DNA of 64,000 nt from Gemmatimonadota bacterium (lineage in GTDB: Bacteria > Gemmatimonadota > Gemmatimonadetes > Longimicrobiales > Gaopeijiaceae): positions 1 to 64,000 of the forward strand of contig JBBEBG010000031.1 of assembly GCA_040882465.1 (NCBI GenBank). Reading direction: 5' to 3'. Made by a program: the position numbers and the translations under genes. Below the pieces are notes generated by a model that saw only the letters and a list, made by a program, of their open reading frames with translations, ran no database searches and was not told where the DNA came from. The stretch's first letter is position 1, and each line of letters starts with the position of its first letter. Of the stretch, positions 1 to 64,000 are shown in pieces.

Positions 1-1152
1 TGCATCGTTCCGTTAATTGGTGTGCATTTGGTTTTGATATTTCTTGGTGAGTTCAATAATTTTTTTGAGTTTCTCGGGACCCTTAGTCCAGACGAATGGA
101 CCACAAGTTTTGTTATATCGATTCACATAGTCTTTGAGAAACCCAACGAGTTCTCGATTCGACCGGTGAACCGACTGCTGAAGGCCCTGTCTCGTCAAAA
201 TGGAGAAGAAGCACTCCGCCAAATTTACCCAACTTGCGTGTGTCGGGGTATAGTGAAATGTGACTTTGGGATGTTTGTCCAACCACTCTTGCGCCATCTT
301 TCCCTTGTGTGTGTTGAGATTATCCATCACCACGCAAAGCCGCTGCCCGGGATATTCTCTGATGACCTGATTCATGAATGTGACGAAATCCGCAGCCTTG
401 CGGGTTTTGTTCACCCATGTCGTGGCCTTACCCGTCTCAATCTCGATCGCGGCGAGCATGGTTTGCGTTCCATGCCTGACGTATTCGTTGCTCCATAGGC
501 GGGGCTTTCCGCTGCGCAGGGGAAGAACCGGCTGGGTCCGGTCGAGCGCCTGTATCCCGGTTTTCTCGTCCATGCACAGCACCAGGGCGTTCTTGGGCGG
601 ATTCATGTAAAGTCCGACGACTTCCAAAAGCTTCTCCTCGAACATGGGATCCGGGCTGAAATTGAATGTCCGCAACCGGTGAGGGTGAAGGTCGTGTTCC
701 ACGAGTACCCCATGCACGAACGATTTGGAAAGTTTTAGTTTGCTCGCGAGGGAGCGAGTACTCCACCTGCTCAATCCCTTGGGTGGCTTGCCGCATACTG
801 CGGTCACAATCCTTTGCTTTGTTAGTGCTGTATGTATGGGAGGCTTGCCCGGACGGGCTGCGTCTTCAAGGCAGTCGAGTCCAACTTCTATGAAGCGATT
901 TCGGATCTTACAGACGCCGTTCCTGTGCAGATCGAGTTTTGTTCCAATCTCAACATTGCTCACGCCTTCTGCGGCCAGCAATAGCACTCGGCATCTTTTC
1001 GCCACACGCTGTTCCAGAGTATTTCGCCGCAACAATGCTTCAAGATGGGAGATCTGATCGGGATTTAACATAAGGGATTCCGCTATTCGAGCCATGGCTC
1101 AAGTGGTAGCACATAGCGTTCCAAATGCACACAGATTTAATGGACGATGCAC
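1..1152 (-). mobile_element. IS630-family insertion sequence A (left tip cut by window)
   Basis: Imperfect terminal inverted repeats are visible. The left end reads TGCATCGTTCC then GTGTGCATT; the reverse complement of 1124-1152 reads GTGCATCGTCC then GTGTGCATT. The right end is followed by a TA dinucleotide (1153-1154), the target duplicated by IS630/Tc1 elements. The first base of the left repeat and its TA lie just outside the window. The element carries one transposase gene, which fills nearly all of it. Its protein is clearly different from that of the second IS630 element at 4429-5599, so the two are separate acquisitions. The base composition is lower in GC than the surrounding chromosome. 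Confidence 0.85.
13..1095 (-). CDS. IS630-family transposase A
   Basis: This 360-aa DDE transposase has the usual IS630 length and order. An N-terminal helix-turn-helix region (about residues 15-75, with RCRVLLLAAEGVSNVEIG) is followed by a DDE catalytic core. The core shows LCMDEKTGIQ (first Asp), VVMDNLNTHKG (second Asp) and NLAECFFSIL (catalytic Glu region). It catalyses cut-and-paste transposition into TA sites. It appears intact, and both flanking inverted repeats are present, so the copy may be active. It is transcribed away from the neighbouring AlbA_2 gene region. No upstream host promoter is evident. Confidence 0.93.
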   Translation of the reverse strand: MARIAESLMLNPDQISHLEALLRRNTLEQRVAKRCRVLLLAAEGVSNVEIGTKLDLHRNGVCKIRNRFIEVGLDCLEDAARPGKPPIHTALTKQRIVTAVCGKPPKGLSRWSTRSLASKLKLSKSFVHGVLVEHDLHPHRLRTFNFSPDPMFEEKLLEVVGLYMNPPKNALVLCMDEKTGIQALDRTQPVLPLRSGKPRLWSNEYVRHGTQTMLAAIEIETGKATTWVNKTRKAADFVTFMNQVIREYPGQRLCVVMDNLNTHKGKMAQEWLDKHPKVTFHYTPTHASWVNLAECFFSILTRQGLQQSVHRSNRELVGFLKDYVNRYNKTCGPFVWTKGPEKLKKIIELTKKYQNQMHTN

Positions 1153-1154
1153 TA

Positions 1155-1535
1155 GAACCTGCCTGAAATTTTGACAGACGCGCCGACTTCCACATCCTTT
1201 CTGAGGTTAGTCCTCGCGACCTATCGTTTGGCGTGACGCAGTGGCAGATCGGGAAGTCCCTTCGCACGCCAATCGGCAATGAATTTGCGGGAGGCGGCGG
1301 CTTGTTGGAGGACACTCTCCAGCGGAGCCGGTGGCCTGGCGGCCAGCGCCTTTCTCGCCGCAACAATGCGTGGATGAGGGAACCGCTGGTTCATGGAGTG
1401 ATGATGGGCATTTCCAGCGGATCGCCAAGATGGGAAATCGCAAAAAGGCTTTGCCTGTGGCGCGTTCCAGATAGCTTGGCGCTCCCCGTCAAGGATAGTA
1501 TCCCCGACCCGACGCCCTGCTTCTGCGGGGCGTTT
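1155..1535. other. Gene-poor stretch between IS630-A and the AlbA_2 gene
   Basis: No recognisable gene lies here. On the minus strand a reading frame ending in LGDPLEMPIITP stops in a TGA that overlaps the ATG of a 57-codon ORF (1221-1394) by the classic ATGA arrangement. This looks like two coupled small genes, but the upstream frame has no clear start. IS630-A inserted just beyond the end of this stretch, so it may be the remnant of a small operon. I recognise no domain in either frame. Confidence 0.3.
1221..1394 (-). CDS. Possible 57-aa small protein or gene remnant
   Basis: The frame starts MNQRFPHPRIVAARKALA and ends RAKGLPDLPLRHAKR. It is basic and probably helical. Its ATG overlaps the stop of an upstream in-frame segment ending PLEMPIITP, as in translationally coupled pairs. 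I recognise no family. The support is only the ATGA overlap and a protein-like composition, and a chance ORF in GC-rich DNA is a real alternative. Confidence 0.2.
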   Translation of the reverse strand: MNQRFPHPRIVAARKALAARPPAPLESVLQQAAASRKFIADWRAKGLPDLPLRHAKR

Positions 1536-1541
1536 CTATTT
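1513..1541 (+). terminator. Rho-independent terminator (plus-strand T tract)
   Basis: A stem of CGCCCTGC and GCGGGGCG (one G-T pair) closes a TTCT loop and is followed by TTTCTATTT on the plus strand. It sits exactly at the stop codon of the minus-strand AlbA_2 gene (TAG complement at 1536-1538). The hairpin may therefore also end that transcript, but the T tract favours plus-strand transcripts. No plus-strand gene that it would serve is recognisable to its left. Confidence 0.5.
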
Positions 1542-2810
1542 GGGACGCGCTTCGAAATCAAAACCCCGTGCGACTTGCGGGGTGACTTGCGGGGTGACTT
1601 GCGGGGTGACTTGCGGGGTGACTTGCGGGGTGGGGCCGATGGCCGCCCGGAACGTCACGATGAGCGCACCGGCCTGTTCCTCGAAAACCGGTGGCTCGAC
1701 GCCCCATCGGTCACACTCCTCGATGACGCGGTTCGTGCCCCTCCCCCAGGCCTCGACGGCCCCGGTACGGTGAAAGGTCTCGGCAACGAGGGGGTTGCGA
1801 AGGACAGACCGATGGGGTCCGGAAAGCATTTCCGCGGTGATTCCAGATGGAAGTCCACCGTCGCTCCGGATCTCGATCCGATCGTCGAACACGGCGACGG
1901 CCACATGTCCGCCGGGTTGGGCATAGTCGCGGTGCATGACCGCGTTGAGAAGCACTTCCCGCAGCGCATCAGGCGGCACAGGAAGCCGGTCTTCGCGCTC
2001 GATCCGGCCCTCGACGAAGCGTGCCGAGAGAGGCAAGGTGCGGTCGAGGAAGGCCATCGCCTCGCGGACCATCGCGAACGCGTGCATGTACTCCTGCTTG
2101 TTGTCCAAGATCTCCCCGGTGATCTTCGCGCCGCGGAAGCGGCCCAGCTTCAAGCGCCCCTGCGGGTAGTCGGGCAGGAACCGGGTGCCATAGAGCATCT
2201 GGGCAGCTTGCGTGATCACGCCGTCCCGGCGGAGGGCGAGCCGATCCAAGATGTCACCGACGTCCGTGCTCGTACCGGCGGAAATGCGGCGGTGGCGGAT
2301 GGCGGCCTCCCGCGTCCTCAGGATCTCCTCGTGATCCAGATCCTCGAGTCGGACGCCCACGGCTGGCTGATTCTCCCACCGCCTTCGGGCATGGGCACGT
2401 TCCAAAAGGAGGGATTCGTACCGCTCCTGCGGCATACGTGAGGTGGTGGTGCCTGTACGCTGGTAGGGTCGCCCATCGTAGATGAATGGTCGCGCATCGG
2501 CGATCCGCGGCGCCTGGAGAACGATCACCGATCTGGTCGTGCCAGGGATCGGAAGGATGTGGCTCTCCACGGGAGCCGGTGGTTCGAAGCGGTCCAGCAT
2601 CCGGGCAATGTCCTGCTGCGTCGTGTCCGCGACATCCTGCCCGACGATCTTTCCATCGGGCGCCACGCCGATCACCACGAGACCTCCGTTGCCATTCAGG
2701 AAGGCGCAGAGCGTGCCGCCGGCACGCGGGAGCTGTGCGGTCGACGTCTTAAACTCGACGGCCTCCGACTCGCCGTTCGCAACGACCCTTTGTAGCTCGT
2801 TCAGGTCCAC
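1536..2810 (-). CDS. AlbA_2 / HATPase_c_4 putative DNA-binding regulator with TPQV repeats
   Basis: A 424-aa protein of the Schlafen-like AlbA_2 plus divergent ATPase type often annotated as a RecG-like transcriptional regulator. The N-terminal AlbA_2 domain (about residues 5-130) begins with GESEAVEFKTS and contains NGNGGLVVIGV. The GHKL-type ATPase domain holds EVLLNAVMHRDY and EAWGRGTNRVIEECDRWG. The C-terminus carries TPQV five times (residues 394-413) and then stops after only 11 more residues. In relatives I recall, such repeats are followed by a winged-helix domain, so this copy may be truncated. The start is GTG with a GGAG upstream. It lies in the accessory region beside IS630-A. Its target is unknown; a role in regulation or defence is only inferred. 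Confidence 0.85.
   Translation of the reverse strand: MDLNELQRVVANGESEAVEFKTSTAQLPRAGGTLCAFLNGNGGLVVIGVAPDGKIVGQDVADTTQQDIARMLDRFEPPAPVESHILPIPGTTRSVIVLQAPRIADARPFIYDGRPYQRTGTTTSRMPQERYESLLLERAHARRRWENQPAVGVRLEDLDHEEILRTREAAIRHRRISAGTSTDVGDILDRLALRRDGVITQAAQMLYGTRFLPDYPQGRLKLGRFRGAKITGEILDNKQEYMHAFAMVREAMAFLDRTLPLSARFVEGRIEREDRLPVPPDALREVLLNAVMHRDYAQPGGHVAVAVFDDRIEIRSDGGLPSGITAEMLSGPHRSVLRNPLVAETFHRTGAVEAWGRGTNRVIEECDRWGVEPPVFEEQAGALIVTFRAAIGPTPQVTPQVTPQVTPQVTPQVARGFDFEARPK
1572..1631 (+). repeat. Five perfect 12-bp tandem repeats (gacttgcggggt)
   Basis: The unit gacttgcggggt occurs five times without a mismatch, at 1572, 1584, 1596, 1608 and 1620. On the minus strand each unit encodes Thr-Pro-Gln-Val in the AlbA_2 protein. 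Because the unit is 12 bp, copy-number change by slippage would keep the frame and alter the tail by four residues at a time. DNA-level perfection, with no silent drift, points to recent expansion. Confidence 0.97.
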
Positions 2811-2940
2811 CGCGATCTACTCCCAGCCTTCCCCGTGGAACTGCCTTCATCAGAATTCACGGACATGATCATCAATCCGCCACAGGCAAGCTACCCCCGG
2901 GATCCCCAGGCACTTCCACGCTTCCAGCGGCGATGAGGGG

Positions 2941-2997
2941 GAGCGCGTGCGGCGCTGCCCGGGCTCTCCGGGGGGGCCCAGGCGACGCGGCGCGCTC
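2941..2997. repeat. GC-rich hairpin element, left copy
   Basis: Outer arms gagcgcg (2941-2947) and cgcgctc (2991-2997) enclose a core gcccgggctctccggg (2957-2972), itself a CCCGG-loop-CCGGG hairpin. The identical 16-nt core occurs in the same orientation at 8832-8847, also inside a GC-rich hairpin. The two copies bracket the integrase-bearing accessory genes. The surrounding 2811-3073 has no gene that I can support. Confidence 0.6.
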
Positions 2998-3073
2998 CCG
3001 TCCGACCGATCGGACAGCCCTCACCAACTCAGGTTGCTGGCAGATCTCGGTCCGCAGGGGGCGGTGTTCGGGT

Positions 3074-3505
3074 TCACTGCCTCACCTCCCGGATGTGCTT
3101 CCTCCATTCGCCGAGATCCGGCGTAGGCCGCCCGTTTGAACGTCGCTCCGCGCCGATCGCTCCGTTGCGGAGCGCCTGGAGCGCCGTGCGGGGCACGCGC
3201 CATTCCCTTCCCTGAAGCCGGTAGGAACCAGGGAGTCGGCCCGACGCGCACCACGTCCGGATCGTGCTCGCCCCACGGTTCATGAGAACGGCCACATCTT
3301 CGACGGTGAGATCCACCGCCTCTCCCCCGCACTCCTCCACCAGGCCCCGCACCCACTCCACCGGTACGAGCGCTCCATCCGGAATCGGTTGAAGCGCCTG
3401 CCGAAGTCGGGCATGGACGTCCAGCCTTAGCCGCGCATCATGGGTCCCTTGAGCAGCGCTCCCCTGCAGTTCCCTTCCCATCCCCCTCCCCTCCTCCCTC
3501 TCCAC
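3074..3505 (-). CDS. Excisionase/MerR-like helix-turn-helix protein
   Basis: A 143-aa protein whose centre (about residues 65-115) matches the excisionase-type winged HTH seen in phage Xis and HTH_17 proteins: VDLTVEDVAVLMNRGASTIR, then SGRLPGSYRLQGREWRVPRTAL. The start is uncertain because in-frame ATGs occur at residues 1 and 9. It is divergent from the HTH-recombinase pair beginning at 3603, so it is plausibly the recombination directionality factor or a repressor of that unit. The function is assigned from fold and context only. Confidence 0.7.
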   Translation of the reverse strand: MEREEGRGMGRELQGSAAQGTHDARLRLDVHARLRQALQPIPDGALVPVEWVRGLVEECGGEAVDLTVEDVAVLMNRGASTIRTWCASGRLPGSYRLQGREWRVPRTALQALRNGAIGAERRSNGRPTPDLGEWRKHIREVRQ

Positions 3506-3517
3506 CTGCCGACTAAC

Positions 3518-3546
3518 TTGTGCATAACATACGCATGCGCTATAAT
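3518..3546 (+). promoter_or_regulatory. Sigma-70-type promoter of the HTH-recombinase unit
   Basis: TTGTGC (3518-3523), a 17-nt spacer and a perfect TATAAT (3541-3546) lie 57 nt upstream of the GTG start at 3603. The spacer contains the perfect palindrome CGCATGCG (3532-3539), a reasonable operator position for one of the two flanking HTH proteins. AGGAGG (3591-3596) then provides the ribosome-binding site. The lower local GC makes the signal stand out. Confidence 0.7.
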
Positions 3547-3602
3547 ACTAACGCGACACTGCCGCTGGCGCAAGTATGACTTTCTAGCGCAGGAGGGCAA
3601 TC

Positions 3603-4286
3603 GTGGTTCGCCAGAGAGGGACAAAGGGATACGCCGACCGCCTGGCGCAGGCGCTCGCAAGAGGCCCCCGGCCGATGAGCGTGCGGGCGCTGACGAAGGC
3701 GATGCACGATCAGTACGAGGGACTGCGGGGCACGAGCTATGGCGGGATTCGTCAGTACGCCGAGGACAAGGTCCGCTCCCCCCGCATCGAGCTCCTCCGC
3801 GCGATTGCCGATGTGCTCGGAATCCGCTGGGAGTGGCTGGCCTTCAACGAAGGCAAGATGACGGAAAAGGAGCAGCAGATCAGCGACCTGGTGGAGGATG
3901 GTGTGGCGCGGGACGCTGATGTGGAAGCGGCTGAGGGGCTCGAGGAAGCGATCGCCGGAGTCCGCGAGGGATTCGGAGAGGGCGCGGAGCGGCTCCTGGA
4001 CACGGCAGTCCGACGGGCCGTGATCCTGCACTCGTGGCAGTGCCTCACCTCAACAGTTAGCGATGCAAGCGACACCACGAACCGGGCCCTCGCCTGCCGC
4101 CTCGGAGAGGTGCTTGCCGCCGCGCCACGAATCTTCGGCGTAGACCTCGATTCCCTGCCCGACGATAGCCTCACGGACTACGCCGTCATGGCGACGTCCG
4201 CGGTTCGGCACCTGTATCCAGAATCCTCGGCCCCCTTCGGTCGGCTTGGCGTGCGCAGCACGGAGGACACGGATGCCGAGGCGTAG
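3603..4286 (+). CDS. Helix-turn-helix protein coupled to the recombinase
   Basis: A 227-aa protein starting at GTG six bases after AGGAGG. The N-terminal 90 residues resemble a phage-repressor type HTH: SVRALTKAMHDQYEGLRGTS, SPRIELLRAIADVLGI and WEWLAFNEGKMT. The rest is an acidic helical region without a recognised domain. The stop overlaps the start of the recombinase gene by 14 nt, so the two are translationally coupled. It most likely acts as regulator of the mobile unit. Driven by the promoter at 3518-3546. Confidence 0.75.
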   Translation: MVRQRGTKGYADRLAQALARGPRPMSVRALTKAMHDQYEGLRGTSYGGIRQYAEDKVRSPRIELLRAIADVLGIRWEWLAFNEGKMTEKEQQISDLVEDGVARDADVEAAEGLEEAIAGVREGFGEGAERLLDTAVRRAVILHSWQCLTSTVSDASDTTNRALACRLGEVLAAAPRIFGVDLDSLPDDSLTDYAVMATSAVRHLYPESSAPFGRLGVRSTEDTDAEA

Positions 4287-4425
4287 GGAAAGCCGGATCT
4301 ACTGGCGGGAGCAGGGCGGAGAGCGCCGAGCCTACGGCGACTTCCGCGATCTCGGTGGCGGGCGCGAGGCTCTCATTCCGGAGGGCTCAGCGCGGGCGAC
4401 CACGGACGCGGATGTGGCAGCCAAG

Positions 4426-5517
4426 CTAGTGTCCCGTCCCAGAGATAGCATGACATAGTCTCTGGATCTTGTGGAGGATGGAGTCGGCGGTGGCGGTCCA
4501 CAAGAACGGTTGGGCGTCGGGGTTGTAGGAGTCGGTGAAGTGACGGATGCGGTCGACGAGCTGGCCGACGGAGGAGAAGGAGCCGCGGCGGATGGCCTTT
4601 TGAGTAATGATGTTGAACCAGATCTCGACCTGATTGAGCCAGGACGAGTACGTAGGAGTGAAGTGAAGGTGGTAGCGGGGTCGAGCGGCGAGCCAGTGTC
4701 GAACGTTCGCGTGTTTATGGGTGCTGTAGTTGTCGACGATGAGATGCACGTCGAGCTCGGGCGGAACGTTGGCATCGATATGCTTGAGGAACCGCAGGAA
4801 CTCCTGGTGGCGGTGGCGAGGGGAGCAGCGCGCGAGGACCTGGCCGCTCGCCACATCGAGGGCAGCGAAGAGCGTGGTGGTGCCGTGACGGACGTAGTCG
4901 TGGGTGACGCCCTCGACGTAGCCGAGGCCAAGGGGCAAGAGAGGCTGAGTCCGCTCGAGCGCCTGGGTCTGACTCTTCTCGTCGACGCAGAGCACCATGG
5001 CGTGGTCGGGGAGATTGAGGTAGAGGCCAACGATGTCATGGACCTTTTCGACGAAGAACGGATCCGTGGAGAGCTTGAAGTGCTTTTGCCGATGGGGCTG
5101 GACGTTGAACAGGGACCAGACGCGTTGAACGGTGGACTTGGATAGGCTCGTCGCTTTCGCCATGGAACGGCAGCTCCACTGGGTGCTGCCATCGCGAGGC
5201 TTCGTATCCAGAGTCTTTTGGAGAAGCCGCATGACCTCGTCGTCTTCGATCGTTCGCGGCTTCCCAGGCCGGCGCTCTTCGTACAAGCCCATGAGCCCCT
5301 GGGTGCGGAAGCGTTCGCGCCATTTGCCCACGGTCTGGCGAGTCATCCCAACCTCGCGCGCGATCGCACCGTTGGTCAGGCCGTCGGCACTGAGAAGCAC
5401 CGTCCTCGCGCGACGCACGAGACCGGCCGGCAAACTCCGTGATCGTACCAACGATTCCAGTTCCTCGCGCGCTCCGTTGCTGAGCTCGAGAGGCTTCATC
5501 GGGCGTCCTCGGGTCAT
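4426..5517 (-). CDS. IS630-family transposase B
   Basis: A 363-aa DDE transposase with an N-terminal HTH pair (about residues 10-90: [20 protein letters not shown] and [14 protein letters not shown]) and a catalytic domain. The domain shows [31 protein letters not shown] and [15 protein letters not shown], giving the D, D and E residues. It appears intact. It differs throughout from transposase A at 13-1095. The TAG stop is completed by the duplicated target TA plus the adjacent host base. Confidence 0.95.
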
Positions 5518-5599
5518 CGCTCTCCTCCCGGTTTGGGGTACCGGAAGTCAATGTATGACCCCTTCTATCTATTGTACAGTTACTTCTGGGACATCACAC
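4429..5599 (-). mobile_element. IS630-family insertion sequence B inside the recombinase gene
   Basis: A 1171-bp element flanked by TA on both sides (4427-4428 and 5600-5601). The left end reads GTGTCCCGTCCCAGAGATAG; the right end, reverse-complemented, reads GTGTGATGTCCCAGAAGTAA. These are imperfect inverted repeats sharing GTGT and GTCCCAGA. It interrupts a tyrosine recombinase gene exactly in frame. The transposase stop codon lies at the left junction: its TA is the target duplication and its last base is host DNA. Confidence 0.96.
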
Positions 5600-6878
5600 T
5601 AGTGGGCGACCGCGTAGAGCAGCTGGTAGCCCAGCGACGGAACCGCGCGATTCTCGGAGTGGCGCGGGACGCCCCGCTTGCCCGCTTCGTCCAGGAGCAC
5701 CTCATCGCGAAGGCCAAGGCGAACCGGATCACGGTCGTCGAACTGGGCAAGATCGAGCTGCGGCTCCAGCGGGCCGTGGAGTTCTTCGGCTCCGAACGGG
5801 AGGTGGGCAGCATCGGCGTGGCGGACGTGGAGCGATGGGTGGATCACCTTTCCAAGCTTCCGGGGCGCCGGGGCCGGGGACTCACCGCTTCCAGCCTTCG
5901 CCAGCACCTGAGCGCGCTTTCCAACCTTTACCGCCGCGCCCAGGCGGAAGGCGTCGTGCCACCGGGGTTCAACCCTCCGACGGCCATGATGGACAAGCCC
6001 AGACCCGTTCGGGAAGAGGCCCGGTGGCTGGAAGTCCACGACTGCGCTCTCGTCCTCGAGGCCGCGCGCGTACACCGCACGGAGCGGGACGACGAGATTC
6101 GTGATCTCGACCCACTGGTCGCGACCTTCCTTCTCACCGGCCGGAAAAGTGAGATTCTCGGCCTGGAAGTCGAGGACGTGAGCTTCGACCGGCGCACGGT
6201 CACTTTTCGCCCGAACGAGTGGCGCCGGCTCAAAACCGCTACGTCCCACCGGAGTGTGCCCCTCTGGCCTCAGCTCCACGAGATCCTCAAGGCGTACCTC
6301 TCGGGCGGCGCCAGCTCCAACGGGAAGGCTCCGGTGGCAAAGGTTCGCCGCACCTCCGGGCTCCTCTTCCCCAGCGTTCGCACCGGGAAGATGATCCACG
6401 ACATGCGGAAGGCCCTGAACGGAGTCGCGGAACGCGCGGGCTGGGAAGCCGGACAGCTCACGACGAAGATGTTCCGGCACTCATACTGCGCGGCCCGGCT
6501 CCAGAGCCTGGATCAGGGCGCCCCCGTGAGCCCCTTCACGGTGGCCCGCGAGCTCGGGCACGGAGGCATGGCGATGGTGAACCGGGTGTACGGGCACCTG
6601 GGCCAGGTACGGCACCGGGCGGAGGTGGTGGAGTTCCGCGCGGACCAGCACAAGAAGTGCCTCGGAAAGCGGCTCACCGCCGTTCGCGCGTGGAAGCCGG
6701 CACAGTGCCAGGCGACCACGCCAGGGGGCGAGCGGTGCCGCGTCCGCGGGAAGCTGAGCGAGCACGGCCTCTGCCTCTGGCATGACCCGGCGAGGAGGGA
6801 GGCGGCACGGAGGGCGCGGCCGAATGCGCGGGGGTAGGCCGGGATCCCAACAATCTTCCAGAGGGCAGGATGTCAGTC

Positions 6879-7988
6879 TTATCCGCCGCGCGCACCTGGC
6901 CTAGCAAAGGGAATCACATTCGGATCCGGTGGCTGGTTGGGAAGCTCTGATGCCATCGGCTCGATCAATGACGCCACATCAAACTTGCTCAACCCGCTGC
7001 TCCGCAGGATCTCGTCAATCCTGAGCCCCTGCTGTGCAAGCGACTTACTGGCCTGTGCCACCAGTGATGGCTGTTCCTTCTCACCCTCGGCAGGTTCGTC
7101 CCACCGCCATCCTCTTCGGTTGAGCTGCACGTATGCGCGCCGATAGGTGGCCTCGCCAAAAATCTCAAGCTGGTGGGCCCTCGTGACTAGGGCAGCGAGC
7201 GACACGTTCCAGCGTTCCTTTAGTTCGATGAACCGTCCCCAGGAAAGAGTTCGGGGACATTCCACCTCGAACTGCGCTCGTGGTAGTAGGAACGCCCCAG
7301 CGAATCGATCCGCCTGTGCTTCCAGGATTTTGTCACCGGGGATCGCATCAGAGTGCAACAGCAGGTGCCCTAGTTCATGAGCGGCGTCAAAGCGGCGCCT
7401 CGAAGCCGACTTGCTGCTAACAAGAAAGATGACGGGTCGCTGTGACGACCATCCCGAAAAGGCGTCCAGCTGCTGGTCTTGGCTCGCGAGTTCAAGAACC
7501 ACCGCGCCGAGGTTCTCAAGCAACCAGATCATATTTGCTATCGGTCCGGGGCCAAGGCTCCACTCCTGACGCAGGTCCTCGGCCAAATTCTCGACTGCGG
7601 CCGTGGCCCCGTGTACCGGAATACTGACATGTCGGATACGGACCGACGGAAAGGTCAAGTAGTCCGCGAGTCGCTCGATGATTTCGAGGCGGAGCTGGCC
7701 GTTGGCGACAACCTTGCGCTTCTCTCTAACGCCGGCCGATCGCTGCTGGCGAAAGTGACATCGCTCGATCGTCAAGCGCGTGGGGAGAGTAAATGAGAAG
7801 AACTCCGGTCGTACACCGAGAACATCAGCGAGACGCCGGACGGTCTCGTCGGAGGGAGCTGCGTCTCCGTTTTCGAATTGCGTAATTGCAGCGGGAGTCA
7901 CGCCGACGCGATCGGCGAGATCTTTCCTGGACCACTCCCGAGCTTCGCGGATCACCGTCAGGCGCTCGGGAACAAACAGATGCTCCAA
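6879..7988 (-). CDS. XRE-family HTH fused to ImmA/IrrE metallopeptidase
   Basis: A 369-aa protein with an N-terminal XRE HTH (about residues 10-65, with WSRKDLADRVGVTPAAITQF) and a central ImmA/IrrE peptidase domain. The zinc motif HELGH is at 204-208 in FDAAHELGHLLLHSD. In this family the peptidase cleaves a repressor, releasing phage, mobile-element or stress genes. Here sensor, DNA binding and protease are in one chain. The C-terminus ends in a low-complexity PNVIPFARPGARGG. It lies 62 nt downstream of an unrecognised 214-aa gene on the same strand, a likely partner or substrate. Confidence 0.9.
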   Translation of the reverse strand: MEHLFVPERLTVIREAREWSRKDLADRVGVTPAAITQFENGDAAPSDETVRRLADVLGVRPEFFSFTLPTRLTIERCHFRQQRSAGVREKRKVVANGQLRLEIIERLADYLTFPSVRIRHVSIPVHGATAAVENLAEDLRQEWSLGPGPIANMIWLLENLGAVVLELASQDQQLDAFSGWSSQRPVIFLVSSKSASRRRFDAAHELGHLLLHSDAIPGDKILEAQADRFAGAFLLPRAQFEVECPRTLSWGRFIELKERWNVSLAALVTRAHQLEIFGEATYRRAYVQLNRRGWRWDEPAEGEKEQPSLVAQASKSLAQQGLRIDEILRSSGLSKFDVASLIEPMASELPNQPPDPNVIPFARPGARGG

Positions 7989-8050
7989 TGTTTGGCTCTC
8001 CTCGCGGGGTCACGTGGGCGCTCGGGAAAACGGCAATTCACACCGGCTGC

Positions 8051-8695
8051 CTAGGTTTCTTTCTGTTCGATTGCGGGTAGGGCGCGAGGCGGCAGAAGCA
8101 CGGGGCCGACCGGAACGGGCTGCGGCAAATCACCAATGTCCTGACCAGGAGCCCAAAGCCTCTCGGTATACCCCCACTCGACGATCCGACCCTGGTCCTC
8201 TGCAGTCGGCTCCATCAAATAGACGCCCGTGCATCCTTCGTCGGGGTTTCCGGTATGGGCCAACACCAATGCAGCCGGTAGACCGGTTGGCTCGCTTTGA
8301 TCAAACAGTTCCACTTGAAGCCGCAAGTTCATCTGGGTAAGGAGTCCTGCTCCAATGTTATTGAGCGGGAACGACTCCTCCCACTTGCTTTCCGCTTCCG
8401 GCAACCGGTATGACGCCAGGATGGTGCCGTTCGAATTGAGCCAGAAGACGCGCCGTGCCTCGTGCCGTGTGAGACCATGGCTGGATCCTTCGGCCCGGAG
8501 GTAATCGCGTATCCGCTTGAAAATGAACCTCCATACCTGATTTCCGAACGTGTGCCGATCATGGCCGTCCTCAGGTACATGATACTGTGTCTTCACCAAA
8601 CGGTATGACTGGCGCACCGCTCCAACCAACGCACCTCGCACAGCCCGAGGAATTCGAATAGCTAATTCCTGCTCGATCTGAGTCTGAGTGTACAC
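8051..8695 (-). CDS. Unrecognised 214-aa protein upstream of the XRE-ImmA gene
   Basis: I do not recognise the family. The protein is soluble, without signal peptide or membrane segment. The N-terminal half is basic and aromatic (TFGNQVWRFIFKRIRDYLRAE); the middle looks like beta structure (GTILASYRLPEAESKWEESF); the C-terminus is Pro-rich. The start is GTG with no strong ribosome-binding site. It probably shares a transcript with the XRE-ImmA gene 62 nt downstream. An antitoxin, toxin or protease-substrate role is possible from context, but nothing in the sequence shows it. Confidence 0.7.
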   Translation of the reverse strand: MYTQTQIEQELAIRIPRAVRGALVGAVRQSYRLVKTQYHVPEDGHDRHTFGNQVWRFIFKRIRDYLRAEGSSHGLTRHEARRVFWLNSNGTILASYRLPEAESKWEESFPLNNIGAGLLTQMNLRLQVELFDQSEPTGLPAALVLAHTGNPDEGCTGVYLMEPTAEDQGRIVEWGYTERLWAPGQDIGDLPQPVPVGPVLLPPRALPAIEQKET

Positions 8696-8825
8696 GTTTT
8701 GGCCCAGTCAAAGGGAGACAAACCACTGATTGGAGCCAAGATACGCGCACGGTGCGCAGTTTGCAACAGTAAATTAAGTGCTCCGCGAGTCGAGCCCTCA
8801 TAGCCGCAGTAAGGAAACGGCGCAC

Positions 8826-8866
8826 CGCGCCGCCCGGGCTCTCCGGGTGACCCGGAGCGCGGCGCG
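8826..8866. repeat. GC-rich hairpin element, right copy
   Basis: Arms cgcgccgc (8826-8833) and gcggcgcg (8859-8866) pair perfectly around ccggg/cccgg (8834-8838 with 8851-8855). The 16-nt gcccgggctctccggg at 8832-8847 is identical and co-oriented with 2957-2972. No T tract follows on either strand, so it is not an obvious terminator. It may be a dispersed palindromic repeat or a boundary of the accessory insert. Confidence 0.6.
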
Positions 8867-8952
8867 ATCTGACACTGTCCAAGAGGGCTCCGATTCACGC
8901 CCGGACAGGGGGTCGTTTGTCACTGTTATCGTCACTGGTCGTTTTTCGCTCC

Positions 8953-9001
8953 GAAAACTCGAAGCTCTCCGACGCCGTAAGACGCTGGAGAGCTTCGAGT
9001 T
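8953..9001 (-). terminator. Rho-independent terminator of the tRNA
   Basis: Fifteen-base arms aactcgaagctctcc (8956-8970) and ggagagcttcgagtt (8987-9001) are perfectly complementary around a 16-nt loop. Read on the minus strand, the stem begins 6 nt after the tRNA 3' end and is followed by TTTT. It is a strong, conventional terminator for the tRNA. Confidence 0.9.
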
Positions 9002-9007
9002 ACCCAG

Positions 9008-9081
9008 TGGGCCCGGCAGGACTTGAACCTGCGACCCTTCGATTATGAGTCGAGTGCTCTGACCAACTGAGCTACGGGCCC
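9008..9081 (-). tRNA. tRNA with CAU anticodon (Met or Ile2)
   Basis: The minus strand gives a full cloverleaf: acceptor GGGCCCG pairing with CGGGCCC plus discriminator A, D arm GCTC/GAGC with AGTTGGTCA loop, anticodon loop CTCATAA, and T arm with GGTTCAAGTCC. The anticodon is CAT in DNA. The 27-43 pair is a mismatch. CCA is not encoded. A CAU tRNA may be elongator Met or the lysidine-modified Ile2; the GACTCATAATC arm is common to both, so I leave it open. It could be the integration target of the neighbouring mobile unit, but no copy of its 3' end was seen on the other side. Confidence 0.95.
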
Positions 9082-9147
9082 GTGGGGCGGCCGAGACCGC
9101 CCGGTCCGGAAGCTACGCCCTTCTCCTCCCCCCCTCCAGGCTGCGGT

Positions 9148-10245
9148 TCAGGACTTGACCACGTACCGAAGGCGCGCCGCTACCCCGTGCCCTTCGGCGT
9201 CGAGCCGCGCCGCGCCCTCGAGGGACAACTCCTCTACCTCCGCCCCTCCTTCCAACGCGATCCCCACCAATCGATCGGCGTAGTCCGGATTCGCAACAAT
9301 GTAGCTGCGGCTGAGGAGCAGGGTGTCCACCCTTCCCTCCGTCAGGGCCAGCTCCACATCCCGCGCGCCAAGAGCACCTTTTCCCCCCGCCATGGCATGA
9401 TTCACGACTTCGTCCAACATCGCAGCCTGCATGGACTGGTGGACCGCCGAAGCGGCCTCCGAGGTGAGTTCTCGGACCTCGGCGTCGGACATGGCAAGGA
9501 ACGCGGAAGGCCGCTCCACCGTCCTCTCGCGGAGCGAAGGGGAGAACTGGTTTACGGTCGAGGCGATGGCCTCCGGGAGCCCGCCGACCACCACGAAGCC
9601 TGTGGTACCCGTCCGGTCGGCAACGACCTGATGCACGCGCTTCACGAGACGCTCCGATTCGTTCTCCTGGGACCATTGTGCCGCATCGGTGCCCGTTTTC
9701 CCGCGCACACCCGTGTACCCCGTGGCCCGCTTCGAGATGTTGATGCTCGCAAAGTCTTCGAGGACGGCGTCACTCAGCAGGTCTTCCCTTTCGGTGAGAA
9801 TTCCGTCCGCGTATTCGAAGATTCGTGCCTTTCGCGAATCGACGAGGACGGTAACCACGAGCCGCTCCTGCTTCAGTGCCCGCACGTACGGCGCGATTCT
9901 AATCCCCGCATCCCATCGCGCGAGATCGGGCATCGGGACGGGAACGGCTTCACCGTAGATCAGCCGATCGCCCGTCGCGAATCCGACCCATGCGCGGCCG
10001 GGGAGGAACTGTTCGTATTGGGAGAGCTGGCCCTCAATACGCTTGGCAGCCGCCTCGAAGTCCCCGGAATCCCCCGCCCCGGACGACTCCAGCGACTTCC
10101 TCAGATCCGCGAGAGCGCGTTCGAAGCGCTTCCGCCAGACCCCGCGTTCCGCGAAGTCGTGGTTGCTTCCGTCGAGGTACACGCTCAGGACTTTCGTTTC
10201 TTGCCACTCCCGGTGCAATCGAGCCAAGTCGTCCCGCGTCAGCAT
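9148..10245 (-). CDS. baeRF-family (archaeo-eukaryotic release-factor-like) protein
   Basis: A 365-aa protein with the features of the bacterial baeRF/VLRF1-type eRF1-like family: an N-terminal domain starting LSVYLDGS, a middle RNase-H-like fold with VTVLVDSRKARIFEYADG, and TTGFVVVGGLPEAIAST, followed by an L7Ae-like C-terminal domain (VDTLLLSRSYIVANPD). Members are thought to act on stalled ribosomes or tRNA. I cannot see a GGQ-type catalytic loop with confidence. It is monocistronic, next to a tRNA gene, and divergent from pcm. Confidence 0.75.
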   Translation of the reverse strand: MLTRDDLARLHREWQETKVLSVYLDGSNHDFAERGVWRKRFERALADLRKSLESSGAGDSGDFEAAAKRIEGQLSQYEQFLPGRAWVGFATGDRLIYGEAVPVPMPDLARWDAGIRIAPYVRALKQERLVVTVLVDSRKARIFEYADGILTEREDLLSDAVLEDFASINISKRATGYTGVRGKTGTDAAQWSQENESERLVKRVHQVVADRTGTTGFVVVGGLPEAIASTVNQFSPSLRERTVERPSAFLAMSDAEVRELTSEAASAVHQSMQAAMLDEVVNHAMAGGKGALGARDVELALTEGRVDTLLLSRSYIVANPDYADRLVGIALEGGAEVEELSLEGAARLDAEGHGVAARLRYVVKS

Positions 10246-10372
10246 TCGGTTCCTTGGGATCTGGGTTTCTGCGCCCTGCCGTAGGCCTGCCGCTCATGTT
10301 TCCCCCCAAAGGCGTCAGGGGTTCCCAGAACTCCGGAGCTTCACGAGGGTAGCCCGACCCGTGAACGGAGCC

Positions 10373-11047
10373 ATGTCGCGGGCACGGGCCCGCATGATCC
10401 AGCACGATCTCGAGGCGCGAGGGATCCACGATCCCCGCGTGCTCGGCGCCATGCGCCGACTCCCCCGTGAGGAGTTCCTTCCGGCGGGGAGGAGAGCGCT
10501 TCCCGAAGAGGTCTACGGGGACGCCGCCCTGCCGATCGGCCGCGGCCAGACCCTCTCCCAGCCCTATATCGTGGGGGCCATGACTCAGGCTCTCGGCCTC
10601 GCGGACGAAGACCGCGTCCTCGAAGTCGGGACGGGGACCGGGTACCAGACCGCGGTTTTGGCTTCGATCGCGGCGGAGGTGTGGACAGTGGAGCGCGATC
10701 CCGTCCTCGCCGAGGAAGCACACGCCCGTCTCGATCGCCTCGGTTTCGCGAACGTCCGATATCTGATCGGAGACGGCACCAAGGGGTGGCCGGAAGGCGC
10801 CCCCTACGACGCGATCCTGGTGACGGCGGGGGGTCCGTCGGTCCCGGCGGCGCTCAAGTCCCAGCTCGGGCCCGGAGGCCGCCTCGTCGTCCCGGTGGGA
10901 TCCCGGTCCCTCCAGGAGCTCATCCGGATCTCGCGGCAGGACGATGGGCGGGAGGCGGAACCGGAGGTCCTCATGGAGTGCCGCTTCGTCCCCCTCGTGG
11001 GCGCCGAGGGGTGGAGCCCGACCTGGTCCGAGCGCTTGCGCGCGTGA
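10373..11047 (+). CDS. pcm: Protein-L-isoaspartate O-methyltransferase
   Basis: A 224-aa SAM-dependent enzyme that methylates isoaspartyl residues to start repair of aged proteins. Visible motifs are RLPREEFLP, the PCMT signature GRGQTLSQPYIVGAM, motif I LEVGTGTGYQTAVLA, and PYDAILVTAGGPSVP. ATG 10373 has GGAG just upstream; a GTG at 10361 is an alternative. Its 3' end overlaps the convergent rluB by 77 nt. A second PCMT domain occurs as a fusion at 61741-63753. Confidence 0.92.
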   Translation: MSRARARMIQHDLEARGIHDPRVLGAMRRLPREEFLPAGRRALPEEVYGDAALPIGRGQTLSQPYIVGAMTQALGLADEDRVLEVGTGTGYQTAVLASIAAEVWTVERDPVLAEEAHARLDRLGFANVRYLIGDGTKGWPEGAPYDAILVTAGGPSVPAALKSQLGPGGRLVVPVGSRSLQELIRISRQDDGREAEPEVLMECRFVPLVGAEGWSPTWSERLRA

Positions 11048-11771
11048 CCTCCTTTCGCAGGGCGTCCACTTCCATTTTAGTCAGCTCCCGAGACTCTCCG
11101 GGTGCCAAGCCGGCCAGCGTGATCGGGCCAAAGGCGATCCGGGAGAGGCGCTGGACGGAGTGACCGACGGTCTCCAGCAAGCGCCGGACCTCGCGCTTGC
11201 GTCCTTCTCGGAGGACCAGAGTCATCACCACGCCCTTTCCGCCCTTGAGCGTCTCTTCGATCCGGACCCGCTCGGCCTTCGCCACGCCGTCCTCCAGCTC
11301 GACCCCGGACTGGAGAGCCGCAAGGGCGTCCCGGTCCGGCACCCCTCCCACGACCGCCCGGTATTCGCGCGCCACCTCGCCGGACGGATGGGTCAACGCG
11401 TGCAAGAGATCGCCGTCGTTGGTGAACAGGAGAAGCCCATCGGTCTCCTGGTCCAGGCGCCCCACGTAGCGGAGCTGCCGATCCTTTGGGGGGAGGAGGG
11501 AATAGACCGTCGGGCGACCCTGGGGATCTCGACGGGTGGTCACGGTCCCACGCGGCTTGTTCAGGAGAATCCAACGGATGGGATCCTGCGAGATCTCGCG
11601 GCCATCCACCTCGATTCTGTCCCGGGCCGGGTCCACTCGCGTGCCCAGTTCGGAGACCCGTTCCCCGTTCACGCGCACCCGCCCGCGAAGGATCATCTCT
11701 TCGGCCTCCCGCCGCGAAGCGACCCCCGCTCTCGAGAGAACCTTCTGGAGCCGTAGCCCGGGAGAGCTCAC
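10971..11771 (-). CDS. rluB: 23S rRNA pseudouridine synthase, RluB/RsuA family
   Basis: A 266-aa enzyme: an S4 RNA-binding domain (LRLQKVLSRAGVASRREAEEM, residues 6-60) and a catalytic domain with the RsuA-family motif GRLDQETDGLLLFTNDG containing the catalytic Asp. It isomerises a uridine in 23S rRNA. It is last in the site-2 protease-scpA-scpB-rluB run and overlaps scpB by 4 nt. Its own 3' end overlaps pcm on the opposite strand by 77 nt, leaving a basic Arg-rich tail (RTRSGSTPRRPRGGRSG). Confidence 0.93.
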   Translation of the reverse strand: MSSPGLRLQKVLSRAGVASRREAEEMILRGRVRVNGERVSELGTRVDPARDRIEVDGREISQDPIRWILLNKPRGTVTTRRDPQGRPTVYSLLPPKDRQLRYVGRLDQETDGLLLFTNDGDLLHALTHPSGEVAREYRAVVGGVPDRDALAALQSGVELEDGVAKAERVRIEETLKGGKGVVMTLVLREGRKREVRRLLETVGHSVQRLSRIAFGPITLAGLAPGESRELTKMEVDALRKEVTRASARTRSGSTPRRPRGGRSGTP

Positions 11772-12379
11772 GCCTCTTCGCCGAATCCCTCGCCGACCTC
11801 CTCGTCGCCTGCCGCCGGTGACCCGTTCGACTCCTCCGGGAGGACGGGAATGGTCCGGTCCCGGAGAATGATGGGGAGCTCTTCGGGGCGGGGGAGGTCT
11901 TCGAGCGAGCGAAACCCGAAGTGCTCCAGAAAGGTGACGGTGGTGCCGTAGAGGAGGGGGCGGCCGAGGCCCTCGGCCCGCCCGGCGACTTCGATCAGCC
12001 CCCGGTCCTGGAGGGTGCGGATGACCCCGACGGAACCGACGCCCCGGACGTACTCCATTTCGAGTCGTCCGATCGGCTGCCGGTAGGCGACGATGGCGAG
12101 GGTCTCCAGAGCAGGACCGGAGAGCCGCCCGGGCCGCGGGACGGTGTCGAAGCGCTCGAGATAGGGCGCGAACTCCGGGCGCGTGAGGAGCTGGAATCCT
12201 TCGGCGATCTCGACGACTTCGAAGGCCTGCTCGCCCGCCGCGTACCTCGTCCGCAGGACCCGGATCGCCTCCTCGACCGCATCCTCGTCCAACGACTCGT
12301 CCGCCCTCGCGATCTCTTCGGCGCGAAGCGGGGCGTCGCTCGCAAAAAGGACCGCCTCCACGATTTGCTCGCTCCTCAC
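11768..12379 (-). CDS. scpB: Chromosome segregation/condensation protein ScpB
   Basis: A 203-aa protein with two winged-helix repeats typical of ScpB: EQIVEAVLFASDAPLRAEEI at the N-terminus and TLAIVAYRQPIGRLEMEYVR in the second half, then GLIEVAGRAEGLGRPLLYG. It binds ScpA and the SMC ATPase to form the bacterial condensin. The GTG start overlaps the scpA stop (GTGA). The acidic tail is unusual but harmless. Confidence 0.95.
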   Translation of the reverse strand: MRSEQIVEAVLFASDAPLRAEEIARADESLDEDAVEEAIRVLRTRYAAGEQAFEVVEIAEGFQLLTRPEFAPYLERFDTVPRPGRLSGPALETLAIVAYRQPIGRLEMEYVRGVGSVGVIRTLQDRGLIEVAGRAEGLGRPLLYGTTVTFLEHFGFRSLEDLPRPEELPIILRDRTIPVLPEESNGSPAAGDEEVGEGFGEEA

Positions 12380-13152
12380 GTCGGTTCTCCCTCCTCCTCG
12401 TCGGAATCGGCCCTACGGTGGACCCAGAGCTCGTGAAACGGTTCGGTCTGGCGGAGGAGGACCCGGCGCCGGCGGGAAAGCTCCAAACCCGCCAGCAAAG
12501 TCATCACCCCGTGCATTTTCTCGCGGAAGGGCTCCAGGAGACGCCGGAACTCGACGCTCGTCGCGCTACGGAGCGCCTCCAGGATCAGGTCGGCCTTCTC
12601 ATCCATGGTAATCGTTCGGGGCGTGACCCGGTGCTCTCGATCGAGGGGATCGAGGAGCTTCACGGCTAGCGCAGCCTGGAAAAGCTCGTCCCACGTGGTT
12701 TCGAGCGGGAGCTCATCCGCCTCGGGCATCGGGCGCACCGGGAGGTATCCCTTTCCGAACCGCCGCGCCCGATGGGCCTCCGCAGCCGCGAGGCGCCCGG
12801 TGATCTCCTGGATCTGCTCGTATTCGAGGAGGCGCCGCACCAGCTCCGCCCGCGGATCCTCGTCCTCCGCCTCCAGGGGCTTCGGGAGGAGCAGCTGGGC
12901 CTTGATGCGGACAAGCGTCGCGGCCATCTCGAGGAACTCGCCCGCGGAATCGAGATTCCCCGCACCGATTCCCTGCACGGCGCCGAGGAACTGCTTCGTG
13001 ATCCGGGCGATGGGGATATCGAAGATGTCGATGTCCTGCTGCCGGATGAGGTGCAGGAGGAGGTCGAGCGGTCCCTGGAAGCGCTCGATGTCGATGACGA
13101 AACGCTCGTCGTCGTCGCGGGGAGTTCGAGCCGGCGGGGACACCGTCGTCAC
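12376..13152 (-). CDS. scpA: Segregation and condensation protein A (ScpA)
   Basis: A 258-aa kleisin. The N-terminal SMC-binding region contains FQGPLDLLLHLIRQQDIDIF and IPIARITKQFL; the C-terminal winged helix shows ATSVEFRRLLEPF. It bridges the SMC head and ScpB. I chose the GTG at 13152 because it overlaps the TGA of the upstream site-2 protease gene (GTGA), the pattern used throughout this operon. A longer open frame upstream is only the shadow of the protease gene. Confidence 0.95.
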   Translation of the reverse strand: MTTVSPPARTPRDDDERFVIDIERFQGPLDLLLHLIRQQDIDIFDIPIARITKQFLGAVQGIGAGNLDSAGEFLEMAATLVRIKAQLLLPKPLEAEDEDPRAELVRRLLEYEQIQEITGRLAAAEAHRARRFGKGYLPVRPMPEADELPLETTWDELFQAALAVKLLDPLDREHRVTPRTITMDEKADLILEALRSATSVEFRRLLEPFREKMHGVMTLLAGLELSRRRRVLLRQTEPFHELWVHRRADSDEEEGEPT

Positions 13153-13784
13153 AGGCCGAGCACCGCGAAGAGCGAGTCCACGATGAAAGTGACCGGCCCC
13201 ATGACGAGCCCGAATCCCCCGGGGACGAAGAAAAGGAAGGCGAGAAGCGCGATCGCGCCGAATCGCCCGAATGCGTCGTAGGCGCCCCGGAGGGCCTGGG
13301 GAAGCAGGTGGCGCACGACGTGCGAGCCGTCGAGCGGGGGAACCGGAATCAGGTTGAACACGGCGAGGATCACGTTGATCAGGACGCCGTAGTAAAGGGC
13401 AGACTCCACGTAGCCCCAGGCGCCGCCCGCGGGAGCGAAGCGCACCAGGGGGATCATGGCCAGCGCAAAGACGAGGGCAAGCAGGAGGTTCACCGCGATC
13501 CCGGCCAGTGAGACCCGGATATCTCCCCAAACGGGATCCCGGAAGTTCGCCGGGTTCACCGGGACGGGCTTCGCCCAGCCGAAGATGAATCCCCCGGGGA
13601 GCGAGGCGAGCACGACCGGAATGAGGATCGAACCGATCGGGTCCAGATGCGGAATCGGGTTCAGGGTGATGCGCCCCAGCCGCTCCGCCGTGTCGTCCCC
13701 CTCGCGACGCGCCACCCACGCGTGGGCGACCTCGTGGAGGATGACGGAAAGGAGGAGGATACCGATGAGGAGGATCAGGTCCAT
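13149..13784 (-). CDS. Site-2 protease family (M50) membrane metallopeptidase
   Basis: A 211-aa integral membrane protease. The start MDLILLIGILLLSVILHEVAH places the zinc motif HEVAH in the first membrane helix. The second motif, NLIPVPPLDGSHV, supplies the Asp ligand. Other hydrophobic stretches give about five helices. Short M50 proteins of this type commonly lie next to scpA/scpB in several phyla; the substrate is unknown. It is first in the operon, divergent from rpsT. Confidence 0.9.
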   Translation of the reverse strand: MDLILLIGILLLSVILHEVAHAWVARREGDDTAERLGRITLNPIPHLDPIGSILIPVVLASLPGGFIFGWAKPVPVNPANFRDPVWGDIRVSLAGIAVNLLLALVFALAMIPLVRFAPAGGAWGYVESALYYGVLINVILAVFNLIPVPPLDGSHVVRHLLPQALRGAYDAFGRFGAIALLAFLFFVPGGFGLVMGPVTFIVDSLFAVLGL

Positions 13785-13963
13785 GAGGCCGGAAAGGTAT
13801 TCTAGCCGGTGACCCGATACCACCCCCGCCCGGTCCGACCTCGTGGCCGTCGTCCGCGGGCTGCCCAGGGGGACTCCGGAAGGCCCCCCACCGTTGATCT
13901 CCCGGCCCCTCAGCTGTATCTTTTCGAGCTTTTCCAGGCCGTACGCCACACCCTGAGGGTCGC

Positions 13964-14224
13964 ATGCCGAGGATCAAGAGCGCCAAGAAGCGGATGCACC
14001 TGTCCCGGAAGTGGACGGTCCAGAATCGGGCCGCCCGGGCACGGATCCGTACGGCCGTGAAGAAGGTCCGCCAGGCGCCCGACGCCGCTGCGGCCGGGAC
14101 CAGCCTTCTCGAGGCGGTCGCGCTGCTCGACCGGGCCGGCCGGACCAACCTCATCCATCCGAACCGGGTCGCCCGGGTCAAGAGTCAGCTCCAGGCGCAC
14201 GTCAGTCGGCTTTCGGGGCGCTGA
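13964..14224 (+). CDS. rpsT: 30S ribosomal protein S20
   Basis: An 86-aa basic protein beginning MPRIKSAKKRMHLSRKW, with the two-helix S20 pattern (RAARARIRTAVKKVRQA and LIHPNRVARVKSQLQAHV). It binds 16S rRNA early in small-subunit assembly. The length is normal. It stands alone, 179 nt from the divergent protease gene; GC-rich sequence there shows no clear promoter. Confidence 0.97.
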   Translation: MPRIKSAKKRMHLSRKWTVQNRAARARIRTAVKKVRQAPDAAAAGTSLLEAVALLDRAGRTNLIHPNRVARVKSQLQAHVSRLSGR

Positions 14225-14384
14225 CGGCGGCATACCCCGCCGCACTTCCCGGTTTTCGCGCTCCCTCGGGCACGCAGAACGTCCGCTCGGCCGTCCCCCC
14301 ACTCGCTTTCGGTTCGGCTGTCCCCGGCCCCACCGCCTAGGTAAGATGGGTTCGATCGAATCCACTCACTCCCGGGAGGATGCC

Positions 14385-15977
14385 ATGGGACCGTTCCGCC
14401 GGCCGGCACTTCTTTTCGCGACGCTCGCCGTCCTGTCCCAACCCTGGACCGCGCTCCCCGCGTCCGCTCAGTCGTCCGTCCCCGCGGAGCCCTGGTTTGG
14501 GCTCCCCCTCCCTCCCGGCTTCCTCCCGCACGCCGCTCCGGTGATCATCGGGCCCCGGGTGATTCCGGCGACCGTTCCGGCAGGCGAGGGCGGGAGCCCC
14601 GAGCTCGAAGCGGCGCAGATCTTCGAGGACCTTGGGGCAATCGTTGATTTCTCGCGCGACAGCCGCCTCCGGCGCGAAGTCGGAGACGGGCAGCTCTGGG
14701 GCCGGATCACCGGCTTCCCCTCGAGCGCCCGGACGATCGAATGGGCCACCCAGAAGTTTCGCGAAGCGGAAATCGAACGAGTCGAGCTCCAGTCCTTCCA
14801 GCAGTCGGGAAACGCCTCGCTCTGGCTCCCTCTTTTGTGGGAGGTACGGCTCCTCGGAGACCCCGCCTTCGGGCCCGGGAGCGCCGACGTCGTCCTCGAA
14901 TCGGCGATGCCCCTTTCGCCTTCCGAGATCCCGGGTGGGACGCTGACGGCGTCCCTCATTTACGTGGGCAACGCGACCCCGGCAGAGCTCGAGGGCGTGG
15001 ATGTCTCGGGAAAGGTGGTCCTCCAGACCGTCATCCCGCAGGGCCACATGGTCTTCGAGCGTGGGCCGACCGTCTCCCGTGCGCAGGATCTCATGGACCG
15101 CGGTGCGGTCGCGGTCCTGAACGCCGTCCACCTTCCCGGAAACGAACGCTCCCGCGACTTCAGCAATTGTGGCGGGCCTTGCTTCAACCTCGGGGGACGG
15201 GACGGATTTTTTCTCGAGAAGCTCCTGAGCGAAGCGACCGAGGCGGGAGTCGCGGATCGGGTCCGCGTCAGCCTGACGCTTCGTGCCCAGGCGTTTTCCG
15301 GGCTCGAGGCGGTGAACGGGATCGCCGTGATTCCCGGAAGCGCGAGCGAGGAGGCGATCGTGCTGAACGCGCACGCGGATGCCTGGTTCGACGGAGCCGG
15401 AGACAATGGCGACGGCCTCGCCGTCCTGGTCGCCCTCGCCCGGCACTTCGCGGCGCCCGAGAACCGCCTCGAGCGAACGCTCGTCTTTGTCGCCAGCGCC
15501 GGGCACCACACGCCCGGACTGAACGGCCCTGGAAATTTCATCGCGATGAATCCGGACCTCGCCCGAAATGCCGTTCTCGTCATCAATATCGAACACGTGG
15601 CCCAGCGGAACATCTCGCCGGCCCGCAGCGTCTTCCCGGACGGATACCGAGAGTACATCGCCGGCTCGGGCGAGGCGCCCATCGTCGCGGGCGTCACGAA
15701 CCGTTCGCCCTTCATCGAAGAGGTGCTGCAGGAGGGGGTCGCCCGCTACGGGGTGAATCTCGTTTCCGAGGGCTCTGCGATGTCGAGCGGGGAGACCGGA
15801 GGATACGGCCCGCTCGGCGTTGCGCGCGTCACGGTGATGCAGGCCCCTCCTCTCTATCACACGAGCGGGGAGGTCCTCGACGTGGTCTCCGCGCCGGGAC
15901 TCGAGCGGGCGGCGCGGTTCTTCGCTTATTTTCTGAAGGAGATGAGCGGCGCCCCCGCCGAGTTGATCAATCCCTGA
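14385..15977 (+). CDS. Secreted M28-family peptidase with PA domain
   Basis: A 530-aa exported protein. ATG 14385 follows GGGAGGATGCC, and the N-terminus is a signal peptide ending near LPASAQS. A protease-associated domain lies about residues 145-300 (ELEGVDVSGKVVLQT, DLMDRGAVAVLNAVH). The M28 aminopeptidase-like domain follows, with IVLNAHADAWFDGAGDNGDG (His and Asp zinc ligands) and VINIEHVAQRN. It probably digests peptides in the periplasm or outside the cell. Substrate specificity is not visible. Confidence 0.85.
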   Translation: MGPFRRPALLFATLAVLSQPWTALPASAQSSVPAEPWFGLPLPPGFLPHAAPVIIGPRVIPATVPAGEGGSPELEAAQIFEDLGAIVDFSRDSRLRREVGDGQLWGRITGFPSSARTIEWATQKFREAEIERVELQSFQQSGNASLWLPLLWEVRLLGDPAFGPGSADVVLESAMPLSPSEIPGGTLTASLIYVGNATPAELEGVDVSGKVVLQTVIPQGHMVFERGPTVSRAQDLMDRGAVAVLNAVHLPGNERSRDFSNCGGPCFNLGGRDGFFLEKLLSEATEAGVADRVRVSLTLRAQAFSGLEAVNGIAVIPGSASEEAIVLNAHADAWFDGAGDNGDGLAVLVALARHFAAPENRLERTLVFVASAGHHTPGLNGPGNFIAMNPDLARNAVLVINIEHVAQRNISPARSVFPDGYREYIAGSGEAPIVAGVTNRSPFIEEVLQEGVARYGVNLVSEGSAMSSGETGGYGPLGVARVTVMQAPPLYHTSGEVLDVVSAPGLERAARFFAYFLKEMSGAPAELINP

Positions 15978-15984
15978 CAGCGAA

Positions 15985-15999
15985 GCCGGGAAACCCGGC
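15985..15999. terminator. Small hairpin between convergent genes
   Basis: GCCGGG-AAA-CCCGGC forms a perfect 6-bp stem between the M28 peptidase stop and the pyrC stop. It lacks a T tract, so intrinsic termination would be weak, but the convergent position fits a bidirectional transcript end. Confidence 0.4.
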
Positions 16000-16007
16000 C
16001 CGCCGCC

Positions 16008-17294
16008 TCACAGCTCGTGAACGACCCGTCCAGCGACGACCGTGAGCACGGCCCGGCCCCTCAGGACCTGTCCCTTGAAGGGGGTGTTACGCGACTTCGA
16101 ATGGAAGGCCGTCGGGTCCACGGTCCACTCGAGTTCCGGATCCACGACCGTGACATCTCCGGGCGCTCCGTCCGCGAGCGTCCCCGCCTTGAGCCCGAAG
16201 GCTCGCGCGGGATTCAGGCTCATCCGTTCGACCAGGGCGAGGAGATCGAGTTTTCCCGCCTCGACGAAATGCGTGAGCAGGAGCCCGAGCGCCGTCTCCA
16301 GCCCAACGATTCCGAATGGAGCGTCGTCGAAGGCCTGCTCCTTTTCGTCGTAGTGATGCGGCGCGTGGTCCGTCGCCAGGGTGTCGAGCGTCCCATCCAG
16401 AAACCCTTCCTCGACCGCGGCGCGATCCGCCTCCGTGCGGAGGGGTGGATTCATCTTCGCGTCGGTGCGGTAACCCTCGACGGAGGTTTCGGTGAGGAGG
16501 AGGTGGTGGGGAGTCGCCTCGGCCGTGACACGAACTCCGCGCGCCTTCGCCCGCCGGATGAGATCCACGCCGAGACGAGTCGAGACGTGTTGGAGGTGGA
16601 TGTGCCCCCCAGTGAGCTCGGCCACGAGGAGGTCCCGCGCGATATGCACGTCCTCCGATGCGTTCGGCTTGCCCTGGAGGCCGAGGCGGGCGGAAACGAG
16701 ACCTTCGTTCATGACGCCGCCGCGTGAAAGTCCCATGTCTTCCGGGTGATCAGCGACCGGAATGTCGAAGGCCCGCGAGTACTCGAGGGCCATCCGCATC
16801 AGCCCGGAATCCATCACGGGGCTCCCGTCGTCGGTGATCGCCACGGCGCCCGCTTCCACGAGCTCTCCGATCTCGGTGAGCTGCTCACCCCTTTGACCGA
16901 CCGAGATCGCGCCGACCGGATAGACACGCGCGAGTCCGGCCTCTCGTCCCGCCGCGGCGACGAAGCCGACGGTCGCCGGTGAATCGATCACGGGATCGGT
17001 GTTCGGCATCGCGCAGATGGAGGTGAACCCACCCGCCACCGCCGCCCGAGCCCCTGACGCGATCGTCTCCTTGTGTTCGGCCCCGGGCTCCCGGAGATGG
17101 ACATGGACGTCCACGAGCCCGGGAAGGACCAGCCGCGCCTCGCAGGAAACGACCCGCGCGTTTTCCGGAGCCTCGAGTCCCTTCCCGACTTTCGCGACTT
17201 TCCCTGAGACCACGAGAAGATCGAGGACGCCGTCGAGCCCCTGAGAAGGATCCACGATGCGTCCGCCCTGGAAAAGGATCGTCCGCGCGCTCAT
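16008..17294 (-). CDS. pyrC: Dihydroorotase, class I
   Basis: A 428-aa amidohydrolase that closes carbamoyl-aspartate to dihydroorotate in pyrimidine synthesis. Visible features are the metal motif [32 protein letters not shown] and [11 protein letters not shown] (catalytic Asp). ATG 17294 overlaps the pyrB stop (ATGA). It is the third gene of the pyrR-pyrB-pyrC operon. Confidence 0.95.
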
Positions 17295-18262
17295 CCGACG
17301 TCCCCCTGCTTCGCCGCCTCGGCCTGCTCGGGCATTCCACCCGCGAGGAGGTAGAGCACAGCCATCCTCACGGCAACCCCGTTCGTGACCTGGCGCAAAA
17401 TCACCGAATGCGGCCCGTCCGCGACGTCGGAGTCGATTTCCACGCCCCGGTTCATCGGTCCCGGATGGAGGACGAGAAAGTCCGGACCGGCCTTCTTCAG
17501 GCGCGCCGTCGAGACCCCGTAGATCCGGTTGTATTCGCGGAGCGATGGGACGAATCCGGCTTTCATCCGCTCGAGCTGGAGCCGCAGGACGTTCACGACG
17601 TTCGCCCACTCGATCGCCTCCTCGACCCGTCGGAACACGTGCACCCCGAGGGCGTCGATTCCGGTCGGGAGAAGCGTCATCGGCCCGCAGACCGCCACCT
17701 CGGCTCCGAGCTTGAGGAGCCCGAAGATGTTCGACCGGGCCACGCGGGAGTGGAGGATGTCGCCGATGATGCAAACCTTGAGCCCTTCGATCTTCCCGAA
17801 GTGATCGCGAATCGTGAGGAGATCGAGGAGCGCCTGGGTCGGGTGCTCGTGCGAGCCGTCACCCGCGTTGACGACGTTGGATGGAATTCGCTCCGCAAGG
17901 AATCGCGCCGCCCCGGACGACCCATGCCGGATGACAACCATGTCGATCCGCATCGCCTCGAGGTTCCGCGCGGTGTCCACGAGAGTCTCGCCCTTGACGA
18001 CGGACGACCCGGTGGCGGTGATGTTCACCGTATCGGCGCTCAGCCGCTTTTCCGCGAATTCGAAGGAGATGCGCGTCCGGGTCGAGGGTTCGAGGAAGAG
18101 ATTGACGATGGTTTTGCCGCGGAGGACGGGGACCTTCTTGATCCTCCGCTCGGAGATTTCCTTGAAGGGCTCGGCCGTGTCGAGGATGGAGACGATCTGG
18201 TCCGCCGAAAGCCCCTCGATCCCTACGAGGTCCTTGCCGAGAGAGGAGGCCGTGCGATTCAA
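17291..18262 (-). CDS. pyrB: Aspartate carbamoyltransferase catalytic subunit
   Basis: A 323-aa enzyme forming carbamoyl-aspartate. The carbamoyl-phosphate loop [30 protein letters not shown] and [13 protein letters not shown] are diagnostic. I chose a TTG start at 18262 because it overlaps the pyrR TGA as TTGA, mirroring the overlaps elsewhere in the operon; the longer ORF upstream is a shadow of pyrR. No regulatory subunit gene pyrI is nearby. Confidence 0.95.
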
Positions 18263-18819
18263 GCGGCCGTCTTCGGGATGCGGGAGAGCTCCACGGCGAG
18301 CCGTCCATCCAGCTCGGGAACCCTCACGTCCACCCGCTGCCCGGGAAGGACCCCGACTTTCCTCCCCACGATGTCGGGCTGAATGGGGAGCTCTCGCCCC
18401 CCACGATCCACGAGGACACAGAGCATGATGCGCGAAGGGCGGCCCCAATCCATCAGCTCGTCCATGGCCGCGCGGGCAGTCCGCCCCGTGAAGAGAACGT
18501 CGTCCACGACGACGACCGTGCGGTCGTCCACCCCCTCCATCGGGAGGTTGGACTCCCCCACGACGGGGCGGGGGCCGACGGCCCCGAGGTCGTCTCGGTA
18601 GAGGGTGATGTCGAGGGCGCCGCCCGGGACCTTCGCGCCCTCTTCTTCCTCGATCAGGGAGCGGATCCGCTCGGCGAGCTCCACTCCCCGCCGTTGGATT
18701 CCGAGAAGGACCAGGCGCCCGATTCCGCTGTTCCGTTCGACGATTTCACGGGCCATCCTGGCCAGGATGCGTTCCACGCCTTCGTGGTCGAGGAGGGTGA
18801 CCCGCTCGTCCTCGGTCAT
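18259..18819 (-). CDS. pyrR: Bifunctional pyr operon regulator / uracil phosphoribosyltransferase
   Basis: A 186-aa PRTase-fold protein. It shows the PRPP loop [36 protein letters not shown] and [12 protein letters not shown]. In other bacteria PyrR binds pyr mRNA and causes attenuation when UMP is high. First gene of the pyrRBC unit, so it should control its own operon. I looked for a PyrR-binding anti-antiterminator in 18820-18958 and found no convincing stem-loop. Confidence 0.94.
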
Positions 18820-19003
18820 TCCGATCTCTCGGGTAGCAGGGGATGGATCGGCCGGCCAAAGGTAGTCGAGGCCCCGATAACTTTCCAGCCCGTCCCGAGG
18901 CCGAGAATCCGCGCCGCCCCGCCATGCTTTCGCCTTTACAATCGGGGGCCCCCGGGGCATGATGTCCCCGGCTTCCCGGCAATTCCCCAGCCCCGGCTCC
19001 CCC

Positions 19004-20962
19004 ATGCCCCGCCGCTTTTTCCTTCTCCTTTTTCCCGCGCTCCTTCCGGGGATGGCCGGGGCCCAGGAGGTCACGAATGCGCCGGCGATCTTCGTGGACG
19101 GGATCCCCTTCACCATTGAGATCTCGGCCGCCTCCGAGGCGGAAGCGCCCTATCGAATCGAAGCGGCGGGAGGCCGAATCCTCGCGGAGGGGACGCTGGC
19201 CGCCGGAGGGTCGGAAGTGGTCGGAGACCTCCTCCTGACCGGCCGGAACGACCTCCCACTCCGCGTGATCCTGGGGCCGGAATCCCGGGAAGTGTCCGCC
19301 CCCTTCATTCCGGGGTGGTTTTCGCTCCTCCCACCCCTCGTCGCGATTCTCCTCGCCCTACTCCTCAAGGAGGTCGTGATCTCTCTCCTGGCAGGCGTCT
19401 GGCTCGGGGCGCTCGCCATCTCCGGCTTCAACCCCCTCGCGGCCAGCTGGCGCGTGGTGGACGAGTTCGTCGTGCCGGCCCTGGGCGACACGGGGGGCCA
19501 GACACAGATCGTGGTCTTCTCCCTCCTCCTCGGGGGGATGGTCGGGGTGATCACGCGAAATGGCGGGACCCGGGGAATCGTGAATCTCGTCGTGCGTTGG
19601 GCGACGACCCGAAAGAGGGGAAAACTCGCGGTGTGGGGCGCCGGCCTCGCGATCTTTTTCGACGACTACGCGAACACCCTGATCGTTGGAAACGCGATGC
19701 GCCCCATCACGGACCGCCTCCGGATCTCGAGAGAAAAACTCGCCTACCTCGTGGACTCCACCGCGGCGCCCGTCGCGGCCCTCGTTCCGATTTCCACCTG
19801 GGTCGGGTACCAGATCTCGCTGATCCAGGACGGGCTCCAGATCGCGGCGGACCAGCCCGGGACGAGCCCGGAGGCAGCGGCGTCGTTGTTGGCCGCCTCC
19901 CCTTTCACGGTTTTCCTGCACACGATCCCGTACCTCTTTTATCCGCTACTCGCGCTCTTCCTCGTCTTCCTGACCTCCTGGATGAACCGCGACTTCGGGG
20001 CGATGGCGGCGGCGGAAAACAGGGCCGCGTCAGGAGGCGGCTTATTTCGCCCGGGGGCCACCCTGGCCGCGGACACCTCGGACCAGATCCTGGACCCCGA
20101 CGCCGGAACCCCCGAGCGATGGCCGAACGCGGCCCTCCCGGTCCTGACCGTGGTCATCGTCGTGCTCGCGGGGCTCTACACGACCGGACGCGCCTCCACG
20201 GGCGCCGGGGCCTCCCTCATGGACATCTTCGGCGCGGCCGACCCGTTCGTGACCCTCCTCTGGGGATCCTTCGCCGGGTGCGCCGTCGCCTTCATCCTCT
20301 CGCTCGGCGAGCGGATCCTGACCCTTCAGCAGACCGTACACGCCTGGATATCAGGGATGCGGGCGATGCTTCCCGCGATCGTGATCCTCGTCCTCGCCTG
20401 GTCCCTGGGGTCGGTCACGGAGATCGTCGGGACGGCGCCCTATCTCTCCCAGCTCCTGAACGAGCGGCTTCCGCTCGCCCTCCTCCCCGCGATCGTTTTT
20501 GTCACCGCGGCCGCGATCTCCTTCGCGACCGGCACTTCGTGGGGGACCATGGCGATCCTCCTTCCGGTCGTCATTCCGCTCACGGTGAGCCTCGGGGGAG
20601 GCGTGGATTTCGACGGGGGCACGCATTACTCGATCCTGCTCGGCGCGATCTCATCGGTCCTGGCGGGCGCGATTTTCGGGGACCATTGCTCGCCCATCTC
20701 GGACACGACGGTGCTCTCTTCGATGGCCGCCGGCTGCGACCACGTGGACCACGTGCGAACGCAGTTGCCGTACGCCGTGACCGTGGCCGCCATCACGGTT
20801 CCCCTCGGGGACGTGGCGACGGGATACGGGCTTCCCAATTGGGTAGCGCTGGCAGCGGGGGCCTTCCTCCTTTACGCCCTGGTCCGGTGGCTCGGGACTC
20901 CCGTTCCGGAAGATGCGTTGCCCGCCCCCACCGAGATTGATCGACCCGCCCCCGCGGGCTGA
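19004..20962 (+). CDS. NhaC-family Na+/H+ antiporter
   Basis: About 652 aa. A signal-like N-terminus (MPRRFFLLLFPALLPGMAGA) precedes a short extracytoplasmic beta domain (about residues 20-105), then many transmembrane helices of the NhaC/ion-transporter superfamily. Characteristic segments are AIFFDDYANTLIVGNAMRPITD, STAAPVAALVPISTWVGY, FATGTSWGTMAILLPV and IFGDHCSPISDTTVLSS. It should exchange Na+ (or a solute) for protons. ATG 18959 is an alternative start that would add 15 residues before the signal. The N-terminal domain is an addition to the usual family layout. Confidence 0.9.
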   Translation: MPRRFFLLLFPALLPGMAGAQEVTNAPAIFVDGIPFTIEISAASEAEAPYRIEAAGGRILAEGTLAAGGSEVVGDLLLTGRNDLPLRVILGPESREVSAPFIPGWFSLLPPLVAILLALLLKEVVISLLAGVWLGALAISGFNPLAASWRVVDEFVVPALGDTGGQTQIVVFSLLLGGMVGVITRNGGTRGIVNLVVRWATTRKRGKLAVWGAGLAIFFDDYANTLIVGNAMRPITDRLRISREKLAYLVDSTAAPVAALVPISTWVGYQISLIQDGLQIAADQPGTSPEAAASLLAASPFTVFLHTIPYLFYPLLALFLVFLTSWMNRDFGAMAAAENRAASGGGLFRPGATLAADTSDQILDPDAGTPERWPNAALPVLTVVIVVLAGLYTTGRASTGAGASLMDIFGAADPFVTLLWGSFAGCAVAFILSLGERILTLQQTVHAWISGMRAMLPAIVILVLAWSLGSVTEIVGTAPYLSQLLNERLPLALLPAIVFVTAAAISFATGTSWGTMAILLPVVIPLTVSLGGGVDFDGGTHYSILLGAISSVLAGAIFGDHCSPISDTTVLSSMAAGCDHVDHVRTQLPYAVTVAAITVPLGDVATGYGLPNWVALAAGAFLLYALVRWLGTPVPEDALPAPTEIDRPAPAG

Positions 20963-20989
20963 GGCCGCGCCGGTCCAACGGAGGCGCGC

Positions 20990-22363
20990 TCAGTAGCCCG
21001 AGCCCCACACCTCCCGCGCAAATCGAGCGAGGTACGCGCCCTCCGCGACCGCGATCCCCTCCGCGCCCACCGACCAGTCGTACGAAAAGAGCGCGATCCC
21101 TCCCACGCCAAGGCCGCGCGCCGCACGTCCCTTCGCCACGGCCCCCTCGAAGGAATCCTGATAGATCCCGAGCCCCGCCCAGATCCGCCGGGGATCGGCG
21201 CGCGCGGCGTTTCGAATCTGCGCCTCGAAGAGCGCCCCGTCGCGCCCGTAGGCCATGGGAATGACGAGGTCCACGATCCCGGCCGGAAGCCACGCCTCCC
21301 AGTCCTGGAAGCGCTCCCGGCGGGCCACGGCGCCGTCGGGGTGGACAGAGGCGCTCACGATCGTCCCCGGGCGCACGCTCCGGACGATGCGAAAAAGTCG
21401 CTCCATCGTCGTGGTCACCTGCTCGGTACGGTACCAATCCCAGAGGGAGGGAAAGGCGGTCACGTATGCGAGCGGATCCCGGGGCCAGCGAGATTCCGCT
21501 CCGTCGGCACCGACGCCGATCCGAGGGCGCGCCCACGCCCGAAATTTCTCCAGGGACACCCTCGAATAGTCGAATTCGGGAGAAGGATAGCGGAGATAGT
21601 CGAGATGCACGCCGTCCAACGGGTAGCGGCTCACGAGATCGGCGATCACCCGATCCAGATGATCCTGAACCTCAGGGTGGGCGGGGTTTGTGAAGAGCCC
21701 CTCCACACGCCCCGCATTCTCGATCGCGTAGCGGATGAGGGCGCCCAGGTAAGCGGGCTCCCGCGGGTCGCGCTCGAAGAGCTCGGATGCCAGCGCACGC
21801 GGCACCGCGAGTCTCCCCGGGTCGGCATTGACCAGGTGACGCGGATCCCGGGGGGGGAAAACGGCGCTGGCGACGAGATGGACATTCACCCAGGCATGGA
21901 CGCGAAGCCCCCTCCGGTGCGCTTCGTCGAGGACCGTGCCGAGGGGGTCGAAGGGCGCCACGGAGCCGGGCATGGACTCCGGCCTCGGTTCCCAGCGGGA
22001 TTCGTAGAAAGCATCCCCGCGCCCGCGGACCTGTACGAGGAGGGTGTTGAACCCCGACTCCGCGGCCCTCCGGACGGCCGCGCGCGCCGAATCCGGGTGG
22101 GAAAGGGCGGTCCGGACGATCCAGAGCGCCCGCACGTCTCCCGTCTCGGTCGGAAGGAGGACGGGAGGTAGGGCCCCCGAGAGTCCCCCCCCGACGTCCG
22201 GCGCGGGAACGCCGCCCGAGCTGTTGGGACGCGCTGCCGGTGCCCCGCGTGAGGCCGAAGGCGGGGGCAGATCGGGGGGCGGTGGAGGCGTCGGAAGCCC
22301 CACCCGGGTGCAGCCGGTCACCACGAACGCGATCGCGAGGAGGTGGGCCCCATGGGCCCTCAT
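20990..22363 (-). CDS. Glycoside-hydrolase-like GHL10 (DUF187) lipoprotein
   Basis: A 457-aa protein. The N-terminus is a lipoprotein signal (VVTGCTRVG) and a Pro-rich linker, followed from about residue 78 by a TIM-barrel GHL10 domain: VRALWIVRTAL, NTLLVQVRGRGDAFY, GLRVHAWVNVHL, DGVHLDYLRYP and DLVIPMAYG. It probably acts on cell-surface glycan in the periplasm; the substrate is unknown. The start overlaps the tadA stop (ATGA), so translation is coupled to tadA. Confidence 0.88.
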   Translation of the reverse strand: MRAHGAHLLAIAFVVTGCTRVGLPTPPPPPDLPPPSASRGAPAARPNSSGGVPAPDVGGGLSGALPPVLLPTETGDVRALWIVRTALSHPDSARAAVRRAAESGFNTLLVQVRGRGDAFYESRWEPRPESMPGSVAPFDPLGTVLDEAHRRGLRVHAWVNVHLVASAVFPPRDPRHLVNADPGRLAVPRALASELFERDPREPAYLGALIRYAIENAGRVEGLFTNPAHPEVQDHLDRVIADLVSRYPLDGVHLDYLRYPSPEFDYSRVSLEKFRAWARPRIGVGADGAESRWPRDPLAYVTAFPSLWDWYRTEQVTTTMERLFRIVRSVRPGTIVSASVHPDGAVARRERFQDWEAWLPAGIVDLVIPMAYGRDGALFEAQIRNAARADPRRIWAGLGIYQDSFEGAVAKGRAARGLGVGGIALFSYDWSVGAEGIAVAEGAYLARFAREVWGSGY

Positions 22364-22794
22364 TCGCCGCGGCGCTCGCGGAAGAACTCCCGGAGGAGCG
22401 CAGCCGAGGCTTCCGCCAGGACCCCCGCAGTCAGGCGGGTGCGGTGATTGAGGCGCGGATCCTGGAGGAGATTCCCGAGCGTTCCCGCCATCCCGGCTTT
22501 GGGGTCGGTCGCTCCGTACACGACCCGCGCCACCCTCCCGAGCACGGCGGCGCCAGCGCATTGCGCGCACGGCTCGAGGGTCACGTAGAGGGTGGTCCCC
22601 GTGAGGCGCCAATCTCCGAGTCGCCGGGCCCCCTCCCGCAGCGCGACGACTTCCGCGTGCGCAGTTGGATCGGAACACTCGACCGTCCGATTAAATCCTT
22701 CGGCGAGGATCCGGTTTCCCCGGACCAGTACGGCGCCCACAGGCACCTCTCCCCGGGCTCGAGCCTGGCGCGCGCGTTCCAGGGCCCGTCCCAT
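22360..22794 (-). CDS. tadA: tRNA-specific adenosine deaminase
   Basis: A 144-aa zinc deaminase that converts A34 of tRNA-Arg(ACG) to inosine. It has AHAEVVAL (His ligand and catalytic Glu) and LEPCAQCAGA (two Cys ligands), then VVYGATDPKAG. The ATG at 22794 is the only good start; relatives often extend about four residues further (the frame upstream reads GDRRW), so a non-ATG start is possible. Overlaps the downstream GHL10 gene by 4 nt. Confidence 0.94.
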   Translation of the reverse strand: MGRALERARQARARGEVPVGAVLVRGNRILAEGFNRTVECSDPTAHAEVVALREGARRLGDWRLTGTTLYVTLEPCAQCAGAAVLGRVARVVYGATDPKAGMAGTLGNLLQDPRLNHRTRLTAGVLAEASAALLREFFRERRGE

Positions 22795-22846
22795 CCAGCG
22801 ACGGTCCCCTGGTTCTGAAGACTCGATGTGGGGTGAGTCTGGACCG

Positions 22847-23500
22847 TCAGTGGGTCGTGGCACTGACCGGGACGGCGGCGTCCTCGAAGCGGCGATAGAG
22901 ACCGGCCACGCGCGCCGAAACCCCGATGTCCGCGGGATCCTCGACGGAGAAGGCCTGCGACTCCGCCCGGGCGGGCTGGAGGAAATGGTGCTGCCCGTTC
23001 CGGCTGTAGCGGAAGAGCTGGGGCCCCTCCGGTCGGCGTGCCACGACAAGGTCCCCTTCCCGGACCGCGGAGAAGCCGGCCGGCTCGACGAGGAGAAAAT
23101 CCCCTTTCTGAACCCCGAGCCCTTCGTATTCGCCGCTGCGCGACCGGAAGAAATAACTTCCCTTCGCGCCGGCAAGTCGGCGGTCCACCGAATAATACGC
23201 CTCGACGCCATCCGAGGAGAATCCGGTGCGGTCGTCCGGGAACGCGACGAAGCAGGGCACCGAGATCGTCTGGGGTGCAAGATCGATCCCGAGGATCTTC
23301 ACGCCGCGCGAACGGGACGGGTCCCGCTCGACGTAACCCTTCTCCGCGAGCGCGCCGAGGTATTCCGACACCGTCTTCGTACTTTTGATGTCGAACTCCT
23401 CGCCGATCTCCCGGATCGAGGGCTGGTACGTATGCGTGCGCAGATACCGGACCATGTAGTCCAAAATCTTTCGCTCGAGATCGGTCAAAATCGCGGGCAT
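22847..23500 (-). CDS. lexA: LexA-fold repressor without self-cleavage residues
   Basis: A 217-aa protein with the LexA winged HTH (residues 1-65: LTDLERKILDYMVRYLRTHT, PSIREIGEEF, STKTVSEYLGALAEKGYV) and an S24-like C-terminal domain. Gap-free alignment of the catalytic stretch with E. coli LexA puts Glu where Ser119 should be (FFRSRSGEYEGLGVQKGD) and Phe where Lys156 should be (VVARRPEGPQLFRY). The Ala-Gly cleavage site is also missing (VAFPDD). It therefore probably cannot self-cleave. The symbol is by homology; it may not run a classical SOS response. It is transcribed with or just before gltX's neighbours on the same strand. Confidence 0.8.
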   Translation of the reverse strand: MPAILTDLERKILDYMVRYLRTHTYQPSIREIGEEFDIKSTKTVSEYLGALAEKGYVERDPSRSRGVKILGIDLAPQTISVPCFVAFPDDRTGFSSDGVEAYYSVDRRLAGAKGSYFFRSRSGEYEGLGVQKGDFLLVEPAGFSAVREGDLVVARRPEGPQLFRYSRNGQHHFLQPARAESQAFSVEDPADIGVSARVAGLYRRFEDAAVPVSATTH

Positions 23501-23567
23501 GCACGCTCTCCGGAAGCCGGCTTCCGTCGCCGGGGACCCACAGCTTAACTGGGGGCTCGAAACGGTG

Positions 23568-25025
23568 TCAAGAACGGCGATTTCGTAGGCTTTCGAGCCG
23601 GTCTAGCGCCGTGCCGATGCGAGCCATCGCCCGGTCCCTGCCGAGAACCATCAACACCTCGAAGATCCCCGGGCTCACCGCTCGCCCCGTGACCGCTACC
23701 CGCAGCGGGTGGATGAGCTTCGCCGCACCCTCCCCCCGTTCCTCCGCCAGTGTTCTCAGTGCGCGCTCCAGCGCCGCGCCTTCCCAGGTCTCGATTTCGC
23801 CGAGTTTCTCCTGCAACGCGAATAGCCGCGCCGTCGCGCCCTCGAGGTCGGGCAACCAGAAGTCCGCCTCCGCCTCCGGGTCGTATTGGGGCGGATCCAG
23901 AACATAGGCGCGCGACTGTTCGGCCAGCTCGGTCAGACTCCGCGACCTGGGCTGGAGAAGGCGCACGAGGCGTGCGAACCGCTCCGGCTCCGACTCGATC
24001 CAGGCCTCGGTTCGCTCGCGTTCCCCCGGCGGGAGGCTCTCGACCAGGAGAGGCGCCAGTTCGGCCGGAGATTTCCGCGCCAGATGCTGTCCATTCAACC
24101 ATTCGAGCTTCTTCGTGTCGAAGACGGAGCTCTTCTTGAGGATTCTGTCCAGCGAGAATCGTGCCACGAGTTCGTCCCGGGTGAGCACTTCTTCGTCCGT
24201 TCCGGGAGACCATCCAAGCAGGGCAAGGAAATTCACCATCGCCTCGGGGAGAATCCCCTGCCCCGCATATTCCCCGATCGCGGTCGCCCCATGCCGCTTG
24301 GAGAGACGTTTTCCGTCGGTTCCCAGGATCATCGGCACGTGCGCGAATCCGGGGACCGGGTGCCCCAACGCCTCGTAAATGAGGATCTGCTTCGGAGTGT
24401 TCGAGATGTGGTCGTCCCCCCGGATCACGAGGTTGATCCGCATCTCCGCGTCGTCCGAGGCGACGGCGAGATTGTAGGTCGGAGTGCCGTCGGTTCGAAG
24501 GAGAACGAGGTCTTCGATATCCGCGTTTCGGAACCGGGTTTTCCCATGGACCCGGTCCTCCCAGACCGTCTCCCCATCGGGGATCCGAAAACGAACCGCA
24601 TGCGGCTCTCCCGCCGCGGCTTTTTCCTCCGCTTCGCCGGGGCGCAGCGCTTCCGCCGCCTCCCGAGGGAAGCGGAGCCCCCGGGTCGGGTGGTCCACCC
24701 GAAGTCGGACCAACTCGTCGGGCGTCGTGAAGTCTCGGTATGCCGCACCCCGTTCCAGGAGGGCGGCCACGTCGGCCCGGTGGCGATCTATCCCCAGGCT
24801 CTGGAAGAAGGGTCCCTCGTCCCAGTCGAGGCCGAGCCAGCTGAGTCCGGCCAGGATCGCCTCGACCATCTCTTCCGACGAACGTTCCTGGTCCGTGTCT
24901 TCGATCCGAAGGGCGAAGACGCCGCCTTCCTTGCGCGCGAGGAGCCAGTTGAAGAGGGCGGTGCGGGCCCCCCCGACGTGGAGAAATCCGGTGGGCGACG
25001 GAGCGAAGCGGAGGCGAAGGGTCAC
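23568..25025 (-). CDS. gltX: Glutamyl-tRNA synthetase
   Basis: A 485-aa class I synthetase. HIGH-type motif in [25 protein letters not shown]-type motif [23 protein letters not shown] in the nucleotide-binding half; a C-terminal anticodon-binding region. The GTG at 25025 overlaps the ispG stop (GTGA). It charges tRNA-Glu, and also tRNA-Gln if no GlnRS exists. Length is normal. Confidence 0.95.
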
Positions 25026-26272
25026 GCCGGCGCCTCGGCCTTCGACACCACGACCTCCTCCTTCCCGTATCGTCGCCGAATGTATTCGAGGAGGATTTCC
25101 TTGAACTCCTCGACCAGTGCATCGCCCTTCAGCGTGGTGAAGTGATCGCCGTCTACATAGACGGGTGCCTTGGGCTCCTCGAAAGTGCCCGGGAGGGAGA
25201 TCCCGATGTTCGCGTGGCGCGACTCCCCGGGACCATTCACCACGCACCCCATCACGGCAACCTGCAGCTCCTCGACTCCCGGGTACTTTTCCCGCCACCG
25301 CGGCATTTCGGTGCGGATGAATCCCTGGATGCTCTCCGCCATCTCCTGGAAATAGGTCGAAGTCGTGCGCCCGCATCCGGGGCAGGAAGTGACCTGTGGT
25401 TCGAAGGACCGGATGTGGAGCGACTGGAGGATCTGCTGGGCGACCCGCACTTCCTCCGTCCGGTCCCCGCCGGGCCGGGGGGTCAACGAGACTCGGATCG
25501 TGTCGCCGATCCCTTCGATGAGGAGGACGGCGAGCGCGGTCGCGGTCGCCACGATTCCCTTTGCGCCCATTCCGGCCTCCGTCAGCCCGAGGTGGAGCGG
25601 ATATTCGGAGAGCGGGGCGAGACGACGATAAACCGCGATCAGCTCCGGCACCTCGGAGACTTTCGCCGAGAGGATGATGTGATTCGCGGGGAGACCGGTC
25701 GCCTCGGCGAGAGCGGCGGAGCGAAGGGCGCTCTCCACGATCGCCTCGCGCAGGACGACCTGGGCGTCCGCGGGTTCCGCGAGCGCGGCGTTCCGATCCA
25801 TGAGCTCGGTCAAGAGCGCCTGGTCGAGGGAGCCCCAGTTCACTCCGATCCGGACCGGCTTCCCGTTGTCCACCGCGACCCGTACGATCTCCTGGAAATT
25901 CTCATCCCTTCGCTTCGCGCCAACGTTCCCCGGGTTGATGCGGAATTTGGCGAGGGCGCTCGCACAGGTGGGGAACTTCCGTAGGAGAAGGTGCCCATTG
26001 TAGTGAAAGTCGCCCACGATCGGGACGGTCACCCCCGCGTCTCGGAGGCGCGCCACGATCTCGGGGACGGCGTCGGCCGCGGCCTCGTGGTTCACCGTGA
26101 CGCGGACGATCTCGCTCCCGGCCGCGGCGAGTTCCGCGGCCTGCGCCACGGTCGCGCCGACATCGGCCGTATCCGTGTTCGTCATGGACTGCACGACCAC
26201 GGGATTGTTGCCGCCGACCCGGACCCCGCCAACATCCACTTCGAGGGTCCTGCGGCGCGTCCAGATGCTCAA
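25022..26272 (-). CDS. ispG: 4-hydroxy-3-methylbut-2-en-1-yl diphosphate synthase (flavodoxin)
   Basis: A 416-aa 4Fe-4S enzyme of the MEP isoprenoid pathway. TIM-barrel residues are visible ([35 protein letters not shown]), and the Fe-S Cys ligands lie in [10 protein letters not shown] and [11 protein letters not shown]. It starts at ATG 26272 and overlaps gltX by 4 nt. Length and order match the standard bacterial form without the large insert seen in some phyla. Confidence 0.95.
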
Positions 26273-26502
26273 GGGTTGGCTCCCGGTGACTTTGCGGCAT
26301 GAGAGTACTCGAAAAATCTACGACGGTGGGGAGGGGGCTCCAAGCGGAGGAGGGACGTTCTCCAGTGAGAATCGGCCCGCGGTGCGGTACGCGTCCGGTC
26401 CCGGGAGCCGGCGCACGGCGGCTCCAGGAACCCGGCTTTGCCTCGCCCGCTCTCCCCGGACATCTTTCCCTCTGTGTCCTTTCGGCCTCGGGAGGCGGCG
26501 CG

Positions 26503-27069
26503 ATGGCATCGAACAACAGGGAAGGCACGCGCGCCCGGGCGCGGCACGGGGGAAGAACTCCCGGGGACGGGATTCCCGTCGTTCTCGTGGTGTTGGCCTT
26601 CGTCACGGCCGGGTGTTCCGGCCCGGATCCGAGCGCCGATTCACCCCCCGGGGCCGGCGTCCCCGACTCTCTCGCCATCGCCGCGGTGGTGGACCCCGAG
26701 GTGGCCTCGGAACCGGTGGAGCTCTCGGCCATCCTCCACCCGTTGAACGACTCTGGTGTGTCCGGCACGGCAATGGCGGTCCACTCCGACGACATCGTGG
26801 TGATCGTCATCGAAGCGGCTGGACTTCCCCTCCCCGGAGAATACCCGGCGGCTCTCCACCAGGGAAATTGCGCGGCGGGGGGCGAGCCTCTGGCGACGCT
26901 CGACCCCGTCATTGGACTCGCAGATCGAACGGGAGAGAGCACGACGACCCTCGGATCCGAAAACGTCGTCCTCGAGGGCCCCCTCTTCATCCAGGTCAGC
27001 GGGGCGGGGGACGTCCCCCTCTCCTGCGGGGATCTCCCGCCTCACCGCTCTACCCGTCCCTTCCCCTGA
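26503..27069 (+). CDS. Lipoprotein with CHRD-like domain
   Basis: A 188-aa predicted lipoprotein. ATG 26503 follows GGAGG, and the signal ends in the lipobox FVTAGCSG. The mature part resembles CHRD/superoxide-dismutase-like folds: LHPLNDSGVSGTAMAVHS, IEAAGLPLPGEYPAALHQG, and two Cys that may pair (GNCAAGG and LSCGD). No catalytic function can be read. It lies just upstream of the glutamate dehydrogenase gene. Confidence 0.7.
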   Translation: MASNNREGTRARARHGGRTPGDGIPVVLVVLAFVTAGCSGPDPSADSPPGAGVPDSLAIAAVVDPEVASEPVELSAILHPLNDSGVSGTAMAVHSDDIVVIVIEAAGLPLPGEYPAALHQGNCAAGGEPLATLDPVIGLADRTGESTTTLGSENVVLEGPLFIQVSGAGDVPLSCGDLPPHRSTRPFP

Positions 27070-27097
27070 CTCCCTCCCGTCTCACCAGGCCGTGGCG

Positions 27098-28513
27098 ATG
27101 AAAGAAATCCCTCCTTTTTTCGAGCAGGTGAATCGTTATTTCGACCGGGGGGCGGCGCTCCTGGACTACCCCAAGGGTCTCCTCGACCAGATCAAGGCAT
27201 GCAACACCGTCTATCACGTGAGTTTTCCCCTCCGCCGGGACGACGGAACGATCGAGGTGATCCACGGGTGGCGGGCGCACCACTCCCAGCACCGGCTCCC
27301 CGTGAAAGGCGGGGTGCGCCTCACCAGTCACGCCTCCGAAGACGAGGTCACCGCGCTCGCCGCGCTCATGACGTACAAGTGCGCTCTGTTGGACATTCCC
27401 TTCGGTGGCGCGAAGGGGGCGATCCGGGTGGAAAAAGACGCTTACTCCGCCGCGGAGCAGGAGCGGATCATCCGTCGCTACACCTTCGAGCTGGTGCAGA
27501 GGAACTACATCGGGCCCGGAGTGGACGTTCCGGGACCGGACCTGGGGATCGGAGCCCGCGAGATCGCGTGGATGGCCGACACCTACCTCGCCCTCTCGCG
27601 AGGTGAGGAATCCAGCTCCGCGGCCCTCACGGGAAAGCCGCTCAGCCAGGGAGGGGTTCGCGGCCGGGTGGAGGCGACTGGACGGGGGGTCTACTTCGGC
27701 ATCCGGGAGGCCTTTCGGGAACGGGAAGTGGTGGGGCGCTGCGGGCTCTCGCCGGGGCTCGACGGAAAGACGCTCGTGGTCCAGGGGCTCGGGAACGTCG
27801 GAGCTCACGCCGCGAAGTTTCTGGCGGAAGACGGGGTTCGAGTCGTGGGCATCCTGGAACGAGAGGGGGCGATTTACGACCCGAAGGGGTTCGACGTCGT
27901 CGCCGTGGCGGCCCATCGCGCTGGGCACGGATCGCTTCTCGATCTGGACGCGCCCGTGAAGCTCGGGCCCGAAGATTCCTCCCTCGGGCTGGAGTGGGAG
28001 TGCGACGTTCTCCTCCCGGCCGCCCTCGAGAACATGATCCACGCCGAGAACGCTCCACGCATCAAGGCGAAGATCCTCGCGGAGGCGGCGAACGGACCCA
28101 CGACGGCGGAAGCGAGCGACATCCTCTCCCGGATGGGCGTCCTCCAGATTCCCGATCTCTATCTCAACGCAGGCGGAGTCACCGTCTCCTATTTCGAATG
28201 GGTGAAGAACCTCTCCCACATCCGCTTCGGTCGGATGCAGAGGCGATTCGAGGCCGCCTCGAACGCGCGGATCTTGACGGCCGTGGAAGGGCTCACCGGC
28301 CGGACCTTCGGGACGGACGCCTTCGCGGAGATCGCCGTCGGGGCGTCGGAGGAGGACCTGGTCAATTCCGGGCTGGAAGAGACGATGATCGCGGGGTTCC
28401 ACGACCTCTGCTCGTTGGCCCAGGAGCGCGCGACGGATTACCGCACCGCGGCCTTCGCCATCGCAATCCGCAAGATCGCCACGAGCTACGAAGAGCGGGG
28501 GATCTTCCCCTGA
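27098..28513 (+). CDS. Glu/Leu/Phe/Val dehydrogenase family protein
   Basis: A 471-aa amino-acid dehydrogenase. The substrate domain has LPVKGGVRLTSHASEDEV and ALLDIPFGGAKGAI (catalytic Lys region); the NAD(P) Rossmann domain has VVQGLGNVGAHAAKFL. Most likely glutamate dehydrogenase, linking 2-oxoglutarate and ammonia. ATG 27098 fits the family start; the open frame continues upstream without homology. It is longer than the typical 420 aa because of a C-terminal extension (LEETMIAGFHDLCSL onward). Confidence 0.92.
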   Translation: MKEIPPFFEQVNRYFDRGAALLDYPKGLLDQIKACNTVYHVSFPLRRDDGTIEVIHGWRAHHSQHRLPVKGGVRLTSHASEDEVTALAALMTYKCALLDIPFGGAKGAIRVEKDAYSAAEQERIIRRYTFELVQRNYIGPGVDVPGPDLGIGAREIAWMADTYLALSRGEESSSAALTGKPLSQGGVRGRVEATGRGVYFGIREAFREREVVGRCGLSPGLDGKTLVVQGLGNVGAHAAKFLAEDGVRVVGILEREGAIYDPKGFDVVAVAAHRAGHGSLLDLDAPVKLGPEDSSLGLEWECDVLLPAALENMIHAENAPRIKAKILAEAANGPTTAEASDILSRMGVLQIPDLYLNAGGVTVSYFEWVKNLSHIRFGRMQRRFEAASNARILTAVEGLTGRTFGTDAFAEIAVGASEEDLVNSGLEETMIAGFHDLCSLAQERATDYRTAAFAIAIRKIATSYEERGIFP

Positions 28514-28641
28514 GGATGCGGTTTATTCCACTCAGGTCTGCCCGGCGCGGGCGGACCCCAGAAGCGGACCGATCAAACGCCGGTCCCTTTCCGCGTCAAA
28601 TCATGCTTGCGTGACGCCCTGCGCGGATGAATTATTCATGC

Positions 28642-29469
28642 ATGCGTACGAAGCGCCCCATTTTCTTCGGCGCCGCCGCGCTCGTCCTGTCGCTCGTTCC
28701 CCTTCATGAGACGAGCGCCCAGACGCTCATCAACGGCACCCTCCTCGACGAGCGCACGGACGAGCCAATATCGGCCGGCGTCATCTTTCTTCTGAATGAC
28801 CAGCGTCGAATCGTCATGTCCTCGGAGACGGACGTGTCTGGATCCTTCGAGCTTTGGGCGGGAACTTCGGGCCGTTACATCATGCGCTCCCAGCGACTGG
28901 GGTACCTCAACACTTCGACCCCGGAGTTGGAGCTCGTCCCAGGCGACACCCTGCACTTAGAATTCAGGATCTCCCCCAACGCGGTTTACCTGGCCCCGAT
29001 CACGATTCGTGCGAAGGCGCGCCCCTGGTGGGAGACGAGTGAACCAGCGGTTCTTTGGTCCTACTACGAGAGACGGGACCTTTACGAACGCATGGGGATG
29101 GGACGCTTCCTCGACCGCCAGGACCTCCAAAGGTACGACGGGATGCCCCTCTGGCAGATGCTCGGGACGCTGCCCGGTGTCCAGCTCCACCAAAGCGAGG
29201 ACGGACTCGTCAACTACCCCTCGCTGCGCGCCCAGCGCGGCCTCCTTCGCCCCTGCCAGCCCGACTACTACTTGGATGGGATGCACATCTCGCTGCGGTC
29301 TCCGGACGATCCGGACTTCGGACCGCCGGACACGATCGATGCGTTTCTGACCGTGTCCCAGATCGTCGGAATGGAGGTCTACGCGGGCGCGGCCCAGGTC
29401 CCCGGAGTCTTCGGCGGAACGAGGGCGAACTGCGGCGTCGTCGCCTTCTGGACGAGCCGTCAGGGCTGA
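28642..29469 (+). CDS. Secreted carboxypeptidase-regulatory plus TonB-plug-like protein (1)
   Basis: A 275-aa exported protein with a signal peptide ending near ETSAQ. A carboxypeptidase-regulatory Ig-like domain follows (INGTLLDERTDEPISAGVIF, GSFELWAGTSGRY), then a plug-like domain with MLGTLPGVQL, YYLDGMHISL and a C-terminal FGGTRANCGVVAFWT. No beta-barrel follows, so it is not a receptor. Two Cys (LLRPCQPD and RANCGVV) are conserved in its paralogue at 30297-31082 and may pair. This small plug-only architecture is common in Gemmatimonadota. Role unknown. ATG 28627 is an alternative start. Confidence 0.75.
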   Translation: MRTKRPIFFGAAALVLSLVPLHETSAQTLINGTLLDERTDEPISAGVIFLLNDQRRIVMSSETDVSGSFELWAGTSGRYIMRSQRLGYLNTSTPELELVPGDTLHLEFRISPNAVYLAPITIRAKARPWWETSEPAVLWSYYERRDLYERMGMGRFLDRQDLQRYDGMPLWQMLGTLPGVQLHQSEDGLVNYPSLRAQRGLLRPCQPDYYLDGMHISLRSPDDPDFGPPDTIDAFLTVSQIVGMEVYAGAAQVPGVFGGTRANCGVVAFWTSRQG

Positions 29470-29522
29470 GCCTCGGCCTCCGCCCCCTCCCGCGGGCGAC
29501 CTCCTCGGTCGGCCACGGCGGA

Positions 29523-30245
29523 TCAGAAGTTCCCTTGAGCTCGCGGGCCAATCTCCACCGAGACGCCGAGTAGGAAGGTCCACAGGTTGGTTTCGCTCTG
29601 CTGGGGGTCGAGCTCGACCGATCCGTCCGGCAGGTCGTGGATGTCTCCCTTCCTCAGGTACCGAGCTTCGCCATTTCCGTGGTACCGCGCGCCCGCGTCG
29701 ATCAGGACCGAAGCGGATTCCCCCGTCCAGACACGGAGCTGAGCCCCGGGTCCGGCCGTCCAGGCGAACGTCAGGTCGTCGAAATTGGTGGACGACGCAA
29801 AGGGGTCGTTGTTGTTGTCCGATCCTTCGACCGAGGAGGTCGTGTTGAAATAGGCGAGCCCGATCGAGGCGTTCGCATAGAGCCTCACCTCTCCGGAACC
29901 GACGCCGATCTCGGGTCCCACGCCGAAGAGGAAAATGTTGTTCGACGTCGTAAGATCGCCGGTGATGCGGCAGGGCTGTGTGACACAGATCCGGATCGTC
30001 TCGCTCCCATAGTTCAGGAAACCGAGGTCGGCCCGAAGGCTCAAGATTCCCCCTTCATCCAGCGCGAGCCTGCCGTGCATCCCGATTCCAAAGCCGAAAT
30101 CCACATTTTCTTCGAATTCGCCGACGGGAAAGGCGAAGAGGAGATTGGCGCCGGCATATCCACGCGGGGTGTCAGGCTGCTGGCCCACGACCGGAAGCGG
30201 AGCCGTCAATGAGAAAAGAAGGAAAAAGAAGGCGCTTCGGCGCAT
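29523..30245 (-). CDS. Outer-membrane beta-barrel protein
   Basis: A 240-aa protein. The N-terminus MRRSAFFFLLFSLTAPLPVVGQQ is a signal peptide; the rest is alternating beta strands with Gly and aromatic residues (GYAGANLLFAFPVGEFEE, LRADLGFLNYGSE) and ends FLLGVSVEIGPRAQGNF. It resembles OmpW/opacity-like eight-strand barrels. Two Cys lie in IRICVTQPCRI. ATG 30245 is preferred; an upstream ATG would add 15 residues without signal character. It lies between two plug-only proteins on the opposite strand. Confidence 0.7.
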   Translation of the reverse strand: MRRSAFFFLLFSLTAPLPVVGQQPDTPRGYAGANLLFAFPVGEFEENVDFGFGIGMHGRLALDEGGILSLRADLGFLNYGSETIRICVTQPCRITGDLTTSNNIFLFGVGPEIGVGSGEVRLYANASIGLAYFNTTSSVEGSDNNNDPFASSTNFDDLTFAWTAGPGAQLRVWTGESASVLIDAGARYHGNGEARYLRKGDIHDLPDGSVELDPQQSETNLWTFLLGVSVEIGPRAQGNF

Positions 30246-30296
30246 CTGAGCGGCGGATCCCGAGTTGAATGGATGTGCGGAGGGGAACATCCGAGC

Positions 30297-31082
30297 ATGC
30301 TAAGATACATGTGCAGAACTCCCCCAGAAGCCCGGCAACGGCGCAACCCATCCCTGCTTCTCGCGACGGGCATCGCCCTTCTGGCCTGTGGCTTGCCGAT
30401 CACGGCGCACGCCCAGTCGCGCGTCACCGGAGACGTCGTGGACGGGGAGACCGGTCTGCCGATCGGGGAGGCGTACGTCGTCCTCCAGGGCGCCCGTATG
30501 ACTTCCGCGGCATCCAGTTCCGACGGCGGCTTCACGCTGACGGGAATGGGACCCGGCATCCACACTCTGCGAGTGCGCCACCTCGCCTACCGCGAGGTGC
30601 AGCAGGACATCGAGGTCGCCGGGGCCGGAAGGGTAACACGTGTCCGGGTCGAACTCCTCCCTCGGGCCCTGGCCCTCGAGCCCATCGTGGTCGAGGTGGA
30701 CGCACGCCCCACGATGGGTCCCCTGGCGAGCGTGTACGACCGCGTGGACCACATGCGCTTGCTCGGCCAAGGAAGGTTCTTCGAGCGCGATCGACTCGAG
30801 GAGTGGAACATCAGCCGGCTCTCGGAGGTCATTCGGACGCTCCCCGGGGTCCGCGTCAATCGCGGTCAAATCTCTCTCGACCCGACCTGCCGCGGGGCTC
30901 CACGATATTTTCTCGATGGAGCGCCTCTCCGGCTCGGAAACGAGACGATCGATGATTGGGTCCAGGCCTACAACGTGGAGATCGTCGAAGTTTACCGGCG
31001 GGTCTCGGAGATCCCTGGAGAGTTCGGGGGGCCCGAAGCGCAGTGCGGCGTGATCGCCATCTGGACGCGCCGAGGTCCCTGA
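30297..31082 (+). CDS. Secreted carboxypeptidase-regulatory plus TonB-plug-like protein (2)
   Basis: About 261 aa, a paralogue of the protein at 28642-29469. Signal peptide ending near ITAHAQ, regulatory domain (VTGDVVDGETGLPIGEAYV, LTGMGPGIHTLRVRHLAYRE), then a plug-like part (IRTLPGVRVN, RYFLDGAPLRL) and the same ending, FGGPEAQCGVIAIWT. The two Cys again match (DPTCRGAPR and EAQCGVI). No barrel. Starts at 30273 or 30309 are also possible. Function unknown; the shared tail is the most diagnostic part. Confidence 0.72.
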   Translation: MLRYMCRTPPEARQRRNPSLLLATGIALLACGLPITAHAQSRVTGDVVDGETGLPIGEAYVVLQGARMTSAASSSDGGFTLTGMGPGIHTLRVRHLAYREVQQDIEVAGAGRVTRVRVELLPRALALEPIVVEVDARPTMGPLASVYDRVDHMRLLGQGRFFERDRLEEWNISRLSEVIRTLPGVRVNRGQISLDPTCRGAPRYFLDGAPLRLGNETIDDWVQAYNVEIVEVYRRVSEIPGEFGGPEAQCGVIAIWTRRGP

Positions 31083-31145
31083 CCGCTCCACGCGGAACGG
31101 TGGAAGCGTCACCTCCGGGCCGGACGCCCCTCCCCGGATCCCACG

Positions 31146-32228
31146 TCAGTCGAAGACGATCACCCCCCGCGCGTTCACGCCCTTTTCCAGATCCGCGAAC
31201 GCCTCCGGCCCCTCGTCGATCGTGTATGTCCGGGTGACCATTCCCTCCAGGTCGAGTCTCCCGGCACGATAGAGGTCGAGAAGGCGCGGAAAATCTTCCC
31301 GGGGATTTGCGCTTCCGAAGATGCAGCCGCGGAGAGTCTTCCCGGAGAGGGGAAAGGTGAAGGCATCCACGCGGATCTGGTCGCCGAGTTTCCCCACCCC
31401 GACGACGACGGTCGTCCCTCCTCGCCGGGTCACCTTAATCGCGGCCTCGACGACCTCGGGTTTTCCGATCGCCTCAAACGCGAAGTCCACGCCGATTTTT
31501 CCGGTGGCCTTGAGGATCTGCTCCTGAGCGCCTTCGGCGGAAAACGCTTCCGTGGCCCCAAAGCGCATCGCCATCTCGAGCTTTGGCTCGGAGACGTCCA
31601 CCGCGATGATGCGCGCGGCGCCGGCGATCCGTGCCCCCTGGATCACCGCGATCCCGACTCCCCCACATCCGAAGACCGCTACCGTCGAGCCGGGCGTCAC
31701 CCGGGCGGTGTGGATCGCGGCGCCGACCCCCGTCGTAACGCCGCATCCGATGAGGGCCGCGACGCGGAGGGGGATCTCCTTCGGAACCGAAACGACGTTC
31801 ATCGCCGGGCAGACCACCCGTTCGGCCATGTTTCCGAGCGAGATGAACGCGCCGAGGGGCTCTCCCTTCCAATGGAGTCTCCTGGTGCCGTCCACCATCG
31901 TCCCCCCCCGGGGGGTGCTCCGGCAAAGGTAGGCTTCGTTCCGCAGGCAGTGGAAGCAGGTGCCACAGTTCGGAACGAAGGACATCACCACGTGATCGCC
32001 GGGCTTCACATGGGTCACCCCTTCGCCCACGGCCTCGACGACTCCAGCCCCTTCGTGGCCGAGAACGAGCGGGAACTCGACCGGAATCGTCCCGTTCAGG
32101 GCCGAGAGGTCCGAGTGGCAGACCCCGGCCGCGGCCATGCGGATCTGGATTTCGGAAGCCTTGGGCGGATCGAGCTCGACTTCCTCGACTCCCATCTGAT
32201 TCAAGGCATAAGCGACGAGCGCTTTCAT
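31146..32228 (-). CDS. Zinc-dependent alcohol dehydrogenase (class III-like)
   Basis: A 360-aa medium-chain dehydrogenase. Catalytic zinc region GVCHSDLSALNG and GHEGAGVVEAVGEGV; structural zinc cysteines CGTCFHCLRNEAYLC; Rossmann motif VFGCGGVGIAVIQGA. It is closest in pattern to the S-(hydroxymethyl)mycothiol/glutathione dehydrogenase and aryl-alcohol group. The true substrate cannot be set from sequence. Monocistronic, minus strand. Confidence 0.9.
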   Translation of the reverse strand: MKALVAYALNQMGVEEVELDPPKASEIQIRMAAAGVCHSDLSALNGTIPVEFPLVLGHEGAGVVEAVGEGVTHVKPGDHVVMSFVPNCGTCFHCLRNEAYLCRSTPRGGTMVDGTRRLHWKGEPLGAFISLGNMAERVVCPAMNVVSVPKEIPLRVAALIGCGVTTGVGAAIHTARVTPGSTVAVFGCGGVGIAVIQGARIAGAARIIAVDVSEPKLEMAMRFGATEAFSAEGAQEQILKATGKIGVDFAFEAIGKPEVVEAAIKVTRRGGTTVVVGVGKLGDQIRVDAFTFPLSGKTLRGCIFGSANPREDFPRLLDLYRAGRLDLEGMVTRTYTIDEGPEAFADLEKGVNARGVIVFD

Positions 32229-32426
32229 GCGGCTCCGCTGTTCGAATTTCAGGGCCCGGCTCGGTTGGCGAGGGGGACGGGAGTCTCACCCTCGGACGGC
32301 CGACCGGATGCGGAGGGTAGGAGCCCCGAGGGGCCACCGTCAACGAGGGGGGGGACGCGCACTGGCTTCCGCGCTCCCGCTCCTCGAAGTTGGTCGCGCC
32401 GGTTACATCCCTTTCACGGACGTCGG

Positions 32427-32942
32427 ATGCGCAAGATTCGATATCAGGTAGCGTGTAGCCTCGACGGGTACATCGCAGGGCCGAAGGGTGAATGCGATTG
32501 GATCGTGATGGACCCCGACATTGACTTCAGCACCCTCTTCGCGGAGTTCGATACTCTCTTCATGGGACGCCTGACCTTCGAGGGACTCGAGGGGGGATTT
32601 CCCGGAATGAAGACGGTCGTTTTTTCCCGGACGCTTCGCCAGAAGGACCATCCGGAGGTCACGATCGTCTCGGATCGCGTCGCGGAAAGGATCGCGGAAA
32701 TCCGCGCAGAGTCGGGAAAGGACATCTGGCTCTTCGGAGGGGGGGAACTCTTTCGGAGCCTCCTCGAACTCGGTTGCGTAGATACAGTCGAACTTGCGGT
32801 GGTGCCCATTCTTCTCGGGGGTGGACGCCCACTCCTCCCCTCCCCCGCCGTTCGCCGGAACCTGACCTTCACCGGATCCCGCCTCTACGAAAAGTCGGGG
32901 ATCATGCTCCTCCGCTACACGATCGCGACTCCTGGAAAATGA
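32427..32942 (+). CDS. RibD C-terminal / dihydrofolate-reductase-like protein
   Basis: A 171-aa reductase-fold protein. Segments are YQVACSLDGYIAGPKGECDW, FMGRLTFEGLEGG, MKTVVFSRTLRQ, IWLFGGGELFRSLLE and VVPILLGGGRPLL. It belongs to the YwjB/YyaP group beside bacterial DHFR; the natural substrate is generally unknown. It ends 14 nt before the dsbB start and is probably co-transcribed with it. Confidence 0.88.
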   Translation: MRKIRYQVACSLDGYIAGPKGECDWIVMDPDIDFSTLFAEFDTLFMGRLTFEGLEGGFPGMKTVVFSRTLRQKDHPEVTIVSDRVAERIAEIRAESGKDIWLFGGGELFRSLLELGCVDTVELAVVPILLGGGRPLLPSPAVRRNLTFTGSRLYEKSGIMLLRYTIATPGK

Positions 32943-32955
32943 TGGAGCGGACGCT

Positions 32956-33516
32956 TTGAGCCTCTACCCTGGCATCGTGTCGGCGCTGGGCGGGCTCGCG
33001 GTCGTTGCCTTTCTCCTCGCCCTCGGGCTCGCCTTCGCTTTGTCGGCCTCCGACGGCCGCGGGTGGCTTCGGCACGCGTTGGCCGGCCGCGAAGGGACAC
33101 CGCTCGCTCTCGGGCTCTTCGTTGCGCTCGTCGCCACGGGGGGAAGCCTCTATCTCTCCGAGATCGCCAATCTTACGCCGTGCGAGCTCTGCTGGTACCA
33201 GAGGATAGCCATGTACCCGCTCGTTCCTCTCTGGGGAATCGCGCTCGCGCGGCGCGACTTCGGCGCGTGGCGGTACGGCCTCCCGCTCTCGCTCGCCGGA
33301 CTGGCCATTTCCGCCTATCACGTGACCATCCAGTGGATGCCCGCCCTCGACGTGGTGCGGTGCGGGGTGGGCGCCCCTTGTACCGCACGTTACGTCGCGG
33401 TCTTCGGATTCGTCTCGATTCCCACGATGGCCGGGGCCGCCTTCGTTTTTATCTCGATGCTCTTTTCCCTCGCACGCTTGATCGAAAAAGAGGCGCGGAT
33501 GGGAGGCGTGACCTGA
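32956..33516 (+). CDS. dsbB: Disulfide bond formation protein B
   Basis: A 186-aa membrane protein with four helices. The first periplasmic loop carries LTPCELCWYQR (CxxC) and the second VVRCGVGAPCTARYV, the two Cys pairs that relay electrons from DsbA to quinone. The start is TTG 32956; a later GTG is possible. No dsbA gene is in the window. Downstream of the RibD-like gene. Confidence 0.92.
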   Translation: MSLYPGIVSALGGLAVVAFLLALGLAFALSASDGRGWLRHALAGREGTPLALGLFVALVATGGSLYLSEIANLTPCELCWYQRIAMYPLVPLWGIALARRDFGAWRYGLPLSLAGLAISAYHVTIQWMPALDVVRCGVGAPCTARYVAVFGFVSIPTMAGAAFVFISMLFSLARLIEKEARMGGVT

Positions 33517-33555
33517 CCGTGGAAGGGAGACGGCGGGACGCCACGCCGCGCGCGG

Positions 33556-35472
33556 TCACTCGTACCGGCGCAGAAACTCGATGACGGCCTCGCGGTCGCT
33601 CGGCGGAAGGCCCGGTACCTGCATACGCGTCCCGGGAACCATCGCCGACGGGTTTTCCAGGAAACGATCGAGCGTCTCGGGAGACCAACGCAGCTCGATC
33701 CCCTCGAAGGCGCGCGAGTAGTCGTATCCCGGGACCGTGCCGGCCCATCTTCCAAAGACCCCTCGAAGCTCGGGACCGATCGCCTCGGCGCGCCATGCCG
33801 ATGCGTGGCATGAGGCGCACTGCGCAAAAAGGATCTCTCCGGTGCGATCGTTTCCGCCGTTCGCGATCGTGACGAGGACGGACTCGTCGGTCCATACGAG
33901 GATGCGCCCTTCAGGGTCCTCCAGGAGGTCCCGCAGCCGGCCCCCGATCACAATTCGTTCCATGTAGATCACCCGCCCTTCGCGGATGCGAATCCGAAAT
34001 AGCGACTGGCCATTCAGGGAAGCCGCGAGGAGGTCCCCTTCCCAGCCCGGGAACTGCTCACCTCCCAGCTCGATGAGGTTCGAGATTCCGACGGCCGGTA
34101 CCCAGCTGTACCGGGGCTCCTCGTACGGCCCGTGATTCCGGCTCAGGTCGGAGAGGCCCCAGCTCAGGACCCCGGGCTCCGTTCCGTACGTGACGAGGGG
34201 CCATCCGTAGTTCGCACCCGGAAGCACGAGGTTCAGCTCGTCCCCTCCGGCCGGCCCGTGCTCGGTCTCCCAGATCGTGCCGTCCCGGGTGACGAGAAGC
34301 CCCTCGGGATTCCGGTGCCCCACGCTCACCGTTTCGACGTCCCCCAGCGGATGGATCCGCAGGACCTTTCCGTAGTCGTTGTCCAACTTCTGCGCGAAGG
34401 AGGGGAGCCCGTTTAATCCATCGTGGAAAAAGTCCCCAACAGAGTAGAGGAGCGAGCCGTCGGAAGCCCACGCCATCCGGCCTCCCGACCGGTTCGTCAG
34501 CCCCTCCGTCGTCGTCGCCTGGGCGACGGGGACGCAGGGCCGCGTGGTGAAGACAGGCTCCCACTCGTTCGTCGGCGCCCCCTCCCCGGTCGCTTTTTCC
34601 GGAATCGGAATCGTGGAAATCCGCATCGCGACGCAGCGGGCATCTCGGTCCCAGAAGTAGTGGGAGGCGAGAAGTCGGTGCGGGGCCGAAGTGGAGTCCA
34701 CGAGGAGATCCATGACCCGGAAGTGCCCTCCCTCTATGGCCGCGGCGTTGTCGGCGACGAAGGCGTCCCAGTCGAGGGGCCGCGGGACTCCGAGCGGCTC
34801 CGACTCGAAGCCGTTCCCCTGGGCCCTCAAGCGGTGGATCTGACCCACCCCGTTCGCGGCGATGAAATCGCCGCGGTAGGCGACAATCCCCCCTCCCGAA
34901 GGAAGAGAATAGTCGAGGAGTCCGGTGTGACGGTCGATTTTCAGATTGTGGAGGGCGGTCCCCGTGAGCTCCGACGTCCGGTGGCGCGACTCGACGATTG
35001 CGAGGTGAGGGAGGCGGCTCGTGGTCCAGGCCGACCAGCCGGCCACCACGGCGGTCACGGGAACCAGGAAGACCAGCGCTGTCCTTCGGAGCGCTGCCGG
35101 AATGAAGTAGGGAAGGATCGCAACCGGGAGGCCCAGGACGATCCCAGTCAGAATGATCAGGCGCGAGTAGTCGAAGCCTGGAAGATAGACGAGCAGAAAA
35201 AGGGCCAGCCCGAAGGCCAGTCCTCCGTAAAGGAGCGCCCGGAAGCCCCGTGCCCACGCGCCCGTCCCGGGGAGGACCGCGAGCGCAAGCGCGGTCGCGA
35301 GATACCCGACGGCGAGCGCCGGAACCTGTGGAAGGAGCCTCTGGGGAATCTCCCAAAAAGGGAGCCCCAATCGAGCCAACGTGGGGACGAGAACCACGAG
35401 CACCACGCCGCAGGCGTGCCACAACAGGTGCGCGCGTCCCCCACCCGCCTCCAGGCTGGAAGTTTCGGTCAT
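33556..35472 (-). CDS. Membrane-anchored PQQ-type sugar dehydrogenase fused to cytochrome c
   Basis: About 638 aa in three parts. The first 140 residues are four to five membrane helices (HACGVVLVVLVPTLARL, LLYGGLAFGLALFLLVY). Then comes a sorbosone/glucose-dehydrogenase beta propeller (AAIEGGHFRVMDL, VGHRNPEGLL, WETEHGPAGGDELNLVL, GANYGWPLVTYG). The C-terminal 90 residues are a c-type cytochrome with haem motif CASCH and a distal Met (MVPGTRMQVPG). Electrons from a sugar or aldehyde would pass via haem c towards the respiratory chain. ATG 35472 is chosen; an in-frame extension upstream lacks similarity. A sigma-54-type promoter lies 80 nt upstream. Confidence 0.88.
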   Translation of the reverse strand: MTETSSLEAGGGRAHLLWHACGVVLVVLVPTLARLGLPFWEIPQRLLPQVPALAVGYLATALALAVLPGTGAWARGFRALLYGGLAFGLALFLLVYLPGFDYSRLIILTGIVLGLPVAILPYFIPAALRRTALVFLVPVTAVVAGWSAWTTSRLPHLAIVESRHRTSELTGTALHNLKIDRHTGLLDYSLPSGGGIVAYRGDFIAANGVGQIHRLRAQGNGFESEPLGVPRPLDWDAFVADNAAAIEGGHFRVMDLLVDSTSAPHRLLASHYFWDRDARCVAMRISTIPIPEKATGEGAPTNEWEPVFTTRPCVPVAQATTTEGLTNRSGGRMAWASDGSLLYSVGDFFHDGLNGLPSFAQKLDNDYGKVLRIHPLGDVETVSVGHRNPEGLLVTRDGTIWETEHGPAGGDELNLVLPGANYGWPLVTYGTEPGVLSWGLSDLSRNHGPYEEPRYSWVPAVGISNLIELGGEQFPGWEGDLLAASLNGQSLFRIRIREGRVIYMERIVIGGRLRDLLEDPEGRILVWTDESVLVTIANGGNDRTGEILFAQCASCHASAWRAEAIGPELRGVFGRWAGTVPGYDYSRAFEGIELRWSPETLDRFLENPSAMVPGTRMQVPGLPPSDREAVIEFLRRYE

Positions 35473-35549
35473 GTCACCCCGGTTCGGGTATGGGACCCTC
35501 GCCCCCTGCGGAATCGTGCTCCGCATCAGACCCCTCGAAGGACACAGAA

Positions 35550-35564
35550 GCAACTCCCGTGCCG
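35550..35564 (-). promoter_or_regulatory. Sigma-54-type promoter of the dehydrogenase-cytochrome c gene
   Basis: On the minus strand the sequence CGGCACGGGAGTTGC matches the sigma-54 consensus TGGCACG-N4-TTGC at every fixed position except the first T. The -24 GG and -12 GC are exactly spaced. It lies 78 nt upstream of the ATG at 35472 and points at it. Confidence 0.6.
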
Positions 35565-35639
35565 AGAATCAGGCGCAGAATTATCTTTCGGGACCCCGCA
35601 CGATCCGGCCGGCGCGAGATCAGGAGGAAGCTTAGAGCC

Positions 35640-36173
35640 ATGGATGCAGCGACCTTGAAGGCCAGGCAGACTCCGCTCAAGGAGAAGTACCGGACGGATC
35701 CGTCTTCCGCCCTCGTGGTTTCGAGAGCAGAGGGACGGCTAACCGAGGGAATCACCTGCACCGTCACCAGCTGGAACGGGGAGACGGTCGCGGGTCTTCA
35801 TTCCGCGGCTGGGGGCGACGGCTCGCGGGCATGTTCGGCCGACATGCTCCTCCAGGCGCTCGTGGCCTGCGCGGGGGTGACGCTGAACAGTGTGGCGACC
35901 CACATGGGGGTGCGGCTCGACGATGCCGTGATCGAGGCCGAGGGAAAGTGGGACGCCCGCGGCACACTCGGCGTGTCGCGCGACGTCCCCGTCGGGCTCA
36001 CGGAGATCTCCCTCTCCTTCCGCCTGGAGCCCGAGCCCGAGCCGAAGACCCGGGACAAGCTGATCGAGCTGGCCGAGCGTTATTGCGTGATCTTCCACAC
36101 GCTAAAGAACGGCACCGAAATCGAGGTGCGCCCGCCGGCGCCCGACGTCCAACCCTCGGCGACCACCGCCTGA
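35640..36173 (+). CDS. OsmC-family protein
   Basis: A 177-aa OsmC/Ohr-fold protein. The two redox Cys positions are in SRACSADMLLQAL and VACAGVTLNSVA, followed by the beta-rich half (LTEISLSFRLEPEPE, AERYCVIFHTLKNG). Such proteins reduce organic hydroperoxides with a Cys-Cys pair; members with this order often fall in the broader OsmC group of unknown substrate. Monocistronic, between the divergent dehydrogenase-cytochrome c gene and the convergent antiporter. Confidence 0.9.
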   Translation: MDAATLKARQTPLKEKYRTDPSSALVVSRAEGRLTEGITCTVTSWNGETVAGLHSAAGGDGSRACSADMLLQALVACAGVTLNSVATHMGVRLDDAVIEAEGKWDARGTLGVSRDVPVGLTEISLSFRLEPEPEPKTRDKLIELAERYCVIFHTLKNGTEIEVRPPAPDVQPSATTA

Positions 36174-36275
36174 CACGATCATACCGGCGGGCCGCTCGCC
36201 CTCGTTTAACAAATTAAGTGATGCGATGCAACTTTATTTGTCATAGGTACTTACATACTGGCAAACACGAGGACT

Positions 36276-38180
36276 TCAGGAGGCCGTGGCGACCTCCCCC
36301 TGCTTGACCGGTGTGGCGGGTTGCACCGGCGCCCACCCGCGGGAGAGGAGCCACGCCTCCGCCTGGTTTCGCCGCGCCTCCACGATCGCGATGTCCGCCT
36401 CGTCCTTTTCCCGCAGGGAAATGTCGTCCTCGAAAGGTTGGATCTTTCCTCCCCTCCGGTGCGTCAGGATGAGGAAGGTCTCCTTGGCGTCACCCGGGGA
36501 ATCGGCGATCAGCGCCTCGCTCGGAACGGTCGCGGAGCGAACGTAACGCCACCGGCTCACTCCGGTCTCGCCCCGCTCGATCCGATCGCACCAGGCATCC
36601 ACGTCGAGGGGCCATCCGAAGAGGACCTGGATGTTCGCGTGACCTGCCGCCTCCATCGGAATCGCTTGCGGTCCGGGGGTGAGCGCCACGAAGAGCCGAG
36701 GGACGCGCGTCTCTGCTCTCACCCGGTTCGCCCAGAGAAGGTTGACCTCCGGATTCGTCGTGAGGGCGATGCACCCGACCTTCCCGTCCGGAACCGTCCT
36801 CTGGAGTAGCGAGGCCTGGAGCCCCTGCCCGTAAAGCACGCGGAAGCCCGCGCGCTCGGCCTTCTGCACGGAGTCGGGGTTCGAGTCCACCAGGACGACT
36901 TCCGTCCGGCCCTCGCCGAGGAGCTTCGCCAGGACGAGGCTGAGCGGGTTCGCGCCGAGAATCGAATATCCCTGGGGGGGCGGGCGGCGGACGCCGAGGA
37001 GCTTGGCCACCCATCCGCCGGTGAGCCCCTGCACCGTGACGGTGACCGCGATGACCATGAAAACGAGAGCGCGGAGATCGTCCCCCCCGGAGAGGCCGCG
37101 ATCGGCGATCGTCTGCGCGAAGAGGGACGCGACCGCGGCGGCCACGATTCCCCTCGGCGCCAGGTAGGCGAGGAAGGCGCGCTCCCGCCACTCCAGCTTC
37201 GTGCCGATCGTGCATAGGGCGATCTGCACCGGACGGACGATATACATGAGGGCGCCGACCGTGAGGAGGGCCGGCATTCCGAGCGCCTGAACCTCGGAAA
37301 GGCGGACGTCCGCGGCGAGGAGGACGAAGAGGAGGCCGATCATGAGGACGGTGAGTTGCTCTTTGAATTCCAGAAGGCCGGGAGTCGCACGCGTCCCCAT
37401 GTTCCCCACGACCATCCCCGCGGCGACGACCGCCGCGAGCCCGCTCTCCGCGAGGACGGACTCTCCGATCTGGAAGAGCGCGATCACGACCGCGAGGACA
37501 AAGATATTCTCGAGTCCCTCGGGCACCACTCGCCGTGGCTTCAGGAGATAGGCGATGACGAGGCCGCCGATGGTCCCGAGCGCCGCACCGCCCGCGAGAA
37601 CGATTCCGGTCTCCACGAGGCCGCCCCAGAAGCTCGTTTCGCTCGCCGTCAGAACCTCGAGGGCCACCACGGCGATGATGGCGCCGATCGGGTCGATGAT
37701 GACTCCCTCGGCCTCGAGGATGTGGCTCACATTCGGCTTGACCTTGATGCGGCGAAGGAGCGGGGTCACCACCGTCGGTCCGGTCACGATGACCAAGGTC
37801 CCGAATAGGGTCGCCTGCGTCCAATCCCACCCCATGATCCAATGCGCCGCGAGTGCCCCTCCCGCACCCGTGATGATCGCGCCCACCGTCACGAGGCGGC
37901 GGATGACCGCCGCGTCCGCGCGGAGGCGGCCGATGTCCAGATTCAGCCCGCCATCGAAAAGGATGATCGCGATCGCGAAGCCGACGATGGTCTGGACCGT
38001 TTGGCCGAGCTCCGCGGGGCGCACGACGTTCAGGAGGTCGGGACCCACGAGGACCCCGGCCGCGAGGAGGAGTACGATCCCCGGCATGAGGAGATGCCGC
38101 GCGATGATTTGCGCGACTACACCAACTGCCAGCGCGATGCCGATGCTCAGGGCAGGGGTGATCTGGGCGGCGTGCTCCAT
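36276..38180 (-). CDS. CPA-family cation/proton antiporter with TrkA-N domain
   Basis: A 634-aa protein. About 12 membrane helices form a Na+/H+ exchanger domain (VVAQIIARHLLMPGIVLLLAAG, IIDPIGAIIAVVALEVL, FLAYLAPRGIVAAAVASLFAQ); a C-terminal cytosolic TrkA-N-like domain (about 410-540, VVLVDSNPDSVQKAERAGF) would bind nucleotide and gate transport. Role: Na+ or K+ export and pH control. Stops in a short AT-rich convergent intergenic region with OsmC. Confidence 0.92.
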   Translation of the reverse strand: MEHAAQITPALSIGIALAVGVVAQIIARHLLMPGIVLLLAAGVLVGPDLLNVVRPAELGQTVQTIVGFAIAIILFDGGLNLDIGRLRADAAVIRRLVTVGAIITGAGGALAAHWIMGWDWTQATLFGTLVIVTGPTVVTPLLRRIKVKPNVSHILEAEGVIIDPIGAIIAVVALEVLTASETSFWGGLVETGIVLAGGAALGTIGGLVIAYLLKPRRVVPEGLENIFVLAVVIALFQIGESVLAESGLAAVVAAGMVVGNMGTRATPGLLEFKEQLTVLMIGLLFVLLAADVRLSEVQALGMPALLTVGALMYIVRPVQIALCTIGTKLEWRERAFLAYLAPRGIVAAAVASLFAQTIADRGLSGGDDLRALVFMVIAVTVTVQGLTGGWVAKLLGVRRPPPQGYSILGANPLSLVLAKLLGEGRTEVVLVDSNPDSVQKAERAGFRVLYGQGLQASLLQRTVPDGKVGCIALTTNPEVNLLWANRVRAETRVPRLFVALTPGPQAIPMEAAGHANIQVLFGWPLDVDAWCDRIERGETGVSRWRYVRSATVPSEALIADSPGDAKETFLILTHRRGGKIQPFEDDISLREKDEADIAIVEARRNQAEAWLLSRGWAPVQPATPVKQGEVATAS

Positions 38181-38385
38181 GCACCTTGGGAGTTTGGCGG
38201 GACGGGAATGGCCGGTGACCTGTCGTGCCTCTCGACGGGGCGTCCGGCGCTACCCCTCAAGATGCACAAGCCGGAGGGGGGATGCGAGGCCGCACTCTGC
38301 TTCCGCTTGCAGGGAGGCTCGCGGGCGATCAACTTGACCCGCGGCCGGCTCCCCCGGGCGGTCTCCTCTTTCGTGGGAGGGTCGA

Positions 38386-39255
38386 ATGGATTCGAAACCA
38401 GACTCCGGTACCTCGGGACTTCTTTGGGCCGCCGCGCTGTTGGCGCTGGTCGGCGGAGCCGCGGGGACGCCACTTTCGGCCCAGGAACCGGGCACCGTCG
38501 TCGCCGCCGACTCTCGGGTGCAGGGGCGGAGTTATCTCTTCGAAGAAACCGGGGTCGAAGTACCGTACGCCCTCTTCGTCCCCACGACATACGACGCTTC
38601 GCGCGAATCTCCCCTCGTCGTGGCCCTACACGGGCTGGGTCGCCCCTACGACTGGATGATGGGCTACGAGGGGTTCATCGATTTCGCCGAACACCACGGA
38701 TTCATCGTGGTCGCGCCGCTCGGATACCATCCGCGCGGGTGGTACGGAAGCCGGGGAGCCGGGATCCCGGGCGGCGCCGTCGCGGCGGGCCAAGAGGGAA
38801 CCGTCCCGGAGAATCTCGGCGAGCTGAGCGAACGGGACGTGATGAACGTCCTCGAGATCGCACGGGACGAGTTCTCGGTCGATTCGGACCGCATCTACCT
38901 CTGGGGCCACTCCATGGGGGGCGCGGGAGCCTACCATCTCGCCGCCCGCTTCCCCGAGATCTGGGCGGGAGTCGCGGTCGCCGCGCCCGCCCCGCGGTCC
39001 GACGCCCTCGCGGAAATCGAGCGTTTCCGCGAGCTCCCGGTGCTCGTCCTTCACGGGGACGCGGACGCGACGGTTCCGGTCGAGCAGAGCCGCGCCTGGG
39101 TCGCGCGGATGGGCGAGCTCGGCATGCAGCACGTTTACATCGAGTTCGCCGGAGGGGATCACTCCCTCTTCATGCGCGAGAATCCGGACAACCTTTCCAA
39201 GGTATTCTCGTTTTTTGATGTCGTCCGAAAGGATCAGCGGCCCGCCGCACGGTAG
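38386..39255 (+). CDS. Secreted alpha/beta-hydrolase esterase
   Basis: A 289-aa exported hydrolase. Signal peptide ending near TPLSAQE. Nucleophile in YLWGHSMGGAGAYHL (Ser), acid in VLHGDADATVPV (Asp) and base in FAGGDHSLF (His); oxyanion region VVALHGLGR. It resembles PHB-depolymerase-type and prolyl-oligopeptidase-type esterases. Start follows GGAGGGTCGA. The stop is directly followed by the GTG of the acyltransferase gene, so the two are likely one operon. Confidence 0.88.
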   Translation: MDSKPDSGTSGLLWAAALLALVGGAAGTPLSAQEPGTVVAADSRVQGRSYLFEETGVEVPYALFVPTTYDASRESPLVVALHGLGRPYDWMMGYEGFIDFAEHHGFIVVAPLGYHPRGWYGSRGAGIPGGAVAAGQEGTVPENLGELSERDVMNVLEIARDEFSVDSDRIYLWGHSMGGAGAYHLAARFPEIWAGVAVAAPAPRSDALAEIERFRELPVLVLHGDADATVPVEQSRAWVARMGELGMQHVYIEFAGGDHSLFMRENPDNLSKVFSFFDVVRKDQRPAAR

Positions 39256-40620
39256 GTGAAGACGGCCGGGCGGCGCGGGTCCCTCGTCACACGGGCCATC
39301 ACCGGCTTCGCCGGCCGGGCCGCGTCGGTCTTTGTCAGGATCGAAGTCCGGGGGGATCCCATCCCCGACGGACCGGTGATGGTCGTCGCGAACCATCAGA
39401 ACGCCCTGCTCGATCCCCTCGTCGTATTCCGTGCGGCCGGACGCCCGACGCGTCCCCTCGGCAAGGCGCCCCTCTTCGACCAGCTCCTTCTCGGCCCGAT
39501 GCTTCGCGCACTCGGTGGGCTCCCTGTCTATCGCAGGCAGGACGATCCGCAGCAGATGCATCGGAACGAGGAAACCTTTCGCGCCGCCATCAACGCCTTG
39601 CTCGCGGGGGATGCCCTCCAGATCTATCCCGAGGGGAAGAGCCATTCGCAGCCGGCGATCGAGCCACTCCGGACCGGCGCGGCGCGGATTGCCCTCTCGG
39701 CCGAAGCGGAGCGGGATGGACGGTTGGGGCTTCAGGTCGTGCCGATCGGGCTCACCTGGGAAGGGAAGCACCTCTTTCGGGGGCGCGCCCTCGCCTGGAT
39801 CGGGAAGCCTTTTACGATCGAGCGCTGGGTGACCCCCGCCGGTGCGGACGACGCCGACGCGGTGCGGGGGCTCACCGACGAGATCGCCGAGCGGCTCCGG
39901 AAGGTCACGCTGAACCTGAGCGCCCAGGCAGACCTGGACCTGATCCTGGCCGCGGACCGGATCTACAGCCGCGAGAGACGGATCCACGCTTACCGCGAGC
40001 GCGATCCGCTGGCCGCCCGCGTCCCCCGGCTGCGCAGGTTCGCGGAGGCTCTGGAATGGGTTCGAACCCATGAGCCGGCGACGCACGCGGCGCTCGCCAG
40101 CAAAGTCCGGCGGGTAGATGCGGCGAGCCGGGCCCTCGGAGCGCGCGAGGGGGCGGTTCCACGACGTTATCCCCGCGGGGCGGTCGTCCGCTATACGATC
40201 TCCGAAGGACTCATGCTCATCCTCGGGCTTCCCCTCGCCGTCCTCGGCACGATCCTCTGGTATCCGGTCTGGATCCTTCCGCGTCTGGTCGTGCCCCGCA
40301 TCGAGATGGAGTACGAGTCGGTGGCCACCTACAAGTTCGCCACGAGTGTCTTCACGGTTCCGGCCACTCTGCTCGCCGTCGCCTTCGGCGGATTCCTCGT
40401 TTGGGGACGTTGGGGCGCGGCGCTACTTCCCTTCGCGGCCATGGCCATCGGCCTCATCGCGCTGGGATGGAGGGAGCGGTGGGGTCGGGTGAAAGAAGAT
40501 GCCGCGGTTTACTTCCGACTCCTCGATCGTCCCCGCCTCCGAGAGCGTCTCGCCACCCAGCGCACCGAGCTCGCCCGGGAGTTCGACGCCGTACTCGAAA
40601 GGAAGGGCGCGGAGCGATGA
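39256..40620 (+). CDS. 1-acylglycerol-3-phosphate acyltransferase family protein
   Basis: A 454-aa PlsC-fold acyltransferase. Acceptor motif VVANHQNALLDPLVVFRA (His and Asp), then IYPEGKSHSQP (Glu and Gly of motif III) and PIGLTWEGKHLFRGRALAWIGKP. The C-terminal third has two to three membrane helices (LILGLPLAVLGTILWY, LLPFAAMAIGLIAL). This is the longer, membrane-tailed subgroup seen in many metagenomic lineages. Probably phospholipid or lipid-A-related acylation. GTG start touches the upstream stop. Confidence 0.88.
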   Translation: MKTAGRRGSLVTRAITGFAGRAASVFVRIEVRGDPIPDGPVMVVANHQNALLDPLVVFRAAGRPTRPLGKAPLFDQLLLGPMLRALGGLPVYRRQDDPQQMHRNEETFRAAINALLAGDALQIYPEGKSHSQPAIEPLRTGAARIALSAEAERDGRLGLQVVPIGLTWEGKHLFRGRALAWIGKPFTIERWVTPAGADDADAVRGLTDEIAERLRKVTLNLSAQADLDLILAADRIYSRERRIHAYRERDPLAARVPRLRRFAEALEWVRTHEPATHAALASKVRRVDAASRALGAREGAVPRRYPRGAVVRYTISEGLMLILGLPLAVLGTILWYPVWILPRLVVPRIEMEYESVATYKFATSVFTVPATLLAVAFGGFLVWGRWGAALLPFAAMAIGLIALGWRERWGRVKEDAAVYFRLLDRPRLRERLATQRTELAREFDAVLERKGAER

Positions 40621-40726
40621 GAGACCGGCGCCTGGCATCGAACCGGTGGGAACCGCGGCCGAGCAGGCCGGCGAGCGAGCTCCTCGCCCTTGTGTGGGAT
40701 GCCGGCGCCACGCCACCTTTTACGTA

Positions 40727-41065
40727 ATGAGCACGATCCTCCGACGCCGCCACGTCCTTCGATGGCCCGCCCTCTTCGCGGCGGCGTTCTGGCTCCTTTC
40801 GGGGGTCGCGGATGCCGCGCAGGTCGGCGCATGCGCGTACCACGGCGCGGCCGGGCCCGGCTCTGAAGAGGAAGGGCTGCCGGCTCCTCCGGATCCGGCA
40901 TCTCACCACGCGGACCACGCCGCTCATGCCGCGTCCGGTGCCCGCGCCGGCCACGCGATCTCCGAGGCCGCGAGCGCCGACGAAGCTCCCTGTGACCACG
41001 CGCATCACGCCGTGGGCTCTCACGGCGGCTCCGCGGATCACGCGGGGGACGGCGATCACGACTGA
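40727..41065 (+). CDS. Secreted His-rich small protein
   Basis: A 112-aa protein with signal peptide (ALFAAAFWLLSGVADAAQ) and a mature region of about 80 residues with a dozen His, in clusters such as ASHHADHAAHAASG and CDHAHHAVGSHGG, and two Cys. The composition fits a metal-binding peptide for copper or zinc. No domain is recognisable. It heads the His-rich cluster that includes a TonB receptor with a His-rich loop and a CopC-like protein. There is no ribosome-binding site close to the ATG; a later start is unlikely because the signal peptide begins here. Confidence 0.65.
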   Translation: MSTILRRRHVLRWPALFAAAFWLLSGVADAAQVGACAYHGAAGPGSEEEGLPAPPDPASHHADHAAHAASGARAGHAISEAASADEAPCDHAHHAVGSHGGSADHAGDGDHD

Positions 41066-41371
41066 GACTGCCGCTCCCTGTATTGCACGGGGATCGCGGG
41101 CGCGAACCCCCCGGAATCCGTAAGGGAATCGCTGCCAGCTACCCCAGAAGCGACATCCACCGTGCCCGGTCCCGCGGACATGGAGGCGCGTGTTCCTTCG
41201 GCGATTCTCCCCTACTTCCTCCCCCCTTCGAACGCCCCTCCCGCCTTCTGACGCATCGGTAGTCCATCTCGTCCCACTGGACGACTTCACCCTCGGAGCC
41301 TCCCTCACGCGCTGGCAAAGGCGCGGATTCGCCCCGACCTGAAGTCCGAGATCGCGTCAGGAGGTTCAACC
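41066..41371 (+). other. Leader region before the TonB receptor
   Basis: 306 nt without a supported gene. The 3' end holds AGGAGG (41359-41364), which is the ribosome-binding site of the receptor gene. The plus strand around 41240-41340 reads LDDFTLGASLTRWQ in one frame, faintly like a strand in the receptor's own barrel (FTLGTSLRTD), so it might be a receptor fragment; the match is short. I saw no riboswitch consensus. Confidence 0.35.
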
Positions 41372-43502
41372 ATGAAGTGCATGACGAAGTGCCGCCTCGC
41401 CCTCGCGGGAGGCCTCGGCACGATTCTGAGCGGACCGGCCCTCGCCGCGCAGGAGGCGCCGCGATCGGACACCGTCCTCTACCTTCTCGCACCCATCCAG
41501 GCGACCGCCGCCCGGGAGCGGGCCACCGCACCCCCGGTCGCGACGATCACGGTGGATCCGGATCTGACGAAGAGGACGCCGGGCGAAAATCCATATGACC
41601 TGATGCGGCGCGTGGCCGGGCTGGAAGTCCACGACCAGGGCCAGGGTCGGGGTTTCGCGTCGAACGTCGTACTCCGCGGGTTCACGGCCGATCACTCGAG
41701 CGACGTCCTTTTGGTCGTGGATGGCGTCCCCGTGAACCTCCCCGTCCATGGGCATGTGGAAGGTTATGCGGACTGGAACTTCCTCTTCCCGGGGCGATGA
41801 GCTCACTCCGGGTCATCCATGGTCCGGCGAGCCCCCTTCACGGGGATTTCTCCATCGCCGGAGCGGTGGGGCTCTTCGCCCGATCCGATGCCGAAGGGAT
41901 CGAGGGGAGTCTCTCGGCCAGCGGGTTCGGCGACGCGTCCGGTTGGATCACGGCGGGTCGGCGCGGGGCCGAGGGCGGTGGACTCGTCGGGCTGGACCTC
42001 CGGCGGGTCGAAGGGTGGCGCCAGAATAGCGACCGGCGGATTGCAAGCCTCCTCGCACGCGGATGGCGACGTTTGGGGGATGGTCGAATCGAAGGCGGGC
42101 TCGCGGTCCACGGGGCCGACTGGGGGTCGCCCGGCTTCGTCTCGACGACGGACTTCGAGAGTGGGACCCTCGAGGAGCCCGCGGGCCGGACGAATGACGG
42201 AAGGCAGGCGCGCGTCGTCGCGCACGGCCGTTACGCCGCCCCGGTCGGGGACGGAAAATTCGTACAGGTGATGGGGGGGTCTGGTCGGACTGGGAGCTCT
42301 TCCTCACCACCCCGGGGCACGAGGACGCCTTCGGGAATCCCTATCAAACCGGAGAGGCCGACCGGCGCTGGGGTGCCGGGACCGGGGTCGAAGTCTCGTG
42401 GATTCCACCGTTCGGGGAGTTTACCCTCGGAACCTCCCTTCGGACGGACCGGTCGGAGTACGACCGGGACCGGACCCTACGCCGTCGGATGGTCGAAGAA
42501 GAGCTCGCGCTCGATGCGGAGCACACGGCGGCCGGCGTCTTCGTGCGCTGGCGTCGCACCTTCCTGGATCGGGCGGGGCTCGATTTCGGCGCGCGCCTCG
42601 ATCACCTCAAAGTCCGAAGCTTCAATCGGATGGGATTCGACGGGAACATCGTCGCCGAGAGCGCGAATCCCGAAGATCCCTACCCGATCTCCTTCCATGT
42701 GATCGGGGAACAGGGACCCGTCGGCGAGTGGGTGGACGGCAGCACGACCGTCCTCAGTCCAAAGCTCGGCGCGCGATTCGGCCTGAACGACCGGTGGAGC
42801 CTCATGGCCTCCTCGAGCCGGGGATTCCGGAGCGCGGTTGGCGTGTTGGGCGACCCGGACCGTCCGCCCGTCCTCGCCTGGGCGCAAGAGATCGGCCTCC
42901 ACTACGAGCGGCCGGGGGTGGAGAGCCACCTCGCCCTCTTCCGAACCGATGTGACCAACGAACGAATCCAGGATCCGATTACGCTGGAGATCGGCTCGTC
43001 CGGGTCGAGCGTCCGCCAGGGGATCGAGGTGACCTTCGCCTACCAGCTTCCGATCGGACTCCCGCCATCGGGGCGTGGAACGGTGACCAGGGCCCAGCTA
43101 TCCGGACAATACGCGGACGCCCATCACGATCACGGGGACGATGGCTCGGGAGAGCCTGCGCCTGAAGGAGTCGAGCCCGCTTCCGGACAACGGGTGCCCG
43201 GAATCGCGCGGTATCTCGCACAGCTTTCGGCGGCATTCCCGCTCCGCGAAGGCATCGAAGGACGTGTCGAGTGGAGAGTCACCGGACCGTGCGTGCCGGT
43301 CGGCGAGTCCGGCGTCACGACCAATTCTTTCTCCCTCCTCGACCTCGGTGTGGCCTTCCCGATCCGGGGGCGGTTCTTGGTGGATCTCGAGGTGCGAAAC
43401 GTCCTCGATAAGGTTTACCCGGAGATGCGGTCCTCTGGATACGTGAACCCCGGAGCGCCCCGCAGTATCGGTCTCACGGTCCATTACGTCAGCGGGAATT
43501 GA
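41372..43502 (+). pseudogene. TonB-dependent receptor with His-rich loop, two frameshifts
   Basis: Three frames together give a complete outer-membrane receptor: signal peptide and plug (41372-41790: LMRRVAGLEVHDQG, VVLRGFTADHSSDVLLVVDGVP), early barrel (41795-42279: RVIHGPASPLHGDFSIAG), and barrel to the end (to 43502: LRTDRSEYDRDR, closing with SIGLTVHYVSGN). Frame 1 stops at 41798; one extra G in the G4 run at 41791-41794 would rejoin it. The second break is at the G7 run 42273-42279, again rejoined by one extra G. A periplasm-distal loop reads ADAHHDHGDDGSG, a metal-like pattern. Role inferred as copper or zinc uptake. Either inactivated or mis-assembled. Confidence 0.85.
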
Positions 43503-43531
43503 AACGCGCTTCCACCAACAGGAGATCGCTC

Positions 43532-44111
43532 ATGAAGAAGCAGGTAGTCGCCAGCACAGTGGTCGCCTTCCTCACCCTTGCCGGATGCGACGACTCGCCG
43601 ACCGGTCCCGATGGGTACGCCACCGAGGACCTCATCGTGCAGCTCGCAGTCTCGCCCCACCACTTCCACATCAGGGAAACGCCCGGCGTGTTCACGGTGA
43701 GTGGCGGGGATCCGTCCCTCCGACGACCAGGTGAAGGTCATGCTCGAGGTGGAGGAACCGCTCGCGGTCGTTCGCGCTCATTCCAGCGCCGGAGGGTACC
43801 AAGTCGAGTTCGAAGCCTTCCCGGGCCACATCCATGCGGGCGAAGAATCCAGCCTGACTTTTTGGTTCGCGGAGGAGGGGGAGGCACACGCGCCGAGCGC
43901 CGAACAGGTGACCGGGCTCGCTCCGACCATCCTGGTCGGCGTCAACGGGTCGGCGGGGAGCTACACCGCCTTCGAGCCGGAAGCCGGGATGTACACCGCC
44001 CTGCACACCTTCACGACCGCGGCAACCATTCCCGTGACGATCCCGTACTTTGGACAGGATCAGGTTCTGCACGACTATACGGTCAACGTGATCGTCCATG
44101 CGCCGCATTGA
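43532..44111 (+). pseudogene. Metal-cluster lipoprotein, one frameshift
   Basis: Starts MKKQVVASTVVAFLTLAGCDD after GGAG, a lipoprotein signal with lipobox LAGC. The frame runs through LAVSPHHFHIRETPGVFTVSGG and then is lost; continuation in the next frame is clear (RPSDDQVKVMLEVEEPLAVV to TVNVIVHAPH). Removing one G from the run at 43706-43709 rejoins them. The restored protein is about 190 aa, has several His (HHFH, PGHIHAG, EAHAP), and looks like a periplasmic metal-handling protein with a beta-sandwich. No family identified. Confidence 0.75.
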
Positions 44112-44179
44112 CCAGCACTGCCTTGACGCGGGACGGTCGTATGACATGAATCCCCGCCAACCTTAATAAGGAGAAGCCG

Positions 44180-44575
44180 ATGATGACCCGCTTGAAAGGG
44201 AGCCCGCTAGCCGTGGTCCTGGTGGCAGCCCTTGTCCCCGTTCTCGGTTCGACCGCGGGAGGCGCCGAGCGACACCTCGCCCTCCTCGGATCCGAGCCGG
44301 CCGCCGACTCCACGGTCGCCTCACCGACGGAGATCACCCTCTGGTTCACCCAGGCGCCACAGCCCGGGACGACCCAGATTCGCTTGCTGACCTCCGAGGG
44401 TGCCCTCGTTCCCACGGGTGAAGCGACCGCGGATCCGGAGGATGCGACGGCCTTCAGCGCCAAGGTCGAGCGGGGCCTCGCCCCCGGACGTTACTCCGTG
44501 GCCTGGCGAGCCATGGCGGCCGACGGCCATGTCGTAAGTGCGGAGTTCGATTTTGGGGTTCGGACCGCCGACTGA
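44180..44575 (+). CDS. CopC-domain periplasmic copper protein
   Basis: A 131-aa protein with signal peptide and a CopC domain. His sits near the mature N-terminus (GGAERHLALLGSEPAADSTV), and the closing motif AWRAMAADGHVVSAEFDFGV contains the Asp-Gly-His that binds Cu(II) in CopC. Core segment PTEITLWFTQAPQPGTTQIR. It follows the lipoprotein gene in the same direction after AGGAG. This domain is the best evidence that the whole cluster handles copper. Confidence 0.85.
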   Translation: MMTRLKGSPLAVVLVAALVPVLGSTAGGAERHLALLGSEPAADSTVASPTEITLWFTQAPQPGTTQIRLLTSEGALVPTGEATADPEDATAFSAKVERGLAPGRYSVAWRAMAADGHVVSAEFDFGVRTAD

Positions 44576-44623
44576 GCTGAGAACGCGGATCACACTCGGG
44601 GTTGCAGCGCACCGCGAACGCGG

Positions 44624-46048
44624 TCAATCCAGGGGCGCGGACTCGGGAAGGAAGCCATCGTCGCGGTACTTCCTGAGCTTTCGGTAGAGAGTCCGGCGGT
44701 TGACGCCCAGGATCTCGGCGGCGCGCGCCTGATGCCATCCCACGTCTTCGAGGACCGCGAGGATGTGCTCCCGCTCCAGACGATCCAGATCCCAGCGCCC
44801 GAGCCTCGCTTGGCTCAAGTGCTCCGAGAGGCCCCCGAACGCTTGCTCCTGTCCCCCCGCCGGCTCGAACGGCAGGGTGCGCGCCCCACGATGCAAGATC
44901 ATCGCCCGCTCGATGGAATGCTCGAGCTCGCGAACGTTTCCGGGCCAGTCGTGGGCCATCATGCGAGAAAGTGTTTCCGGGAGGATGTGCGGTGGCTCGA
45001 CACCGTGCTCCTCCGCGAATCGAAGGCGGAACGCGTTAGCCAGGAGCGGGATGTCTTCGCGACGTCTCCGAAGCGGCGGCACCACGATCGGGAAGACATT
45101 GAGCCGGTAATACAGATCTTCCCGAAAGTGTCCTTTGCGCACGAGCTCGCCCAGATCTTCGTTCGTCGCGGCCACGAGCCGAAAGTCCACGGGAACCTGC
45201 TCGGTGCTTCCAACGGGGGTGATCGTCCGTTCTTGCAGGACGCGCAGGAGCTTCACCTGAGTCGAAGGGGCAAGCCCACTCACCTCGTCGAGAAGAAGCG
45301 TCCCTCCTTTCGCGGATTCGAAGAGCCCTCGCTTGGCCTGCACCGCCCCGGTGAAAGCGCCCCGCACATGGCCAAAGAGCTCCGACTCGAGAAGTGTCTC
45401 GGTTAGCGCGGAGCAGTTGGCGGGAATGAAAGGCCGGCGCGCGCGTTCGGAGGCGTCATGAATCGCGCGGGCCACAAGCTCTTTGCCGGTCCCGGTCTCT
45501 CCGACGATCAGAACGTTCGCCCGAGTGGGTGCGACTCGCGCGATGAGATCGAAAACCCTCTGCATGGCCGCCGTATTCCCGATGATCCTCGACCGGGTGT
45601 CGTCCGAGAGGCGCGTGCGAAGCTGGGCGACCTCCCGCCTCAGATCGGTCTCCTCGATCGCGCGCCGCACCGTGAGGAGGAGCTCATCGGTTCCGAACGG
45701 CTTGCTGAGGTAGTCGAAGGCTCCGAGCTTCATCGCTTCGACCGCCGTATCCACCGACCCGAATGCGGTCATCACGATGAACTGTGCGTCGGTCTGCGTC
45801 GCCGGCGCCGCCGCGAGAACGTTCATCCCGTGCATTCCGGGAAGGTTCAAGTCGAGTAGTACGACGTCGAAGAGGCTGGATTCCAGACGCTTCAGGCCCT
45901 CTTCTCCGGAAGAAGCGGCGCTGACCTGGAAGCCCTCCTCGTCCAGCGTCTCGCAAAGAAATGCGCGCAGGACCTCTTCGTCCTCCACGACCAGCACACG
46001 GGGCCGAAGAGGTGAAGCGCCATCCGATTCCAACGGGCGGACCGTCAT
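44624..46048 (-). CDS. NtrC-family sigma-54-dependent response regulator
   Basis: A 474-aa three-domain activator. Receiver (residues 15-130) with phospho-Asp in VVLLDLNLPGMHG; AAA+ domain with Walker A GETGTGKELVARAIH and the sigma-54-contacting loop VRGAFTGAVQAKRG; Walker B GGTLLLDEVSG; C-terminal Fis-type HTH (DVGWHQARAAEILGVNRRTL). It activates sigma-54 promoters after phosphorylation. It is the last gene of the hsp20-SDR-kinase-RR-kinase-Usp run, 6 nt after Usp, and several sigma-54-type promoters lie in the same region. Confidence 0.95.
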   Translation of the reverse strand: MTVRPLESDGASPLRPRVLVVEDEEVLRAFLCETLDEEGFQVSAASSGEEGLKRLESSLFDVVLLDLNLPGMHGMNVLAAAPATQTDAQFIVMTAFGSVDTAVEAMKLGAFDYLSKPFGTDELLLTVRRAIEETDLRREVAQLRTRLSDDTRSRIIGNTAAMQRVFDLIARVAPTRANVLIVGETGTGKELVARAIHDASERARRPFIPANCSALTETLLESELFGHVRGAFTGAVQAKRGLFESAKGGTLLLDEVSGLAPSTQVKLLRVLQERTITPVGSTEQVPVDFRLVAATNEDLGELVRKGHFREDLYYRLNVFPIVVPPLRRRREDIPLLANAFRLRFAEEHGVEPPHILPETLSRMMAHDWPGNVRELEHSIERAMILHRGARTLPFEPAGGQEQAFGGLSEHLSQARLGRWDLDRLEREHILAVLEDVGWHQARAAEILGVNRRTLYRKLRKYRDDGFLPESAPLD

Positions 46049-46054
46049 CGATGT

Positions 46055-46990
46055 CTAACCTTCGTCCTCCCGGTCCGGCGAGCACACCGCGAGCACCGCC
46101 GTCTCTGAGCCCCGGATCACCTTGTCGGCCACGCTCCCAACGAAGAAGCGCCCGACCGCCCCGCGGCCCCGTGTCGAGAGGGCGATCAAATCCACATCCA
46201 AGTGGGCGCAGCTCTCCAGGAGGGAGCGCGCGACGTCGGTGCTCTCCTTGATCAGCAGCTCCACCCGACCCATCCGGTCCGCCCGCAATCTCTCCCCCAG
46301 ACGCTCCAGGTAACGCCGCGCCCGCATCTCTTCGTCGCGGAGAGGGTCACGTCCGGAGTCGGCGTTCGGGACCGGAAGCGGAGGGACGCTCACCGGCCGG
46401 TGGAGAATGGTCGCAAGAGTGACTCTTCTCTCATTCTCGGACAGGATCCGAGGAAGGACGACGAGGATCTCCTCACTCGCGAGGGAACCATCGAGCGGAA
46501 CGAAGACGTGCCGCGGGTAGCTCTCGTCCGCGAAGACACGCGACGCATCCGTGCCGGCCCGCAAGAGCAGAAGGGGGATCGGAGCAGTCCTCAGGAGTTG
46601 GTCCGCCACGCTCCCGAACCATGCGCGCTCCCATGCCCCCCGGCCGTGCGTCGTAAGGACGATGAGGCTCACCTTGAGCTCTCCCGCCAACCCGACGAGC
46701 GACTTCGCGGTCGGTCCAACCCGCACGTGCGCCGAAACATCGAGAGCCCCCGGCTCCGCGGAGATGCGGGACTTCACTTCTTCGAGGTAGGCGCTCGCCC
46801 GAGCCTCCTCGTCTTCGATCCAGCGAGCCGCCAAGTCCATGGCGTCCACGGCCAAAGCGGCGGGCGGGAGGTTCGACACGACGCGAGCGAGATGCAGTCC
46901 GATGCCGTGGCGCGCCGCCAACCTCGCGGCCGGACCGGTGGCCGCCTCGGCGAGCGCCGAGCCGTCCAACGGCACCATGATTCCTCTCAT
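46055..46990 (-). CDS. Tandem-domain universal stress protein
   Basis: A 311-aa protein with two UspA domains (about 1-145 and 155-311). Both end in the ATP-binding pattern: LTTHGRGAWERAWFGSVAD and LSTRGRGAVGRFFVGSVADKV. Tandem Usp proteins are induced by low oxygen, starvation or stationary phase in several phyla. ATG 46990 overlaps the kinase stop (ATGA). Confidence 0.92.
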   Translation of the reverse strand: MRGIMVPLDGSALAEAATGPAARLAARHGIGLHLARVVSNLPPAALAVDAMDLAARWIEDEEARASAYLEEVKSRISAEPGALDVSAHVRVGPTAKSLVGLAGELKVSLIVLTTHGRGAWERAWFGSVADQLLRTAPIPLLLLRAGTDASRVFADESYPRHVFVPLDGSLASEEILVVLPRILSENERRVTLATILHRPVSVPPLPVPNADSGRDPLRDEEMRARRYLERLGERLRADRMGRVELLIKESTDVARSLLESCAHLDVDLIALSTRGRGAVGRFFVGSVADKVIRGSETAVLAVCSPDREDEG

Positions 46991-48627
46991 GGGAAGGCCC
47001 GACGAGAATGGGGCACCGTGAAGTGAAAGGTGCTTCCGCGGCCGGGCGCGCTATCCACCCAGATCCTTCCTCCATGCCCTCCGACGATCTCGTGGGCGAT
47101 GGCGAGCCCGAGCCCAGCCCCGCCCTTCCGCGTCTTGTCGGCCTGCCAGAACGGATCGAAGAGGTGGGCGAGGTCCTCCGCCTCGATTCCAGGGCCGGTA
47201 TCCTCGACCGACACGACCGCCTCGTCCTCGCCGTCGCGCACACGAATGGACACGCTACCTCCGGGCGGCGTGAACTTCAGCGCGTTCGAAAGGAGATTCG
47301 AGATGACCTGTCCGATCCTTCCCGCATCAATTTCCAGAGAAGGCGGCACCGACGAAAGATCCACTTCAAGCCTGATCCCGGCCTCCGTTGCCGGGCCGCG
47401 GAATTGTTTCACCGTCCGGGCGACCACGGGACCCAGTCGAGCTTGATGGCGATCCATCGTGAAGTGCCCGGCCTCCGCCCGTCCAACCGCGAGCAGGTCT
47501 TCGACCAGCCGCACCATGGACCTCGCGGAACCCCGGATCATCTCGAGGTGCGCTCTCGTGCGCGATGCCTCGCCCTCCGGCTTCTCCAGAAGGCGTTGAA
47601 CCACCATGACGATGGCCGCCAGCGGATTCCCCAGGTCATGCGAGACCATGGAGAGGACTTCGTTCCGCATGCGAACCGCTTCCTGAGCGGCCTGGTAGAG
47701 CCGGGCGTTCTCGAGCGCCATCGCGATGTCGGTGCCGAGATCCCGCGCGAGGGACAGATCTCGCTCGTCGAATGGCCGGCGATGTCCCGAGCGGCCGAGA
47801 AGGAGGAAGCCGCGAACCTTCCCGCGGACCTCCAGAGGGACGAGCGCCACCGATCCCGTATCCACGCCGCGCAAGATATCCAGGTGCGGCCCGCCGGCGG
47901 TGAGCTCGCTCAGCGCTGCCGGCGTCGCGATTCGGCGGAGCTGGGGCGCGGCTTCTTCGAGGACCCGGGCGATCAGCGACGGTTCCCCCGGCATCGAAGG
48001 AAGGTCGAGGAGGAGGCGGAGCCGCGCCTCCTCTCCGTTTCCCCGGTGAAAGACGTCGGCCGCACGCCGATCCGGCCCCGGATCGCTGAGGGAGATCCAG
48101 CTCCAGTCTGCGAAGCCGGGCACGGCGACCCGGGCGGCGATCCCGAGGACGGTGTCCGGTTCGAGGGACGAGGCCAGGGCGCGGCCCGCGTCCGCGAGAA
48201 GACGCTGTGCTCTCTCGGCACGCCACTGCCGAATCGCGTACCGGATCGTTCGCTCGAGGAGCTGGGGATCGAGCCTTCCCTTCTCCAGGAACTCCGCGGC
48301 CCCCGCGTTCATGAGGGCGCGGTCGAGCTCGGGGTCTCGACTCCCGGTGAGGACCATTACGGGCACATGGATGTGGCGGGCCGTGGCTTCCCCGAGAAAG
48401 TCGAGACCGTCGCGGGCGCCGAGCCGGAAGTCGAGGAGGCAAACGTCGAACGTGCGTTCTTCCAGCTGGGCGATCCCCTCCTGGAAGGACCGGGCCCATT
48501 CCAGCCGGTAATTCCCTTCCGGGACCCGCGCGAGGAGGTCCCGGGTCAACAGGTAGTCTTCCTCATCATCCTCGACGAGGAGGACTCTAATCGCGTCGGA
48601 CGCGTCCGAAGAGGTAGTCTGCTTCAT
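46987..48627 (-). CDS. Receiver-GAF-histidine kinase
   Basis: A 546-aa sensor kinase with an N-terminal receiver (phospho-Asp in VCLLDFRLGARDG), a GAF domain (about 145-300), HisKA (MVSHDLGNPLAAIVMVVQRL, phospho-His) and HATPase (NLLSNALKFTPPGG, VEDTGPGIEAEDL, GGAGLGLAIAHEIVGGHGG). It has no membrane segment. A receiver ahead of the kinase suggests input from another kinase, probably via the short response regulator encoded just upstream. Its ATG overlaps that gene's stop (ATGA). Confidence 0.93.
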   Translation of the reverse strand: MKQTTSSDASDAIRVLLVEDDEEDYLLTRDLLARVPEGNYRLEWARSFQEGIAQLEERTFDVCLLDFRLGARDGLDFLGEATARHIHVPVMVLTGSRDPELDRALMNAGAAEFLEKGRLDPQLLERTIRYAIRQWRAERAQRLLADAGRALASSLEPDTVLGIAARVAVPGFADWSWISLSDPGPDRRAADVFHRGNGEEARLRLLLDLPSMPGEPSLIARVLEEAAPQLRRIATPAALSELTAGGPHLDILRGVDTGSVALVPLEVRGKVRGFLLLGRSGHRRPFDERDLSLARDLGTDIAMALENARLYQAAQEAVRMRNEVLSMVSHDLGNPLAAIVMVVQRLLEKPEGEASRTRAHLEMIRGSARSMVRLVEDLLAVGRAEAGHFTMDRHQARLGPVVARTVKQFRGPATEAGIRLEVDLSSVPPSLEIDAGRIGQVISNLLSNALKFTPPGGSVSIRVRDGEDEAVVSVEDTGPGIEAEDLAHLFDPFWQADKTRKGGAGLGLAIAHEIVGGHGGRIWVDSAPGRGSTFHFTVPHSRRAFP

Positions 48628-49085
48628 CTCCCGTGGGGAGGAAGAGCCACGGTCTCGAACCAGTAGTCTTTCAGCACGCCGACGGCCTGAACCAGTCCGT
48701 CAAAGGTGACCGGCTTCGTCACATAACCGCTGACGCCGAGCTCGTAGCTGCGGGCCACGTCCTCTTCCGCGTCCGAGGTGGTCACCACCACGACCGGGAT
48801 GGAGCGAAGCTGCGAGTCCCGCTTGATGGCCTCCACGACCTCGAATCCGGTCATTCCGGGCATCTTCAGATCCAGGAAGATGATGCCGGGGCGCGGGGCG
48901 GCTCCCGGCTCCGCGTACGACCCCCTGCGACCGAGGAAATCGAGGCAATTCTCCCCGTCGAAAACGAAATAGAGTGGATTCTCGAGACCGCAGGCGTCGA
49001 AGGCCTCCCGCATCAACAGGCGGTCTTCCTCGTCGTCATCGGCTATTAGCACCGCGACCAGCCTTCGCCCATGCCCCGCCATCAT
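48624..49085 (-). CDS. Single-domain response regulator (Rcp1-like)
   Basis: A 153-aa CheY-fold protein with no output domain. It has LIADDDEEDRLLMREAFDA, phospho-Asp in GIIFLDLKMPGMTGFEVV and VVVVTTSDAEEDV. The insert after the first helix (ENCLDFLGRRGSYAEPG) is typical of Rcp1-type regulators paired with phytochrome-like kinases. It probably accepts phosphate from the kinase at 49082-50767 and passes it on. Overlaps both neighbours by 4 nt. Confidence 0.92.
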   Translation of the reverse strand: MMAGHGRRLVAVLIADDDEEDRLLMREAFDACGLENPLYFVFDGENCLDFLGRRGSYAEPGAAPRPGIIFLDLKMPGMTGFEVVEAIKRDSQLRSIPVVVVTTSDAEEDVARSYELGVSGYVTKPVTFDGLVQAVGVLKDYWFETVALPPHGR

Positions 49086-50767
49086 CCTCGGCCTTCTGCC
49101 CGGGACTGCGCCGGCATAGGTATTGTTACGAGAAAGGTGGCGCCGAGCCCCGGCTCAGCCGAGGCCGAAATCACGCCCCCGTGGTGTTCGACGATTTTCC
49201 GGCAAATGGCCAATCCTATCCCTGTCCCGTCATATTGCCCGCGCCCGTGGAGACGCTGGAAGACTTCGAAGATGCGGTCCCGATACTTCTCATCGAATCC
49301 GATCCCGTTGTCGCGAACCTGGATTTCGACGCCCGGGCGTGGATCCTGCTGGATCGTGCCGCTCACATCCACGACGGGCGGTACGCCCTCCCGGCGGTAC
49401 TTGAGCGCATTCCCGAGGAGATTCTGAAAGAGGAGCCGCATCTGAAGCGGATCCGCCTCGACCGCCGGAAGCGTCGCGACGTCTATCCTGCCACCGCTTT
49501 CGTTCAAAGGGATCTCGAGATCGGCCGTCACCTCCCGGACGAGCGCTGTGAGATCCACCCGTTCGAATGGGCTCCCTCGACTCGTAACGCGTGCGTACGC
49601 GAGCAAGTCGCCGATGAGGTCCGACATCCGCTCGGCGGCACCGAGCATCCGTTCGAGATAGACCCGGTTCTGATCCTCCAGTCGGTCGCCGGCCTCGACC
49701 CGCAAGCGGTCCCCGAAGGCTCGAATCTTTCGAAGCGGTTCCTGGAGATCGTGGGATGCCACGGAAGCGAACGCCTCGAGCTCCCGGTTCGAGCGCCCCA
49801 GCTCCAGGGCCTCTCGCTCGAGTGTGTCCTCGTAGTCCGCTTGCGCGCTCACGTCTCGGAGGACGACGGAATAGATCCGCTCCCCGTTGACCTCCAGCTT
49901 CGAAATCGAGGCTTCGGCGGGGAACTCCTCTCCGTCTTGTCTTTGCCCGTGGATCTTCCCTCGCTCTCCCATTCGGCGTGCCGGTTCCTCACCGCTGCCG
50001 AAGGCGTCGAGGTGCTCCCGATGCTTCCTCCTGAAACGAGGAGGAATGAGGAGTTCCAGCGGCTGGCCCAGGACTTCCTCCGCACGGTAACCGAAGATCT
50101 CCTCCGCCCCCTCATTGAAGAGGATGATATTCTGACCCTCATCCACCGAAATCACCGCGTCCACCGAGATCGAGACGATTCCGGCGAAGCGGGCCTCGGA
50201 AGCGCGAAGCGCTTTTTCGGCCCGCGAGCGTTGGATCTCGGCCGCCAGCCAGACCGCCATCAAGCCGACCAGCTCTCGCTCCGCCTCCGAAGGCTGAATC
50301 GGCCCTTCTCCCCGCGTCCCGAAGACGATCGTTCCATAGATCTCTCCGTCGATGAGAAGGGGCGCCTCATGTCTTGCGGCGAGACCGGCCTCACCCGGCC
50401 GGAATGGCAAACGGGCATCCATTTCCCCGAGCGATCCATGAGAGGCTTCAGCGACGGCCCCGTCCTCCCCGTGACGTACGAGGAAGCCCGCATCCGCTCC
50501 AAAACAAGCGCACCCCAGCCGGAGGAGCTGCGTGGTGCGGCCTGGGAGGTCCAGCGATGAGTCGGAAGCGATTGCGCAGAGTCCGCGCAGCGCCACCACG
50601 ATCGGCTCAGAACTGTTGTCCGGCGGACCCTCCGCGAGATCGCGGCCTGAATCGAGGTGGATCGGCGAATTGTCGGTTTTCACAGGCGGCCCAGTGGGGA
50701 GGCGAGCGCAATAGACTATAGGGTGGCTCGCCGCATGCAAGGGGAGCCGACGGAGGCGAAAGGTCAT
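49082..50767 (-). CDS. GAF-PAS sensor histidine kinase (phytochrome-type HisKA)
   Basis: A 561-aa cytosolic kinase. GAF-like domain (about 55-195), PAS (about 200-325, VDAVISVDEGQNIILFNEGA) and a HisKA of the bacteriophytochrome type (VASHDLQEPLRKIRAFGDRL), then HATPase (NLLGNALKYRREG, VRDNGIGFDEKY, GTGIGLAICRKIVEHHGG). I see no bilin-binding Cys in the GAF domain, so light sensing is not supported. The ATG at 50767 overlaps the SDR stop as ATGA; a GTG at 50683 is an alternative. Confidence 0.9.
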   Translation of the reverse strand: MTFRLRRLPLHAASHPIVYCARLPTGPPVKTDNSPIHLDSGRDLAEGPPDNSSEPIVVALRGLCAIASDSSLDLPGRTTQLLRLGCACFGADAGFLVRHGEDGAVAEASHGSLGEMDARLPFRPGEAGLAARHEAPLLIDGEIYGTIVFGTRGEGPIQPSEAERELVGLMAVWLAAEIQRSRAEKALRASEARFAGIVSISVDAVISVDEGQNIILFNEGAEEIFGYRAEEVLGQPLELLIPPRFRRKHREHLDAFGSGEEPARRMGERGKIHGQRQDGEEFPAEASISKLEVNGERIYSVVLRDVSAQADYEDTLEREALELGRSNRELEAFASVASHDLQEPLRKIRAFGDRLRVEAGDRLEDQNRVYLERMLGAAERMSDLIGDLLAYARVTSRGSPFERVDLTALVREVTADLEIPLNESGGRIDVATLPAVEADPLQMRLLFQNLLGNALKYRREGVPPVVDVSGTIQQDPRPGVEIQVRDNGIGFDEKYRDRIFEVFQRLHGRGQYDGTGIGLAICRKIVEHHGGVISASAEPGLGATFLVTIPMPAQSRAEGRG

Positions 50768-51534
50768 TTCGCCGTGTACCCTCCGTCGATCACGAGCTCG
50801 GCCCCCGTGACGAAGGACGACTCGTCCGAGGCGAGGTAGAGGACGCCGTAGGCGATCTCATCCGGCTCTCCAACCCGCCCGATCGGGTGGAGCGCCGCGA
50901 GATCCTTGCGGCCCTGTTCCCGCTCGATGCCGGAATCCTTCAGGTGCTTCTCGACCATCGGCGTCCAGATATACCCCGGATGCACCGAGTTCACGCGAAT
51001 CCCGTCCGGCGCGTAGATCAGCGCGTCCGTTTTCGTCATGAGCCGGACGGCCCCTTTCGAAGCGTGATAGGGGGGCACGTCCGGCCCGCCGACGAGGCCG
51101 TAGATGGAGGACAAGTTGACGATGCTTCCGCCGCCCGCGCGCTTCATCGAGGGGATCGTGTGCTTCGTGCAGAAGAAGACGCCCTTCACGTTCGTCCGCT
51201 GCACGCGGTCCCACTCGGCCTCTTCGATCTCGTGCGTAGGCTTATTCGGGCCCGCGATGCCGGCGTTGTTCACAAGAACCGTGATCTCGCCCAGCTTCTT
51301 GGCGACTTCCCCGAGGACGCGGGCGCACTCGGCCTCGTCGCCGACGTCGAGGTGCCAATAGCGTGCGACTCCGCCCGCGTCCAGAATCTCCCGGACGAGC
51401 GCCCCTCCCGCTGCGTTCTGGACGTCGGTCACTGCCACGCTTGCCCCCTCCCGTGCGAGCATGCGGCAACACGCGGCCCCGATGCCGACGGCGCCGCCGG
51501 TGACCACCGCGACCTTCCCGGCGACTCTTCCCAT
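50764..51534 (-). CDS. Short-chain dehydrogenase/reductase
   Basis: A 256-aa SDR. NAD(P) motif VVTGGAVGIGAACCRMLA (TGxxxGxG), NAG motif VNNAGIAGP, active-site Ser in VNLSSIYG, and YxxxK in YHASKGAVRLM. Glucose-1-dehydrogenase/3-alpha-HSD-type, substrate unknown. It lies between hsp20 (57 nt upstream) and the kinase gene, which its stop overlaps by 4 nt. Confidence 0.92.
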   Translation of the reverse strand: MGRVAGKVAVVTGGAVGIGAACCRMLAREGASVAVTDVQNAAGGALVREILDAGGVARYWHLDVGDEAECARVLGEVAKKLGEITVLVNNAGIAGPNKPTHEIEEAEWDRVQRTNVKGVFFCTKHTIPSMKRAGGGSIVNLSSIYGLVGGPDVPPYHASKGAVRLMTKTDALIYAPDGIRVNSVHPGYIWTPMVEKHLKDSGIEREQGRKDLAALHPIGRVGEPDEIAYGVLYLASDESSFVTGAELVIDGGYTAK

Positions 51535-51591
51535 CTTGCCGCTCCTTTCCCCGGGCCGATTCGGGCGCCCGGTCCATTGAATCGGTCCGGC

Positions 51592-52068
51592 TTACTTCGG
51601 CTTCGGTTTCGATGCGATCTGAATCTTTCGGCCCCGGGCTTCGGGACGTTTTTCGATCTCGACCTTGAGCACCCCCTGGTCGAAGCTGGCCTTGATCTTT
51701 TCGGCGTTGGCCGTCGCGGGAAGCACGAAAGTGCGCTCGAACGAGCCATACTGGCGCTCCGAGATCCTGACCCGCTCGTTCGACTCCTCCCTCACGACCT
51801 TCTTCTCGCCCCGGATGCAGAGCGTGTTCCCATCGGCCTGGATGTCCACGTCTTTCGACTCGACTCCCGGTAGCTCCGCCGTGACGACGTATTTCCCGTC
51901 CTCTTCCGTGAAGTCCGCTCGGGGAGCCCACATCGAGGCCCCGCCGGCGGCTTCGCCGGACCAGGGGCTCACGCCCATCCGTTCAAATAAGTCTTCGAAG
52001 GCTCCGAGGTCGCGCCAGGGAGTGAAGATGCCGCTCGCGCGGCGGCCCACCGCCGGTACCTGTGCCAT
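51592..52068 (-). CDS. Hsp20 / alpha-crystallin small heat shock protein
   Basis: A 158-aa chaperone. Alpha-crystallin domain (about 50-145) with FTEEDGKYVVTAELPGVESK and the closing motif ANAEKIKASFDQGVLKVEI; the I-x-I tail is replaced by GRKIQIASKPKPK. It holds unfolding proteins. Head of the minus-strand run leading to the kinases and the NtrC regulator. A sigma-54-type promoter lies about 110 nt upstream. Confidence 0.95.
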   Translation of the reverse strand: MAQVPAVGRRASGIFTPWRDLGAFEDLFERMGVSPWSGEAAGGASMWAPRADFTEEDGKYVVTAELPGVESKDVDIQADGNTLCIRGEKKVVREESNERVRISERQYGSFERTFVLPATANAEKIKASFDQGVLKVEIEKRPEARGRKIQIASKPKPK

Positions 52069-52178
52069 GATCCATCTCCTTTGTCCGAGGGGGCCGGAGG
52101 CCCCGCTTGGTCGTTCCTGCGGATCGCCGAGGGTGCGCTCGCTCCAGGGCGATCGTGCCCGCTGGATGGCCCCCTACC

Positions 52179-52194
52179 GTGGAAGGACCGTGCC
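52179..52194 (-). promoter_or_regulatory. Sigma-54-type promoter facing hsp20
   Basis: Minus strand TGGCACGGTCCTTCCA. It matches TGGCACG-N4-TTGC except for C in place of the G of the -12 GC. The -24 box is perfect. It lies about 111 nt upstream of the hsp20 ATG and points at it. The -12 mismatch falls in an important position, so this is the weakest of the group. Confidence 0.5.
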
Positions 52195-52329
52195 AGGACG
52201 GCGCCCGCGGATCGCCAAGTGTCCGCCCGAGGCGGCCACGCGCCGGCGATTGGCCCCGAGGCTCGGGATGGGCCCCCGGCACCCGCAGAGCGGGTGACTT
52301 CCCCAGGGTTTCCGGCGAGTGAACCGAGC

Positions 52330-52342
52330 GGACAGAATGTCC
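52330..52342. promoter_or_regulatory. Palindrome, candidate enhancer site
   Basis: GGACA-GAA-TGTCC, a perfect inverted repeat with 3-nt spacer. It is midway between two divergent sigma-54-type promoters (each about 120-150 nt away). A similar full palindrome was not seen upstream of atpD or the dehydrogenase-cytochrome gene. Binding by the NtrC-class regulator is an inference. Confidence 0.4.
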
Positions 52343-52454
52343 CGGGGCGGGACGCAAGGGTCACGGTTCCGCACGGCGCAAGCCGGTTCGTTCGGTTCCT
52401 CGTCGACGACCCGCACCGAGCACGATCGGCGGGCCGGTGGCACGAGGATAGGGC

Positions 52455-52470
52455 AGGCACGCAGCTTGCA
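52455..52470 (+). promoter_or_regulatory. Sigma-54-type promoter of the CBS gene
   Basis: AGGCACGCAGCTTGCA matches the sigma-54 consensus TGGCACG-N4-TTGC(A/T) at all fixed positions but the first T. -24 GG and -12 GC are correctly spaced. It lies about 82 nt upstream of the ATG at 52552. Confidence 0.65.
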
Positions 52471-52551
52471 ACCGACGGCACCTGCCCTGGTGCTCGAACC
52501 GGGACTGCCGTGCCCTCCAAGACGAAGACCCCCGCCAACCCGGAGTACCGA

Positions 52552-53076
52552 ATGACGCTCGTCAAGGAGATCATGCAAAAGGACGTCGTCACGATTTCGC
52601 CCGGTGCGCCGGTCTCGGAGCCGATTCAGAAGCTTGGCACGTCCAAGATCACGGGGCTTCCCGTGGTGGATGCTAAGGGAATTCTCGTGGGAGTCATCTC
52701 GTCCCAGGACATCATGCGGCTCGCCGGGGACCTCGGCCAGGTACCGGAGGCGGTGCGCTGGGGACTCCAGGTCGCCGGACCATTCCGCGACCGCGCCGTC
52801 GTGGATTCTTCCATCGAGGGAGAGTTTTTCGCGTACTACGTGACCCCGCGGGGCGGATTCGTGGACCTTCGCGACCGGATTCGCGAACTCCCCGGCGACG
52901 TCTTCGAAGGTTACTCCGACGAGGACATCATGACTCGTGATCCGGTCACGGTGGACGCCGATGCGACCCTCCGCGAACTGGCGCGGCTTCTCGGGGAGAA
53001 GAACATCCGGCGGGCTCTCGTTCTTCAGGCGGGAAAGCTCGTCGGAATCGTGACCGTGACCGACATCCTGAGCGCG

Positions 53077-53091
<15 letters not shown>
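52552..53091 (+). CDS. CBS-domain pair protein
   Basis: A 179-aa protein with two CBS domains: residues 1-65 (VKEIMQKDVVTISPGAPVSE, KITGLPVVDAKGILVGVISS) and 115-175 (DEDIMTRDPVTVDADATLRE, VGIVTVTDILSA). Stand-alone CBS pairs bind adenine nucleotides and sense energy state. ATG 52552 follows CGGAG; upstream open frame is noncoding promoter DNA. It overlaps the convergent P-type ATPase gene by 15 nt. Confidence 0.9.
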
Positions 53092-57817
<4,726 letters not shown>

Positions 57818-57837
<20 letters not shown>

Positions 57838-58162
57838 CCCCGACGCGGGGACTGATGGGGCGGAGGATCGAGCGCGGCGGTCTCGGTTCGAGGCGGCACT
57901 TTCACGTAAGGCAGACCGAAAGCTGCGGGCCCGCCGGGAGGGCGATCGGGGGATCTGGTTCGGGCTCGGGATGATGGGGCTCGTCGGGTGGGCCGTCGCA
58001 ATCCCCACCATTGCCGGAATCGCGATCGGTGTCTGGTTGGACAGAAGGCTGGGAGGGCCGGGCGGAATCTCCTGGACCCTGACTGGACTCGTGATCGGCG
58101 TCGGGGCGGGTTGCCTGAACGCCTGGTTCTGGATCGCAAGGGAGATGGAGGAGAAACGTTGA
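57818..58162 (+). CDS. atpQ: N-ATPase AtpQ (AtpI-like) membrane protein
   Basis: A 114-aa protein with a charged N-terminus and two helices (GLVGWAVAIPTIAGIAIGVWL, LTGLVIGVGAGCLNAWFWI), as in AtpI/AtpZ-like genes of N-ATPase operons, and thought to help assemble the c ring. Start TTG 57818 inside atpC, or GTG 57824. Its stop overlaps the atpR TTG. Confidence 0.8.
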
Positions 58163-58431
58163 CGGACCTCCTGGTTGGCCTTCTCGTCGGGTGCCTTCTC
58201 GGCGCCTTCTTCTTCGGGACGCTTTGGATCACCGCTCGCGGCATCCCGCAGGCGAGGTGGCCGGCCGCACTCGTCCTGGGAAGCTACCTCGCCCGCATGG
58301 GTATCCTGGGCGTCGCTCTGTATGCCCTCGCGCGCTCGGCCGGCGCCGGCGCGCTCGCCTTCGCGCTCGCCGGACTTCTGATCACCCGGCAGATCTTCAT
58401 CGCGAAGCTGGCACCCCCCAGGGTGGGATAG
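58159..58431 (+). CDS. atpR: N-ATPase AtpR membrane protein
   Basis: A 90-aa protein with three helices (LLVGLLVGCLLGAFFFGTL, ALVLGSYLARMGILGVALYA, LAFALAGLLITRQIFIAK). The single Arg in the second helix is typical of AtpR. Start is TTG 58159, overlapping atpQ by 4 nt (TTGA). Confidence 0.8.
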   Translation: MTDLLVGLLVGCLLGAFFFGTLWITARGIPQARWPAALVLGSYLARMGILGVALYALARSAGAGALAFALAGLLITRQIFIAKLAPPRVG

Positions 58432-58443
58432 GAGACGCGGCCG

Positions 58444-59139
58444 ATGCAACTGACCCCGGACCAGGTGGTTTATTGGGAGTGGGGGTTCGTCACGATCAAC
58501 GCAACCCTCGTCTTCACCTGGCTCAGCATGGCCGCAATGGTCGCGGCGGCGTGGATTGTCACCCGTACCCTCCAGACCGGACCTCGGGTCGGTCGTGGGC
58601 AGATCCTCCTGGAGATCATCGTGATGCAGATGCGGAAGCAGATTGGCGAAGTGGTTCCTGATGACCCCGACCGCTACCTCCCGTTCATCGGCACGCTCTT
58701 TCTCTTCATCTCCGTCTCGACGGTCCTCGGCGCCCTTCCGGGGGTCCACGTGGTTGCGGCCTCTCTCTCGACGGCCGCCGCGCTCGCGGCCTGTGTCTTT
58801 GCCGCCGTGCCGGTCTTCGGAATCTCTCGCACCGGGGTGAGTAATTACCTGCGGCACTACGTGCGTCCGAGCGCCTTCATGCTCCCGTTCCACGTCATCG
58901 GCGAGCTGTCACGCACCCTTGCCCTGGCGGTTCGCCTCTTTGGCAACCTGATGAGCGGGCGGGTGATCGTGGCCATCGTCCTCTCGGTCGTTCCGTTCAT
59001 TTTCCCGGCGCTCCTCGAGGCCTTCGGGCTTCTGATCGGAATCATTCAGTCGTACGTCTTTGCCATGCTCGCCCTGGTCTACGTCGCCTCGGGCGCCCGC
59101 TCACTTCAACAGGAGAAGTCATGGAATCGGTCGAGCTGA
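58444..59139 (+). CDS. atpB: N-ATPase subunit a
   Basis: A 231-aa membrane subunit of the ion channel. The essential Arg is in RTLALAVRLFGNLMSGRVIV. About five helices. It overlaps atpE by 19 nt. Confidence 0.92.
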   Translation: MQLTPDQVVYWEWGFVTINATLVFTWLSMAAMVAAAWIVTRTLQTGPRVGRGQILLEIIVMQMRKQIGEVVPDDPDRYLPFIGTLFLFISVSTVLGALPGVHVVAASLSTAAALAACVFAAVPVFGISRTGVSNYLRHYVRPSAFMLPFHVIGELSRTLALAVRLFGNLMSGRVIVAIVLSVVPFIFPALLEAFGLLIGIIQSYVFAMLALVYVASGARSLQQEKSWNRSS

Positions 59140-59396
59140 TCGCCGTGATCTCAATTGCCGTCGCCGGCCTGACCATCGCCATCGGAAGCATCGCTCCGGC
59201 GCTCGGTGAGGCCCGAGCGCTGGCCCAGGCGCTCCAGTCCATCGCCCAACAGCCGGACATGGCGAATACGGTGACCCGCACGCTTTTCGTGGGGATGGCC
59301 ATGGTAGAATCCACGGCGATCTATTGCCTCGTCGTCTCTCTCATCCTGCTCTTCGCAAATCCATTCTGGTCCTACGCGATCCAAGCCGGAGGCTGA
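59121..59396 (+). CDS. atpE: N-ATPase subunit c with two Glu ligands
   Basis: A 91-aa hairpin. The outer helix has the essential Glu in AMVESTAIYCLVV, flanked by Ser, Thr and Tyr as in Na+-binding c subunits; the inner helix has Glu in APALGEARALAQAL where classical Na+ types have Gln. A Glu in both helices is seen in N-ATPase c rings; B. pseudomallei N-type c rings were reported to be proton-coupled, so the ion cannot be set from sequence. Confidence 0.93.
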   Translation: MESVELIAVISIAVAGLTIAIGSIAPALGEARALAQALQSIAQQPDMANTVTRTLFVGMAMVESTAIYCLVVSLILLFANPFWSYAIQAGG

Positions 59397-59400
59397 GCCC

Positions 59401-60165
59401 GTGCGGATCGACTGGTTCACCTTCGTCGCGCAGCTCTTCAACTTCGCCCTCCTGGTCTGGCTCCTGAAACGCATCCTGTATCGGCCGGTTCTGGAGGCGA
59501 TCGCGCGGAGAGAGGAGGGGATCCAGGAACAACTCGAAGGGGCGCGCCGGATCCGGGAGGAAGCGGATACCGAGCGCGAGCAGCTTCGCGGGGAGCGAAA
59601 CGAGTTGGCGGAAACCGGTGCGGAATATCTGAGGAAGGCCGAAGCCGAGGCCGAGGCCCGCCGGAAGGAGCTCGCGGAGGAGGTTCGGGCGGAAGTCCGT
59701 GAGCTGAGGAGGGAATGGCAGGAGTCCCTTCGCCGCCAACGGTCCGCGTTTCTGGAGGAGCTTCGGCGCGCGATCTCGAAAGAGATGTATGGAGCGGTCC
59801 GGCGCGTCCTCGAAGAACTCGCCGACGCCGAGCTCGAGTCGCGTGCGGTCCGGGTCTTTCTCGGCCGCCTGGGCGAGCTCGGCGATGACGGGCGAAGGGA
59901 GATCGTCGAGGCCGCCGCCGCGGAAGGCGGTGCGATCCGCGTGCGCACCTCCTTCCCCCTCGCCCCCGAGCTGAGGAAGGCGTTGGGAGCTGACCTCGAA
60001 CGATGGATCGGGCAGCCGCTCGAGCTTCGCTTCGAACACGATCCGGAGCTTTCCCTCGGGATCGAGCTTCGCGCGGGCGACCGAAAGGTCGCCTGGAGCG
60101 TGGCGAGCTACCTCGATGCCCTCGAAGCCGAAGCGGCGAGCCGTCTGGAGGCCGAGACCAGATGA
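59401..60165 (+). CDS. atpF: N-ATPase subunit b (extended, delta-like C-terminus)
   Basis: A 254-aa stator. N-terminal helix [19 protein letters not shown], a long charged coiled coil (residues 35-150), and a C-terminal beta-rich part ([40 protein letters not shown]) that resembles the end of the delta subunit. N-ATPase operons lack atpH, and this extension may stand in for it. GTG start 59401. Overlaps atpA by 4 nt. Confidence 0.88.
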
Positions 60166-61730
60166 TAGGTCCCGACGCCGAGACGGCCGAACCACTTTCC
60201 GAGGCGGATCTGGCCGGCGCCCTGGGGCAAACGCTCGAAGCGGTGCGCCGCGCGCTGGAGGGCGTTCGTCCGGGGCCCGAGGTGCGGGAAATCGGTGTCG
60301 TCCGATCCGTGGGGCGTGGAACGGCTCGCATTGACGGCCTCTCGAGCGCTCGAGCCGACGAAGTGATTCGCCTTTCGGGCGGCGTGGACGCCCTCGTCTT
60401 CAACCTCGATCCGGATGAAGTCGGCGTCATTCTTCTCGGTGACGAGGAGCGCGTGGAGGCCGGCACGGAGGCCCACGCAACGGGACGCACCCTCCGGGTC
60501 CCCGTCGGAGAGGAACTCCTCGGGAGAATCGTGGATGGACTCGGCCGGCCTTTGGATGGGAAGCCCTCTCTCCGCTCCACGCGAGAGCGCCCCGTGGAGT
60601 CCCCGGCCCCGGGGATCCTCCAGCGCGGGCCGGTTCGCGTGCCACTCCAGACGGGGCTCAAGGTCGTGGACGCGCTGGTGCCCGTCGGACGGGGTCAGAG
60701 AGAGTTGATCGTCGGGGACCGGCAGACAGGGAAAACCTCGATCGCCACCGACGCGATCGTGAATCAGCGCGACGGGGACGTCGTTTGCATCTATTGCGCG
60801 GTCGGTCAGCGCAGCTCTTCGGTGGCCGGCGTCGTGGGGGAGCTTGGCCGTACGAATGCCCTCCGCCACACGATCGTGGTGGTCGCGGCCGGGGAGGATC
60901 CACCCGGCCTCCAATTCGTCGCCCCGTACGCGGCCATGGCCATGGCCGAGGATTTCATGGCTCAGGGAAAGGACGTTCTCGTCGTCTACGACGACCTCAC
61001 GCGGCACGCGCGCGCTTACCGGGAACTCTCCCTCCTCCTCCGGCGCCCGCCCGGGCGGGAAGGATACCCGGGGGACATCTTCCACGTGCACGCGCGACTG
61101 CTCGAGCGCTCGACCCGGATGCGGGAGGCGCACGGTGGAGGATCCATCACGACACTTCCGATCGTCGAGACGCAGGCCGGAAACCTCGCCGCTTACATCC
61201 CAACCAATCTCATCTCCATTACGGATGGACAGATCTATCTCTCCCCGGATCTCTTCCGCAGGGGTGTACTCCCCGCCGTTGATGTGGGGCGGTCGGTGTC
61301 ACGGGTGGGCGGCGCCGCCCAGCTCCCCGCCTACCGCGCCGTCGTTCGAGATCTGCGCGTGGCATACGCGCAGTTCCAGGAGCTCGAGGTATTCTCGCGC
61401 TTCGCCACGCAGCTCGATGAGGAGACCCGGCGGACGCTGGAGCGCGGGAGGCGCGTCCGCGAGGTCCTCAAGCAGGAGGAAAGGGCGCTCCTGGATGTGG
61501 CCGAGCAGATCTCGGTGCTCCTGGCCGCGACGGACGGCGTCTTCGATCGCGTTCCGCTGGAGCACATGGAAGAGGCCCAGGAGGACGTGCGCGCACGGGT
61601 CGGCGAGCGCCTCCCGGATCTCTGCCGCCATATTCGCTCGGGGGGCGAGCTCACCCCGGAGAGGGAGGCGGCACTCCGGGAGGTCGCCCTGGAGGCCGTG
61701 GCTCCGTGGATCGTAGAGGCTCTCGACTGA
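60162..61730 (+). CDS. atpA: N-ATPase alpha subunit
   Basis: A 522-aa nucleotide-binding subunit. Walker [18 protein letters not shown], Arg-finger region [14 protein letters not shown] (GGAAQLP), [21 protein letters not shown] 60162 overlaps the atpF stop (ATGA). A short N-terminal extension precedes the beta-barrel domain. In other N-ATPase operons atpG follows directly; here a PCMT-esterase gene intervenes. Confidence 0.95.
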
Positions 61731-61740
61731 GGCAAGGGTG

Positions 61741-63753
61741 ATGACCGACTTCGCGACGCTCCGCAGCCACATGGTCAGGTCACAGGTGGAAGACCGAGGC
61801 ATTCGGGACCGAAAAATCCTGGACGCGATGCGCGCCGTTCCCCGCGAGATCTTCGTTTCGGAGGGGCTCGCCGAATTCGCGTACGACGATACGCCGCTTC
61901 CCATCGAGGAAGGGCAGACGATCTCGCAGCCCTTCATCGTCGCGATCATGATCGCGGCCGTGCGGCCCGCCCCGGGCGATCGGGTGCTGGAGGTCGGGAC
62001 CGGCTCAGGATACGCGGCCGCGGTGCTTGCCCAGGTAGCCGGCGAAGTCTACACGATCGAGCGGCACGCGACGCTGGCGGAGATGGCCCGACAGCGCTTA
62101 GCGCGCTTGGGCCTCGCGAACGTACGCGTTCTCGAGGGAGACGGAAGCCTCGGCTGGCCGGAGCATGCGCCCTACGACGCGATCATCGTGGCGGCGGGAG
62201 GTCCCCAGGTCCCCGAGATGCTCCTGGAGCAGCTCGCCCTCGGGGGTCGCCTCGTGATCCCGATTGGACCGACGCCCCGCACCCAGCAGCTCGTGCGCAT
62301 CACGCGCTCCTCGGAGACCGGTTACGACCGCGAGCGGATGGGGGACGTGCAGTTCGTTCCTCTCGTCGGAATCGCGGGGTGGTCGCCCGAAGTCGAAGAG
62401 GCACCGTCGGCCGGCGCGGGAGTCTCGGCCCCCGGAATGGGTACGCGTGCCCGTCATGCGGTCAGCGCGCTCATCCGCGAGACCGCGGAGCCGCTCTCCG
62501 ACATCGAGTCGGCCGACCTGGACGCGTTCGTGGAGCGAATCGGAGATGCCCGCGTCGTGCTCCTCGGCGAGGCGACGCATGGAAGCTCCGAGTTCTACCG
62601 GATGCGCGCACGTATCACCCGGGAGCTCATCCTCCGGAAGGGATTCACGATCGTTGCCGCGGAAGCCGACTGGCCGGATGCGGCCCGCGTGGACCGTTAC
62701 GTGCGGCACCGCCCGGTAGATTCCGTCGCGTGGCGGGCCTTCAGTCGCTTCCCCTCCTGGATGTGGCGCAACGCCGAGATCCACGAGCTGTTCGAGTGGC
62801 TGAGGGAGCACAACACATCCGTCACGGAACCGGAGCGCCAGGCCGGATTCTACGGACTCGACCTCTACAGCCTCCACACCTCGATCGAAGCGGTCCTCGC
62901 CTACCTGGACGACGTGGACCCGGATGCCGCAGGGGTCGCCCGCGCCCGATATGGCTGCTTGACGCCCTGGGAGCGTGATCCCGCCGTTTACGGACGCAGC
63001 GTGATTACGGGCCGTTACGGGAGCTGCGAACCCCAGGTCGTGGCGATGCTGGAGGAGATGCTGGCCCGCCGGCTGGAGCTCATGGCGCGGGACGGAGAGC
63101 GCCTCTTCGACGCGACGCAGAACGCGCGCCTGGTCGCCGGCGCCGAGCGATACTACCGGACGATGTATTACGGATCGGTGGAGTCCTGGAATCTGCGGGA
63201 CCGGCACATGTTCGAGACGTTGGGGAATATTCTCGCCTTCCGGGGTCCCGACGCGCGCGCGATCGTCTGGGCGCACAACTCTCACGTCGGAAACGCATCG
63301 GCGACGGAAATGGGTACGCGCGGGGAGTTCAACATCGGCGAACTGTCGAGGGAGAGCTTCGGCGATGCGGCCTATCTCGTCGGGTTCGGGACGGACCGGG
63401 GCACGGTCGCGGCCGCGTCGAACTGGGGCGAGCCGATGCGCATCATGGCCGTGCGCCCTTCTCTCTCCGAGAGCTACGAGCGGCTCTGCTACGACTCGGA
63501 CGTCGCGGCCTTCCTCCTTCCGCTAAGGGTCCCCGCACGCCAAGCCGTCCGCGAGGAGCTCACGCCCTCGAGGCTGGAGCGAGCGATCGGCGTGATCTAC
63601 CGGCCGGAGACGGAGCTCCAGAGCCACTACTTCCACGCATCGCTCCCGCGGCAGTTCGACGAGTACATCTGGTTCGACGAAACGCGGGCGGTCGCGTCAC
63701 TCCCCCCCCGCCCTAGGGAAGGTGTTCCCGACACGTACCCATTCGGATTGTGA
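61741..63753 (+). CDS. PCMT-erythromycin esterase fusion protein
   Basis: A 670-aa two-domain protein. Residues 1-215 are an isoaspartyl methyltransferase (EEGQTISQPFIVAIMIAAV, VLEVGTGSGYAAAVLA, YDAIIVAAGGPQVPEM). Residues 235-670 are an erythromycin-esterase-like domain (VVLLGEATHGSSEFYRMR, AHNSHVGNASATEMG). A link, rather than antibiotic resistance, is plausible: such esterase-like domains occur widely in stress loci. It starts 11 nt after atpA and lies in the N-ATPase operon, before atpG. GTG 61738 is one codon upstream. Confidence 0.9.
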   Translation: MTDFATLRSHMVRSQVEDRGIRDRKILDAMRAVPREIFVSEGLAEFAYDDTPLPIEEGQTISQPFIVAIMIAAVRPAPGDRVLEVGTGSGYAAAVLAQVAGEVYTIERHATLAEMARQRLARLGLANVRVLEGDGSLGWPEHAPYDAIIVAAGGPQVPEMLLEQLALGGRLVIPIGPTPRTQQLVRITRSSETGYDRERMGDVQFVPLVGIAGWSPEVEEAPSAGAGVSAPGMGTRARHAVSALIRETAEPLSDIESADLDAFVERIGDARVVLLGEATHGSSEFYRMRARITRELILRKGFTIVAAEADWPDAARVDRYVRHRPVDSVAWRAFSRFPSWMWRNAEIHELFEWLREHNTSVTEPERQAGFYGLDLYSLHTSIEAVLAYLDDVDPDAAGVARARYGCLTPWERDPAVYGRSVITGRYGSCEPQVVAMLEEMLARRLELMARDGERLFDATQNARLVAGAERYYRTMYYGSVESWNLRDRHMFETLGNILAFRGPDARAIVWAHNSHVGNASATEMGTRGEFNIGELSRESFGDAAYLVGFGTDRGTVAAASNWGEPMRIMAVRPSLSESYERLCYDSDVAAFLLPLRVPARQAVREELTPSRLERAIGVIYRPETELQSHYFHASLPRQFDEYIWFDETRAVASLPPRPREGVPDTYPFGL

Positions 63754-63786
63754 TCGCCGTTTCGGAGATCCCCAGGCGGTGAGCCC

Positions 63787-64000
63787 GTGCTGACTCTCGA
63801 GCAACTTCGGCGCCAGGTGGAAAGCGCACGCGACTTCCATTCGATTACCCGTGCCATGAAGGCGCTCGCGGCGGTCCGGATCCGCAGGAGCCGTGAAGCC
63901 GTGGAGTCTCTCGAATCCTATGCGCGGAGCGTCGAGCTGGGCTTCCAGATTGCACTCCGCGATCAGCCGCGGGCGTTCCCCCTCGTCGAAGAACGGGTCG
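63787..64000 (+). CDS. atpG: N-ATPase gamma subunit (partial, cut by window end)
   Basis: Starts at GTG 63787, reading MLTLEQLRRQVESARDFHSI, then TRAMKALAAVRIRRSREAV. This is the first helix of the gamma subunit, with the conserved TRAMK. The first 71 codons are present. It ends the D-C-Q-R-B-E-F-A-G order; it is separated from atpA by the fusion gene. Confidence 0.9.
   Translation, partial: MLTLEQLRRQVESARDFHSITRAMKALAAVRIRRSREAVESLESYARSVELGFQIALRDQPRAFPLVEERV

Follow-up and report, generated by a model that had tools for sequence, protein, structure and literature searches.

Two genes diverge from the intergenic region 52069-52551 of the window (the whole 64,000-nucleotide stretch of Gemmatimonadota DNA analysed here), one for a small heat shock protein (hsp20) and the other for a two-CBS-domain protein. 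A first-pass annotation had placed a sigma-54 (-24/-12) promoter toward each of these genes, with a palindrome between them, and had suggested that this one site could serve both promoters. Is the region indeed a shared control element and, if so, which activator would use it? Comparisons within the genome and with relatives lead us to regard it as probably a bidirectional sigma-54 control region, in which a central dyad would be the enhancer for the NtrC-family regulator encoded at 44624-46048 and would serve both promoters.

Elements of the intergenic region

The strings named in the first-pass annotation are all present in the region, as follows.

52180-52195, minus strand: sigma-54-type (-24/-12) candidate promoter toward hsp20, TGGCACGGTCCTTCCA, with CC for GC at -12
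52329..52343, strand not applicable: main dyad, CGGACAGAATGTCCC, centre 52336, candidate UAS/enhancer and an instance of GGGAC-N5-GTCCC
52330-52342: perfect palindrome GGACAGAATGTCC, between both boxes
52349..52363: GGGACGCAAGGGTCA, a possible weak second site 20 bp from the main dyad, matching 7/10 core positions, with a poor right half
52455-52470, plus strand: sigma-54-type (-24/-12) candidate promoter toward the CBS gene, AGGCACGCAGCTTGCA

The CBS-side box has the GG at -24 and the GC at -12, 10 bp apart, that characterize sigma-54 promoters. The hsp20-side box has the GG and, as the first-pass annotation had noted, a mismatch at -12, where CC replaces GC. The 15-bp window dyad, CGGACAGAATGTCCC, fits GGGAC-N5-GTCCC at 9 of the 10 positions; counted from its centre, the GG(-24) of the CBS box is 120 bp away and that of the hsp20 box about 141-142 bp. 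The palindrome had been described as lying at enhancer distance from both promoters, and the measured values, 120 and ~142 bp, are indeed inside the usual enhancer range. The window dyad thus shows what is expected of a UAS, namely, a location ~80-150 bp from the promoter and repetition within one regulon. Plausible ribosome-binding sites, GGAG for CBS and AAAGGAGA for hsp20, precede the ATG start codons at 52552 and 52068, respectively.

Singly, the palindrome and the sigma-54-like strings are weak, each within chance expectation. By chance alone, the window is expected to hold 1.7 copies of the palindrome at up to two mismatches, and when the 259-bp interval is resampled by a Markov model, 93% of the resulting sequences contain some dyad of 5+5 half-sites with a spacer of 3-7. 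Sigma-54-like strings with one mismatch number 56 genome-wide vs 120 for the reversed pattern and, hence, are rarer than the control. Because the elements are unremarkable when taken one by one, the claim rests on comparison. The window dyad also matches 11/12 positions of GGGACANNNTGTCCC, with a chance probability of ~0.0006 in the 259-bp interval; the window site helped to suggest this motif, so that independent support has to come from other loci and from relatives.

Recurrence of the dyad in the genome and in relatives

The 300 bp upstream of the 56 sigma-54-like sites were scored against GGGACANNNTGTCCC. Six sites reach 11/12, and these make up three divergent pairs, the one in the window, C31:65749-/65936+ and C25:27682-/28042+, whereas the controls (downstream regions, reversed motif) never exceed 10. 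A fourth divergent pair, C25:32752-/32969+, belongs to the next-best group, at 10/12, and two more, with weaker boxes, are found at C31:72357-/72548+ and C25:39133-/39316+ (the CBS2/dodecin-PRTase-GroEL and RtcB/dodecin-GroEL pairs). Altogether, two contigs (C31 and C25) carry six divergent pairs of -24/-12 sites, with a GGGAC-N5-GTCCC dyad between the boxes. The genes on the two sides of these pairs, with dodecin and GroEL assigned by eye from the sequences, are the following.

hsp20 / CBS (window)
cytochrome c / AMP-binding ligase, then pyruvate dehydrogenase E1
second CBS protein / dodecin, phosphoribosyltransferase, GroEL
second hsp20 and BON protein / PRPP synthetase and phosphoribosyltransferase
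PGA_cap protein on one side
RtcB / dodecin, GroEL

In the six inter-box intervals, GGGAC-N5-GTCCC is matched at 9, 10, 9, 10, 8 and 10 of 10 positions. The sum, 56/60, compares with 40-48 for the other 19 half-site orderings, and none of 2000 Markov resamplings of the six intervals reaches it (maximum, 50), with the caveat that the motif was derived partly from these six regions, so that the test is not fully independent. Perfect dyads number 11 in the genome; 3 are flanked on both sides by sigma-54 sites no more than 300 bp away, and the remaining 8 lack such sites. At the C25:27.7-28.0 kb pair, each promoter has its own nearest dyad, and therefore sharing is not universal or obligatory.

GGGAC-N5-GTCCC is often accompanied by a weaker second dyad, 20-21 or 32-34 bp off. 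In the average over 19 dyads, the next-best dyad score has maxima 20 bp to either side (+20 and -20). Individual loci with a clear second dyad are C31:65.87 kb, C25:27.8 kb, L030, L027, L043 and L055, with a distance of 20-21 bp, and C31:72.4 kb and C25:39.2 kb, with one of 32-34 bp. Helically spaced dyad pairs are typical of NtrC-family enhancers.

Several candidates were set aside. The strict pattern GGACANNNTGTCC occurs at 5 places in the genome, and the four copies outside the window have no sigma-54 sites nearby. Predicted reading frames overlap the tandem perfect dyads at C27:41548/41579, which lack a sigma-54 site, and a dyad-like match at 24352 with a sigma-54-like string at 24151 is likely a chance occurrence. 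The full 13-mer GGACAGAATGTCC has an exact match in only 7 of the 96 genomes of the family and, therefore, is not the conserved unit.

Two stress-gene islands near divergent sigma-54 pairs, L097 (C25:22000-41900) and L057 (C31:64001-84000), hold second copies of hsp20, GroEL, dodecin and phosphoribosyltransferase genes, along with RtcB and uridine phosphorylase. In the former, a strong sigma-54-like site, TGGCATGTCGGTTGCA, precedes a gene for a small cysteine-rich protein (MAVCETCGNDYH...) at L097:11445 (C25:33444), with no good upstream dyad.

In the relatives, many of whose genomes are fragmented and, for those named here, are metagenome assemblies, we examined sigma-54-like sites around orthologs of the regulator or of the CBS protein, none of which were used to define the motif. 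A dyad with at most one mismatch is present upstream of 6 of 19 such sites and downstream of none of the 19, and permuted half-sites gave 0-2. The best dyads are 68-125 bp upstream of -24/-12 sites of genes for CBS proteins (L028, L030), cytochrome c followed by CBS (L025), USP (L041, L042, L043) and hsp20 (L055). In 8 of the 10 Gemmatimonadetes loci with CBS orthologs, a -24/-12-like site of >=9.7 bits precedes the coding match by 77-122 bp, and several of these loci also have the dyad; at L025, the site precedes the upstream cytochrome c gene rather than CBS directly, no dyad was found at L029 and L031, and neither element was found at L034. L028 and the corresponding locus of G074 also preserve the divergent hsp20/CBS arrangement itself, in which a perfect dyad is flanked by a box on each side. 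At L055 (G018:C73), where the regulator is more distant (56%), several composites of dyad and sigma-54 site surround the regulator, hsp20 and USP genes.

Footprinting, which had been proposed as a check of the first-pass annotation, is thus positive, with the dyad kept as a motif beside sigma-54 promoters both in this genome and in relatives. Its recurrence at divergent sigma-54 pairs also lends support to the earlier suggestion that one site could serve two promoters. With the same layout at five other sites of the genome and in relatives, the arrangement has the appearance of a true stress-regulon switch with shared control, and not of a chance match.

The hsp20 side, the gene run and the candidate activator

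The hsp20 gene is the first of a seven-gene minus-strand run, hsp20-SDR-PAS kinase-receiver-receiver kinase-USP-NtrC regulator, that faces away from the CBS gene (Nmp refers to the Myxococcus xanthus system discussed below).

52552..53091, plus strand: two-CBS-domain protein (PF00571)
51592..52068, minus strand: hsp20, small heat shock protein (PF00011)
50764..51534, minus strand: short-chain dehydrogenase (SDR), 57 bp after hsp20, probably in the same operon
49082..50767, minus strand: PAS histidine kinase in an NmpU-like position, 4-bp overlap with SDR
48624..49085, minus strand: stand-alone receiver in an NmpT-like position, 4-bp overlap
46987..48627, minus strand: receiver-GAF-HisKA kinase, NmpS-like, 4-bp overlap
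46055..46990, minus strand: universal stress protein (USP) with two Usp domains, 4-bp overlap
44624..46048, minus strand: NtrC-family response regulator, 6-bp gap after USP, proposed binder of the dyad

Given that the hsp20-facing promoter heads a run that ends in the likely activator, the run would be autoregulated. The only sigma-54-like string found between 43900 and 51600 in a scan at 11 bits is on the plus strand (50724), so that none faces the genes of the run, and no combination of dyad and sigma-54 site that could belong to a separate promoter was found in the 3' neighbourhood of the regulator gene (44100-44700).

Beyond the regulator end of the operon is part of a gene for a TonB-dependent receptor (42489-43502). 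On the other flank, a gene for a calcium-type P-type ATPase (53077-55851) is convergent with the CBS gene, the two gene ends overlapping, and is adjoined by an alternate (N-type) F1F0 ATPase operon (55775-63753; beta, epsilon, gene-1, A, alpha), at the start of which there is a sigma-54-like string (55974) and no dyad was found.

The bidirectional claim is least secure at the hsp20-facing promoter, which may be weak. At -12, the G of the GC is usually important, and GC is kept in seven homologous hsp20 promoters (the genome's own second copy, L028, L123, L124, L125, L126 and L127), one of which, L126, is identical to the window hsp20 box in its first twelve bases. With a matrix written from general consensus knowledge rather than fitted, the hsp20 box scores 12.2 bits vs 15.2 bits for the CBS box. 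These observations would fit a dyad that serves the CBS promoter only, next to a decayed or non-functional hsp20 box, with hsp20 and the signalling genes transcribed from another promoter, a scenario that we consider unlikely although it carries some weight. The hsp20 box, however, retains a perfect TGGCAC at -24, its position relative to the dyad is the same as in L028 (143 bp there vs about 141-142 bp in the window), and a scan for sigma-70-like promoters, weak for this phylum, found none in 44000-56200. Furthermore, hsp20 genes across the order commonly have sigma-54-like sites, often without the GGGAC dyad, and therefore sigma-54 control of hsp20 extends beyond this regulon. Position and homologs, then, argue for a promoter function of the hsp20 box. 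At L134, L142, L143, L144, L148 and L151, strong -24/-12 sites are located 49-92 bp upstream of hsp20, mostly with no GGGAC dyad; such dyad-free sites in other genomes suggest another activator.

Returning to the reading in which one enhancer serves both promoters, the product of 44624-46048 contains the receiver (PF00072), AAA+ (PF00158) and Fis-type HTH (PF02954) domains of the NtrC family, with GAFTGA at residue 230 and a nearly invariant recognition helix, NRRTLYRKL. The genome encodes one rpoN and at least 11 sigma-54 activators, so another of these could bind the dyad. That the dyad is a real sigma-54 enhancer bound by such a different NtrC-family activator, as the presence of dyad and sigma-54 composites in some genomes without a close ortholog (for example, G060) might also indicate, appears decidedly improbable to us. 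On C31 and C25, which between them carry all six divergent pairs, the 44624-46048 regulator (on C31) was the single sigma-54 activator to be detected, and its gene is linked to the genes at this locus and, in relatives, to USP, CBS and kinase genes. Moreover, perfect composites accompany its orthologs, which occur, at 54-75% identity, in 32 of the 153 other genomes of the order: they are present in 6/33 genomes with an ortholog vs 3/121 without (p 0.003, uncorrected for relatedness), and, again without correction for relatedness, the co-occurrence has p 0.01 when the present genome is left out and p 0.04-0.06 at looser cut-offs. Two of the exceptions, G061 and G101, are only 76-80% complete. 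The strict-pattern composite is absent in 22 of the 33 genomes that carry the ortholog. The co-occurrence test provides moderate support for the regulator assignment and, together with linkage and conservation, points to this protein as the one that would bind the dyad.

Chance assembly of two sigma-54-like strings and an unrelated palindrome in a GC-rich intergenic region is very hard to credit: every element is singly within chance expectation, but the same dyad lies in six divergent sigma-54 pairs, with 0/2000 resamplings reaching the observed sum, and recurs in independent relatives. It is equally implausible that the dyad is a repressor site of the heat-shock or metal type for both genes, given that, even though palindromes near hsp20 genes often are repressor sites (CIRCE and HAIR, for instance), this sequence is neither of the two, and its location 68-142 bp upstream of -24/-12 boxes, the frequent second copy at helical spacing and its presence at many sigma-54 promoters fit an activator.

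Known systems and the proposed regulon

The closest match among described systems is NmpRSTU of Myxococcus xanthus, an oxygen-limitation system (PMC6211767, PMC11841059) in which NmpR sites, GCGCA-N5-TGCGC, occur in pairs (PMC11841059). The likeness is one of gene order, domains and dyad geometry: in both cases, a sensor kinase, a receiver protein and a receiver-kinase come in the same U-T-S order with an NtrC-like regulator nearby, the regulator and kinases are in operons that are, or here would be, self-controlled, the promoters are of the sigma-54 type, CBS and USP genes are among the known or, here, proposed targets, and the dyads share the N5 geometry and, in Nmp, are bound in pairs. The components of an Nmp-type phosphorelay (kinase, receiver protein, kinase with an N-terminal receiver and NtrC-like regulator) lie in one cluster here. 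The differences are also apparent. The half-site is GGGAC instead of GCGCA; the 49082-50767 kinase has, according to Pfam, only PAS, HisKA and HATPase domains, and thus a PAS sensor in place of the heme protoglobin of NmpU, and GAF is present in the second kinase; the 48624-49085 protein (153 aa) has one Response_reg domain whereas NmpT has two. Chaperones, dodecin and RtcB are among the proposed targets, no cbb3 oxidase operon was seen, and one site would be shared between divergent promoters here.

Two other systems provide precedents in which one activator governs divergent sigma-54 promoters, and hence the mechanism as such is known. ZraR acts on two divergent sigma-54 promoters, zraP and zraSR (PMC4987338); there too, an NtrC-family regulator serves one promoter for a chaperone and another for its own two-component genes, but the system belongs to a different phylum, responds to zinc/envelope stress, involves a periplasmic chaperone and is confined to a single locus. 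The divergent operons orp1/orp2 of Desulfovibrio vulgaris, under DVU2106 (PMC3897727), similarly have two divergent sigma-54 promoters co-activated by one enhancer-binding protein from palindromic sites in between, but with two such activator sites plus IHF sites, cell-division genes as targets and a single cluster. The regulon, the motif and the repeated divergent layout appear to be new within the searchable literature, where we encountered no account of a Gemmatimonadetes regulon of this kind.

We propose that the phosphorylated 44624-46048 regulator would bind the dyad at 52329-52343 as a dimer and then as an oligomer, perhaps also occupying the weak second site 20 bp away, and that DNA looping would bring it into contact with sigma-54 RNA polymerase at the -24/-12 promoter of CBS (~120 bp rightward) or of hsp20 (about 142 bp leftward). 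Leftward transcription would take in hsp20, SDR, the PAS kinase, the receiver, the receiver-kinase, USP and the regulator, resulting in positive autoregulation. The six sites would form one regulon that includes two hsp20 genes, GroEL, dodecin, CBS, cytochrome c, phosphoribosyl enzymes, RtcB and others. By analogy with NmpRSTU, the signal might be oxygen limitation or energy stress. The elements, their recurrence and conservation, and the operon layout are seen directly in the sequence; this signal, the identity of the regulator that binds, the use of one site by both promoters and the strength of the hsp20 side are inferred.

More tentatively, at a likelihood that we would put slightly short of even, a whole stress regulon could be built of divergent sigma-54 pairs around central enhancers, with one oligomer, on one dyad or dyad pair, firing two promoters at several of the six sites. 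Partners such as hsp20 and CBS, RtcB and dodecin-GroEL, or cytochrome c and acyl-CoA ligase/PDH would then be co-switched, and the regulon's own kinase and regulator genes would be among the outputs.

From this analysis come a regulator, a motif and a set of targets that can be tested, all belonging to a sigma-54 stress regulon of a little-studied lineage. An Nmp-like phosphorelay is thereby connected with small heat shock proteins, GroEL, CBS proteins, USP and energy genes. Should both promoters of a pair indeed depend on the central dyad, the six pairs would be natural replicates for enhancer action split between two promoters.
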